Part shown: piece by piece, positions 1 to 64,000 of the stretch | Layout: the number at the start of each line of letters is the position of its first letter | How positions within the stretch are numbered: position 1 is the first letter of the stretch | Assembly: GCA_037447655.1 (NCBI GenBank) | Contig: JBBHKE010001062.1 | Location: 42,131-106,130 of the forward strand | Direction: 5' to 3' | Length of the DNA stretch: 64,000 nucleotides | DNA from: Zygnema cylindricum | Taxonomy: Eukaryota; Streptophyta; Zygnematophyceae; Zygnematales; Zygnemataceae | Translations under genes and position numbers: made by a program | The notes under the pieces: model-generated | Databases searched by the model: none | What the model was told of the DNA's origin: nothing | What the model saw: the letters and a program-made list of their open reading frames with translations, nothing else

Positions 1-17
1 CCTGTACCGACCGTAAC

Positions 18-494
18 TTAAGATTCAAGAAGGGAAGTTCCATTCCCTTCTCTTAAGGCGTACGCCGGAAGCAATGCCAGCCATGTCCGGGGCCGTCGAG
101 ATTCAAGAAGGGAAGAAAAGTTTCTTCCCTTCTCCCGAAGCCAAGCCGGAGCGCAATGCCAACTAGTCCGGGGCCTTAAGATTCAAAAAGGGAAGTTCCA
201 TTCCCTTCTCTTAAGGCGTACGCCGGAAGCAATGCCAGCCATGTCCGGGGCCGTCGAGATTCAAGAAGGGAAGAAAAGTTTCTTCCCTTCTCCCGAAGCC
301 AAGCCGAAGCGCAATGCCAACTAGTCCGGGGCCTTAAGATTCAAGAAGGGAAGTTCCGTTCCCTTCTCTTAAGGCGTACGCCGGAAGCAATGCCAGCCAT
401 GTCCGGGGCCGTCGAGATTCAAGAAGGGAAGAAAAGTTTCTTCCCTTCTCCCGAAGCCAAGACGGAACATAATGCCAACTAGTCCGGGGCCATA
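18..494 (-). repeat. rDNA spacer, 158-bp subrepeats (copy 1, 3 units)
   Basis: Three tandem units with an exact 158-bp spacing (unit starts at 18, 176 and 334). Each unit is a dimer of two related ~79-bp halves, and each half contains an inverted repeat: GAAGGGAA/TTCCCTTC in the first half and the longer GAAGGGAAGAAA/TTTCTTCCCTTC in the second. The array matches the one at 2405-3665. Because the 25S fragments lie on the minus strand, this is spacer downstream of 25S and upstream of the next transcription unit. It is cut by the window start. Subrepeats of this kind often act as spacer promoters, enhancers or terminators, but that role is inferred. Confidence 0.85.
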
Positions 495-747
495 GGTTAC
501 GAAGAGGGAAAGTGATGGGGGGACGTGCACCTTTATACCGGAAAAGCCCGGATCCCAAAAAGGGACGTTGGGGCAAACGCCTACAATCGTTGGTGCACAC
601 GCTTTCCTCGCTTGGGGCAAACGCTTTCCAAGCTTGGGGCAAACGCTTATACATCACTTTTTTTTTCCCTTCTCCCTTCCTCCCACACCTTATGAAAAAG
701 GGCAAATGTGCGTCGGACCGCAAATTGACACGTCAAAAAAAAGATAG
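495..747 (-). other. rDNA spacer single-copy block (copy 1)
   Basis: A ~250-bp block separating the 158-bp and 49-bp arrays. It contains three or four short repeats of TTGGGGCAAACGC (about 565-650) and a pyrimidine run. A nearly identical block occupies 3665-3918, so it is part of the spacer unit rather than a gene; the short open frames across it occur in both copies without recognisable domains. Confidence 0.75.
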
Positions 748-1312
748 AACACTTAGCCAAAATTTCGAAGTTTTCAACTCGGCGTACACGAGTTCCGGTA
801 CTTAGCCAAAATTTCGAAGTTTTCAACTCGGCGTACACGAGTTCCGGTACTTAGCCAAAATTTCGAAGTTTTCAACTCGGCGTACACGAGTTCCAACCCT
901 TAGCCAAATTTTCGAAGCTTTTCAACTCGGCGTACACGAGTTCAGGTACTTAGCCAAAATTTCGAAGTTTTCAACTCGGCGTACACGAGTTCCGGTACTT
1001 AGCCAAAATTTCGAAGTTTTCAACTCGGCGTACACGAGTTCCAGTACTTAGCCAAAATTTCGAAGTTTTTCAACTCGGCGTACACGAGTTCCAACCCTTA
1101 GCCAAAATTTCGAAGTTTTTCAACTCGGCGTACACGAGTTCCGGTTCTTAGCCAAATTTTCGAAGTTTTCAACTCGGCGTACACGAGTTCCGGTACTTAG
1201 CCAAAATTTCGAATTTTTCAACTCGGCGTACACGAGTTCCGGTACTTAGCCAAAATCTCGAAGTTTTCAACTCGGCGTTCACGGATTCCGGTACTTAGCC
1301 AAAATTTCTAAG
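748..1312 (-). repeat. rDNA spacer, 49-bp tandem array (copy 1, first block)
   Basis: About twelve units with a 49-bp period (for example starts at 752, 801 and 850). The unit runs CTTAGCCAAAATTTCGAAG, then TTTTCAACTCGG, then CGTACACGAGTT. It contains the inverted repeat AACTCG/CGAGTT and the palindrome TTCGAA. Variation is mostly point change plus one-base length change in T runs. The corresponding array at 3919-5066 is about twice as long, showing unit-number variation between spacers. Confidence 0.9.
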
Positions 1313-1600
1313 TTTTGCGGTTTGGGTTTTTTAAGCCCCCATTGTCCAAATTCACGGGTTTGGGTACTAAGCCCAAATTCCAAATTTCGGGGTTTGGGTT
1401 TTTTAAGCCCCCAATATCGAAAGTCACGGGTTTGGGTATTAAGCCCAAATTCCAAATTTCGGGGTTTGGGTTTTTTAAGCCCCCTATATCGAAATTCACG
1501 GGTTTGGGTATCAAGCCCAAATCCCACATTCTCGGGTTTGGGTGTTAAGCCTAATTAGGAGATTATCTGGTTTTGGGTAACAAGCCTAAGTTTCGAAACT
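1313..1600 (-). repeat. rDNA spacer, 72-bp repeats (copy 1)
   Basis: Three units with starts at about 1319, 1391 and 1463, plus a decayed tail to about 1600. Each has two halves built on a GGTTTGGGT...AAGCCC core, which gives the inverted repeat TTTGGG/CCCAAA. The block is flanked on both sides by 49-bp repeats and is matched by 5067-5345. Confidence 0.85.
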
Positions 1601-2165
1601 CACGGATTCCGGTACTTAGCCAAAATTTCGAAGTTTTCAACTCGGCGTACACGAGTTCCAACCCTTAGCCAAAATTTCGAAGTTTTTCAACTCGACGTAC
1701 ACGAGTTCCAACCCTTAGCCAAATTTTCGAAGCTTTTCAACTCGGCGTACACGAGTTCCGGTACTTAGCCAAAATTTCGAAGTTTTCAACTCGGCGTACA
1801 CGAGTTCCAACCCTTAGCCAAAATTTCGAAGTTTTCAACTCGGCGTACACGAATTCCGACCCTTAGCCAAAATTTCGAAGTTTTCAACTCGACGTACACG
1901 AGTTCCAACCCTTAGCCAAATTTTCGAAGTTTTTAACTCGGCGTACACGGATTCCGATACTTAGCCAAAATTTCGAAGTTTTTCAACTCGGCGTACACGA
2001 GTTCCGGTACTTAGCCAAAATTTCGAAGTTTTCAACTCGGCGTACACGGATTCCGGTACTTAGCCAAATTTCGGGGTGTTTCAAACGGCGCGTACATGGG
2101 TTTCAACACTTAGCCAAATTTCGATGGGTTCCTGGCAACGGTGCGCACACGGATTCCGGTTGTTA
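1601..2165 (-). repeat. rDNA spacer, 49-bp tandem array (copy 1, second block)
   Basis: Around eleven more 49-bp units of the same family as 748-1312, increasingly diverged toward 2165 (that is, toward the 25S fragment). The equivalent stretch in the other spacer (5346-5700) is shorter and more diverged. Confidence 0.85.
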
Positions 2166-2200
2166 CACTCAGGCAAAAACCACGGGTTTTTCTTATGTGG

Positions 2201-2280
2201 GTTTGTTTCGTTTTAGAACGAAACAAACCTCCTACGGAGGAGGAGAGTGAGAAAAAGTAATGATTTTGTTCTGAACAAAA
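2201..2280 (-). other. Hairpins just downstream of the 25S fragment (copy 1)
   Basis: Three inverted repeats in 80 bp: 2201-2228 (12-bp stem GTTTGTTTCGTT/AACGAAACAAAC, 4-base loop), about 2229-2244 (CCTCC/GGAGG) and 2264-2280 (TTTTGTTC/GAACAAAA). On the minus strand they follow the 25S 3' end directly. A hairpin in the same place but with different stem sequence follows the longer 25S copy. In yeast, a stem-loop in this position is the RNase III (Rnt1) 3'-ETS site; that role here is inference. Confidence 0.6.
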
Positions 2281-2282
2281 CT

Positions 2283-2385
2283 TTCTTTGGGAAGAAAAGG
2301 CTTCATCTTTACTTGAGCCACGAGGCTACAGAATTGAACAATACATCGTCCCGATTTAAGTCATCTACAAAGGATTCATCTCCAA
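2283..2385 (-). rRNA. Short degenerate 25S rRNA 3'-end fragment
   Basis: About 100 bp homologous to the last 100 bp of the 25S copy at 6001-6100, alignable through blocks such as ATTTAAGT, CAAAGGATT and ATCTCC, but with many substitutions. It lies between two spacer copies, as expected for the junction of two tandem rDNA units from which the rest of the 25S has been deleted. Not a functional rRNA. Confidence 0.75.
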
Positions 2386-2404
2386 GGAAGGGATAGTCCA
2401 ACGC

Positions 2405-3665
2405 CTTAGGATTCAAAAAGGGAAGTTTTAATTCCCTTCTCTTAAGACGTACGCCGGAAGCAATGCCAGCCATGTCCGGGGCTGTCGAGATTCAAGAAGG
2501 GAAGATTCTTCCCTTCTCCCGAAGCCAAGCCGGAGCGCAATGCCAACTAGTCCGGGGCCTTAAGATTCAAGAAGGGAAGTTCCATTCCCTTCTCTTAAGG
2601 CGTACGCCGGAAGCAATGCCAGCCATGTCCGGGGCTGTCGAGATTCAAGAAGGGAAGAAAAGTTTCTTCCCTTCTCCCGAAGCCAAGCCGGAGCGCAATG
2701 CCAACTAGTCCGGGGCCTTAAGATTCAAGAAGGGAAGTTCCATTCCCTTCTCTTAAGGCGTACGCCGGAAGCAATGCCAGCCATGTCCGGGGCCGTCGAG
2801 ATTCAAGAAGGGAAGAAAAGTTTCTTCCCTTCTCCCGAAGCCAAGCCGGAGCGCAATGCCAACTAGTCCGGGGCCTTAAGATTCAAGAAGGGAAGTTCCA
2901 TTCCCTTCTCTTAAGACGTACGCCGGAAGCAATGCCAGCCATGTCCGGGGCTGTCGAGATTCAAGAAGGGAAGAAAAGTTTCTTCCCTTCTCCCGAAGCC
3001 AAGCCGGAGCGCAATGCCAACTAGTCCGGGGCCTTAAGATTCAAGAAGGGAAGTTCCATTCCCTTCTCTTAAGGCGTACGCCGGAAGCAATGCCAGCCAT
3101 GTCCGGGGCCGTCGAGATTCAAGAAGGGAAGAAAAGTTTCTTCCCTTCTCCCGAAGCCAAGCCGGAGCGCAATGCCAACTAGTCCGGGGCCTTAAGATTC
3201 AAAAAGGGAAGTTCCATTCCCTTCTCTTAAGGCGTACGCCGGAAGCAATGCCAGCCATGTCCGGGGCCGTCGAGATTCAAGAAGGGAAGAAAAGTTTCTT
3301 CCCTTCTCCCGAAGCCAAGCCGGAGCGCAATGCCAACTAGTCCGGGGCCTTAAGATTCAAAAAGGGAAGTTCCATTCCCTTCTCTTAAGGCGTACGCCGG
3401 AAGCAATGCCAGCCATGTCCGGGGCCGTCGAGATTCAAGAAGGGAAGAAAAGTTTCTTCCCTTCTCCCGAAGCCAAGCCGAAGCGCAATGCCAACTAGTC
3501 CGGGGCCTTAAGATTCAAGAAGGGAAGTTCCGTTCCCTTCTCTTAAGGCGTACGCCGGAAGCAATGCCAGCCATGTCCGGGCCGTCGAGATTCAAGAAGG
3601 GAAGAAAAGTTTCTTCCCTTCTCCCGAAGCCAAGACGGAACATAATGCCAACTAGTCCGGGGCCA
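2405..3665 (-). repeat. rDNA spacer, 158-bp subrepeats (copy 2, 8 units)
   Basis: Eight tandem units starting at about 2405, 2560, 2718, 2876, 3034, 3192, 3350 and 3508. All are 158 bp except the first (155 bp), which lacks part of the longer inverted repeat. Units are nearly identical to each other and to 18-494, indicating recent homogenisation. The dimer structure with two hairpin-forming halves is the same as in copy 1. Confidence 0.9.
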
Positions 3666-3918
3666 TAGGTTACGAAGAGGGAAAGTGATGGGGGGACGTG
3701 CACCTTTATACCGGAAAAGCCCGGATCCCAAAAAGGGACGTTGGGGCAAACGCCTACAATCGTTGGTGCACACGCTTTCCTCGCTTGGGGCAAACGCTTT
3801 CCAAGCTTGGGGCAAACGCTTATACATCACTTTTTTTTTCCCTTCTCCCTTCCTCCCACACCTTATGAAAAAGGGCAAAGTCGGACCGCAAATTGACACG
3901 TCAAAAAAAAGATAGAAC
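3666..3918 (-). other. rDNA spacer single-copy block (copy 2)
   Basis: Near-identical to 495-747 apart from a few small indels (for example a short deletion near 3879 after the AAAAAGGGCAAA motif). The order 158-bp array, this block, 49-bp array is the same as in copy 1, which confirms two spacer units in direct orientation. Confidence 0.75.
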
Positions 3919-5066
3919 ACTTAGCCAAAATTTCGAAGTTTTCAACTCGGCGTACACGAGTTCCGGTACTTAGCCAAAATTTCGAAGTTTTCAACTCGGC
4001 GTACACGGATCCCGGTACTTAGCCAAAATTTCGAAGTTTTCAACTCGGCGTACACGAGTTCCAACCCTTAGCCAAAATTTCGAAGTTTTTCAACTCGGCG
4101 TACACGAGTTCCGGTACTTAGCCAAAATCTCGAAGTTTTCAACTCGGCGTACACGAGTTCCGGCCCTTAGCCAAAATCTCGAAGTTTTCAACTCGGCGTA
4201 CACGAGTTCCGGTACTTAGCCAAAATTTGGAAGTTTTCAACTCGGCGTACACGGATTCCGGTACTTAGCCAAAATCTCGAAGTTTTCAACTCGGCGTACA
4301 CGGATTCCGGTACTTAGCCAAAATCTCGAAGTTTTTCAACTCGGTGTACACGGATTCTGGTACTTAGCCAAAATTTCGAAGTTTTCAACTCGGCGTACAC
4401 GAGTTTCGGTACTTAGCCAAAATTTGGAAGTTTTCAACTCGGCGTACACGGATTCCGGTACTTAGCCAAAATTTGGAAGTTTTCAACTCGGCGTACACGG
4501 ATTCCGATACTTAGCCAAAATTTCGAAGTTTTCAACTCGGCGTACACGAGTTCCAACCCTTAGCCAAAATTTGGAAGTTTTCAACTCGGCGTACACGAGT
4601 TCCGGTACTTAGCCAAAATCTCGAAGTTTCAACTCGGCGTACACGGATTCCGGTACTTAGCCAAAATTTCAAAGTTTTCAACTCGGCGTACACGAGTTCC
4701 AACCCTTAGCCAAAATTTCAAAGTTTTCAACTCGGCGTACACGAGTTCCGGCACTTAGCCAAAATTTGGAAGTTTTCAACTCGGCGTACACGGGTTCCGG
4801 TACTTAGCCAAAATTTCGAAGTTTTCAACTCGGCGTACACGAGTTCCGGTACTTAGCCAAAATTTCGAAGTTTTCAACTCGGCGTACACGAGTTCCGGTA
4901 CTTAGCCAAAATCTCGAAGTTTTCAACTCGGCGTACACGACTTCCGGTACTTAGCCAAAATCTCGAAGTTTTCAACTCGGCGTACACGGGTTCCGGTACT
5001 TAGCCAAAATTTCGAAGTTTTCAACTCGGCGTACACGAGTTCCGGTACTTAGCCAAAATCTCGAAG
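3919..5066 (-). repeat. rDNA spacer, 49-bp tandem array (copy 2, first block)
   Basis: About 23 units of the 49-bp family, roughly twice the number in the matching block at 748-1312. Sub-variants alternate (TTTCGAAG, TTTGGAAG or TCTCGAAG; CGAGTTCC or CGGATTCC), suggesting amplification of multi-unit blocks. Confidence 0.9.
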
Positions 5067-5345
5067 TTTTGGGGTTTGGGTTTTTTAAGCCCCCATTGTC
5101 CAAATTCACGGGTTTGGGTACTAAGCCCAATTTCCAAATTTCGGGGTTTGGGTTTTTTAAGCCCCCAATATCGAAAGTCACGGGTTTGGGTATTAAGCCC
5201 AAATTTCCAAATTTCGGGGTTTGGGTTTTTTAAGCCCCCAATATCGAAATTCACGGGTTTGGGTATCAAGCTCGAATCCCACATTCTCGGGTTTGGGTGT
5301 TAAGCCTAATTAGGAGATTATCTGGTTTTGGGTAACAAGCCTAAG
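5067..5345 (-). repeat. rDNA spacer, 72-bp repeats (copy 2)
   Basis: Three ~72-bp units equivalent to 1313-1600, in the same order and with the same tail. No gene. Confidence 0.85.
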
Positions 5346-5700
5346 TTTCGAAACTCACGGGTTCCCGTACTCAGCCAAATTTGGAAGTTTTTCAACTCGG
5401 CGTACACGGATTCCGGTACTTAGCCAAAATTTTGAAGCTTTTTAACTCGGCGTACACGGATCCTGGTACTTAGCCAAAATTTGGAAGCTTTTCAACTCGG
5501 CGTACACGGATTCCGGTACTTAGCCAAATTTTCGAAGCTTTTTCACTCGGCGTACACGGATCCCGGTACTTAGCCAAATTTACCAAGCGTTCTAACTTGG
5601 CGTACACGGATCCCGGTACTTAGCCAAATTTACCAAGCGTTCTAACTCGGCGTACACGGATCCCGGTACTTGGCCAAAATTTCGAGGTCTTGGGTCCCGG
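5346..5700 (-). repeat. rDNA spacer, diverged 49-bp repeats (copy 2, second block)
   Basis: About seven diverged units of the 49-bp family (variants with TACCAAGCGTTCTAAC near 5581-5660). This is the array end closest to the 25S gene. Confidence 0.75.
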
Positions 5701-6000
5701 TACTTGGCCATTTCGTTTGTTAAGGGCATGGCCCCCGCCTGCGGCGGGGGTGGTGATCCCCACTGTGCGAAGAGGTGGACATTTTTCGAGGCGACCTCAA
5801 TGCCCCACTTTCCACTTCGCGTGAAGTATGTCGTCTCATCCCTTCCGAGGCCTCGACTTTGAATCTCACGGATGAGATCCTTACCGCCGCGAAACCATTA
5901 CGTTTCTCCCCCACTAGAGAGGGGGGTATGGGGTAGGTGGTGTGAAAGGGGGGCGGGGGGGGGGGGGGGGAGGGGGGGGGGTTGTTCCGAAACGGAACAA
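5701..6000 (-). other. 25S 3'-flanking spacer with hairpins and a G tract
   Basis: The 300 bp immediately downstream of 25S on the minus strand. It contains a perfect 8-bp hairpin at 5732-5750 (CCCCCGCC-TGC-GGCGGGGG), a run of almost pure G on the plus strand at about 5947-5981, and a hairpin at 5982-6000 (TTGTTCCG-AAA-CGGAACAA) directly abutting the 25S end. Position suggests 3'-ETS processing and Pol I termination signals. The structure is visible; the function is inferred. Confidence 0.6.
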
Positions 6001-6364
6001 ATCTTTGGAACAAAAGGCTGAATCTCAGTAGATCGTAGCAGCAAGGCTACTCTGCTACTTACAATACCTCGTTCCGATTTAAGTCGTCTGCAAAGGATTT
6101 ATCTCCCCAAACATTGGGAATTGGCTAAGACAAAATCTCGACGTATGCTCTTGGAGACGCACGAGGCGGCTCTATTTTTAGTCGGGAAACATCCGGGGAG
6201 GTAAAAAGTGTCGCTTCTAGCATGGATTCTGACTTAGAGGCGTTCAGTCATAATCCTACACATGGTAGCTTCGCGCCACTGGCTTTTCAGCCAAGCGCAA
6301 TCAATTATGTGAATCAACGGTTCCTCGCGTACTAAGTTGAATTACTATTGCGACACCGGTTCAT

Positions 6365-6419
<55 letters not shown>

Positions 6420-6454
6420 ATTGGTGGGTGAACAATCCAACACTTGGTGAATTC

Positions 6455-6499
<45 letters not shown>

Positions 6500-6522
6500 A
6501 ACGTCGCTATGAACGCTTGGCT

Positions 6523-6565
<43 letters not shown>

Positions 6566-6722
6566 AGCTTGAAATTCCCAAAAACTAAAGGATCGATAGG
6601 CCCTGCTTTCACAGTTTGTATTCGTACTAAAAATCAAAATCAAATGAGCTTTTACCCTTTTGTTCCACACAAGATTTCTGTTCTCGTTGAGCTCATCTTA
6701 TGACACCTGCGTTATCTTTTAA
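6001..6722 (-). rRNA. 25S rRNA 3' portion, truncated and probably a pseudogene
   Basis: Read on the minus strand, this is the last ~720 nt of nuclear large-subunit rRNA. It begins near the GATAACGCAGGTGTC block, passes through AAAAGTTACCACAGGG and the peptidyl-transferase region (GTTCACCCACC, GGGAACGTGAGCTGG), and ends close to GAGATTCAGCC. Upstream 25S is missing: at 6719-6723 it switches into the leader of Copia element A. Conserved sites are changed. The sarcin-ricin loop reads AGTACGCGAGGAA, where functional rRNAs have GAGA (change at 6327), and the usually invariant GAAAGCGTGG reads GAAAGCAGGG. These changes argue against function. Confidence 0.9.
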
Positions 6723-7810
6723 AGATTGGTACCCTATTCGGTGGGCCCATAACCTGAAACTCTGAGACCTCCATAAGTCCTCAGAGTGGACAGCTTCCAA
6801 GAAGCCTCTAGGATAATCCTGACCCCTTTGTGTTTCAGCAAAAACAATTGCCTCCCCGGCAGACAAAAACTCTGACCACCTGCACCCTTGTGAAGGCAAG
6901 ACTCCCCTGAGTCTGTAGCAAAAAGAATCTCTGAATTTGCTCCCCTGAGCAGTAAGTTATGGAGTGTCAAAGTTAACCTTTTGTACAGAAGCTCTCTGGG
7001 AGAGAGGGTCCTATCTCCTAATTTTTCTAAGTCATATCTCTCTCACAGACTCTATCTATTGATGTACGGAACCAATCAAGATACAGTTCCGTACGCAAAA
7101 GTACAGCTGTCGGTGTACTTTATGTACGAACATTGTACGACATGGCCTAAATGTCGACACATGTCATATTTGGATTCGATGCCATAATCTCCGGAGATTC
7201 CGCGATCCAACGTAATTTTGCCACGTGTCATCCGATGTGGCGATGGCCACAAACCGACGAAATCTTCTTCCGCAATCTCGGCGCTAATTCCGGCCGTCCG
7301 ATTAAATTCGGATTTAATGTAGCCGTAATAAATACATACGCGGTATTCGTTTCACTTACAAAATAAATGCGCGGTATTGATTTCTTGTTCGTACCAGAAT
7401 CCGTACTTTATATATTACCGGATCTATGTATCCCGTAATCTATTACAGTTAAATGATTTAACGTACGTATACATATTTAAATAAATATCAAACTATATAC
7501 TACGTAACACTAATGCTAGACTTAACGGCTAAGGCTACCGGCTACTAAATGTCTGCCGGCCAGTAGGTACAAGGATCAAATCCTGTGGCCGGCATAATCT
7601 TTTATATAAATAAACCCCTAACTAATTTAAATTTCCCGTAAACCTTTGGATAGCCTAGGTAGCCATGGCTCTAGCTCCCCCTCCAATTTCTCAGTGACTG
7701 CGACAAGTTTGAGAGTTTGGAGAGAGAAGTTAGAGGTAGACTGCCTCGGCTTCTTTCTATATTTCTATTTAGACCTAGAAAATACTAAAAATGGACCATT
7801 AATTTCTACA
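6723..7810 (-). mobile_element. Copia element A: LTR, primer site and 30 bp of leader
   Basis: A minus-strand LTR of 1056 bp (6755-7810, TG...CA on the minus strand), followed by a primer site GGTGGGCCCATAACC at 6740-6754 and about 15 bp of leader, then the 25S junction. The LTR shares the family's start, the GAGCCATGG block, the GTAC cluster (about 7070-7145), the 'GATTCTTTTTGC' box with its hairpin, and a tRNA-like module at 7517-7594. Its left boundary with coding sequence of element B at 7810/7811 shows that A inserted into B. The rest of A is absent. Confidence 0.85.
7517..7594 (+). other. tRNA-like module in LTR A
   Basis: Antisense to the element. A perfect outer stem TGCCGGCC...GGCCGGCA (7553-7594) encloses a T-arm-like hairpin, with a 7-base ATCAAAT loop where tRNAs have TTCRANT. 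Upstream, AACGGCTAAGGC resembles a D-arm/A-box. It is not a standard tRNA: T54 is A, and the cloverleaf is incomplete. Confidence 0.5.
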
Positions 7811-9447
7811 ACCACTACAATCATTCATCATTTCATTATCCCCAAACTGAATGCCTTCTACTACCCCAAGCTTTTTCATTTCCCTCAACCTATCAAAATG
7901 CACATGCCCCAATCGTTTATGCCAAATCATCAACTTAGGAACACCAACATAGTAAGCGTTCTTCTTTTCATTACTCAGGTTAAGCCTAAACATTCCTTGG
8001 CTACCCTTATCTGCCGTGAAATAAACTTCATCCCCATACTTAGCTGTAAAGACTCCCTTTCTAGTGAAGGTATCAAACTCTTTGTCATCTAACACAGACG
8101 TAGAGACAAGATTTTTACTAAGTTGAGGATTGTAGAGTACATCTGAAAATGTGAGTATAGAAGTCTTACCCTCTACTACGACTTTCAGATCTACTGATCC
8201 AACTAGATCTGTAGTAACCACTCTCCCATCCCCATACTCTATTTCTACAGTAGGGATTTTCCTTAGCTTAGTGAAGAGGTTTTTGTCAGGACACATATGC
8301 ATAGATGCACGTGAGTCGATGATCCATCCTTCTTGTGGAGCTTCCCGAATTGCTCCAAGGGCACACTTCTGTCTCCGAGGGATCTCCTTCTCCTCCAAAC
8401 TCTCGTCAAGAAAAAGCTCCCCATCCTCCTCAAAGGACTCGTCCTCGGTCTCTCCTGTCACCTTTGTGACCAAAAGTGCTTTTTTCTTCCCTTCGGAAGA
8501 ACCTCCTCCATGGTTCTCTTGGAGCCTCAACCCCGATATCTTGACACAATCCGCAAAAAAGTGTCCCGGCTTTTTGCAAAAATGACATAGGCCCTTTGGG
8601 GGCCTCGGTCCTCAAGGCTGAACTCTTTCTCCTTTGTATGGTTTTTTCAGGTCCGGTTTCCTCCTGTCCCCTCCGATGGATAGAGCTTGAACGCTCTTTC
8701 CTCCTCTCCTGATTTCAATCGTGTTCTCCTGCACAAGTATCATGCGGACCACTGTATTCCATTTCCATAAACTATCAGTCATTTCGTGTACTCTGTACAC
8801 TATATTCTGATACCCATTGGGTAACCTCATGATAAGAGTGTTAACCTTAGTCTTCATTGTACCTATCCATCCGGCACTTTCAATCTCCATATATAAACAA
8901 GAAAGATCATTACAGTAGTCTAACATCTTTCCCTCTTTGTAAGTATAATTTCCCAACTTTTGTCTGCCAGCTGGAGCTCCTGAATTTTACCAGCTCTATA
9001 TATCTCTATGAAACTCACCCACAACTCCTTTGCCTTGTAAACGTGAAGGTGAGGAGTTGCCAAAGCTTGTGTGAGGTGTCTCAAAATGAAGTTCTTCGCA
9101 GCCATGTTGGTGTCTTCCCACATTTGAGTATCGATCTCCACGGTCTTCACTATCGCCGCTCCGAGTCTCGTGGGAATAGGAGCAATAGGAGTAAGAGGTT
9201 TCTCCTTTACTTTCCCCTTTTCAGACACAGTGCTGTCCCCATCATCTGCCTCCTCTGCTGCAGCAGATGTTGCTACAAAAAACCTTATTCCACCAAATCT
9301 CGGTGGTGTTCCCTGAGGTGGATGTTTCACTTGTCCACTAACAATACCCCAATATCGTTTTTCATATAAAGCTCCTACATCATGGCTTCCCAATAGATAA
9401 ACCCTAATCCATTGAAGATGGGCACCCTAGAGGGTGGGCCCATAACA
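7811..9447 (-). pseudogene. Copia element B gag-protease-preintegrase fragment
   Basis: Minus-strand Copia polyprotein remnant in several frames. Gag (from the AUG in the primer site, 9443) begins MGPPSRVPIFNG, then loses one base near the YWEAMM segment and continues to about 8920. The next piece (8956-8612) is the Gag central domain. From 8530 to 7811 come a protease with the site mutated to D-S-R-A-S (family D-S-G-A), then the GAG-pre-integrase HHCC segment (H...RLGH...DCSGC), where it is cut by LTR A. It is a relative of D and F but clearly older: only moderate similarity, with multiple frame lesions. Confidence 0.85.
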
Positions 9448-10447
9448 TGCAATACTGTGTCCTCCATTGGACTACAGAATACAGGAAGCCGCTAGATAAT
9501 TATTAGCTAACCCACTTTCAATGGCGACCATTGCTACCCAAGTAGACGAGCAGACAATCAGACTCCACCCTTGTGTAGTCTAGACTCCTTTGAGTCCGTA
9601 GGAAAAAGAATCTCTAAAAACGCCCAGCCAAGCGATAAGTTATGAGGCAGTAAAAATGCCAATTTGTACAAACTCTCAAAGGGTGAGGTGGCTACCTACC
9701 AAAATTTTCTAAGTCTTGATTCCCTCTAATAACTTGTATCTACTGAAGTACCGACCAATCAGATTACTCTACCGTACCAAAAAGTACTACTGGCGGTGTA
9801 CCTTTTGTACGGCATAAGTAGGACAAGGCTATTGAGCGGACGCGTGTCTGCTTTTCACTCGTCCGTACGTTCTACGGAATTCCCACGACCGAATGCCATC
9901 TCTCCACGTGGCTCCGGGTCATGCCACGTCACAAAACGCCAAAGTGACCTTTTCGGGATCTCGGCGAAGAGGTATGCCGTTGGATAAGAACCGGCTTTAA
10001 ATATTGTCCGTCGAAACAAATGTCAGATTCATTTGTTTCGTGCGGGATCCTATCCGCACTGATTTTAACCTGTTCTATGATTTTACATTTACATTTGCGT
10101 TAATCGGATTAGGGGACGTAACATACATTAAATATGAATCACACCCTATATACTTTAGCGAAGATCTACGCCAGACAAGTTAGAGCGGACGTCTACGCCA
10201 CGCTCTACCGGTCGGGGGTTCGAGTCTTGCTGGACTCAACCTTTTTGTAGAGAGTGACTTAAGGTCACTCTCTAACCCTATGTTTGGAGCTGAGGCAGCC
10301 ATGGCTCCATCACTCTCTCTCTCTCCTTCATTGACTACAACAAGTATGGGGGTAAGAGAGAAGAGATGAAGGCAAGCTGCCTGTATGTTTCTTTTTCCGC
10401 TAATATATTAAGACCTAGAAAAAACCCAAAAACTATTTATTTCAACA
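9448..10447 (-). mobile_element. Copia element B, 5' LTR
   Basis: A 1000-bp minus-strand LTR from TG at 9448 to the start of C's coding remnant at 10448. The primer site on its inner side (9433-9447, GGTGGGCCCATAACA) again matches the anticodon arm of initiator tRNA-Met. It has GTAC repeats (about 9748-9840), a GGACTCAAAGGAGTC-type hairpin (about 9585-9600) and a tRNA-like module at 10166-10238. It belongs to a different subfamily from A, D and F. It joins directly to mid-integrase sequence of element C, so B inserted in C. Confidence 0.85.
10166..10238 (+). other. tRNA-like module in LTR B
   Basis: Antisense to element B. It reads GTTAGAGCGGACGTCTACGC, then GGTCGGGGGTTCGAGTC and TGCTGGACTC: a D-arm end, an anticodon-like loop (CTACGCC), and a T-arm with a canonical TTCGAGT loop in the correct spacing. 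The acceptor stem pairs poorly, so it is a tRNA relic or mimic rather than a tRNA gene. Confidence 0.55.
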
Positions 10448-12532
10448 GATGGGTCGGTAGGAAGCAGATGTGTCAAATCTTAAGGTGTTTGGAAGCCAAG
10501 TATATGTTTTGAACACTAACAAGTCTAACTAGAAATTGGATGCTCGGGGGAAACCTGGATACTTAGTGGGGTATGATGAAGATTTTAAAGGGTATAGAGT
10601 GTATGATCCAGGAAAAACAAGACGTTATTATGGTGAAACATCTAGGGGTGATGGATAAAGGGAAATCTGTAGATTCCTTCAGGTATTCAAAAACTATCAA
10701 GGTTAGATTTGAATCAAAAAGTGAAGTAAATTCAGATCTGCCTGATAGCAGCATGAATCATCAGATCACTGTAGAGGAATTCACACCGAGAGCAAGCCAC
10801 TACAGGATCCACAACTACCAGCTCACTCAAAGGAGGAAGAAGAATCTGACTCTATGAGCAAATGAGCAGATGAAGTGGTTCAGAGAAACCCAAGATTACC
10901 ATCCATTCCTGCCTCCGAGTTTGAGGGAGGGCGAAGAGGCAACAAAAGGCTGTAAGAAAAACAGGCAGTGAACAAGGTAACAAAACTGTCACTCCCGAAT
11001 GGACCTCAGACTTACTCAGAGGCGGTAAACAGTCCAGAGAACGACAGATGAGTCATAGCCATTAATGATGAGATGGCTTCCATTATGGAAGCCAACACAT
11101 GGGAATTAGTGGACTGCCCTCTAGACACAAAAACCGATTGGGTGTAAATGGGTGTTTAAACTAAAACTAAATCCAGTTAATACAATTGAGAGGTATAAGA
11201 CAAGATTAGTGGCGAAGGGTTTCACCCAAAAGGAGGGAATTGACTATGAAGAGACCTTTGTACCAGTTGTACGTTTTCCCTCTGTAAAGATTTTCCTCAG
11301 TCTAGTTGCAGCGGAAGACATAGAGATCCATCACATGGATATTAAAACTACCTTCCTCAATGTTGAGCTAAAGGAAGAGATTTTCATGAAATAACCAGAA
11401 GGATTTGTGGAAGAAGTAGAGGAAAATAAAGTCTGTAGACTTATTAAGGGCTCCTAGGCAATAGAATAAGAAACTAGAAGAAATCCTAACAAATCTGGGA
11501 TATGTAAGAATCAGCTCAGACCACTCAATTTACATGTTTGAGAATGAGGAGGGAGTGATTTTTATTGCCATCTATGTAGATGACTTGCTGGTATTAAGTA
11601 AGCCCATGGAAAAGATAAACAAGTTAAAGAAAGATTTAATGAGCAGATTTGACATGAAAGATTTAAAAGAAGTAAGATATATCCTGGGAATTCAAATGGA
11701 AAGAGATAGAGAGAGAAAAAAAATAATCAGATTAACTCAAAAAGACGCAATCGGAAACATGTAAGAGAAGTTTCAAATGGATAAGGCAAACAGTTGTACC
11801 ACTCCCATAGACTTGAAAAAAATAAGTGATGGGAGTGTAGAAGGAGGTGTGGTTATCCTTGATGAAAAAATGAGTCTAGAATAGAGACAGTTTATGAAGT
11901 CAATCCCTTACAAACAGATCGTAGGAAGTCTGATTTGTTTGATGAACTGTACAAGACCAGGCATAGCTGCAGCGGTTGAAGTCCTCAGTAGGATTCTTAA
12001 TGATCTTAAAAAGAGAGATTGGGAGGTAGCTAAAAGGGATATGAGATACTTGATAGGAACCATGGGTCTTTGGTTGCATTATGGAGGGGAGAATATTGAC
12101 ATCACCACTTGGAGTGATGCTAGTTATAGGGATGCTCCCATAAGGAGGCGCACATCTGTATATGTTATGTATGTTGGAAATGGTGCATGTTGCTGGAGTA
12201 GTAAGCAGCAAAAGGTGGTTGCTCAGTCTACAATGGAGGCTTAGTATAAGGCTTCTAGATTTGTTGTTAAAGAACTAATATGGGTGAAGTCACTCTTGCA
12301 AGAACTTCGATTCATGAAGGTTGGAGTTCAGAAAGTGTTTTGTGACAATCAAGCTGCCATTGCAATTGCAGCAAACCCAAAGCATCACTTTAAAGCTATA
12401 CACATGGATATAATACTAAGCTTTGTAAGAGAAAAGGTGGAAAACAAAATTGTGAGTTTGGAGTACAAACCATATAGGGAAATGGTGGTTGACATGATGA
12501 CAAAACCAGTCCCATCTCCTAAGCTAAAATAA
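10448..12532 (+). pseudogene. Copia element C pol remnant (integrase end to RNase H)
   Basis: Begins abruptly in the C-terminal part of integrase (the WxGRK...LKVFGSQV region) where LTR B interrupts it. It then covers the integrase-RT linker (10573-10857), RT fingers/palm (11152-11394; KARLVAKGFTQ-like motif, here with KTRL), the YVDDLLVL catalytic box (within 11534-11764) and RNase H (11894-12244 and 12284-12532, ending at the ADMMTKPVPSPK-like motif). At least seven stops and frameshifts separate the pieces. It is related to D and F at the protein level but much older. Confidence 0.9.
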
Positions 12533-13457
12533 TGTAGGGAAAAATGTGGACTTAAAGAAAATAGTGACTAGAAAATAAAGGAGTGTTGAAAAATGAGTTT
12601 TATGTATTTTCTAGGTCAGGATATAAATTAAAGACAATATATCAAATGGTTAGGCTCAACACTCTCTCTCCCTAGCTAACATATTTGTTGTAGTCAGTGA
12701 TAACTAGTTAAAGAGAGATGGAGCCATGGCTGCCCAAGCAGCCAGAAAAGGAGGATAGACTAGCTGTTAGCAAAAAGACTGACGGACCAAGGATTTTTAT
12801 CCTGGTCCCTATAGTCAATAGCCAGTAGCCGGTAGCTTTGTCCTATAGTCTAGGACCAGTGCTACGATATATAGGGCATGATAATTATTTAAACAAGTAC
12901 TAGCTGATTAAGCCGATTAACGGATTTTTATGGCTTTATTATACAGAGTGTTAAAATATTTCTATATGAAGGCGGTCGACTAATTTGAACGGCGCATATT
13001 AAATGCCGGTTAACATCGGACGGCTCGTATTCAAGCCAACAATTCGGAGTAGCCGTTTTGGATATTTTCAGACGTTGTGTCACTAGGTGCTATGTGGCGC
13101 CTCGTCATCCAATTACACAATTTGCAGGGAACCCGGAGACAAGTCCAAAAGTGACAGCATTCCCTCCATGGCCATGTCGTACAATGGTCGTACAAAAAGT
13201 ACATCGGCAACTGTAATTTCTTGTAGTGTACACTCTTCTGATTGGATTCGTACATCAGTAGTAAGGGGTTTTAGAGAGGGGTTCTATGACTTAAAGTTTT
13301 TCTGGCAGATAGTCGCCTTTCTCTCTTTGAGGGCTTGTATAAAAATTGGCACCTTTGCCATTTGATAAGTTATCACCTGGTAGGGCGTTTTCTGTGATTC
13401 TTTTTGCATATGGCTCAAAGAGTCCAACCTTCACAACGTAAAGGGAGTCAGAATCTT

Positions 13458-13754
13458 TGTAGAAACTAATGGATTTATTAGTATTTTCTAGGTCTAAATA
13501 GAAATATAGAAAGAAGACGAGGCAGTCTACCTCTAACTTCTCTCTCCAACTCTCAAACTTGTCGCAGTCACTGAGAAATTGGAGAGGAAGCTAGAGCCAT
13601 GGCTACCTTGGCTATCCTGAGGTTTACGGGAATTTTATGTTGGGGTTTATTTATTTATTTAAAAGGTATTTGCTGGCGGCAGGATTTGATCTATGTACTT
13701 ACCAGCCGGCAGACAGGAAGTAGCCGGTAGCCTTAGCCATTAAGTCTAAGATTA
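13458..13754 (+). repeat. Partial tandem duplication of the D 5' LTR
   Basis: A second copy of the first ~297 bp of the LTR placed directly before the full LTR. The junction at 13753-13758 lies where LTR-internal GTGTTA meets the LTR start TGTAGAAA, and the second copy starts TGTTAAAC. The terminal target duplication ATCTT lies outside the extra copy, so the duplication is part of the inserted element or arose within it. Confidence 0.85.
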
Positions 13755-14801
13755 GTGTTAAACTAATGGATTTATTAGTATTTTCTAGGTCTAAATAGAA
13801 ATATAGAAAGAAGACGAGGCAGTCTACCTCTAACTTCTCTCTCCAACTCTCAAACTTGTCGCAGTCACTGAGAAATTGGAGAGGAAGCTAGAGCCATAGC
13901 TACCTTGGCTATCCTGAGGTTTACGGGAATTTTATGTTGGGATTTATTTATTTATTTAAAAGGTATTTGCTGGCGGCAGGATTTGATCCTTGTACCTACC
14001 GGCCGGCAGACAGGAAGTAGCCGGTAGCCTTAGCCATTAAGTCTAAGATTAGTGTTAGATACTATATAGTTCGATAATTATTTAAATACGTATACGTTCG
14101 ATAATTCATTTAACTGTTACGGATTACGGGATACATAGATCCGGTACGGATGACGGTACGGATTACTAATCAATACCGCGCATTTGTTTCGGAAGTGAAA
14201 TAAATACCGCGCATCTATTTATTACGGCTACGATTAAATCTGAATCTAATCGGACGGCCGGGATTAGCGCCGAGATCGCGGAGGAAGATTTCGGCGGTTT
14301 GTGGACATCGCCACATCGGATGACGCGTGGCGAAATTCCGTTGGATTGTAGAATCTCCGGAGATTATGGCACCGAATCCGGATTTGACATGTGTCGACAT
14401 TTAGGCCATGTCGTACAATGTCCGTACCGAAAGTACACCGGCGGCTGTACTTTTGCGTACGAAACTCAATTCTGATTGGTTCCGTACATCAGTAGATAGA
14501 GTCTGTGAGAGAGATAGGACTTAGAAAAATTAGAAGATAGGACCCTCTCTCCTAGAGAGCTTCTGTACAAAAGGTCAACTTTGACCCTCCATAACTCACT
14601 GCTCAGGGGAGCAAATTCAGAGATTCTTTTTGCTACCGACTCAGGGGAGTCTTGCCTTCACAGGGGTGCAGGTGGTCAGGGTTTTTTATCTGCCAGGGTG
14701 GCAGTTATTTTTGCTGGAACACAAAGGGGTCAGGATTATCCTAGAGGCTTCTTGGAAGCTGTCTACTCTGAGGACTTATGGAGGTCTCAGAGTTTCAGGT
14801 T

Positions 14802-17800
14802 ATGGGCCCACCCTCTAGGGTACCAATCTTTAATGGAACTGGCTTCATATACTGGGAAAGTATGATGATAGGAGCTCTATGCGAAAAAAGGTTTTGGGGG
14901 ATAGTGAGTGGACGGTTGGGGCGTCCATCAAGTCTTGGAATTCCTCCAAGGTTTGGAGGAACCAGATTCACCAGGAAAGAGGACCCACCTTCAACGGAGG
15001 AAACAAAGGAAGGAGAGGTGGTGGACAAAGGAAAGGAGAAGGAGACGACCACACCAATAGCAACTGGTTCCACATTCATGTCACCTATTCCGAGGAATGA
15101 GTAGAATGATACTGAAACCTGGGACTTCAACAATATGGCGGCAAAGCACTTCATCCTACGCTATCTCACTCAAGGACTTGCATGTCCTCATTTGCAGGTA
15201 GAAAGAGCATCCGATCTCTGGATGGCTCTCATAGAGATGTACCGAAGTGGTACGATTCAGCAACAACAGTTGGCTGATCAGAAAGTTAAGGAGTATGTAT
15301 ACAAAGGGGGAAATATGTTGGATTTTTGCAATGAGCTTGCTACACTCTTCATGGAGCTACAGAGTGCGGGAAAAGATTTTAGTGAAAAAGAAAAGGTTAA
15401 CTGTTTACTGATAAAGTTACCTGATGAGTTCGTGAACATAGTTTACCGTGTGCATGACTTGCCTGACTCAAGGTGGATATAGAACTCAGTGGTAGGGATG
15501 ATTCTCGTTCAAGAGAATACAATTGAGATCCGAAGGGGAGGAAAGAGTGGCCAAGCCTTGGCAACAGCGACTGATTGGAGGAACAGGGATTCCCGAAAAC
15601 TGGTCGGAAACTATGGGGGTAGGGAGCAGAAAAAACAGGCAGATGAGTTCGAACCAAGGGCTCCCAAAGGTCTATGTCATTTTTGTAAGGAACCGGGGCA
15701 CTATATGGCAGAGTGCACTAAGCTAACCGAGCTGAGGTTAAAGGAGGGGCAGACCGGTGGTACCCCGAGAGGAAAGAAAAAGGCCCTTGTCACAGAGGTA
15801 CTTGAGGCTGAATCCGAGGACGAGGACGATGAGCTCCTTTTGGATGAGGAGTTGGAGGCGAAAAAAGAGGTCGAAATTCCACGGAGGCAGAAATGTGCTT
15901 ACGGTGGATTGAAAGGTGAAGCAGACTGGATTGTAGATTCAGGTGCCTCCATGCACATGTGTAAGGATAGACACCTGTTCACTAAGATAAGAAAGATTCC
16001 CACCGTAGAGATAGAGTACGGGGATGGGAGGATAGTCACCACTACTCTTGTAGGATCGGTAGATCTAAAAGTGTTAGTAGAAGGAAAGACATCCATATTA
16101 ACATTCTCCGATGTATTGTTTATTCCGGAGCTGAACAAAAATCTTATCTCTACATCAATATTAGATGATAAGGGTTTTTTTCTAGCACTAGGGAAGGAGT
16201 CTTTACTGCTAGTTTTGAGGATGATGTCTATTTCATTGCTGAGAAAGGTAGCCATGGGATGTTTAGGCTGATCTTAAGTAATGAAAAGAAGAAACTTTAC
16301 TATGTTGGTGTTCATTATATTATGATGTGGCATAAGAGGCTTGGGCATGTGAATCTAGATAAGTTAAGAGAGATGAAAAAGATGGGAGTGGTGGAAGGGA
16401 TTCAGTTCAGTGAGAGTGATGATATAAGTGATTGTAGTGGATGTGCTCAAGGTAAAGCACACAGATTACCCTTTCCTAAAACAGCCACCTATAAGGGAGA
16501 AAAACTTCTAGATCTAGTACACACAGATATTTGGGGACCGGCTAGAGTGCCCTCACCGGGGGGGAAGAGATTTATGATGACTATAACTGATGATTGGTCT
16601 CGATATTCCCGGGTATATTTTTTGAAAAACAAGTCCGAAGCTGAGGATTGTTTTAGACAATATAAAGCATGGAGCGAAAAACTCCATGAAACTCCAATCA
16701 AGAGAGTAAGGAGTGACAATGGTGGAGAGTATACTTCTAACCACTTTGAGGATTTTCTGAGGGAAGATGGGGTTCAACACCAAAAGACAGTTCCAGAAAA
16801 TCCGGAACATAATGGGGTAGCTGAAAGGTTAAATAGAACACTAAGTGATAGTGCTAGAAGTATGTTGTCAGATAAAAAGATAGGAAAAAGGTTTTGGGCA
16901 GAAGCAATGAACTGTGCTAATTACCTCAAGAATAGAGTTCTTACTTCAGCTATAAAAGACCAAACACCTTATGAGAGATGGACAGGCCGAAAACCAGACA
17001 TATCTCACTTGAAGGTTTTCGGCAATCAAGTATTCAGTCTAGATACTGATCGGTCCAATTGGAAGCTAGATCCTAAAGGAAAACCAGGATACTTATTACG
17101 ATATGATGAAGATGTTAAAGGATATAGAGTTTATGATTTAAAAAGGGAAGATATAATCTTAGTAAAGCATCTAGTAGTTATGGATGAAGGAAAGTCTGTG
17201 GATCCCTTCAAATATACAAAGTCAGTAAAAATCAGATTTGAGTCAGAAAATTCCGATGACTTTGAGCTTCCTAACTATCCAGGTTTTAGAGAAGATGACA
17301 TTCTTGCAGGAACAAATCAGACCGAAAAGGACTCGGCTGTGGAAACTCCAGTGACAACTCTACTCGAAGCGGAAGACGTGGTGGAAATTGATTCGGAATC
17401 AAGGGATAGGGGAGAAGCCGAGTTTGTTCGAAAGAATCCACGAGAACCATCTATTCCGGCATCAAATTTTGAGGGGGGGAGGAGAAGTAGCAAAAGACTG
17501 CAAGAAAAACAGGTTAATAACAAGGTAACTAAACTATCTCATCAAGATGAACCTCAATCTTATAGAGAGGCGATGACTTGTCCAGAAAGAAACCGGTGGA
17601 AGACAGCCATCAATGAGGAGATGGCTTCAATCATGGCAGCCGATACTTGGGAGCTGGTGGACTGTCCACCTAACCGAAAACCAATTGGTTGTAAGTGGGT
17701 CTTCAAATTAAAACTGAACCCAGATAACACAATCGAACGCTACAAGGCCAGATTAGTGGCAAAGGGATTTACACAAAAGGAAGGAATTGACTACGAGGAA

Positions 17801-19135
17801 ACCTTTACCCCGATGGTCAGATTTTCCTCCGTCCGCATACTTCTCAGTTTAGCAGCGGCGGAAGACATGGAAGTGCATCAGATGGACATCAAGACAACCT
17901 TTTTGCATGGAGAATTGGAAGAGGAGATCTTCATGCGACAACCCGAAGGTTTTGTGGAGGAAGGAGAGGAGAGTAAGGTATGCCGGCTGATTAAATCTCT
18001 TTATGGTTTGAAACAGGCACCTCGACAATGGAATAAGAAGCTTGATGAGTTTCTTACCGGTCTGGGATATATTCGGATCAGCTCAGATCACTCAATCTAT
18101 GTTTTCGAAGATGAGGAAGGTTTGATATTTATTGCAATTTATGTTGATGATTTGCTTGTATTAAGTAAATCAATGGAAAAAATTAACAAACTGAAAACCG
18201 ATCTTAAGGGGAGATTTGAAATGAAGGATATGGGAGAAGCAAGATATATTTTGGGAATTCAAGTAGAGAGAGACCGGAAAAGGAAAATTATAAAACTGAC
18301 TCAAAAGGAAGCAATAGGGAACATGCTTGAAAAATTTCAAATGGATAAAGCTAATAGTTGTACAACTCCAATGGAGTTGAAGAAGGGAAGTGAGGGGAGT
18401 GAGGAAGAAGGAGTCATAGTCTTAGACGAGGATTTATCTCCTGATGAACAGAAGTTCATGCAGACTATTCCTTACAGGCAAGTAGTGGGAAGTCTAATCT
18501 ATTTTATGAATTGTACCCGGCCAGATTTAGCTCCAGCTGTAGGAGTGCTGAGTAGAAGTCTAAATGCTCCCACTAAGAAGGACTGGGAGGCAGCTAAGAG
18601 AGTCCTTAGATATTTGGTAGGAACTAGAGGTCTATGGTTGCATTTGGGTGGGGAGAATACTGACATCACTACTTCGAGTGATGCCAGTTATGGTGATGCT
18701 CCGATGAGGAGATGTACTTCTGGATATGTATTATATGTGGGTGATGGGGCTTGCAGTTGGAGTAGCAAACAGCAAAAGGTTATTGCTCAGTCCACCATGG
18801 AGGCTGAGTATATGGCCTCTTGCTCTGCTGTAAAAGAATTGATGTGGGTCAAGTCTTTGCTTGGTGAGCTTGGTCACCGTAAAAGTGGTGTGCATAAAAT
18901 ATTTTGTGATAATCAGGCAGCAATCGCTATTTCTGCCAATCCTAAACACCATTTTAAAGCCAAACACATGGACATCAGACTCAGCTTTGTTAGAGAGAAA
19001 GTAGAAAACAAAATAATCAGTTTAGAGTACAGACCAGATAGTGAGATGGTAGCAGATATGATGACCAAACCTGTGCCTTCCCCTAAGCTAATTTTTTGCA
19101 GGGAGAAGTGTGGTCTGAAATTAAAGATTGACTAG
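14802..19135 (+). pseudogene. Copia D gag-pol polyprotein, nearly intact
   Basis: Single Copia polyprotein opening at the ATG inside the primer site (14802; MGPPSRVPIFNG). Order: Gag; zinc knuckle CHFCKEPGHYMAEC (about 15678-15720); protease D-S-G-A-S (about 15930); pre-integrase HHCC; integrase with TDIWG, SDNGGEY and NGVAER as the D,D,E residues; RT with KARLVAKGF and YVDDLLVL; RNase H with SDASYGDAP and DNQAAI. Lesions: TAG at 15102, TAG for Trp at 15480, and a 1-bp deletion in a T run near 16178. The last frame is open for 958 codons (16259-19135). Retroelement replication is cytoplasmic with nuclear integration. Confidence 0.93.
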
Positions 19136-20307
19136 AAAATAAGGGGAGTGTAGAAACTAATGGATTTATTAGTATTTTCTAGGTCTAAATAGAAATATAG
19201 AAAGAAGACGAGGCAGTCTACCTCTAACTTCTCTCTCCAACTCTCAAACTTGTCGCAGTCACTGAGAAATTGGAGAGGAAGCTAAAGCCATGGCTACCTT
19301 GGCTATCCTGAGGTTTACGGGAATTTTATGTTGGGGTTTATTTATTTATTTAAAAGGTATTTGCCGGCGGCAGGATTTGATCCTTGTACCTACCGGCCGG
19401 CAGACAGGAAGTAGCCGGTAGCCTTAGCCATTAAGTCTAAGATTAGTGTTAGATACTATATAGTTCGATAATTATTTAAATACGTATACGTTCGATAATT
19501 CATTTAACTGTTACGGATTACGGGATATATAGATCCGGTACGCATGACGGTACGGATTACGAATCAATACCGCGCTTTTTTTTTCAGAAGTGAAATAAAT
19601 ACCGCGCATCTATTTATTACGGCTACGATTAAATCTGAATCTAATCGGACGGCCGGGATTAGCGCCGAGATCGCGGAGGAAGATTTCGGCGGTTTGTGGA
19701 CATCGCCACATCGGATGACGCGTGGCGAAATTCCGTTGGATTGTAGAATCTCCGGAGATTATGGCACCGAATCCGGATTTGACATGTGTCGACATTTAGG
19801 CCATGTCGTACAATGTCCGTACTGAAAGTACACCGGCGGCTGTACTTTTGCGTACGAAACTCAATTCTGATTGGTTCCGTACATCAGTAGATAGAGTCTG
19901 TGAGAGAGATAGGACTTAGAAAAATTAGAAGATATGACCCTCTCTCCCAGAGAGCTTCTGTACAAAAGGTCAACTTTGACCCTCCATAACTCACTGCTCA
20001 GGGGAGCAAATTCAGAGATTCTTTTTGCTACCGACTCAGGGGAGTCTTGCCTTCACAGGGGTGCAGGTGGTCAGGGTTTTTTGTTTGCCAGGGTGGCAGT
20101 TATTTTTGCTGGAACACAAAGGGGTCAGGATTATCCTAGAGGCTTCTTGGAAGCTGTCTACTCTGAGGACTTATGGAGGTCTCAGAGTTTCAATCTTTGC
20201 ATACTTGGGAGGCAGTTGATTTAAAAGGAAGAAGGGCATTTCAAATTATCATAGGGGCTTCAAGTAAGCTTCATTTTTTGTGTAACTATGGAGGTCATAG
20301 AATTGCA

Positions 20308-22609
20308 CTATCACTTAGTGTTCTATTTAATCTCTCAGCTACACCATTTTGCTCAAGATTTTTAGGAATTCTCTTTTGGTGCTACACTCCATGTTTTCTC
20401 AGAAAATCCTCAAGCTGATTGGAAGTATACTCTCCCCCGTTATCACTCTTTACTCTCTTAATAGCGGTTTCATGGAGTTTCTCACTCCACGTTTTATATT
20501 CATTAAAAATCCATGGGGCCTCTGATTTATTTTTCAAAAAATATACTCTAGAATATTGAGACCAATCATCACTGATAGTAATCATATACCTCTTACCCCA
20601 AGGTGAGGGCACTTTGGCCGGTCCGCAAATATCAGTTTGTACCGAATCTAAAACTTTTTCTCCTTTATAAGTGGCTTCCTTTGGAAATGGTAACCTGTGT
20701 GCCTTACCTTGAGCGCAACCACTACATTCACTTAGGTTTTCACTTTCTCCGAACTGAATTCCTTCCACTGTTCCCATCCTTTTCATTTCCTTAAACTTAT
20801 CTAAATGCACATGTCCAAGCCTTTTATGCCATGTTGTTTTGTGGCTACTACACCCACTGAATATATAAATGAGGCAGGAGTAGTCATCACAGAATTAATA
20901 CAAGCAAGAAGCTCTCACATATGCTCAAAAGAACATACAACTTTGGAACACAGCCAAAGACAAAATAGGCAACCAAATGGCCTACAAATCCGACACAATG
21001 CAGATTATACAAATAGGAACACAAGTGCAAATTTATATAGAAATCTGCAAACAGGTCTGAGAGAAATTCTTAGTCGAAAAATATCAAAATGTTAAAGCAT
21101 AATTTGATACAACAAGTTCCTAACTTCTGAAAATGGTTAAGTCCTGTTCTTATACCAAAAATATCTATTCTTCTAAAAGCTAGCAGCCATTTAATATCCT
21201 AACCAAGCTAAAAAGGTATATCACCCATACATTAATAATATCTACCAATGCTAAGGAGGATACGTGAATATGTCAAAATATGTGATGCTGAATGAATCTA
21301 AGCTGAGTCTTTAATCAACAAAACACGCCTATGTACAAAACATGGATATGTTACGTCACACTATACTGTACAAAACACGTCGGATAATCATAGATGTGGT
21401 CCTGGCTGACCAGCGTCTGTCAGCACCAAATCTTCGCTGTCCATCTTTCAAAAGTTTCATCCAAGATGAAACTTTCTATGACACTTCGGTCTTTAGGTGA
21501 ATTTGAGTGGTAGACCTGAATCTTGTGGAGTGTCTCATCTTCTTGTAGCATTAATCGGGTGTTTTATCGTGTACTCCTTCACGTCGTGTCACACTAAATC
21601 TGGTATATATTGAATCAGACTTCAACAAAATAAACTAAGTACCAAGAAGACACTCACCTCACATATGAGGCTAAGTGAGGATTAAAGCTTTCAAAAAAAA
21701 ATGCCACAACATAACATCATGAACACTAGCATAGTAAAGTTTCTTCTTTTCATTGCTTAAAATAAGCCTAAACATCCGTTGGCTACCTTTTTGAGCAGTG
21801 AAATAAACTTCCTCCTCAAAACTAACAGTAAATGTTCCCTTCCTAGTGCTAGTCTCAAAACCTTTATCATCTAACACAGACGTTGAGATGAGATTTTTGT
21901 TTAAGTCTGGAATAAACAACACATCAAATAATATCACCATCGATATCTTCCCCTCCACTAAGACTTTCAGATCTACCGATCCTACCAAAGTAGTAGTGAC
22001 TACCCTCCCATCTCCATACTCTATGGTGGGAATCTTTCTCATCTAAGTAAACATGTGTTTGTCTTTACACATGTGCATGGAGGCACCCAAATCCACAATC
22101 CAACCTCTTTCACCTTTTATTCCTCCGGAAGCACATTCATGCTTTCGAGGAATTGCGACCTCGGTCTTCGCCTCCAACTCCTCATCCAACAAGAGCTCTC
22201 GTCCCCATCCTTGGATTCTTCCTCATGTACCTGCGTCACAAGAGCCTTTTTCTTTCCTCTTGAAGATCCACCGGTCTGCCCCTCCTTTAACCAGAGTTCG
22301 ATAAGCTTAGAGCACTCTGCCATATAGTGCCCCGGTTTCTTACACAAGCCCCTTTAGAGCCCTCGATCCGGAATCATCGGACTGGTTTTTCTGCCCCCCC
22401 CCCCTTCTTAGTTTCCACTCAGTTTTCTACGATCCTTGCTCCTCCAATCAGTCCCGATTGACAATGTTTTTCCAGTCTTTCCTCCCCTCCGAATCTCTAT
22501 CGTATTCTCTCGAACGAGAATCATCCCTACCACAAAATTCTATATCCACCTGGAGTCCGGCAAATCCTGCACACGGTTGACTATATTCTCGTAATCATCA
22601 AGTAACTTT
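20308..22609 (-). pseudogene. Copia element E gag-integrase remnant (minus strand)
   Basis: From 22609 down: end of Gag (DxENIVNRVQDLPDSRW), zinc knuckle around 22330, protease region with frame breaks, a D-x-G-S-V-D-L-K block (22042-21671), pre-integrase interrupted after MLWH by the poly(A) insertion 20832-21706, then integrase HHCC and core (20810-20382; SDNGGEYTSNQ), ending near NGVAERLNR at 20308. Right edge is cut by LTR G and left edge by LTR C. Protein similarity to D and F is strong, so E belongs to the same clade with older damage. Confidence 0.88.
20832..21706 (+). mobile_element. 869-bp poly(A)-tailed insertion inside element E
   Basis: Splits the E integrase frame cleanly: removing it and one target copy restores the W-H-K-R-L-G-H reading. 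Flanks are a 6-bp direct repeat ATGCCA (20826-20831 and 21701-21706), and the right end is an A run (21693-21700) with an AATAAA-type signal about 70 bp upstream. These are hallmarks of LINE-driven retroposition. I recognise no coding domain, no tRNA-derived head and no match to the other elements. It could be a SINE-like element or a processed copy of a transcript's 3' end. Confidence 0.7.
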
Positions 22610-22749
22610 TGTTGAAAAAAGGTTATTAATATTTCGCTTCTATTTTCTAGATAGAATTTAAAGAAAGAGAGAGAGGATCAAAGGGACGCCATGGCAGCCA
22701 CCTTATTTAGAAGGTGGCAGATTGAAGTAGATGATATTTTTATGAAATG

Positions 22750-22820
22750 ATGCCTAAGTTCGGATTTGAACCTGGGTCTGTGTACTTCTGAGTAGTCGTA
22801 AGCCTTATCCACTAAGGCAT
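22750..22820 (-). other. tRNA-like module in LTR G (71 nt)
   Basis: On the minus strand it is exactly 71 nt. The 5' ATGCCTTAG pairs with 3' CTTAGGCAT (8 of 9 positions). An A-box-like stretch (TTAGTGGATAAGGC) and a B-box GGTTCAAATCC are in tRNA-like positions. The T-stem pairs weakly. Of all LTR copies this one has the most tRNA-like outer ends. Confidence 0.6.
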
Positions 22821-22991
22821 TTAATAAAAAAAACACTTGACGGGTAATTCATTCAAACGAAACATGTGAATCGACGGCGGGCACGCACGCAAATCGCGCG
22901 CTCATTGAACCGTGTAAATATACTTAATCGAACAAACGACATCGCAGCCGCCAACCTGAAATGACCTTTTGGCGGCTTTTGGAAATAGCGT

Positions 22992-25102
22992 TGCAACTCT
23001 GAGACCTCCATAGGTCCTCAGAATGGATAGCTTCTAAGAAGCCTGTAGGATAACCCTGACCCCTTTGTGTTTCAGCAAGAATAACTGTCACCCTAGCAAA
23101 CAAACACTTTGACCATCTTCACCCTTGTGAAGGCAAGACTCCCCTGAGTCGATAGCAAAAAGAATCTCTGAATTTGCTCCCCTGAGGAGTACATTATGGA
23201 GGGTCAAAGTTGACCTTTTGTACAGAAGCTCTCTAGGAGAGAGGGTCCTATCTACCAAATTTTTATAAGTCCTATCTCTCTCTAAAACTCTATCTACTGA
23301 TGGATGACACCAATCATATTACATTGCCGTACACAAAGGTACAGCTGCTGATGTACTTTATGCACGAATATTGTACGACATGGCCTAAATGTCGACACAT
23401 GTCATTTCCGGATTCGGTCCCGTGATCCTTGGAGATGCCGCGATCCAACGTAATCGTGCCACGTGTCATCCGATGTGGCGATGACCTAAAACCGCCGAGA
23501 TTCTCTTCCGCGATCTCGGCTTTCTTCCCGGTCGTCCGATTGAATGCAGATTTCAATCGTAGCCGTCATAAATACTTGCGCGGTATTCATTTCGTAACTG
23601 AAGCAAAATGCGTGTAACTCTGAGACCTCCATAAGTCCTCAGAGTGGACAGCTTCCAAGAAGCCTCTAGGATAATCCTGACCCCTTTGTGTTTAAGCAAA
23701 AATAACTGCCACCCTGGCAGACAAAAACGCTGACCAACTTCACCCCTGTGAAGACAAGACTCCCCTGAGTCGATAGCAAAAAGAATCTCTGAATTTGCTC
23801 CCCTGAGCAGTAAGTTATGGAGGGTCAAAGTTGACCTTTTGTACAGAAGCTCTCTGGGAGAGAGAGTCCTATCTTCTAATTTTTCTAAGTCCTATCTCTC
23901 TCACAAACTCTATCTACTGATGTACGGAACCAATCAGAATTGAGTTCCGTACGCAAAAGTACATATGCCGGTGTACTTTATGTACGGACATTGTACGACA
24001 TGGCCAAAATGTCGACACATGTCAAATCCGGATTTGGTGCCATAATCTCCGGAGATTCCACAATCCAACGGAATTTCGCCACGTGTCATCCGATGTGGCG
24101 ATGGCCACAAACCGCCGAAATCTTCCTCCGCGATCTCGGCGCTAATCTCGGCCGTCCGATTAAAGTCGACTATAATCGTAGCCGTAATAAATACATGCGC
24201 GGTATTTGTTTCATTTACGAAACAAATGCGCGGTACTGATTTGTGTCCGTACTGTAAGTCGTACATTTACATTTTACTGGATCTATGTATCCCGTAATTC
24301 ATTTCAGTTAAATGGTTTATCGCGCGCATAACCATTTAAATAAATATCAAACTATATAGTACGCAATACTACTGCTAGACTTAACGGCTAAGGCTACCGG
24401 CTATTTCCTATCTGCCGGCCGGTAGGTACATGGATCAAATCCTGCCGCCGGCACATACCTTTTAATTAAATAAATAAACCCTAACATAAAATTCCCGTAA
24501 ACCTCAGGATAGCCAAGGTAGCCATGGCTCTAGCTTCCTCTCCAATTTCTCAGTGACTGCGACAAGTTTGAGAGTTGGAGAGAGAAGTTAGAGATAGACT
24601 GCCTCGACTTCTATATTTCTTTTCAGACCTAGAAAATACTAATAAAACCATTAGTTTCTACATTGCGCGATACTCGTTTCTTATCCATACCGTAATCCGT
24701 ACCTTTACATAACTGGATCTATGTAGCCGTAAACATCCGTCGTTAAATGAATTATCCTACGTAGCAACATTTAAATAAATATCAAACCTTATAGTACGTA
24801 TCAGTAGTCTTAGACTTAACGGATAGGTCTACCGGCTACTGGCGCCTTAACGGTCGGCAGGTATCACGATCAAATCCTGTATCCGACATATAGCAAATAA
24901 GTTACCTATCCGTAAATCAAGTAATATATTTCCCGTAAACCTCTGGTAAGCCTAGGTAGCCATGGCTCTAGATTCCTCTCCAACTTCTCAGTGACTGCAA
25001 AGAGTGTGGGAATTGGAGAGAGAGTTTAGAGGCAGACTGCTTCAGCTTCTTTCTACATTCAATTAGACCTAGAAAATATTAAAAGATCCATCGATTTCTA
25101 CA
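22992..25102 (-). mobile_element. Solo Copia LTR H (split by solo LTR I)
   Basis: Minus-strand LTR in two parts, 22992-23612 and 24663-25102 (about 1060 bp), flanked by perfect 5-bp repeats AGCGT (22987-22991 and 25103-25107). No internal domain, so it is a solo LTR from LTR-LTR recombination. It sits within the LTR of G. tRNA-like module at 24811-24888. Confidence 0.88.
23613..24662 (-). mobile_element. Solo Copia LTR I, inside LTR H
   Basis: A 1050-bp minus-strand LTR starting TGTAACTCTGAGACC at 23613 and ending at 24662. The flanks ATGCG (23608-23612) and TTGCG (24663-24667) match at 4 of 5 positions. It is very similar to LTRs A, D and F and splits H, so it is the youngest layer of this three-deep LTR stack. 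tRNA-like module at 24375-24453. Confidence 0.88.
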
Positions 25103-25584
25103 AGCGTCACTCGATGAAACGTGGCGGCACCTTATTAGACACTGGAGAAGTTGGGAGGAGGAACCATGGCTCCCGATTTGAAAGGTGTCACTTGCCTTGT
25201 CGTACAAAAGTCGTACAAGAAGTAAATCGGCCAATGTACCTTCTGGTACTGTATAGTCTTCCTATTGGTCTAGGGTTTAGAAATAGGTAGCTGAGAGTAG
25301 GCAGACTAGGACTTAGCAATTTTTGAGGCGCCTCTCTCCAGATGACTTTCTGTATAAATAGGTCGTCTTTCGACTGCCATAACTAATTGCTCAGGGGAGC
25401 AAATTCAGTGATTCTTTTTGCATTGGACTCAAAGGAGTCTTGTCCTCACAGGAGTGAGGCTGGTGAAAGTCATTGCCTGCCAGGGTGGCATTTATTATTG
25501 GGGAAACCAACGTGGGTTGATGCTATCCTAGTGGCTACTTGTGAACTGTGCATTATGTGGAGCAACGGAGCCCACAGATTTTCA

Positions 25585-25880
25585 GGTTATGGAACCACCA
25601 TCTAGGGTAGCCATAAAGTATGGTTCAGGTGTTAAAAATGCGGGAAAAGGAGGAGGACGACTCAATAAACAAGAAATGGGAGCTACAAAGACAAGTGTTT
25701 GTCACTTTTGCAGATAACCGGGAAATAACATGGCCGACTGCACCAGATTGGAAGAATTAAATATCAAATGCACCAGATTGGAAGAATTAAATATCAAATA
25801 CGGGCAGCTGAACAACAACAAAGAGGAGATGGAGGGACTTCGTATCGATGAGAAAGTGCGATGATACTTTCGGTGGAACT
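25585..25880 (+). pseudogene. Copia element G: primer site and gag remnant
   Basis: After the LTR, GGTTATGGAACCACC (25585-25599) keeps the in-frame ATG (MEPPSRVAI), as in the other family members. A deletion then joins it to a zinc-knuckle remnant (CHFCR-stop-PGNNMADC, about 25700-25745) containing a 30-bp tandem duplication (25739-25768 and 25769-25798) that repeats CTRLEELNIK. Sequence beyond about 25880 is not recognisably Copia. Confidence 0.7.
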
Positions 25881-26165
25881 GCATCTAGCGTGGCGGAAGG
25901 CATATGGCGTGTACGGCGTGTAAGCTTCTCATCATAATCGAGGCGGATTTTTTTTTCTTTTTCACTTGTACTAATGGTACATGACCAATGTGAAGCAACT
26001 CTCTTCCCAAGGTGACTTCCCACTGACTAGATAATTTGCGCCATTGCTTCGCGGATCTGAAAAGGTGAAACATTCAACGGTCAATACTTACACCTATAAT
26101 ATTGGAGCATCTTGACAGCTATCCGGTAAACATGTTTCGTTTGACAAAAAAATAAATGGTACTAA
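25881..26165. other. Unrecognised spacer
   Basis: No domain, LTR or RNA recognised. It lies between the Copia G remnant and the left end of an inverted-repeat element. Contains a T-rich run near 25949. Confidence 0.4.
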
Positions 26166-28516
26166 AGGGGTGTTCCCGTGTAATCAATACTTTGGTAAAG
26201 TATTTTGGACAATAGTGAAGATTCTCCATACTACTTTGACGAGCGTCCCAATGTGCGAAAAATAAAATCAAAAATCGGAAATGTGATGGTTGAAAACTTA
26301 GGTACAACTTGTGACGATTGAAAACGATTACGAAACTTTTGACGATTAGTGACGCCAACAAAAACAACGACATTTGTATACGTCTAGATTTTTGTGAAAT
26401 TGCAAATCTTTAAGGTTTGGTGACATTGTGACGTCACGCTCACTTATGACAACGTCAACGTCACTGATTCAAGAACTTTCCTCCATGGTTTCTCAATTTC
26501 GTTTTTTCTACTTTTCTCACTCGACTTGCTATTAAATAAAATCCTAAAAATTGTAAAATAAAAACATTTTTCAAATATCTTTCATTTTATACCAATATTG
26601 TCCTGTCTCATTCTAAGGTGTGAGATACAAGCGATAGTGTGAGATGGGGAGAGGAGAGGCGACGACGACGAAAATGTATGCAAAGGACCCATAAATACAA
26701 ACGGAGGTCCGAGACCCCTGCAAATTTTGTTATGTACATGCGCATGACGGACACGGAGAAAAATAGTGTAACACTAATAGCGGATCGAACTAATTTATAA
26801 AAGGGTATTTAGGAGTTATGATTATAGATTATTAAATTTGGTAGACGTTCGCGAAAGAATCACGCGATTTGGAGTTATATTTCAAAAGTTATAGCTATGG
26901 GTGCACTTAGGTGGCAGTGTGGGGTCTAAATAACAGGTGGGTATCATTGAAACGGGTTAAGGGTCAAATTAGTACCGAAATTTCGCGTGAACGTTTCATA
27001 AAGTTCTAATGAAACGTTCAGTATGCATGGTACTTCGTTTCGTACAATTTTTAGTACGAAACGTCACTTTCACTTAAGGGAATTTCGTAGGAAGTTTCAC
27101 GTGCGAAATTTGTGACGCATTGATCGTGCGAAGTCGCGTTTCGTTTGGCCGCGCGCTTTTGCACGTAAATGTTACGTAGTGAAACGTAGCGTTTGATTGG
27201 TTAATAAAGTGCTAAGTAGTTAGTAAGAGATTTCGCACGTTTTTGCATTGGTCAGTCCGAGTCCTTGCTGAATCAATGATTGGCCCAGGTAAAAGCATGT
27301 TCAAACGGAGCTTTGACTCTGGCCTGGCGAGTCCAGGGCGATGATGGATAAATGGAGAAGTGTAAGAGGAGAGTAGACATCTTTTCCTTTGGGGGAAAGT
27401 TTGTGGAAATACCGGCTGATCTTGGTCCTGAGCGATTAATACCAAATTGGAGAAAAGGCATTTTGCATTGAAATCTCTTACTAACTAAATAGTGTTTTAG
27501 TAGTTAAGAGATAGAATTATTAAGAGTGGAGAGTAGTGGAAAATACTTTAATAAGAAGGGTTGAGCCACGAGGGCAAGAGACCAAGCTAATGTTATGTGG
27601 ACAGAAGCTTCTTCTAATTTAAAGTTTATCCTTATGTGAGTGTTGTCAAATGTGGATGTGTGTTTTCCAATGGTGGAATGTGTGGTTGGAATTGTTTGTA
27701 GTAATGGGATTTTCTGAGAGGTAGGAGATCCTGTTACATATGGTATCAAAGCTTGGTTAGAAACCAAGGAGAAGTTTGCTCACCCGAAAATCGATTGCCG
27801 TGACCGGTGAGGGTGCTCTAACCTGTGGTCGGTAGAACCACAATGTGAAGTGGTAGGGGATTGGAGGGAAACTGAGTGAATCACACTGCCAGCGGCCGCT
27901 GGTTAGATGTGGGGCGTGCTCAGGTCCTAAGGACTAAGGCGGGGTGGGCAGTGTAGCCACCGCCGAAGCTCACTCCAATACCTAGAGGCCAAACAAACTT
28001 GCCTTCTCCTAGCAATGATTCATGTGTAGAGGGAGGGCTTGAAGCCATGAAGGGTGAGGATGTGAGGATTATAGAACAAAAGATCCTGATGTAGTGGGAA
28101 ATGGGAATTTGCTAATGGAGGAGAAGGAAAGTGGAGTACTTTACTTCTTCAAGAGCAAAGGAGTCCAGAAATGACTCAAAACTTTTCAAACCCTAAATTG
28201 TTACCTTGATTGATTTCAGTTTTGCTGTTGCAAAATTTATGGTTAAATCTTACTTTTGAGAGCTTTCAATTTTTGCTATTGCAAAATTGGTGGGGAAATT
28301 CTTACATTTATGTTTCAATGTTGGGAAATTGAAAATTTGAATTTGTACTAACTTATTGTCAATGTCTTTTTAATTTCTCAGATCTTGATCTTTTCAAAGG
28401 ATTTGTTAAGGAGAAGAAGTTTTGGATTGGAGCAATCTAAGGACTTCAATTCTGCAGCAAATTTCTTTGGGAAATTATACTCTATCTTTCCTTTTGCTTG
28501 ATTTAATTGTGTGATA

Positions 28517-29833
28517 ATGGCAAATTCTGCATGGAAACGTGAAATGGAGAATGCTTTGAATGTGTTGAAGAAACGAACTGTAAAATTGGTAAAAAAATTT
28601 AATAATCATTCTGCTGCTGTGGATGAACAAATTTGCGAATTGAAAAGTGAATTGAAAGTTGTTAAAGAAAATGGGAATGTTTCAAATGAGAAATTGGATG
28701 AGCTCATTAATTTAATTCAGGCAAAGAATGATGTTAATGACCAAAAGGGTGAAAGTAGTAAAAGAAATGCCAATTTTAGGGAGGATGATCATGATAGACC
28801 TAAGAAGATAAGGGATCTGAAATTGTCTATTAGTGAGGCACCATCGTTTGATGGTAAGAAGATTGATGAGTTGGATGCTTGGATTTTTCATATGGAGTAT
28901 TATTTGGAATCTAGGAATTGTGATCGCGATGATTATACTTCTTTTGCAGTTAGCTGTCTGAAAGGCGATGCTCAAATTTGGTATTATACTCAGAGAAGGT
29001 CTAAATTGATTCCTGATAATGCTGATTGGGAAACTTTTAAAACCGCGATCAAATCGCGTTTCTTGTCTGTCACTTTTAAATCCAGAATGGAAGAAAAGTG
29101 GTTGAATTGTAAGCAGACTGGATCTGTGAAGGATTATATTGTAGAATTTGACTCATCTAGTATTCATGTCATAGGTTTGACTGATGAAATGGCTAAATTG
29201 CATTTCTTGAACTATTTGAATCCTGTACTGAAATCAGAGCTAAAACATCAAAATTTTAATAATTTGAAAGAATTACAAGATAAGTCATTGGAATTAGAGG
29301 ATCAGTTGGGGTATAATCGGGAAACACGATCAGTAAGGGGTAATTTAAATGAAGTATCACAGTGGGATGATGAGGAATTTGTTGAAGAGGGTCTGAATGC
29401 TGGTCTGGTGAATAGGCAAAATATCTTCAGGGGAAATCAAAGGGGTGGACATAGTGTTAATGCAGGAAATAAATTTAACAATAGAGGGGGGTACATTAAA
29501 AGTCCTAAACCAAACATTAATGCCCAGAAGTCTAACCTTACCATCCCCACATGCACTATTTGTCAGAAAAAGGGTCATAGGGCATTTGAGTGTGCACAAC
29601 TGAAAAAGATTAACTGTTATAACTGTGGAGAGGAGGGACATTTTAGTAGAGAGTGCATAAAACCCAAAAAGAAAGTCACTTGTTTCAAATGTGGAGGTCC
29701 AGATCATTACGCTAAAGACTGTACAGATAAAGGTTCTCTAAAAATAGCCGAAGTAAATGAAGGTCTCCAAGAGGATATTGCATTATACCTAGCTGAGCAG
29801 GAAGCCCAAGAAGTGGGAAACGGAAAGGAATGA
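28517..29833 (+). CDS. Gypsy Gag
   Basis: Open for 438 codons from ATG at 28517 (GTG at 28511 is in frame, but ATG is the better start). It has an N-terminal lysine-rich coiled-coil-like segment, a retrotransposon Gag domain (W-I-F-H-M-E-Y-Y-L, then ...F...RF) and three CCHC zinc knuckles in a row near the C terminus: CTICQKKGHRAFEC, CYNCGEEGHFSREC and CFKCGGPDHYAKDC. It forms the nucleoprotein particle and packages element RNA. It is the only intact frame of the element, and it is followed by the pol region in separate, broken frames. Confidence 0.92.
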   Translation: MANSAWKREMENALNVLKKRTVKLVKKFNNHSAAVDEQICELKSELKVVKENGNVSNEKLDELINLIQAKNDVNDQKGESSKRNANFREDDHDRPKKIRDLKLSISEAPSFDGKKIDELDAWIFHMEYYLESRNCDRDDYTSFAVSCLKGDAQIWYYTQRRSKLIPDNADWETFKTAIKSRFLSVTFKSRMEEKWLNCKQTGSVKDYIVEFDSSSIHVIGLTDEMAKLHFLNYLNPVLKSELKHQNFNNLKELQDKSLELEDQLGYNRETRSVRGNLNEVSQWDDEEFVEEGLNAGLVNRQNIFRGNQRGGHSVNAGNKFNNRGGYIKSPKPNINAQKSNLTIPTCTICQKKGHRAFECAQLKKINCYNCGEEGHFSRECIKPKKKVTCFKCGGPDHYAKDCTDKGSLKIAEVNEGLQEDIALYLAEQEAQEVGNGKE

Positions 29834-32800
29834 CTGAAAGTCCTCAGTTGAGTCAACCAGATCCAGAAGTTAAAGAGTTAACTTTGGAGGGCAAATTAAT
29901 GAATGGAAAAGTTAGGATAGCTTGAATTTATTATGATTCTAACTACACTGCATAGTTTAAAGAATCCTTCTGATGAAATTCTCAACAACAGACCTATGTT
30001 AGGACAGTTAAGTAATGATGACACCAGACACAGTTTGATTAGATTCGAGTCACTAGTGGAAGGAAAACCGTTGAAAGTACTGGTTGATTCAGGTGCCACA
30101 CATAATTTTATTTCACATAAGTTTGTAGAGGAAAATAAAATTCCTACTGTCATAAGGGAAAAAACCTTTACATGTTCAAGTGGCAAATGGTAATAAGTCC
30201 ACATTAGACTTACAAACTGACACAATTGAAGTGGATATTCCAGGGTCATAAAATGAAAGTTGTGTGTGAAATAATGAATTTAGGAAGTGAGGAACTAATT
30301 CTGGGAAGCCTTGGTTAACAGAACATAATCCTCAAATTAATTGGGAAATTAACACCTTAAAAGTGAAGTCTGAAAACGGTTGGAAGGTTTTGCAAGCATT
30401 ATCTCCTAAGAAATTGCATAGGAATCATATAAACAATATAACCAGATTAGGAGTGGAAGGTTTAATATCTGCTAAACAATTTAAAAAGCACTTAAAAGAT
30501 AAAACAAATCATGCTTTCTTGTTGTTAGTAACTGAGGCAGTTACAGATGAAAGAGGGGGGAGAAAACAATAACATTGATGTCATCCCTAAATCAGACACC
30601 ACTAAAACTTTGAAAAAACTAAAATATGATTTTGTAACTGACATTAATACATCTGATGTTGTTGTTAAAGATTTGATTTTTGAATTTCAAGATGTTTTTC
30701 CTAATGATTTACCCTCAGGAAGGCCACCTTCCCGAGATGTAGAACATGTTATTAACCTTGAACCTGGATGTAATCCTCCTGTCACAGGAATTTATAAGCA
30801 CAGTTTCTTTGAGCAAGAGGAGTTAAAGAAACAGATCAAAGAACTCTTAGAGAAAGGACATATTCACCCCAGCAAATCACCGTATGGAGCACCAGTTCTC
30901 TTTGTCAAAAAAAGGACGGAACGTTGAGAATGTGTGTCGATTATCGTAGTCTGAAAAAGATTACGGTGAAGGATAAGTATCCGTTACCTTTAATTTCTGA
31001 TTTGATAGATCGTTTAAAAGGTGCTAAAGTATTTTCATTGATTGACCTGCGTAGTGGCTTTAATCAGGTGCCAATCAGAATTGGGGATGTTGATAAAACT
31101 GCTTTCAGGACTAGGGTGGGTCATTTTGAATGGATAGTAATGCCATTCGGTTTAACGAATGCACCGCCTACTTACCAAAGATTAATGAACCAAACTTTTT
31201 CTGATTACATAGATGAGTTCGTTCAGGTGTTTATTGATGATATTCTAATTTACAGTGAATCTAGAGAACAACATGTAATTCATTTAGAAAAGTGTTAGAA
31301 AGGTTAAAGAAAAAAAATTATACGGAAAATTGTCAAATCCAGCTTTCTTAAAAGTGAACAATTATTTTTGGGACATATAGTTAGTGGGGAGGTGTTAAAA
31401 CAGATCCATCCAAAATCACTGCAATCCAAAGTTGGATGCAACCTACTAATGTCACGGAAGTTAGATCATTTATGGGATTGGCCACTTACTACAGGAAATT
31501 ATAAAGAACTTCAGTATGATCGCTGCACCTTTGACGGATTTGCTTCGGGAAAAGGAGATGTTTGCGTGGGGAGGCTGATCAAGAGAGAGCATTCGAGGAA
31601 CTAAAAGGGAAGTTGACCTCTGCTCCTACACTAGTGTATCCTAACCCTGCTGGGGGAATTTGAAGTTCTGATTACTACAGATGCAATCTGACAAAGGTCT
31701 AGGTGCAGTCATAAGTCAAAAAGTCGGCAAACACTTTCATCCTATTGCTTTTGAGTCCAGAAAATTCAATGATGCTGAAAAGAACTATACAGCACAAGAA
31801 AAAGAATTACTTGCAATTGTACATGCATTGGTGAAATGGCGATGTTATTTGCATAATAAAGGAATTTACAGTTCACTGTGTTAATAAGCCCTTTCTTATT
31901 TGCAGAGATTAAGTGATGCACAGATTATTGACTGGCAGACAGGTTAGGTGGATGTAAAAATTAGCATATTTCAAATTTAATGTCAAACATATTCCTGGGA
32001 AGACAAAATGTAGTTGCAGATCCTTTAAGTAGATGTTTTGAAATAAGTGTTATGGTTCAGGATGAATTGTTTTTAGATACTGTTAGAAATGGTATGATAA
32101 TGATCCTTAATTTTGCTGTGATTTGCAAAAATATTTCGGGAGGAAATTCTGACCCATTGAATGAGAGGCATGTCAAAAACTTTAGACTAGAGGTTGGTTT
32201 ACTGTATTTGCAAATTGGGGATAGATTATGCATTCCTGAAGTCGGAGACTTAAGAAAACAAATTTTACGGGAAGCTCATGAGCATTTAGGACATCTAGGT
32301 CGAGATAAAACCCTTAGTCGGTTGCAAAGTAGATTGTTTTGGCCTGGGATGGCAAAAGAGGTGTCAAAACACGTAGAAAGTTGTGTCCCTTGCCAACAGA
32401 GTAAACCTAGTACCCAAAAACCTAAAGGTCTCTTAAAACCTTTGGATATTCCCGAAAGACCGTGGGAATCTGTCAGTATGGATTTTATTGTTAGGTTGCT
32501 TGCTACATCTAAAAGGAAATGACAGTATCATGGTCGTAGTCGATAGGTTCAGTAAAATGGCAATATTTATCCCTTGCAAAACTACTCATTCAGTTGTAGA
32601 TATTTCAAAGTTATATTTTGACAATGTGGTCAGACATCATGGAGTTCCCCTGTCTATAGTCAGTGATAGGGATTCTAAATTTACATCTGCATTTTGGAAA
32701 TAATTGCAGCAAAATTTAGGTATTGAATTAAAAATGAGTACCTCTTACCATCCTCAGACAGATGGACAAACAGAAAGGATGAATCGTACACTGGAAGAAA

Positions 32801-33560
32801 TGCTTAGGACTATTTGCAGTGGAGTTCAAAACACATGGGAATCCAAACTGCCATTAATGGAATTTGCATACAATTCATGTAAACATGCTAGTACAGGATT
32901 CTCACCATTTGAAGTTGCATACGGATACCAACCGAGAGAAGCATTAGACTTAATAACAGGGATCACACAAGAGAATAGGGGTTCAGGAACGGAATTTTGG
33001 GAATATATTCAAACAGTTGGAGAACTGTCCGTGATGCATTAGTAGAGGCACAAAGGAGGCAAGAATTAAATGCTAACCGCAAACGGGGTGATTGGGTGTT
33101 ACGCACAGGTGACAAGGTTTGGCTTTCTACAACTCATTACAGGTGCAAGATCGACGGACAATCGGATCCTACGGGGAAATTTGCTCCTAAGTTCATTGGA
33201 CCATTTACTGTAATCGAGATGATATCGTCAGTTGCTGCCAATTGCACTTTCCGGCGTCAACAAAAAATTCATCCAGTGATACACATTAGCCAATTGAAAC
33301 CCAGCGAATCTTCGACCAACCGAAGGAGAATTGGAATTGGATCCCTCAGTAATTATAGAACCTGAAGTACACATATGGGTAATAGATTGGGTTGGTCAAC
33401 GGTTCAAGGTCGGAGATACTATATTCTGGCAAGTGCATTATCTAGGGGAGGCCTGAGGATGAGTTGACTCTAGAGGATAAAAATCTGAATTTTTACAGAG
33501 GTATTGGAGAGACAATAATATAGAGGTCCCGTCTTGAGAATTAAAAATGTTTTAACTGAG
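29834..33560 (+). pseudogene. Gypsy pol (protease, RT, RNase H, integrase), broken
   Basis: Protease VDSGATHNF (about 30080); RT from about 30770, with [29 protein letters not shown] and the catalytic FIDDILIYS (about 31230-31255); RNase H (31681-31884; AIVHALVKWR); integrase with the HHCC finger (HEHLGHLG...CVPCQQSK, about 32275-32405) and core residues in [13 protein letters not shown] and GQTERMNR; then a C-terminal IHISQLKP motif (about 33270-33300). Ten or so frame changes and stops divide it, mostly single-base indels. After the integrase a possible chromodomain relic reads to about 33510. Confidence 0.92.
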
Positions 33561-34916
33561 GGCAGTTAAAAATAAGGAGGGGATGATGTAACAGTAATAG
33601 CGGATCGAACTAATTTATAAAGGGTATTTAGGAGTTATGATTATAGATTATTAAATTTGGTAGACGTTCGCGAAAGAATCACGCGATTTGGAGTTATATT
33701 TCAAAAGTTATAGCTATGGGTGCACTTAGGTGGCAGTGTGGGGTCTAAATAACAGGTGGGTATCATTGAAACGGGTTAAGGGTCAAAATTAGTACCGAAA
33801 TTTCGCGTGAACGTTCATAAAGTTCTAATGAAACGTTCAGTATGCATGGTACTTCGTTTCGTACAATTTTTAGTACGAAACGTCACTTTCACTTAAGGGA
33901 ATTTCGTAGGAAGTTTCCACGTCGCGAAATTTGTGACGCATGATCGTGCGAAGTCGCGTTTCGTTTGGCGCGCGCTTTTGCACGTAATGTTACGTAGTGA
34001 AACGTAGCGTTTGATTGGTTAATAAAGTGCTAAGTAGTTAGTAAGAGATTTCGCACGTTTTTGCATTGGTCAGCTCCGAGTCCTTGTTGATCAATGATTG
34101 GCCCAGGGTAAAAGCCTGTTTCAAACGGAGCTTTGACTCTGGCCTGGCGAGTCCAGGGCGATGATGGATAAATGGAGAAGTGTAAGAGGAGAGTAGACAT
34201 CTTTTCCTTTGGGGGAAAGTTTGTGGAAATTCCGGCTGATCTTGGTCCTGAGCGATTAATACCAAATTGGAGAAAAAGGCATTTTGCATTGAAATCTCTT
34301 ACTAACTAAATAGTGTATTTAGTAGTTAAGAGATAGAATTATTAAGAGTGGAGAGTAGTGGAAAATACTTTAATAAGAAGGGTTGAGCCACGAGGGCAAG
34401 AGACCAAGCTAATGTTATGTGGACAGAAGCATCTTTAATTTAAAGTTTATCCTTATGTGAGTGTTGTCAAATGTGGATGTGTGTTTTCCAATGTGTGGAA
34501 TGTGTGGTTGGAATTGTTTGTAGTAATGGGATTTTCTGAGAGGTAGGAGATCCTGTTACAAATAGCGAGTACTCTCCCTCGTCCAAAAAGTTTCCCACCC
34601 ATGTGGCGCGTGCGTGGGTCTTTTTTCATTCGCTGTTTGGGCGGTAGTTTAACTAAAAACACCCCCTCGAGGTGATTTTGGATGAAGTTTTTTGATGGGT
34701 TGGATTCTCTTGCCCGGGGGTTGAAAAGAGGAAAACGCCAAAATGCGTTCACATGACAACAAACATGCAGTACATACAAAGTATAGAAATAACGTTCACT
34801 GCACTTTGGTAAACATGAATTTCTCGTATGGCTGAAGTTTTTCTCAAAGTTCTCTGAATTTTAGGGCAAAATGACAAAGAAAAGTTGATACTTTAATACA
34901 TGGGGACACCTTTTAA

Positions 34917-35683
34917 GGTCGGTCTTCCATCAGCTAACAAAAGGGGTTGTTTACTAAAGGGTGTCGTGTTTAGTACAAGTTTGTGCCAATTTTTTTTATT
35001 CAAGAAAAACAACTAAAATTTCCAACGTTATACACTTATAGGCATAAAACTTGATCGTCTGATGCATTGTTTTTTTAATTTGAGACGCCACATCGCTTAC
35101 CTTCCAGCGTGTGGCGAATGTCCTTAAAGAGTAGACTTTGCACACATTGAACGTGTAACTTGGGCCGCGTGGAAAAGATAAAAGAAATCCCATGATGAAG
35201 GGCGATTATTTGCCTACACGTCGCATAGGCCATGTGCCTTTCACCTGGGTGAATGCAAATCCACTGCAATTATCGCGTCACACTCCCACCATCAACTAGC
35301 ACTTTTTTTGTCGTTCCGTTTTGAAATTTTAGATAGTACATATTATAATGCACTTTGTACGAGTCATAGATTACCTCCGCTATTACATTGATGACTCCGC
35401 TGGTACAGATATTGCGTTCACACTTTGCGTTGGAAGATTATGTGTAGATATTCAGCATCGTGTTAATTAATCTACGTGTTACCAACCATAATGAGCCACG
35501 CAAATAAAAAGTGGTTTACTGACGCGACTCAATGGAAGACACGGCAATCAGTAAACGTATCCCTACATTTAGTGAAACCGTTAGTTGAAGTCCGGCCTAA
35601 TATGTACGAAAACGTACAGCATCCAATAAACAACCCCACTTTCCCTCTAATATATGAGGAAAATACACTAGGAAAGCACGCCC
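34917..35683. other. Possible further inverted-repeat element
   Basis: Ends at about 34959 (AGGGTGTCGTGTTTAGTAC) and 35683 (reverse complement GGGCGTGCTTTCCTAGTGT) are inverted relatives of each other and of the neighbouring Harbinger-like ends. The right end shares a TTA with the element that starts at 35687. No coding content seen. Tentative, because the left target triplet is ambiguous. Confidence 0.4.
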
Positions 35684-35686
35684 TTA

Positions 35687-37943
35687 GGGTGTGTCCCCAT
35701 GTGTTCAAGTAAGGGTTTTTTTCCATCGTTTACACAAAAAATGGGACTTGCAACGACAAAATATTACGCAGTACGAAAAATGGGCAAAAACACAAGTACG
35801 TTTTTCGTCATCTTGGAACTTAGAAGGTACGACAATTTGGCGTTATTATTATCGCGACCCACTTCCAGCTCATCTTCACACTTGCATTGGAATCAAATCG
35901 CGACCTGATTTTTATCAACATAATACCCTATTGACTAATAGAAAATCGGGATTGCACGCGTCAAACCTTTTCAATAACTTTAAACGACGGGGGGTACACT
36001 GTATTTTTTTCCCTGCTCGTCACGCGCATGTACGTACGAAAATTGAAATTCTATAGGCTCCAATGCCACACAGAATTCGCAGATCAAAAAAGAACCTAAT
36101 CTAGATAGTGTCGACTCCAACTTGATATAAACCCAAATGATTGACCCCTTGACAATCAGAACCCCATTAACAGCTTCACTCCTGTGAAATAAGACTTTCT
36201 GTGTGCTCAGTTCCACCACAGAATGCAAAGTTAGAATATGAGATTTGGACACATTCACCCACTTTGACTTTCCCTTAGAAATGCAGCAACCCAGGCAGGA
36301 AAAAATTCTTACCTACTACACCCGTGTGTAGCTTGGACTCCCTTGAGTCCGCGGCAAAAAGAATCACTGAAAATGGTCAACTGAATTGATAGTTATGGTT
36401 GGCCAAAGTTTGCCATTTATACAAGGTGCTCTCTAGGAGAGACAGCTACCTACCTGAAATATTATAAGTCCTAAACCCCTCTCTAAACCCTCTAGTACTG
36501 AGGTACGGACCAATCACATTACTGTATAGTACATAAAGGTACAGGTGCCGGTGTACCTTTCATACGGCCATCGTACGACATGGCTAAAAAGTCAACACAT
36601 GTTCTATCGGGATTCGCTCTATAATCCCCGGAATTTCTGCTTCCAAATCTTATCTCTCCACGTGGCGCCAGGTCATGCCACGTCAAAAAACCGGTACCGT
36701 ACAAAAAAGTACAGGTGTCGCGGTACTTTCTGTACGAACATAGTACGATATTGCCATAATGTGACATTTGTCACATCCGGATCTGTTGTGTTCCGTTCCG
36801 TAGATTCCACAACCTTTACGATGTCGCCACGTGTGATCTGGAGAGGTGACGTCCGCAAACCGCCAAAATTATCCTTCTCGCGAAGGCGGCGCTAATCACG
36901 GTTGTCCGATTTATTTCGGCATTAATACGGACCGTCGAAACAAATGTCCGTACTATTTGTTTCGTCCGGTACTTTATAGTACAACTATATCTATGCCATG
37001 TAAACCGTAATCTACTTAAATGGAAAAACCCTACTTAATACTATTTAAATATCTACCGAACCAAATACATATTAGCACTAGTCCTAGACTAACCGGATAA
37101 GGCTGACGCCTACTGGTTACTTGACGGACGGTAGGTAGCAGGATCAATTCCTGGGTCCGTCAAATACCTTTTTGGTAAGTCTACCAAATCTACACCCTTT
37201 CTTCATAGAGAGCCTAGGCATCCATGGCTCTAGCTCCCTGTCCAGCCTCAAGTGACTACAAACAAGTGTGGGGGCTTGGTGAGGGGAGTTAGAGGCAGAC
37301 CGCCTCAACTCTTTTTCTATCCTAATATAGACCTAGAAAATACTCAAATATCAACAAAAATGACGAACATGAACGGAAAAAAAGTTGTTGGGGTCTCGGA
37401 CCTCCACTTTCATTCACGGGTCCTTTTCAAAATTTTACATCGTCCTCGTCTCCCCCCCTCATTCTCACTCGACCGCTCCTCTTTCTCTCTTGTTTACACG
37501 AGATGCAGCAATTATAGTATCAAATGAAAGATTTTTTTCTCTTTTCTTTTGAATATTTTTGGTCCTGAGTTTGATGGCATATGGAATGATAAACGATAAG
37601 AAAACGAAATCGGGAAGCCATGGCGGAAAATCTACGTACTGATGACGTCACATGGTAGCATGACTTCGCTATGTCACAAAACCCTAAACTTCTACAATGT
37701 CACAAAAAACCTTGACGTCTTGCCGTTTTTGTAGACGTCACCAATTTTAGGAAGTTTCGTAGTCGTCTACATTTTGTTTCGTAGACTGTCGCACATTTTG
37801 TAGACCGTCTACAACTGTCACATATTAGAAGTAAATGAAGGCGCATGTAATGATTGACATGGGCACACTTTGAAAATACACCGTAAAATCTGCGCTAAAA
37901 TCCAAAGTAACGTTCAAAGTTTCGGTTACATGGGAACACGCCC
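35687..37943. mobile_element. Harbinger-like inverted-repeat element P, with LTR J inside
   Basis: Left end GGGTGTGTCCCCATGTG and right end (reverse complement) GGGCGTGTTCCCATGTAACC, flanked by TTA (35684-35686 and 37944-37946). The left part is related to the right half of element Q (shared blocks near 35700-35830 and the GGCTCCAATGCC block near 36057). The right part is related to L. About 1.1 kb without the LTR, and non-coding. Confidence 0.6.
36184..37356 (-). mobile_element. Copia LTR J (minus strand)
   Basis: Diverged LTR of the same superfamily. The right edge is clear (TCAACA at 37356; TGTTGATATTTGAG on the minus strand). The left edge, about 36184, is inferred from spacing to the GGACTCAAGGGAGTCC hairpin at about 36340-36356. 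GTAC clusters are doubled (36485-36570 and 36695-36750), perhaps an internal duplication. tRNA-like module at 37085-37162. No target duplication found. Confidence 0.65.
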
Positions 37944-37992
37944 TTAGTGGTCTAAACCCACTAAGGGTGGGGGGGGGGGGAGAGCACCCTTA

Positions 37993-38771
37993 GGGTGCGT
38001 CTCTATGTACTTCAAATTTAGAGATTTTTTTTTGTTTTTTTAGCGCAGATCCGGCGGACCCGGAATTCGGGTGTCCCTATGTGTACCAAACGAAATTGTC
38101 ACTTAGGGCGTGACGATTGTATACTTCGACAATGCCCGTGACGGCTGTCAAAGTCTACAATCTGTGATGGTGCACATCATTTTTCCGTAACTGCTTGTGG
38201 ACGTCGCGTGACTTTCGTGACATTGTAGACCTACCGCGCCTCCAGCCTGTGCCGTTTCACGGTTGAAGAAGATGCGTTTTGACTTTGCGTCTATTGTTGG
38301 CTCGGCGTGAAATGGCATCGGAGCCTTGAGACCCTGCAAAAAAAAATCTGTACCGGATGGAAACGGACAAAACAAAACAAACTGTGTACTTCTCTTGTCG
38401 TATTAAACAAAAACGGACAAAACATAGAGAATCGCGTACACTTCCACGTCGCTTGAAATCGTTTGAATTTTTTGAACAAAACGTTACACGTGCGAATTAC
38501 GTGTTCCTATTCGTTTATAAAAAATCCTTAATTTTAAATCACATCGGCCCTGTATTTTAAAGATAAGGTTGAAGATGACGTTTTTTGTCGTCGAAGTGGG
38601 TCGAAGAACACAACACGACAAGATGTAGTACATTTTAAATCCGATGATGACGCAAAATGTACTTCTCTTTTTTTCTATTTTATTGTACGGTTGAAACTTA
38701 CGCGATACGGCTCTAAGTTTTACAGGAAACGACAGAAAAAAACCCTTACTTAAGCACATAGAGACGCACCC
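37993..38771. mobile_element. Harbinger-like MITE Q (779 bp)
   Basis: Terminal inverted repeat GGGTGCGTCTCTATGT at both ends (left continues ACTTCAA; right reverse complement continues GCTTAAG), flanked by perfect TTA target duplications (37990-37992 and 38772-38774). Non-coding, AT-rich, with T/A runs next to the ends. This is the cleanest member of the family in the window and defines its ends. Confidence 0.82.
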
Positions 38772-38774
38772 TTA

Positions 38775-39167
38775 GTCCAACGTGACACGTATCTTTAATA
38801 TCCACGTGTAGCGATTACACATTCTTTAGTTGACTGGCCAATTACTGGACTGCTAAATCCCGGAGAGTCTAGGCGAGATCTTCTGAAATGTTGTTTTTTG
38901 AAATAAAAATAAAATAAACAGTTCGGCAGTACGAAAAATGTACGATTTTTTTGTAACCAGCCTCACTTTTCGTCTTATGGAGGCGTCACCGTTATGCGTC
39001 CGAAAATCTGGTGTGTCCGGGCTGCTTGTAATAAAAGGAGATAAATTGATAAATTGACTCTATAATTTTACTTCCTTACAACATAAAAAATGGACTTCGG
39101 TATTATCGAACCAGTCTATACTCTAGTCTATACCCTACGTCAAAAAACGATAATTAAATAGTTAATA
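38775..39167. other. AT-rich spacer
   Basis: Nothing recognised. It separates MITE Q from the LINE. Confidence 0.5.
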
Positions 39168-42100
39168 GTCAGTGATTCGGTTGTTTTTTTCATTTTTTCT
39201 CCTCCTGTCGTCTTCTTTTTTTTATTTTTTTTATCTCATCTTTTCTTCAGTTTTTTCACACTGTCAATATGGTCCTCTCACCCTCCCAATTCCCATGGCT
39301 TCCTTGACTTATTGACCATGTCCGGAAGCCCTTCTTATTCCCTTCTCCCTCCCCCACCTCCACCCAAACCTCGTAAATCTTCTAGGCGTTTGGAATGTCC
39401 TGGGTGTCACAACCTATTTGCCATTGAGGTCGGTATTTTCCTTCACAAACAGAGTTTTCGACATTGTATAACCCTGGGTGGCCCTTTGTGTAACACCTCT
39501 CCTCCATCGTCATCGATCACACTCCCCTCCGACCCCACAGATGAGGATTGTAATTTCGTTCGTGAGTTAGATGTTTTGGGGGCTTATGATTTGGGAGCTC
39601 CCCGCCCGCGATTGTACACCGGTATACCTATGGCCGTCAGGACAATAGTACAAGATGCCCTCCACCTCCTTTTGTCCCACATTTTTTCAAACCCGGCGAA
39701 CATTGCTCCTTCGCACCTTCTTCTTATGTTCTCTCTCTGGGTGCTAGTCTTTCCAGGTCATGGAGGGGGCAGTGGGGCTAGAGAAACTATGGCCCGTTAT
39801 GGCCGATTCCTTCGTGGTGATTGGAAGGCCCTCCACGCCTAGCATGAGGATCGGGTATCGAGCACCTATTTCATACCACGTCGGCCACCTAGGCCATCGG
39901 ATGTCCCGACCTCTTATCGTCGAGCAATTCACTTAGGCCGTGTTGGTGAGCTTTCTCGAGCAGTTCGGGCCCTATAGCCATTCACCCGTGCCCCCGGATC
40001 TTCTTCCCCTATTGAGGTCCTTCGAGCTATCCACCCCCCTGCCCCTTCCCCTTTACCCCCTTCCATCCACGCCTTTGAGCCCTGTGAGAGTTTTACTTTG
40101 GATCGGGAGGTTTTCATTAAGGCTCTTAGCTCTTCTCCTCACCTTTCAGCGAGGGGGCTCTCGAACACAGTGTATGAGTTGTTTCGTGATGTTTTGCCCC
40201 CTGAATCGGGTGCCCGAGGGTTCGATGTGTTTTTTCAAGTATGTTCTCTCATTGCTAGTGGGGATGTTTCCCCTCGGATTTGTGATTTTATCACGGCGTC
40301 CCACCTTGTGGCAGTCGCAAAACCTAATGGTGGGATCCGCCCTATCGCCGTGGGAGAGGTTTTTTATAGATTGGTGGCTCGTGCAATATGTCTCCAGCTC
40401 CAACCATTTTCCATGATTATTTTTCTCCTCATCAGTTTGGAGTGGCCACGAGAGGGGATTGTGAGGCCGTGGTCCACGGGATTCGGGCTTTGTTGGATGT
40501 ACATCCGCATTGGTTGGTCCTTCAGGTGGACGTTTCCAATGGCTTTAATACGATGGGTCGGAACGTGATTTTTTCAAAGCTTATGGCGGTTTCATCTATG
40601 ATTGTCCAATTATTCCCCTTTGTGAGGGCTTTCTCTTCTTTGACAAGCAACCTTTCCTTCTTGGCCGATGGTGATCTCATTCCTCTCTCCCACTCGCCAA
40701 GGCGACCCTCTCGGCGGACCTTTGTTCGCCCTCGCCCATTACCGGGCCCTTCGTGCCTTCGCAGCCCCATTCCCTTCTTGCCTTTTCCCTTCGGTTGCAG
40801 ATGATACGCACATTATTGGGCCCAAAGAACAAGTCGTGTTGGCATATGATTTTTTCAAGGAACGTTTAGCCGAACTCAACCTTTCAGCCCAGCGGTTGAA
40901 GTGTGTTATTTGGTCTCCTCAAGATATTCCAATTTCGTTTACTCCCCCTCTTGGTTTTCAAACCCCTTCTCCCTTCGATGGCATTCGGGTGCTTGGTTGC
41001 CCCCTTGGTTTGGATACTTTCGTAACTCAATTCCTTTATGATGCTTTACAGAGAGATCTGACCCAAGTGGACGATCTTCCTTAACTTCTCGATCCCCAAG
41101 TTGCTTTTGCTATGTTAACCAAGAGTTTTCCCCACCGCCCTTCTTACCTTACTCGTACTTCCCCTCCCACTCCGACATTTATCTCCTCTCTCTCGGCTTT
41201 TGACGATCACCTCATGGACATCCTCCACACTCTGCTAGGTCGTGGGGCATTTGATCGCGAGTCTAGGCCATCGGCCCGCATTCAGGCATCCCTCCCTATC
41301 TCTACTGGGGGGTTGGGTCTATTATCCACTGCTCGTGTTGCTCCCGCTGATTATTTGGGAAGTTGGTGTCTTATTGCCTCCACTCTTGTTTCTCGATTCT
41401 TGGCTGGGGACACCCCCGTTCTAGCTACTGTTATCCCCCGGGTTTCAGACGGTGTGTTTGCCTTCCAGCGATCTCTATTGGACGCGTCACGTTCTCTTCC
41501 TCCCCATGCCCTAGTGGATGTGCCAATTTTCTCCACCCTTGTTACAAAATCTGTTGAGTGTGTCCAGGAATCGATTTGTGATCGGGTTGTCGCCGCCATT
41601 AAATCCGACCTTCTCAAGGCGCTTCCCCTCCGATTCTTCCCGTGCCCGTCTTCTCTCTTGTGGTGGACCTGGTTCTGGGTCTTGGCTTTTGGCTACGCCG
41701 ATTTTGTCCACTCTCCGATTCTCACCGGCTCAGTTCACCATCGCCCTCCGGTTTCGCCTTGACCTCCCCCATCCTCCTTTACTTGGCTCTCTTGTTTGTG
41801 CCCGTGGTCGCGTCTTAGGCCCCGATGGTGTCCACTTGCTTCGTTGCTCCCATGGGGGAGATTTGATCCCGGCGCACGACACTATTCGTGATGCCGTTGC
41901 GACTATCGCTTCAGAGGGGGGCTTTTCTGTGCGTCGGGAGGTTCTCATATTATTCCCAAGCGTCGGATCGATGTTGTTTTGCTTGATGGTGCCCGTCGCA
42001 TCTTCGGTGATATTGTTTTGGCGAAACCTATTTCAGCTACAGTTGTTGGTCAGGCGGCTTGACATGTTGGGGTGGCGGCTCGTGATGTCGCTATGGTGAA

Positions 42101-42650
42101 GGAGCGTGATTATGCCCACCGGGACCCTATGGATGACTTTATTCCAATGGCAGTCGAGATCTTTGGTTGTCTGGGTGTTGTAATGGACGAGTTTCTCCGT
42201 ACTTGCGCTCGACGTGCTTTCAAGCGCCGAGGACCTGGGAGCCCTCCTCCGGTCCTTACTTCTTTTTATCGTCAACGCTTATCTGTGGCTTTACAACGAG
42301 TGCAAGCTTCTATTCTCCTCCTATCGGCTGCTACGGTTATGGATCGTCGCCGGGTTCCGGAACTCCCTCAATGTGCTCCCCCGGGATGGGGGGACTTATG
42401 GGTTGCTTTTCGTAGTTATTTAATTGGGTTGGGGTTGGGGTTGTAGTTTTGGTTTTGTCAGTTGCCGTGCTTTTCATTTTGCATTTGGGTGCCTTTATTT
42501 TCCTTGTTTTCTTTTTGCTTTTGCTGTGCTGTTATTTTATTCCCAGTTTTTCAGTTTAGGCCCTACCACCCCTTTTGTACCCTCGGACTCAGATGGGTTA
42601 CCAACGTGCTTTTTAATTTATCCTGCACCCCTTCTATAATGTTTGGGCAA
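39168..42650 (+). mobile_element. Single-ORF LINE with restriction-like endonuclease (decayed)
   Basis: No LTRs. T-rich leader, one polyprotein (39318-42424) and a T-rich 3' UTR. Possible imperfect target duplication of about 14 bp (ATAATTAAATAG near 39149 and ATAATTGGAATAG near 42650), so edges are approximate. GC content is higher than the surrounding DNA. Protein architecture (zinc finger, RT, C-terminal endonuclease) places it with early-branching LINEs of the R2/Utopia type rather than plant L1. Confidence 0.8.
39318..42424 (+). pseudogene. LINE polyprotein: CCHH zinc finger, RT, PD-(D/E)XK endonuclease
   Basis: ATG at 39318. Zinc finger C-x2-C-x12-H-x5-H begins at CPGC (about 39396). 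RT spans 40100-41080 in three frames: KPNGGIRPIAVGEV, HQFGVATRGDCEA, LQVDVSNGFN (first catalytic Asp), TRQGDPLGGPLF and VADDTHIIG (the ADD catalytic box). The C-terminal domain (41640-42200) reads DGVHLLRCSHGG, then RRIDVVL, FGDIVL, MVKERDY and FIPMAVEIFGCLG: the spacing of basic, Asp, Asp and Lys residues fits the restriction-like endonuclease of R2-class LINEs. Stops at 39841, about 39973 and about 42060, and several frameshifts, make it inactive. The endonuclease nicks target DNA for reverse-transcription priming. Confidence 0.8.
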
Positions 42651-43745
42651 TAATTGGAATAGTAATCTTTAACAATCCACTGAGGTATAATCAAAGTATT
42701 TTCCTGCAAAATGAAGAACTGCAGAAAACTATTTGAAGATAAATTTCAAGCAACAAAAATTGTAAACCACGCTTGACCAAAACAGGACTAAAACGATGAC
42801 GAAACTTCAAAGGAAAAAAAAATGATTAATGTAAAGAATTTATGAATTAATTTCAATACAAACATTGAATGTATCAGAAAAGCCTACCGAAGCTGAAAGT
42901 GCTTTTTTGATGAAAGGTCAAATGAAGAAAATCATTAATTATGGTATTGCCCCCCGTTGTTAGACGCCCCGGACATCAATTATTTAAGGCAAAAAGGAGG
43001 GGAAAATAAAAAAAAAGGGTGAACCTTAACCAACCCTATACGAGTACAAAGACTGTACAGGAAACTGCCTTTTTTAAGAGTTTAAAACTAAATTCTCCAA
43101 ACTTTTTACTGGTAATCCTGTACAGCCTATGTCCCAATTAATTGGCCATTTATCTGAACCCTAATTCTGCCTTCATTTGAGCCTGTACCAGAAAAGCAAG
43201 ATTTAGGAAGGTTTGGAAAATCCACCTTCTTAGCCAAATAAACCTTTTATCTGTGATTGAATAAGACTGCTAACAGGCTCACGATCTGCTTAAGAGAGAT
43301 AAGGAGAGTGAGAATGAAAGAGAAAGGAGAGAGGAAGAGAGGGAGAGAGCGCGTGAAAGTGTGTGGGGGGGGAGAGAGGAAGCCAAAACCATGCTTTGTC
43401 CTTTTTTTAAGAAACACGATAAAAAGTGTGATAGAGAGGCTTTGCACTCTTTTCTTCTTAACAAGATCATGCGCTGCTCTCCCAATTACCTTCGAAAACC
43501 CCACAAACCTTCTCCGTTTTGAAAATTAACTATCCTGTTTATTCACGCATTCACAGTATCGAACGACTTTGCAAACCTCCCATATTTTCCTCCGTTATTT
43601 TCCCTGCTTTTGTTTTCAATGCAGTCAACTGCCGCGTCACATCTGCGTAACGACCCCAATTTGAAGGTCCAATGTCCTCCATTTCTTTTCAGCCTTTTCC
43701 CATATTCGATTCCACACAATTTATTCCTGTTCACGCCCATTTTCC
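42651..43745. other. Intergenic DNA, 3' of the ankyrin-PARP gene
   Basis: No gene or element recognised. AT-rich, with a purine-rich (GA) stretch at about 43295-43380. Part adjoining 43745 presumably holds the 3' UTR of the minus-strand gene. Confidence 0.45.
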
Positions 43746-46700
43746 TTAACAATATTTAAAAGTCACAATATGTGTCGGTAACACATGCTCATTCACATCA
43801 TCCTCCCACACTATATATCGTGTCGGTTCTTCGGCATTATCTGTTCCAGTATCGAATTTCGAATTACTCGGTCGTCTTTGCACCGACTCGAAGGGGACAA
43901 CTTCCATCGCTCCGACTATAACCCGACATAAAAGCATATGTTTTTCCCCATTTGCATCCGGAACCGCAAATTCAGCACTCGTATAAGCTCGCCTTTCTGG
44001 CGCAAAATAAATTCCTTGTCCGTATAAACGTCCATTTCTCGATTGAGGAGAAAGTTTAAATCCCGTTAACACAATATGTTCCAAACTCTCAAACGGAGCT
44101 CCATGCCACGCTAGTCGTTCATTTGCATTTCCGCGAATTTTTTGCCTGTCGGAGACGGTATTTTTGTAAGCTTTTATTCTTTCTTCTGGGGCTCGGACTT
44201 CATAAACACAAGTAACTGTAACTGGTCTGAGAGTCGAAGGATAACTCATATTCAAATCCGTTCTTCCCGACGAATTTCTTGTTTGTTTTTCCATTCCACT
44301 TATAAATCTAGCCACGACTTCATTATACTCCTCGGACCCGGATCGAAGAGCCTTAAACATTGCCGGTTTTGCGGCCAGAAAATGGGGTTTACTTGGATCC
44401 CGTTCGCTGTCGCTGTCCGTTTCAGTTACAGTTTCCGTTGGGAATTCAGGGGGTGCTGAAGGACGGTGTGGATCAAGTAAAATTTCTCTCGGAGAAGGAG
44501 AGGAATCGAGACTGTACGAACGAATAAGAGAGGGAGATAATAATTCTGGAAAAGGAGTTACAGAGGCAGATCTGCTGGACCCTCCTGGCTGGTTGTTGCT
44601 CATAGGAGGATAATTATGATAAGAGGTAGAAGGACTGGGAGAGTAAATGGGGGGAGGTGGGAGAGAGGGAGTAGGGTGGCAAGTCAAACCGAGAAAGAAG
44701 GTCCGCAGGCGTCGCGAGGATCTGAAACAGGATCGGTTTACAAAGGATTCATAAAGGGTAACCATAACAGATAGATTCAAAGGAACGATAAATCGTCTCG
44801 GAAGAGAGAAAGGAAGGAAGGAAGGAAGAAGGAGGGAGAAATACAAGGTTCGTTCCGATTCTAATCGCCGGATTCCGAAAGAAGGATCGGGCAGGCGCAT
44901 CAGACGCCGAACAGGAAGAACATCGCGATCCGGGATCCGTCGGACTCGTTCAGGATCCTTCTTTAAAAACCGAAATCAGATCTTTAAATTAAGGAGAAAG
45001 AAAGAGAGAGAGAAAGGGAAAAACTACCTAGTCCAGAAAGGGGAGACGGGAAACCCTAAAATTGAAATAAAACCCTCAGAAAACAACCCGAACGCCTCCA
45101 CCGATAAAACCCATAGAAACCATAGTAAACCATAAAACCCTAAAAAACCACTCAAAACTTACCTGCATCTGCTGTCGAATCCACTGTAGAGTTCCGTGGT
45201 GCGGACGAGGGCGCAGTAGGCCACCCTCCCAGCCAAACTGGCGGCCTTTGCAGCGCCTCGTCGTCTGAAGATTTCCCTGTCACGAAATACCTCACTTCCA
45301 GAGGATGCTCCACCGCGTGCTGCCAGAGGCACTCCTGCATGGCCGACTGTCGAGCGGAAATCGCCACATGGATCGCCAGGTTTCCGTACTGTTTTTGACA
45401 GAGTAAGAAGACAAAAACCACAGGGGAGGTCGGTTTTCAGCAGAGAACTAGAGGGAAATTTTTGGTTTGGTTGGTGGTTGAACCACAGGAGAATTGCTAC
45501 ATAAATCGCGGGGTTTCTAAACAGTTTTCAGCAGGAAAAAACAGGGAAAAATTGAATTTCAGGAGAGTTGACACTTGGATCGGCAGGTTGCTGGACAATT
45601 TTAAATAGGGAGACGGATTTCAACAGAGAGCGATGGGAAAATTTTGGCTTAGTCAGTAGTTTGATAACAGGTGAGAAGACTAAGGGTTTCAGTTTCAAAA
45701 ATTGCCACTTGGGAGGTTTCCACACTGTCTTCAGCAGCGAAAAACCGGAATGACAGCTGGTTCATTCAGCCGCTAAACAACAAAATGAGTGCCTTGATTT
45801 TAAATGGCCACATGGATTGGCAGGTTTCCATACTGTTTTCAGCAGAGAAGGACAAATAAAACTTGGTTCAGTTAGCAGTAGAACCCCAGGAGAATTGCTA
45901 CATGGACCAGCAGGTTTTCATACAACTTCCAACAGACAAGACGGGGTAAATTTGGTTCAGTTAGCAGTTCGGCAACAGGATAGAAGAAGACGGGTTCCAG
46001 TTCCAAAATTGCTGCATGAATCTGCAGGCTTCTAGACTATTTCCAAAAGATAAAGACAGTGGAACATTTGGTTCAGTTTGTGGTTTCAGGAAGACAGGAA
46101 AGACACCAAAAATTAGGTTCAATTAGCAGCTGGACAACACGAATAAGAGTCAGTTTTAAACTCAACACAGATTTCGGGACTTTTTTTACAGGAAAAATAA
46201 AATTTGCTTTAGACAACAATTGGAAAAGATGAAGGCTGGTTAAGAGTGCCAGATGTAACTGCGCACAAGGATTAGAATATTATTTCCAAACGAAAAGATA
46301 GGGAACACTGGTCCAGTTAACAGCTCTGGACTGGAAGAGGAGTAACAAAGAGCATCAGATTCAAAATCACAACATGAATCAGCAAATTTTTGTAAGTGAA
46401 CGTGAAACATTGAGAAGTGGAGTATTGTTTAGGGGCTCGGACAAGACGAGGAACTTCTGTACTGTTCTGACTGAAGAAGAGAGGGAATAGCTGGCTACAT
46501 TAGCAGTTAGACAGGAGGAGGGATAAGTAAAGAGTTCAAATTTGACATCACAATGTATATCGGCAAATTTACAAACTGTTTCGGTACTGTTGAAAAAACA
46601 GGGAGCAACTGGTTCACTTACTGGTTGAGGATAGGAAGGGAAATAACAGGAAAGACAAGGAACAAGCAGTTCAAGAAAAAAAAAAAAGATTCAAAATGTG

Positions 46701-48738
46701 GGAGAAGACGCACAGTGACAGAAAGTAGGGAAAGCTTATAGCCTTTCAACAATAGGTTAAAGACGGTGGACAATTGCTATGAACAAGTTTTCAGAAACTG
46801 TTAAAAGCCTTTAAAAACCTAAATTTTGAGTCGAATATGACAAGGGTTTCCATGCAATCAGGAAATTTTCTAAGAACCCCCAACCCTAATTCTCCAGCCT
46901 TTCCTAGAATGTTTGCATTCAAGGAAAGAGGAAAACTACATACATATAAGGAAAAGCAATAATCCAAAAATGAAAAACTACCTTATCTCTCACGGTATGA
47001 TCGGCTCCTTTTCGCAGCAAAAGAGCCGCGACTTCCACATAATGAGTCCGGGCAACATGATGAAGAGGAGTTTGACCAAACTGAAAAAGAAAAAAATGGA
47101 AATAGCCGGTAACAATGGCAGTCCAAGTTAATAAAATGAACCATTGTGAACTCCCTTTTCCTCATCGTTCCATTTCTCCTCCTTCCTCCCTATCTCCCTC
47201 CTTGCCCTCCTCCCTCCCACACTCCCACTCTCCCTTTTCCTCCCTCCCTCCCTCCCTCTTCCATAATCCCTCCCTCCCTTTTCCCTCCTTTTTCACTCTT
47301 CCCTCCTCCCTCCTCCCTTTTCACTCTTCCACTCTTCCTCCTCCCTTTCCCTTCTCCCCTTCTTCCTCCCTCACTCCATCCATCCTCCTCCCATATGCCG
47401 TAACTTCAAAAAAAGAAAAAAAAAACGATATCTCTAAAATAGATTGCATCCATCAATTTTACAAACAACAAAAAAAAAAATCTTTAAAAAGACCCACAAT
47501 CCAATGTTAAAATTTACGGTATCCATAACAAAACCAAATAATCACTAACCAGATTTTAGTAATCTTTTCTTGCGGTTTTCACCTATGTTTTCACTTTCAT
47601 TTTTTACAATTTTCCAATCATTTTTCCAGGGATTCTTCTCTATGCCTTGTAAGTTTTCCTTTAATTTTCTTATATTTTTCTTTTATCTTTCACAAATTGG
47701 CAACAAAATTACGTAATAGAAGATAAAAAGTGCGCAAAATTTCCAAATTTCTCACATCATCTTGAATATTGAGATATGCCCCATTTTCCAAAAGAAGGTC
47801 CACAATTTGAAAATGTCCTAAATGGGAGGCAATGTGTAGGGGCCGGCGATGGTGCTGCAAAAAAAAAGAGCAGAAAGGGAGAGAGAGAGAGAGAGAGAAA
47901 GAAAGAGAAGAGAGGGAAGGGGGGGAGAGGGAGGGAGGGGGGAGAGAGAACAGAGAGGGGGGGAGGGAGGGAGGGAGGGAGAGGGGGGGGGAGGGAGGGG
48001 GGGGAGAGAGAGAGAGGGAGGGAGAGAAAGAGAAAGCAAGATAAGAAAACCCTAAAAGAACATAAAGAAATAAACAGGTGTTCATTCCAAAGACCAAAAA
48101 AAAAAGAGCGAAAAAAGGAAGAGGAAAAAGATGACAACTTCAAAAATAGTTCAAAAAATTGTGTGGAGTGATCAACTTTGGGAAATTCTCTCTTCCACTC
48201 TCCCCCCCTCTCCCTCCCCATCTCCCTCTTCTTTTCCCCCTCTCTCCCCTCTCTCTCCACCTCCCCCTCTTCCTCTTCCTCTCCCTCTCTATATCCCTCT
48301 CCCTTTACCACTCTCTCCCCCTCGCTCTCCCCCTTTCTCTCTCTCCCTCTCTCTCACACTCTCCCTCTCTCTTCCACGCTCTCCCCCTCTCTCTTCCACG
48401 ATCTCCCCCACTCTATTCCCCGCTCTCCCTCTCCCTCTCCCTCTCCCTCTCCCTCTCCCTCTCCCTCTCCCTTTCCCTCTCCCTCTCCCTTTCCCTCTCC
48501 CCCTCCCTCTCCCCCTCCCCCTCCCCCTCCCCCTCCCCCTCCCCCTCCCTTGCCTCTCCCCCTCCCTTGCCTCTCCCTCCCCCTATCCTCCACAGCTCCG
48601 AACAGGACAAGCCATCCGTACCCTTCCTGGCGTTTTCGACGCCCTGTTGACATCCGCCCCCCGATATATCGCCTTCCTCACACGCTCGATGTCGCCCTTG
48701 CGCACCACTGTGTCCAGACCCTCCACGAACAGACCCAT
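43746..48738 (-). CDS. Ankyrin-repeat PARP-domain protein, five exons
   Basis: Exons on the minus strand: 48738-48622, 47854-47756, 47080-46982, 45388-45163 and 44584-43746; all introns GT-AG, total 1380 nt, 459 residues. The start ATG has an in-frame TAG 12 nt upstream. Residues 1-39, 40-72 and 73-105 are ankyrin repeats (exons 2 and 3 encode exactly 33 residues each; TPLHHVA, GHFQIVDLLLENGA); 106-150 is a capping repeat (GNLAIHVAIS). A Ser/Pro-rich acidic linker follows to about 250. The PARP catalytic fold is about 255-459: His341 (LAWHG), Tyr373 (GQGIYFA), and Arg436 where polymerising PARPs have Glu (RYIVW), then LPTHIVTF. This predicts mono-ADP-ribosylation or no activity. The intron-4 acceptor is the least certain junction. 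Confidence 0.82.
45389..46981 (-). repeat. Intron 3: decayed tandem copies of the exon-4 acceptor boundary
   Basis: The 1593-bp intron holds about a dozen diverged units, roughly 70-135 bp apart (for example 45496, 45569, 45704, 45807, 45897, 46010, 46550). Each contains a relative of the plus-strand string ACATGGATNGGCAGGTTTCC followed by ATACTGTTTTCAGCAG. The same string spans the real exon-4 5' end (45366-45400), which encodes YGNLAIHVA with its splice acceptor. A second shared block is TTTGGTTCAGTTAGCAG. Confidence 0.7.
47130..47400. repeat. Pyrimidine-rich tract in intron 2
   Basis: A C/T-rich plus strand of (TCCC)n-like sequence; in the transcript it is purine-rich. Long open frames across it are compositional artefacts. 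Confidence 0.8.
47870..48595. repeat. Complementary purine and pyrimidine tracts in intron 1
   Basis: Plus-strand GA-rich tract at 47870-48035 and CT-rich tract at 48185-48595, including a (CTCCCT)n hexamer array (about 48425-48500) that grades into (CCCCTC)n. The two are reverse-complement-like and could pair within intron 1. No coding function. Confidence 0.8.
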
Positions 48739-51734
48739 GCCTGCTAACTAGGGTTTAACTCCGAGCCGCCAAATGCAGGTCAAAGGTGTACCTTAAACCC
48801 CTTTCAGTTTATCAACTTTTCCACTCTAAATGGATCTGTATTTGATTTAACACCCTAGGATACCGTTCAGATCGATCCGAATCTGAACCCTGCTAAGCCC
48901 CCGGCGTGGCTGCTTTTAATTTCTTATTTCCTATTTCTTATATCTTATTTCTTTCTCCGCTGTATCGATCTCTTTCTTTTTTTCGGGAGCTAGCACGCCA
49001 TGGGGTCCTTTCTGCACTAGAGTAAGGTCTGACTTCCGTACGATAATGCTACGCGAGGGCGGAATGAACTGCTAGTTGTACGGACGGTACCATGGCAGGT
49101 AGGGGGACGGAAATAGTCAAAGGAGCCACTTCGAAGGAGTGCGCGACGGCAAGGGAAAAAATACGAAGGGAGACGCGTCAGGACTCGAAAAGATTTGGCT
49201 GGTCAAAACGTGACGTGACGAGTACGGAAGTCAAGTGCGCGCCAAATTGTGACGTGATGTACTGCTGGCATCCGCCCATGATGTGACAACTTGTGACGTA
49301 CTTTGACCGAGCACGATTGCCGGTGGAGATTCTGGTACGGTACGGATGCGTACGATAACGGTAGCGTGTACGCATACCAGGACTTTGTGACGTGACACAT
49401 ATGTGACAGAACGTTACAAGTTTTGCAGGCTGTAACACGATTTGGTGATGTTAACTCGCTTGCATGCACGTGTAAAGCTAAAAATGTCAGGTGGTCCTTA
49501 TCCGTCGGATTGCGCAAGAAAGCAGAGATCGTGCAGGTGGTCATGTACTTTTTTACAATCGTATGAAATATTTTCAATTACATAGTTTTATACTTGTCTG
49601 TACGATAACATTTACAGTTTTGTTTTTTTGCTCCATCTGTTGGAGTGTGTTGGATAAGGACAAAATATTCGTACATTTCCTTCTGAAAGCTGATGTCTGG
49701 ACGTTACTTCGCCGAATGCCGTTCTTCTTTTAAGTATTATGCTGTTATCCAGCCAGTAAGATAGCGTTGTTCGTACTTCATGTGTCGGTGACAGTTCATC
49801 AGCGTTTCCTGGAAGAACGAATCGACCGACAAGCCGTTGGCAAATGTTGACGAATCCTGCAAATGCGAGCAGGAAGATCATATTTCTTCGCAGTTCCATG
49901 TAGTTCCTCAGTTCCTGGAAGCAAGGTCTTGCGGTACAACCTGTCCTGCTAAAAGAGAACCAGTCAATACCTCTATTAATGGTTGGGTGTAAAGTTTAAA
50001 CGGTGTACCCACAATCATGTGAACGGTAAGCCTATCGCTTGTACCAGTTTCGACACGATTTTGTTTACAGAAATCGCGATATGTTCCGCGACTCGTAACA
50101 TAAATTCTTCTATAGTCAGTTATGATCTTTCTTTTATTAAATTTCACCACGATAAAAAAAATACAATTTAATAAAAATATTAAAGGTTTTATTTTCACTT
50201 TAATTATCTTTTAATAAACAAGTGGAATATCATGATAATGTTGTAAATTAAGTGGTGCATACGGCTTTGACATGATCGAATTTTTATTTTCAACATCAAA
50301 CAGGGTCTCGACCTTGTTGAAATGGTTATTCTATCCCTCGATAATAAGATTAATATTTGATGATTACACCTAGCTATTTCAAAGGTTTTTATATTTATAA
50401 AATTGCATATATCTTTGATGCTAAAATCATTTAAAGCCATCACGACAAAAAATAAGTAGATGTAACAACAAAAAAAACAGTTCTAAACCCAAACGCCTTA
50501 AAGAAGCCTTAACAAACCTTAAAATGCCCCAACATACCCATAAAATCGTAAAATCCGCATATGCCATCAATTCCCCTCCAAAATTAGAAAATTCCAATAA
50601 ATCATAAAAATACCCTATAAATAACATGCTAATATAAAATTAGCAACAAAAAGTGACAAACTCATTTTAATTGCCTTTTTAAATAACAAACATTATAATA
50701 TTTCAATCGTTTTAATTATCAACGTTCAATGCGGATTTGCATATTTTGTTGGCATGTTATTTTTGTACGTTTTATTTCTTGGTTATCTTGCATATTTACA
50801 ATCGTACGAAGGTAGAAAAAAAACTATAATATGAAGCGAGTTCCCTACGCGTAGGCTAAAAAAATCACAAATTGTGCACGTTAACATCAATATACAAGAG
50901 GAGTTTAAGTGAATTAGCTAAATTAGTTTAGCGTAATGATGCATACCTTTCGAGTGGGGGGTACCTTTCAATACTATTGGTCGTAAATCTTGCGTATTTG
51001 TGAATTTATGTATAATTTACGGCGGGTCATACAAGCATATACTGAACATGCACTTTTGCATCAACAAAAAGTGTTCGATAAAAACACGATAGTTAACTTT
51101 TTAGAAAACCTTGTTATTTCTATTATGATGGTATAAATATTTATTGTACCACATATTCAACGACCTTTTTAGACCCCACGTTTGCGAACGAGGTCAATAT
51201 AAGTCATCAAAGTTCATTTTTTGTTGACGAATTGATCATCTACGAGTAAGCAAGAGGCGTAATCAACTTGACAACTAGCCGAATTCTCGAGGAATTTTAC
51301 TAAGAAACCACAACATTTTGTACAAAACATGGCAAACGACGTGGTTAATGTCGTATTCATAACCTTCGTCGATTTGTGCCCCGTGTGGTTCTCGTCGCGG
51401 ATACGTTGCTTAAAAAAATTCACATCACTTATGAGAAACATAAGATGAAACTTCATATTTAACGACCAAGATTGAACGGTAATATGCCGAAACAATCGAT
51501 TGTTCAATTTTCCAACTCATATAGGCAATAAATTTGTGTGTCCCGTAAAATGTAATTTCGTGTGAAGTAATAGTTAATCGTCGACTTCCACTGTTTAAAA
51601 GGGATTAAACTTATCCACTAAACTTATTTTACCTTAGATTTTCCACCCAAAAATTATTAACGCAACAGATAAATTTGACGAATGTCAATAAAACAAACAT
51701 ATGCGATAAGAACCACATATTACCATGTAAAGAC
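48739..51734. other. Intergenic DNA upstream of the ankyrin-PARP gene
   Basis: The first few hundred bases presumably hold the promoter of the minus-strand gene; I see no clear TATA box. GTAC motifs are frequent at 49020-49390. From about 50100 on it is strongly AT-rich with no recognisable gene or element. Confidence 0.4.
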
Positions 51735-52742
51735 TGCTGAAATTACTAGATTTACATGGTATTTTTTAGTTCTAAATATATTAGCGGAAAACGACAAGAA
51801 AAGTGCAGACGGTCTGCCTCCATCCCGTCTCTTTAGCCCCCATACTTGTTGTAGTCACTGAAGGAGAGAGAGAGAGAGTGGTGGAGCCATGGTTGCCTCA
51901 GCTCCATATGCAGGATTTAAGAGTGACATAAGTCACTCTCAACAAAAGGTTGAGTCCAGCAGGACTCGAACCTCCGACCGGCAGAGCGAGGCGTAGCCGT
52001 CAGCTCTAGCAAGTTTGTCGTAGGAACTCATTAAAATACATAGGGTGTGATAACTATTTAAACTGGCTTATGATCTTAAATCCGATTAATGGAATGACGA
52101 ATGAAAGAACATAAAATTAACTAATATATAGTGCGAACATGATCTCGCACGAAACAAATGAATCGAACATTTGGGTCGAAGACTAATATTAAATCTCAGT
52201 TTACGATCCGACAGCACATATGGCTGCCGGAATTCTAGAATGTTCACTTTGGCTTTTATCTGACGTGGCGTGACCTGGCAACACGTGGAGAGATAACATT
52301 CTGTCGCGAGAATTTCAGATAACATAAGGACGAGTTAAAAATGGACACGTCCCTTAATGGTTTTGTCGTACACATAATAGGCATAAAAGTACATCCGCCG
52401 TAGTATCTTTCTATACTGTACATTGATTTGATTGGATCGTACTATGGTAGATAGGGGTTGTGAGGGGGGGTTTAGGACTTCGAAACTTTTCGTAGAAAGT
52501 CATCTCTCTCATCGAGAGTTTGTATAAATTGGCATTTTTGCCACCCCATAACTAATCGGTTGGTTTGTCGTTTTCGGTGATTCTTTTTGCTACGGACTCA
52601 AGGGAGTCCAGATTGTCAGGGGTGCAGTCCTATTGTCAAATTTTGTGCTTGGGCAGCAGTGGTTGTGGTTGAAAGTGGGTTAGTTAAAAACAATCTAGAG
52701 GCTTCATGAATTATGTAGTCCAATGGAGGACACAAAATTGCA
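51735..52742 (+). mobile_element. Solo Copia LTR K
   Basis: 1008 bp, TGCTGAAATT...AAAATTGCA, flanked by perfect AAGAC repeats (51730-51734 and 52743-52747). Contains the GAGCCATGG block, a GTAC cluster (52368-52442), TATAAATT at about 52521-52528, the GATTCTTTTTGC box and a perfect hairpin GGACTC-AAGG-GAGTCC (52594-52609). Closest to LTRs B and C. tRNA-like module at 51951-52025. No internal domain. Confidence 0.9.
51951..52025 (-). other. tRNA-like module in LTR K
   Basis: On the minus strand: GCTAGAGC (D-arm end), a loop CTACGCC in the anticodon position, and GGTTCGAGTCC (a canonical B-box/T-loop). The T-stem pairs at 4 of 5 positions. The acceptor stem is not convincing. The anticodon-like loop resembles that of tRNA-Arg(ACG), a weak hint at origin. 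Confidence 0.6.
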
Positions 52743-54726
52743 AAGACAATGAGTCGTACCTATACCGTATCGAGTTTTTAATTTGTGGTAGCCAATTAAT
52801 GTTATGTTCATTGAAATTAGTGTTAAGTACCACAAATCTACATTCGAACAAGGCAAACACGTGTTAGACGCAAACAATATTTAACATAAGCCATGAAATT
52901 GCGTAAAATACGTCAGAACACCATTAATTTTTACTATAATTTGTATGTTTTGTATGATCCCCAAACCTTACAAGTAGATTGCTTTGTGGATGCTCGTAAC
53001 GTAATAGGATTTAACTTAAAATAGTGTTGATGCCAACGCTATCTACAAGTTATAGAGTGGCCACGCGAATAAGAGTTAAGTGCCAAAATTAATGTAAACA
53101 ATGTTGTGTTATTTTAACACCAATATATAAAACAAGCTTAAAAAAAATGAATTAGCGCTTACAAAAGAAAAAAAATAGCATTAATAATGATTGTCGGTAT
53201 AGTAATGTTCGAAGGTGCACATTGCTCACCGAAACTAACGTTAATGACACTAGTTTTGTGTCGTATTTTATCTTGACCCTAAATCATTATTTAATATTAT
53301 TAACATTGAAGTGGAATTACCCCTGATATGAAACATTTTTACTTCTTACCAACAACTTAATAGTACAGTTACAAATGTTATCTACGATAAGTTTATTGTC
53401 AAACAAAACTTCCACGTGACATCTCAATTGTTGTTCTTCTTACCAACAACTTAATAGTACAGTTACAAATGTTATCTACGATAAGTTTATTGTCAAACAA
53501 AACTTCCACGTGACATCTCAATTGTTGTTAGCATGTAAATAAAATTTCAACACCTGTTAGTTGTTGAAGATAGTTTGACCATTAATCAATATAAAACATG
53601 GAAAAACACAAAGTAATCGTAAATATTGCTGAAGTTTAATGTAATTTAAAAGTTTCATATGTAACAACCAGAATTATTTGTCTCTGTGAATACTATCAAA
53701 ATAGTACTCTTTCATCTGAAATAAATTTTCTGTTAGCTTATGATAAACGTTACAAAGTGGATAAACAAATTGGCATTAAGTGCCGAACTTGATGCCAATG
53801 GTTTTATTTTTTACACAAATACACAAAATAACACATTAAACACTAAGGTAGCATTTCACACTTTTTTTCTTTTTACATTAATAACGTCAAATGTTGTAGT
53901 TTACTACATAGCAAAACAAGGCATTTTTAAACGCATAAAAAAAAATGTTGAAAATGATAGTAACCTTTGTTGCAAATATTACAACGTTAATACCGTTTTT
54001 GTACATAAATGGTAGACTTAAAAAAACATTTAATACTACAAATATCTACAATAATGCAATCTACACACGAAAGATAAAAAAAAACAAAACAATACTAACA
54101 AAAATACATACTTCAAAACAATGGTACGAAGGATGTCCACAAACAAAAAGAATTAACCCACATAGATGTCTACCCACAACCTAAACTAGTTAAGGTCCAG
54201 AACCACGTAAATCATGGATGTGGACTGGGTCCTTGGGTATAAGGTTTAGAAGACCCCTTCGTTCATCTACCATTGTGTTTTTTTGAAAACGGGGCGTAGG
54301 TTACACTCGTTGGAAGGCAATCTAGACACGTCGACTGTTATAGGTACCAAAAATACTTAATAGATGACTCCTCGAACACCTTCATTCAAACAATTTTCGT
54401 GCTCTAACAAAGGAGGACATCAAAGGACTTGTCTAATATTAAAAAAAAAACCATCGCAAATGGGAAAAATTGATTCACAAGCTCGATAAGCGCAGTCTCA
54501 TTCCTTGGTAGCCCTTACGTGTTTAACCGTCACACATGTATGTAGTGGCATGCAAGATGAAACGTGTGTCTTAGTCCTGTCCGTGAGGACCACAAAACCA
54601 AGAGTCCTCCCACCACTATTGAGGAAAACCAATCAACTCAAGGGTTGCGATAAGTCTTAGAATCGGAGCAGGGAGGTAATATATGAGAAAACTCTTGTTT
54701 GATAATGTAGCCCACCTCAACGTCAA
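52743..54726. other. AT-rich intergenic DNA
   Basis: No gene recognised; short open frames at 53740-54184 are of AT-rich composition without domains. The right end (54200-54726) is continuous with 61191 onward across the element F insertion. Confidence 0.4.
53342..53529. repeat. 94-bp perfect tandem duplication
   Basis: Two copies (53342-53435 and 53436-53529) that appear identical over all 94 bases in otherwise unique AT-rich DNA. No coding content. Confidence 0.9.
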
Positions 54727-55383
54727 TGTAGAAACTAATGGATTTATTAGTATTTTCTAGGTCTAAATAGAAATAGAAAGAAGCCGAGGCAGTCTATCTC
54801 TAACTTCTCTCTCCAACTCTCAAACTTGTTGCAGTCACTGAGAAGTTGGAGAGGAAGCTAGAGCCATGGCTACCTTGGCTATCCTGAAGTTTACGGGAAT
54901 TTAATACTAGGGTTTATTTATTTAATTAAAAGTTAAGCGCCGGCGACAGGATTTGATCCCTGTACCTACCGGCCGGCAGATAGGAAATAGCCGGTAGCCT
55001 TAGCCGTTTGGACTAGCTATAGTGATACATACTATATAGTTTGATAATCATTTAAAGATGTATACGTACGATAAATTCATTTAACTGTTACGGATTACGG
55101 GATACATAGAACCGGTACGGATGACGGTACGGATTACGAATCAATACCGCGCATTTGTTTCGGAAGTGAAATAAATACCGCGCATGTATTTATTACGGCT
55201 AAGATTAAATCTGAATTTAATCGGACGGTCGGAATTAGCGCCGAGATCGCGGAGGGAGATTTCGGCGGTTTGTGGCCATCGCCACATCGGATGACACGTG
55301 GCGAAATTCCGTTGGATTGTAGAATCTCCGGAGATTATGGCACCGAATCCGGATTTGACATGTGTCGACATTTAGGCCATGTC

Positions 55384-55460
55384 GTACAATGTCCGTACTG
55401 AAAGTACACCGGCGGCTGTACTTTTGCGTACGGAACTCAATTCTGATTGGTTCCGTACAT
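55384..55460 (+). promoter_or_regulatory. GTAC cluster plus CCAAT-type site in the F LTR promoter
   Basis: Six GTAC tetranucleotides in under 80 bp (CGTACAAT, CCGTACTG, AAGTACAC, CTGTACTT, GCGTACGG, CCGTACAT), with GATTGG (inverted CCAAT) between the last two. Similar clusters lie at the same place in every LTR here. GTAC is the core bound by plant SBP-box (SPL) factors; binding is inferred. Confidence 0.5.
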
Positions 55461-55771
55461 CAGTAGATAGAGTCTGTGAGAGAGATAGGACTTAGAAAAA
55501 TTAGAAGATAGGACCCTCTCTCCCAGAGAGCTTCTGTACAAAAGGTCAACTTTGACCCTCCATAACTTACTGCTCAGGGGAGCAAATTCAGAGATTCTTT
55601 TTGCTATTGACTCAGGGGAGTCTTGCCTTCACAGGGGTGCAGGTTGTTAGGGTTTTTGTCTGCCAGGGTGGCAGTTATTTTTGCTTAAACACAAAGGGGT
55701 CAGGATTATCCTAGAGGCTTCTTGGAAGCTGTCCACTCTGAGGACTTATGGAGGTCTCAGAGTTACAGGTT

Positions 55772-58700
55772 ATGGGCCCACCCTCTAGGGTACCAATCTT
55801 TAATGGAACTGGCTTCATATACTGGGAAAGTATGATGATAGGAGCTCTATGCGAAAAAAGGTTTTGGGGGATAGTGAGTGGACGATTGGGGCGTCCATCA
55901 AGTCTTGGAATTCCTCCAGGGTTTGGAGGAAGCAGATTCACCTTCAACGGAGGAAACAAAGGAAAGAGAGGTGGTGGACAAAGGAAAGGAGAAGGAGGCG
56001 ACCACACCAATAGCAACTGGTTTAGCATTCATGTCACCTATTCCGAGGAACGAGGAGAATGATACTGAAACCTGGGACTTCAACAATATGGCGGCAAAGC
56101 ACTTCATCTTACGCCATCTCACTCAAGGACTTGCATGTCCTCATTTGCAGGTAGAAAGAGCATCCGATCTTTGGATGGCTCTCATAGAGATGTACCGAAG
56201 TGGTACGATTCAGCAACAACAGTTGGCTGATCAGAAAGTTAAGGAGTATGTATACAAAGGGGGAAATATGTTGGATTTTTGCAATGAGCTTGCTACACTC
56301 TTCATGGAGCTACACAGTGCGGGAAAAGATTTTAGTGAAAAAGAAAAGGTTAACTGTTTACTGATGAAGTTACCTGATGAGTTCGTGAACATAGTTTACC
56401 GTGTGCAGGACTTGCCTGACTCAAGGTGGATATGGAACTCAGTGGTAGGGATGATTCTCGTTCAAGAGAATACAATTGAGATCCGAAGGGGAGGAAAGAG
56501 TGGCCAAGCCTTGGCAACAGCGACTGATTGGAGGAATAGGGATTCCCGAAAACCGGTTGGAAACTATGGGGGTAGGGAGCAGAAAAAACAGGCAGATGAG
56601 TTCGAACCAAGGGCTCCCAAAGGTCTATGTCATTTTTGTAAGAAACCGGGGCACTATATGGCAGAGTGCACTAAGCTAACCGAGCTTCGGTTAAAGGAGG
56701 GGCAGACCGGTGGTACCCCGAGAGGAAAGAAAAAGGCCCTTGTCACAGAGGTACTTGAGGCTGAATCCGAGGACGAGGACGATGAGCTCCTTTTGGATGA
56801 GGAGTTGGAGGCGAAAAAAGAGGTCGAAATTCCACGAAGGCAGAAATGTGCTTACGGTGGATTGAAAGGTGAAGCAGGCTGGATTGTAGATTCATGTGCC
56901 TCCATGCACATGTGTAAGGATAGACACCTGTTCACTAAGATAAGAAAGATTCCCACCGTAGAGATAGAGTACGGGGATGGGAGGATAGTCACCACTACTC
57001 TTGTAGGATCGGTAGATCTAAAAGTGTTAGTAGAAGGAAAGACATCCATATTAACATTCTCCGATGTATTGTTTATTCCGGAGCTGAACAAAAATCTTAT
57101 CTCTACATCAATATTAGATGATAAGGGTTTTTTTACTAGCACTAGGGAAGGAGTCTTTACTGCTAGTTTTGAGGATGATGTCTATTTCATTGCTGAGAAA
57201 GGTAGCCATGGGATGTTTAGGCTGATCTTAAGTAATGAAAAGAAGAAACTTTACTATGCTGGTGTTCATGATATTATGATGTGGCATAAGAGGCTTGGGC
57301 ATGTGAATCTAGATAAGTTAAGAGAGATGAAAAAGATGGGAGTGGTGGAAGGGATTCAGTTCAGTGAGAGTGATGATATAAGTGATTGTAGTGGATGTGC
57401 TCAAGGTAAAGCACACAGATTACCCTTTCCTAAAACAGCCACCTATAAGGGAGAAAAACTTCTAGATCTAGTACACACAGATATTTGGGGACCGGCTAGA
57501 GTGCCCTCACCGGGGGGGAAGAGATTTATGATGACTATAACTGATGATTGGTCTCGGTATTCCCGGGTATATTTTTTGAAAAACAAGTCCGAAGCTGAGG
57601 ATTGTTTTAGACAATATAAAGCATGGAGCGAAAAACTCCATGAAACTCCAATCAAGAGAGTAAGGAGTGACAATGGTGGAGAGTATACTTCTAACCAGTT
57701 TGAGGATTTTCTGAGGGAAGATGGGGTTCAACACCAAAAGACAGTTCCAGAAAATCCGGAACAGAATGGGGTAGCTGAAAGGTTAAATAGAACACTAAGT
57801 GATAGTGCTAGAAGTATGTTGTCAGATAAAAAGATAGGAAAAAGGTTTTGGGCAGAAGCAATGAACTGTGCTAATTACCTCAAGAATAGAGTTCTTACTT
57901 CAGCTATAAAAGATCAAACACCTTATGAGAGATGGACAGGCCGGAAACCAGACATATCTCACTTAAAGGTTTTCGGTAGTCAAGTATTCAGTCTAGATAC
58001 TGATCGGTCCAATTGGAAGCTAGATCCTAAAGGAAAACCGGGATACTTATTAGGATATGATGAAGATGTTAAAGGATATAGAGTTTATGATTTAAAAAGG
58101 GAAGATATAATCTTAGTAAAGCATCTAGTAGTTATGGATGAAGGAAAGTCTGTGGATCCCTTCAAATATACAAATCAGTAAAAATCAGATTTGAGTCAGA
58201 AAATTCCGATGACTTTGAGCTTCCTAACTATCCAGGTTTTAGAGAAGATGACATTCTTGCAGGAACAAATCAGACCGAAAAGGACTCGGCTGTGGAAACT
58301 CCAGTGACAACTCTACTCGAAGCGGAAGACGTGGTGGAAATTGATTCGGGATCAAGGGATAGGGGAGAAGTCGAGTTTGTTCGAAAGAATCCACGAGAAC
58401 CATCTATTCCGGCATCAGATTTTGAGGGGGGGAGGAGAAGTAGCAAAAGACTGCAAGAAAAACAGGTTAATAACAAGGTAGCTAAACTATCTCATCAAGA
58501 TGAACCTCAATCTTATAGAGAGGCGATGACTTGTCCAGAAAGAAACCGGTGGAAGACAGCCATCAATGAGGAGATGGCTTCAATCATGGCAGCCGATACT
58601 TGGGAGCTGGTGGACTGTCCACCCAACCGAAAACCAATTGGTTGTAAGTGGGTCTTCAAATTAAAACTGAACCCAGATAACACAATCGAACGCTACAAGG

Positions 58701-60088
58701 CCAGATTAGTGGCAAAGGGATTTATACAAAAGGAAGGAATTGACTACGAGGAAACCTTTGCCCCGGTGGTCAGATTTCCCTCCGTCCGCATACTTCTCAG
58801 TTTAGCAGCGGCGGAAGACATGGAAGTGCATCAGATGGACATCAAGACAGCCTTTCTGCATGGAGAATTGGAAGAGGAGATCTTCATGCGACAACCCGAA
58901 GGTTTTGTGGAGGAAGGAGAGGAGAGTAAGGTATGCCGGCTGATTAAATCTCTTTATGGTTTGAAACAGGCACCTCGACAATGGAATAAGAAGCTTGATG
59001 AGTTTCTTACCGGTCTGGGATATATTCGGATCAGCTCAGATCACTCAATCTATGTTTTTGAAGATGAGGAAGGTTTGATATTTATTGCAATTTATGTTGA
59101 TGATTTGCTTGTATTAAGTAAATCAATGGAAAAAATTAACAAACTGAAAACCGATCTTAAGGGGAGATTTGAAATGAAGGATATGGGAGAAGCAAGATAT
59201 ATTTTGGGAATTCAAGTAGAGAGAGACTGGAAAAGGAAAATTATAAAACTGACTCAAAAGGAAGCAATAGGGAACATGCTTGAAAAATTTCAAATGGATA
59301 AAGCTAATAGTTGTACAACTCCAATGGAGTTGAAGAAGGGAAGTGAGGGGAGTGAGGAAGAAGGAGTCATAGTCTTAGACGAGGAATTATCTCCTGATGA
59401 ACAGAAGTTCATGCAGACTATTCCTTACAAGCAAGTAGTGGGAAGTCTAATCTATTTTATGAATTGTACCCGGCCGGATTTAGCTGCAGCTGTAGGAGTG
59501 CTGAGTAGAAGTCTAAATGCTCCCACTAAAAGGGATTGGGAGGCAGCTAAGAGAGTCCTTAGATATTTGGTAGGAACTAGAGATCTATGGTTGCATTTGG
59601 GTGGGGAGAATACTGACATCACTACTTGGAGTGATGCCAGTTATGGTGATGCTCCGATGAGGAGATGTACTTCTGGATATGTATTATATGTGGGTGATGG
59701 GGCTTGCTGTTGGAGTAGCAAACAGCAAAAGGTTATTGCTCAGTCCACCATGGAGGCTGAGTATATGGCCTCTTGCTCTGCTGTAAAAGAATTGATGTGG
59801 GTCAAGTCTTTGCTTGGTGAGCTTGGTCACCTTAAGAGTGGTGTGCAGAAAATATTTTGTGATAATCAGGCAGCAATCGCTATTTCTGCCAATCCTAAAC
59901 ACCATTTTAAAGCCAAACACATGGACATCAGACTCAGCTTTGTTAGAGAGAAAGTAGAAAACAAAATAATCAGTTTAGAGTACAGACCAGATAATGAGAT
60001 GGTAGCAGATATGATGACCAAACCTGTGCCTTCCCCTAAGCTAATATTTTGCAGGGAGAAGTGTGGTCTGAAATTAAAGATTGACTAG
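55772..60088 (+). pseudogene. Copia F gag-pol polyprotein, nearly intact
   Basis: Same order as D: Gag, zinc knuckle CHFCKKPGHYMAEC, protease, integrase (TDIWG, SDNGGEY, QNGVAER), RT (YVDDLLVL) and RNase H (WSDASYGDAP). It starts at the ATG in the primer site. Defects: a 17-bp deletion near 55940 relative to D (frameshift in early Gag), protease site D-S-C-A instead of D-S-G-A (about 56888), and a 1-bp deletion near 58173 that splits integrase from RT. Long open stretches remain at 55878-58181 (the ATG at 55878 lies out of frame with the true Gag start) and 58292-60088. Less damaged than D elsewhere. Confidence 0.94.
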
Positions 60089-60262
60089 AAAATAAGGGGA
60101 GTGTAGAAACTAATGGATTTATTAGTATTTTCTAGGTCTAAATAGAAATAGAAAGAAGCCGAGGCAGTCTATCTCTAACTTCTCTCTCCAACTCTCAAAC
60201 TTGTTGCAGTCACTAAGAAGTTGGAGAGGAAGCTAGAGCCATGGCTACCTTGGCTATCCTGA

Positions 60263-60360
60263 AGTTTACGGGAATTTAATACTAGGGTTTATTTATTTAA
60301 TTAAAAGTTAAGCTTACGGGAATTTAATACTAGGGTTTATTTATTTAATTAAAAGTTAAG
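60263..60360 (+). repeat. 48-bp tandem duplication in the F 3' LTR
   Basis: Two adjacent 48-bp copies containing TTACGGGAATTTAATACTAG. The 5' LTR has one copy. Accounts for the whole length difference between the LTRs. Confidence 0.9.
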
Positions 60361-61190
60361 CGCCGGCGACAGGATTTGATCCCTGTACCTACCGGCCGGC
60401 AGATAGGAAATAGCCGGTAGCCTTAGCCGTTAGGTCTAGCTATAGTGATACATACTATATAGTTTGATAATCATTTAAAGATGTATACGTACGATAAATT
60501 CATTTAACTGTTACGGATTACGGGATACATAGAACCGGTACGGATGACGGTACGGATTACGAATCAATACCGCGCATTTGTTTCGGAAGTGAAATAAATA
60601 CCGCGCATGTATTTATTACGGCTAAGATTAAATCTGAATTTAATCGGACGGTCGGAATTAGCGCCGAGATCGCGGAGGGAGATTTCGGCGGTTTGTGGCC
60701 ATCGCCACATCGGATGACACGTGGCGAAATTCCGTTGGATTGTAGAATCTCCGGAGATTATGGCACTGAATCCGGATTTGACATGTGTCGACATTTAGGC
60801 CATGTCGTACAATGTCCGTACTGAAAGTACACCGGCGGCTGTACTTTTGCGTACGGAACTCAATTCTGATTGGTTCCGTACATCAGTAGATAGAGTCTGT
60901 GAGAGAGATAGGACTTAGAAAAATTAGAAGATAGGACCCTCTCTCCCAGAGAGCTTCTGTACAAAAGGTCAACTTTGACCCTCCATAACTTACTGCTCAG
61001 GGGAGCAAATTCAGAGATTCTTTTTGCTACTGACTCAGGGGAGTCTTGCCTTCACAGGGGTGCAGGTTGTCAGGGTTTTTGTCTGCCAAGGTGGCAGTTA
61101 TTTTTGCTTAAACACAAAGGGGTCAGGATTATCCTAGAGGCTTCTTGGAAGCTGTCCACTCTGAGGACTTATGGTGGTCTCAGAGTTACA

Positions 61191-62734
61191 GTCAACGATA
61201 GCAATTGTACCTCACACCAAACAATACACGACAGTTCATTCCCCACCATATTAGTAACGAAAGAAATACATCTTTTCACCATCGATAGGTTGGTTGCAAA
61301 CATAGCGCACCCCCTTAAATGCGGAGGGTAAGGCAAACCCAAACATAAATTTAAAGCAGATGAAAATTGAAAGTCGGTGGGGCTTGTAGCCACAAACTAC
61401 CCTCAAGCCGATAACACGAACGTAAAAAAACACGCAATTGAGCAAAAACTACCACCTCATAGAGATTTCAAAAGCAAACAACGAATGCTTGCATAGAGAT
61501 GCGTTGTTATAGTTGACACTTAGTGTTAATAATGTGAGGATAAAAGGTTATAACTTGATTTCGTACTTATGGGGGAAGTAGTGGAAGAGTTGAGAGGAGG
61601 GCGTGTTGAATAAGAAACCTTCCTCCACCTTAGGGACTACTTGAGCTAAAATATGGACATCATCGACAATAAGATGAGATGAAATGGTAGCCCCCACGAA
61701 ACCCCGAATGTCTTAATATGTTGTTAAGATAATGTGAGTGACACGAATCACACCCGAACCACCATTCGATATGATAATGTTAGCTTGTCGACGCGCAAAA
61801 GGCCCCTCCGTCCGATCAAAAATCCTATGGCGAATGGGGTGGTGGAGCACAATCTGAAGATTGTTGTCAAAATCTTTAATAGATTACAAAAAAGAAGTCG
61901 TTGATGGCGAGTTCCCACAAAGTATGGAAGGCACTAAACAAAAGAGCGGGTGAAGATCGCACAAGCCACTTATGAGTCTGAAAGCTTTAGAAGGTTGTTA
62001 CCATGGGAAAGGTCCTCCGACAACGCAATACTAACAACTTGGTTGACTAAGGCCGATAGGGCAACATAAAGCCTTTATGCCCTCGTTTGACGGTGTAACA
62101 CGAAAAATCAATAGGAGGGGATAAGTCCGATGGCAAACCCTGTCAGCACCAAGCCACAAACTCAACAGGTTAGAAGGCTCGGGAACAAGAAAGCTAGGAT
62201 CACATGATACTAGAAGAGATGACGTCCTAAAATTTTGAAAGGTCAATGACACTTGATAGAACAAGAGTCCTAATCGTTAGCAAGCATATATGACTTTTCC
62301 GCCCGGAATACAAAATCGCGGCCAGTTACATGGACATATTAGGAAAGCACGCTCGGTTTCATGTACATGTAGTAATGCTCGTACAAATTATCGTTTTATG
62401 TGCAGTTAGTGCGAACTAAACGAAGTAGAAGGAAGTTATTTTCGCAATTTCTTTGAATGAATATTGTCGCCTTATATTCCTTTCTATCCCACAATTAATG
62501 TACACAACGTCAATCTGTACGCCGAAACACAAGAGGCGTAAATCTCAAAACCAGCATGGAAAAATTGTCAATATTCAATATGCAACCTCACCAAGATAGA
62601 GCGAAAAAAGACGAAACATCAAGATTTGCCAAACGAGGTATGACTCGAACAGTAACGGATTTGTACATGTCATAGCCACGCTAAATGTGTGAGAACATCA
62701 AGCAGCTTTGGTATCCTCATGTGCTCGGAGAATT
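61191..62734. other. Unrecognised intergenic or decayed-element DNA
   Basis: Continuous with 54200-54721 before insertion of F. Minus-strand frames have some coding-like composition (for example 62264-62031), but no domain is recognised. Probably an old transposon relic. Confidence 0.35.
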
Positions 62735-63841
62735 GTTGAAAAGCGATATTTTATATTCTACCTTTTTAGGATCCTGCAGTTCTCATACTTGTCGTAGTCA
62801 CTGAGAGTTGACTGACAGCTATGGGTGCCTCATACAAATTAGAAGATAGGCACAAGATACTCCTAAAAAAGATACTACACTACAGACAAATTTGATCCTG
62901 TGACCTATGGACGAATGCAGTACGGAATAGGCGCTCGCTTTATCCGTGAGGTCCTAAAGAGTTGTTACATAAATTGTATTTGATTGTCATTTAAATATAA
63001 TACAGCGACATATTCCTTTTAACGACTTACGGAACGAAGCAGAACATGAAACGTGTGGTACTACACGAAATGCAGTACCGCATGAAATATATGAAACAAC
63101 ATTTGATTTCGACGGACGAAATTAAATGGCGCGATCGACGGCTTGCAAAGGAAGAAGGAATTTCAAACGGTCAACGCGGAATGTTGACCGTCGAAATTCA
63201 ACGGTCAACATGGAACATTGATCGGTGAATTTCAACGGTCAACATTTATTCGGCGAGCCGTCAGATCTAACGGCTGAAATTGATCGCCGGAAAAAAAACA
63301 TATGGCACGCGTGAGTGCCGGTATGCCGAAACGATTACCTAGGAGCACTTCAGCGAAATGGGAGGAAATTACACGTGGCATCATCCTAAAGGATGTCGGA
63401 AGAGAAAAGGGACAGAATGACGTTGACCTATTAACCACGTGGTAGACCGGAAGTGGTGCAGAATATATCCGTACATAAAGTACGGCGGCTGGTGTACTTT
63501 GTATGTACAAGAATTATAGTAATTTATTTTGATTGGTTTAGAGTAGCTATTAGGAGGTTTTCAGGACTTAGACAAAATTTTGAAAGTCCTCTCTCCTAGA
63601 GGCCATCTGTATAAAAATGTTATCTTTGAACAGCCATACCTTAATGCTCATGTAAGCAAATTTAGTGAATCTTTTTGCAGCGGACTCAGGGAAGTCCAAG
63701 CTACACAAGGATGTAGTCGGTCAGAGTTTTTGCGTTCCATGGTGGGACATATTCATTTCCAAAGTCAAAAGTGCTAATAATATCCTAGAGGCTTCATATT
63801 AGCTGGACATTCTGTGTACCAATAGAGGTCACATAATTACA
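62735..63841 (+). mobile_element. Solo Copia LTR M (old)
   Basis: 1107 bp, TGTTGAAAAGCG...TAATTACA. Flanks AGAAT and ATAAT match at 4 of 5. Diverged, but retains the GTCACTGAGAG block, the GTAC cluster (about 63471-63510), TATAAAAA (about 63610) and GGACTCAGGGAAGTCC (about 63683). tRNA-like module at about 62888-62958 on the minus strand. Confidence 0.8.
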
Positions 63842-64000
63842 ATAATAATTGTCACGCATTTAGCGTGGCACGGTCATGCAAGTCACGTCTTGTACGAATC
63901 TGCAATAGCTAGGGCGTCGCTGTACTTTTCGAACCAAAGGTAGGTCATCCTTTACAATGATCCAATCATCCAATAGTAAGCGAGCCGGAGCAATCATATA

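Follow-up and report, generated by a model that had tools for sequence, protein, structure and literature searches.

Antisense tRNA-like modules with a Pol III promoter-type architecture in the LTRs of Copia elements from Zygnema cylindricum

Among LTR elements that carry sequence of a small-RNA gene, the closest to the present case in print is Helenus, a group of small non-autonomous elements of 311-1263 bp with tRNA-like LTRs (Kojima 2024, PMC10886601). According to the part of that paper relevant here, boxes A and B are conserved in Helenus, tRNA function is mostly not expected, and the promoter is proposed to transcribe the element. Cassandra, as characterized in the same source, is a non-autonomous TRIM with a Pol III transcript that runs from the 5' LTR to the 3' LTR (PMC10886601). 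Kojima also reasoned that the autonomous partners of such elements have to rely on Pol II and would hardly have long stretches of LTR in common with them, and remarked that not a few Repbase LTRs resemble part of a tRNA (PMC10886601). Longer LTRs with pieces of tRNA may thus already be present, unnoticed, in databases.

The window analyzed in this study is a stretch of 64,000 nucleotides from Zygnema cylindricum (contig JBBHKE010001062.1, positions 42,131 to 106,130). An earlier note had described a 70-80-bp antisense tRNA-like segment in its Copia LTRs, and our analysis found such a module at 14 positions, one of them a tandem duplicate, in 13 Copia LTRs of about seven lineages, with all 14 modules antisense to their own LTR. 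The module-bearing LTRs are about 1 kb long, and the module lies ~180-295 bp from the LTR start in most cases, 139-207 bp in LTR N, 131-223 bp in LTR O and 249-336 bp in LTR M, which has a 48-bp insertion. The letters A-O are the naming of the present analysis and may differ from the LTR letters of the earlier note; the lineages (A/D/E/F/H/L/M, I, J, B/K, C, N and O) were grouped by similarity and no tree was used.

What these LTRs have in common with Helenus, as far as the published description goes, is tRNA-derived sequence inside the LTR, although modules C, I and O would not reveal it by themselves, and the conservation of boxes A and B (12 of the 14 B boxes deviate from the pattern at no more than one position, and nine modules combine both boxes with a T-run). 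Helenus is described as a non-autonomous TRIM of ~1 kb or less, whereas the LTRs reported here are those of Copia elements with gag, integrase and RT domains, of which D-F and L-M are about 6.5 kb long; and the Helenus promoter is placed to transcribe its element, an orientation implied in the source, whereas here all modules are antisense and 12 have a T-run of their own (PMC10886601). With Cassandra, as described there, the shared trait is small-RNA gene sequence with a Pol III promoter inside the LTRs, but that sequence is 5S rRNA and the element non-autonomous, in contrast to tRNA-type, antisense modules in Copia elements of the autonomous kind. No 5S rRNA sequence was found in the LTRs, and Rfam scans of the window listed only an LSU rRNA match. 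The comparison with a tRNA analogue of Cassandra made in the earlier note was given up: the unit opposes a Copia element with gag, integrase and RT, while Cassandra is small and its promoter would transcribe the element. Searches of the open-access literature turned up no description of a tRNA-like unit that is antisense to a Copia LTR and ends in a T-run.

Two full elements of ~6.5 kb with Copia domains are present in the window. Element D-F (13458..20192, + strand; TSD ATCTT) has modules D and E in its 5' LTR and module F in its 3' LTR, and element L-M (54727..61190, + strand; TSD GTCAA) has its LTRs at 54727-55767 and 60102-61190. Assignment to Copia (Pseudoviridae) follows from an integrase located before RVT_2, a gag match, which was obtained in L-M only, LTRs with TG..CA ends, and 5-bp TSDs, which were exact at four of the seven sites inspected (ATCTT, GTCAA, AAGAC and AGCGT). 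Gag-pol is continuous in neither copy: the internal coding region of D-F and the gag-pol of L-M each consist of two ORFs, so the copies in the window may not be intact, and "autonomous" refers here to the kind of element, not to these copies themselves. The primer-binding site GGTTATGGGCCCACC (14798..14812, + strand) is complementary to the anticodon arm of tRNA-iMet, as is the site GGTTATGGGCCCA of the Copia elements. Relatives of the elements were found neither in viral contigs (protein and PBS pattern) nor in genome contigs (protein). In the 5' LTR of D-F (13458-14797), the initial 297-298 bp, with the module, are duplicated in tandem, which is not the case in the 3' LTR. Module D is therefore a duplicate inside one 5' LTR and not an independent copy.

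Module-bearing LTRs outside these two elements include LTR A (6755..7810, - strand), followed by the primer-binding site GGTTATGGGCCCA; LTR B (9448..10447, - strand); LTR C (12584..13457, + strand), which element D-F interrupts near the 3' end; LTR J (36198..37352, - strand; ends not fixed); the solo LTR K (51735..52742, + strand; TSD AAGAC); and LTR O (62734..63842, + strand; ends approximate). The remaining ones form a three-level nest at 22612-25584, with H inside G+I inside N. The 5' part of LTR N (22612..22991, + strand) carries module N and appears to be separated from the 3' part (25104..25584, + strand), which is followed by the PBS-like GGTTATGGAACCA at 25585, by the solo LTR G+I (22992..25102, - strand; TSD AGCGT), and G+I is in turn split by the solo LTR H (23613..24662, - strand), whose flanks differ at one of five bases. 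In both inner insertions of this nest, the distance to the A box of the recipient LTR, on its upstream side, is at most ~175 bp.

The module-bearing half of LTR N gave no blastn match to other LTRs of the window. Local alignments of LTR N scored above 50 of 50 shuffles against LTRs F, B, L and K, and not above all 50 shuffles against LTRs A, C and J; its other half contains block motifs common to the LTRs as well as the primer site. The segments 22612-22991 and 25104-25584 can thus be interpreted, from their sequence, as one strongly diverged, split LTR. That 22750-22820 lies outside any LTR, as the blastn blank nearby would have it, was considered and dropped because of the local alignments, the blocks and the primer site. 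The claim that the module persists across LTR subfamilies that are hard to align was borne out, as it is present in about seven lineages, including the LTR half with no blastn match. The blocks GAGCCATGGCTACC and TTGTAGTCA-like, at about LTR positions 100-160 of the alignment (e.g., window position 54861), are conserved equally to the module in most LTR lineages.

Several further features of the window were noted. At its left end, an LSU rRNA gene is represented by its 3' end; the repeat arrays beside it, at 1-5900, have periods near 49, 72 and 158 bp and are probably rDNA intergenic spacer. Inspection of 6169-6840 by eye suggested the order LTR A and its primer site, then tens of leader bases, then LSU rRNA gene sequence; the Rfam LSU rRNA match beyond 6755 overlaps LTR A and is probably spurious there. 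A second LTR element family is located at 26767-34563, with ends of ~980 bp that are 97.8% identical and an ORF with zinc-knuckle-like motifs (by eye), and its LTRs had no match in the tRNA CM, phage-tRNA HMM or architecture scans. A PARP-like ORF at 43746-44900 has ten relatives, of which those named by organism are from Mesotaenium ('Mesen1'), Closterium, Adiantum and Canna; this one gene would by itself point to a streptophyte alga close to the Zygnematophyceae as the probable host.

The three T-arm strings named in the earlier note were all recovered in the window, GGTTCGAGTCC and GGTTCAAATCC once each and GGATCAAATCC six times. A search on both strands for the B-box pattern GGWTCRANYCC with 0 mismatches returned nine sites, all of them in modules (A, E, F, H, J, K, L, M and N). 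When one mismatch was allowed, B, D and I were recovered too, together with 13 sites outside the modules; the B box departs from the pattern at three positions in C and at two in O. The trinucleotide CTA is invariant in all 14 modules, extended to CTAC in ten. Module N (22751..22819, - strand) consists of the A-box-like TGCCTTAGTGG, the D-arm-like GGATAAGGC, CTAC and the B box GGTTCAAATCC at 22772-22762.

In 12 of the 14 modules, representing five of the seven lineages, a run of four to six T residues begins 14-17 nt past the B box, approximately where a tRNA gene has its terminator. A T4 run is present in modules A (7515..7603, + strand), E (13958..14045, - strand), F (19352..19439, - strand), H (24376..24463, + strand), K (51944..52029, - strand), L (54928..55015, - strand; A box with 0 mismatches) and M (60351..60438, - strand). 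A T5 run is found in B (10168..10246, + strand), J (37085..37173, + strand; perfect 9-bp stem around the T-arm) and C (12772..12853, - strand), where it is retained beside a degenerate B box, and a T6 run in O (62865..62957, - strand), which has the degenerate B box GGATCAAATTT. Module D (13661..13748, - strand) is the duplicate of E, and the two modules that lack a T-run past the B box are N and I (24811..24905, + strand; B box with one mismatch). None of the 14 modules inspected has a T4 run between the boxes. The earlier description of the module as antisense and T-arm- and D-arm-like was accurate, but it passed over the T-run directly past the T-arm.

A T-run at such a distance occurs at 1.9% of antisense positions in 12 LTR stretches, modules included, and a naive binomial estimate for its presence in five of seven lineages is 5e-8, a value that overstates the case because the LTR lineages share descent; for the same reason the module counts are not independent. 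When the window was scanned for an A box and a B box, each with at most one mismatch, plus the T-run and no internal T4, nine sites were identified, all of them modules (A, B, D, E, F, H, J, L and M), and 20 shuffled windows yielded 0-2 sites each. Modules C, I, K, N and O failed this architecture scan, the A box of K being poor.

Upstream of the A box, TTTAAAT was found in 11 of 13 modules compared, with TTTAAATA in eight; B has ATTAAATA, and N has neither. CAC or CAA shortly before the A box was seen by eye in nine modules. Plant tRNA genes are reported, in the portion of the source used here, to have A+T-rich upstream regions and, in most cases, CAA motifs and poly(T) ends, whereas TATA boxes are present in 22-32% (PMC11700998). 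Alternatively, TTTAAATA, whose sense-strand reading in the LTR is TATTTAAA, may act as a TATA box for Pol II.

Two kinds of tRNA model were applied to the window. A tRNA CM built from a reference set of 22 eukaryotic tRNAs was used to scan both strands at E<=10, and all eight of its matches were modules (M, K, L, E, F, A, H and N, with E-values of 0.0029-0.39), including K at full length and M with 17.9 bits each and N with 11.1 bits (E=0.39); this whole-window scan missed the other six modules (B, C, D, I, J and O). With the filters off in a 2-kb stretch, J, which the default filters had missed, reached 15.6 bits through the terminal stem and T-arm only, and O gave nothing above noise. The same CM applied to a phage stretch gave 52 matches, 39 of them at 30 bits or more, and by comparison the modules, at 11-18 bits, are strongly decayed. 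No tRNA was called in the window by ARAGORN (bacterial setting) or by Rfam at the gathering threshold; in short stretches around the three of 14 modules tried with the Rfam tRNA model, M scored 12.4 bits (E=5), below gathering, and N and K had no match at E<=10. The modules are therefore not classed as tRNA genes, with neither a tRNA call nor a cloverleaf, as judged from the MFE folds and an alignment of the D, anticodon and T stems.

Profile HMMs were applied as well. With the HMM from the 22 reference tRNAs, N, B and K were on top (N first), an rRNA stretch was fourth, and L, M, F and H came next. A second HMM, intended to be independent of this reference set, was made from 34 of the 43 annotated tRNAs of a phage stretch, the record having been picked via the best BLAST hit of module B. 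Its ten highest-ranking matches were B, K, L, M, H, F, E, N, A and J, in this order (single E-values of 0.1 to 6); a non-module site came eleventh and D twelfth. Removal of the tRNA that had led to the record left the ranks unchanged, and inclusion of the nine left-out tRNAs placed modules at ranks 1-6 and 8-10, i.e., nine of the top ten. Conserved columns of the module map to tRNA positions A14, one G of G18G19, A21, T33, G53, T55, C56 and A58.

As a control, the first 380-480 nt of each LTR were dinucleotide-shuffled 300 times and scored with the two HMMs. The score was equalled by no more than two of 300 shuffles with at least one HMM in eight of the 11 LTR stretches tested, and hence the tRNA-model comparison with shuffled LTRs proposed in the earlier note came out above shuffles for these eight. 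Modules C, I and O had no score with either HMM and were missed by the CM as well, and A and J had no score with the first HMM; on the sense strand of the LTR stretches no score was obtained except 1.3 bits in O. That the modules are chance hairpins with T-arm-like letters is disfavored and would be hardly credible. Such an explanation could appeal to the missing Rfam tRNA matches of N and K even in short stretches, to the lack of BLAST matches of N and M in phage records and to the one-mismatch B boxes at 13 other places, but scans with two tRNA sets and the architecture scan pick modules and little else, and modules B and K align to a real tRNA.

The alignment of B and K to a real tRNA bears on their origin. 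Both align best to one phage tRNA, with scores of 30.0 and 26.0 (next best 16.0), which is annotated as tRNA-Thr(acg) and has the anticodon loop CTACGGA, read as anticodon ACG; in the phage A3Wally tRNA with these loop letters (11981-12055), the label Thr(acg) may denote the codon or be wrong. In a comparison with single reference tRNAs, K and B prefer bacterial/plastid tRNA-Arg(ACG), with scores of 23.0 and 21.5 against shuffle means of ~11. J also prefers Arg(ACG), N shows a tie between Arg and Cys, and E, L, M, I, C and O prefer other tRNAs, the best scores of C and L being equalled by 27 and 13 of 200 shuffles, respectively. Among the phage tRNAs, a tRNA-Gly was the best fit for F, J, I and O, and a tRNA-Ser for L.

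BLAST of module K matched 480 phage records (best E 0.3), and among the best 25 of these 480 matches 17 fell on annotated tRNAs and eight on no annotated feature. A control stretch adjoining module K matched seven phage records, all on coding genes, with a best E of 0.2, and the E-values of K thus prove nothing by themselves. Module B matched four records, namely one tRNA (E 0.02), one hypothetical protein and two with no feature; J had two weak matches in unannotated records, and N and M had no match in the phage records. The phage ACG tRNA and the Arg(ACG) preferences make an origin from tRNA-Arg(ACG) likely for B and K, judging from sequence similarity. The resemblance to tRNA-Arg mentioned in the earlier note is thus fair for B and K and may or may not apply to the remaining modules, which prefer varying tRNAs, though all modules occupy a homologous place in the LTR.

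A SINE may have been the donor of the module. Like tRNA-derived SINEs (SINE2), as described in part by Kojima (PMC10886601), the modules have a type 2 Pol III promoter and a decayed tRNA fold. SINE copies are dispersed outside LTRs and have their own TSDs. No module outside an LTR was detected in the 64-kb window by the tRNA CM, the phage-tRNA HMM or the architecture scan.

The earlier note also raised the possibility of an RNase P/Z substrate, and structured tRNA-like RNA from the modules, processed by these enzymes, seems distinctly improbable to us. Module K has six of seven acceptor pairs, counted from the CM alignment; the T-arm is enclosed by a 7-bp stem, fully paired in A, F, H and J and with a single wobble or mismatch in each of D, E, L and M; the 3' stem around the T-arm pairs better in register than when slid; and fold z-scores against shuffles were -2.2 to -3.5 in five of the 11 modules folded (J -3.5, K -3.0, C -2.9, B -2.6 and F -2.2; other six -0.3 to -2.0). 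Because single modules often fold stably, a role of the hairpin in RNA or DNA is possible. The alignment, in contrast, shows zero pairs with compensatory change in the D, anticodon and T stems, the acceptor stem having been left out because its 5' partner varies among lineages, and the three both-sided changes in the 3' stem were not above shuffles. The RNAalifold consensus has only -0.27 kcal/mol, yet four of its nine weak pairs have a both-sided change in some sequence; none of the 11 MFE folds is a cloverleaf, and the lineages differ. The ARAGORN and Rfam results likewise speak against such an RNA. The modules J (37085-37173), K (51944-52029) and C (12772-12853) have stable folds, each of them different. 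In summary, the modules exceed chance for tRNA profile and promoter architecture and do not for RNA covariation, which was looked for in the cloverleaf and the 3' stem. Neither the numbers of compensatory pairs nor the consensus structure favored a conserved cloverleaf or RNase Z-type minihelix, which was therefore dropped despite the good folds of single modules. With no covarying cloverleaf stems and no consensus fold, the RNase P/Z proposal received no support, but the stable T-arm stem of some modules leaves it a small probability.

It is also conceivable, though very improbable, that it is the sense strand that matters, with U3 RNA complementary to the T and D arms of the primer tRNA, similar to the 3' half of the bipartite PBS of Ty3. 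Ty3 does have such a site in U3, with tRNA-related sequence antisense to the tRNA, according to the part of the source consulted (PMC5371799). F and J match the iMet T-arm at 13 of 17 positions (shuffle mean ~9, maximum 13-14), I and O prefer plant iMet among the reference tRNAs compared, and the PBS of these elements fits the anticodon arm of tRNA-iMet. However, D-arm similarity to iMet was at shuffle level in the nine modules tested, in contrast to the D-arm complementarity to the primer tRNA described for Ty3 (PMC5371799); other T-arms were better matches for K, B and N, and none was a good match for O; the primer half itself is in no module; and the T-run would be left unexplained. A Ty3-type bipartite PBS for tRNA-iMet was thus rejected, with the D arm at shuffle level and the T arm matching in part in F and J.

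Along the alignment of the seven LTR lineages, mean identity is highest at the B box (0.57-0.65) and in the segment between the A box and CTAC, both included (0.60-0.70); it is ~0.3 in the variable region between these peaks and 0.14-0.28 just past the T-run. Values of 0.65-0.69 are attained in other blocks, which makes the module one among several conserved parts of the LTR. These data concern the possibility that the module is inert, the relic of a single insertion of a tRNA gene or SINE into an ancestral LTR that has since been inherited with the LTR and is unused by Pol III factors, which we consider somewhat unlikely. The homologous place of the modules in related LTRs means that their presence is explained by common descent, and a relic would also fit the degenerate modules C, I and O and the equal conservation of other LTR blocks. 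It fits less well with both boxes persisting in lineages that are poorly alignable past the T-run, with the T-run kept in five of seven lineages, or with the location of the variation, which lies between the boxes and, within the B box, mostly at positions that are variable in tRNAs too.

The module family is real and, judged by its sequence, is tRNA-derived and promoter-like. The reading that accounts best for the modules, and one that we hold to be moderately probable, is that of a tRNA-derived Pol III/TFIIIC promoter unit in antisense that would provide an open or bound site in the LTR. It builds on the observed sequence, orientation, cross-lineage homology, tRNA-profile scores and box-plus-T-run architecture of the modules; TFIIIC binding, transcription and any benefit to the element would be consequences of it. 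Architecture and profiles also favor the internal Pol III promoter of the earlier note, as promoter-like tRNA-derived sequence has been kept in the LTRs of several lineages. Against a promoter stand the poor A box of K, the lack of a T4 run in N and I, the HMM silence of C, I and O and the modules missed by the CM (six) and by the architecture scan (five), and the stable folds of F, B, C, K and J would not be needed by a pure promoter.

Under a Pol III/TFIIIC promoter reading, the U3 of a Copia ancestor would have acquired, in antisense, either a tRNA gene or the head of a SINE derived from one. Most of its descendants would have retained what Pol III needs, that is, the A box, the B box (T-loop motif), an A+T-rich upstream region with TTTAAAT, an inter-box segment free of T4 and, immediately after the acceptor position, a run of T4-T6, and would not have retained one common tRNA fold. 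Both boxes would be bound by TFIIIC, which would recruit TFIIIB and Pol III, and the product would be a short antisense RNA of ~90-110 nt ending at the T-run. Transcription of the element itself needs a Pol II promoter on the other strand, and the module cannot serve for it because of its opposite direction and, in most copies, the T-run within ~100 nt. The likely use would be an open Pol III/TFIIIC-bound site in each LTR, comparable to tRNA genes as boundaries; candidate uses include an open or insulating site bound by TFIIIC/Pol III, a short antisense RNA to U3 and an insertion target.

By analogy with Ty1, which integrates in a window of ~1 kb upstream of Pol III genes according to the portion of the source used (PMC5911963), the module could be an antisense U3 Pol III landing pad that brings Pol III factors to every LTR, maintains an open or insulated state there and attracts further copies of the family to the upstream part of older LTRs, an extension that we regard as improbable. 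Three LTR-in-LTR insertions were found, all upstream of the module of the host LTR: G+I into N, 172 bp from the A box; H into G+I, 148 bp upstream of the host A box; and D-F into C, about 605 bp. As signs of targeting these are suggestive only, and because ~70% of each LTR lies on the upstream side of the module, three cases prove nothing.

LTRs bearing tRNA or 5S sequence are known from tiny dependent elements that would copy themselves by Pol III. If the promoter reading is true, captured tRNA genes would have a second use, as a Pol III-bound site and not as the promoter of the element, and insulation of LTRs or steering of integration would become testable. Furthermore, tRNA-like matches in algal genomes may be pieces of LTRs.
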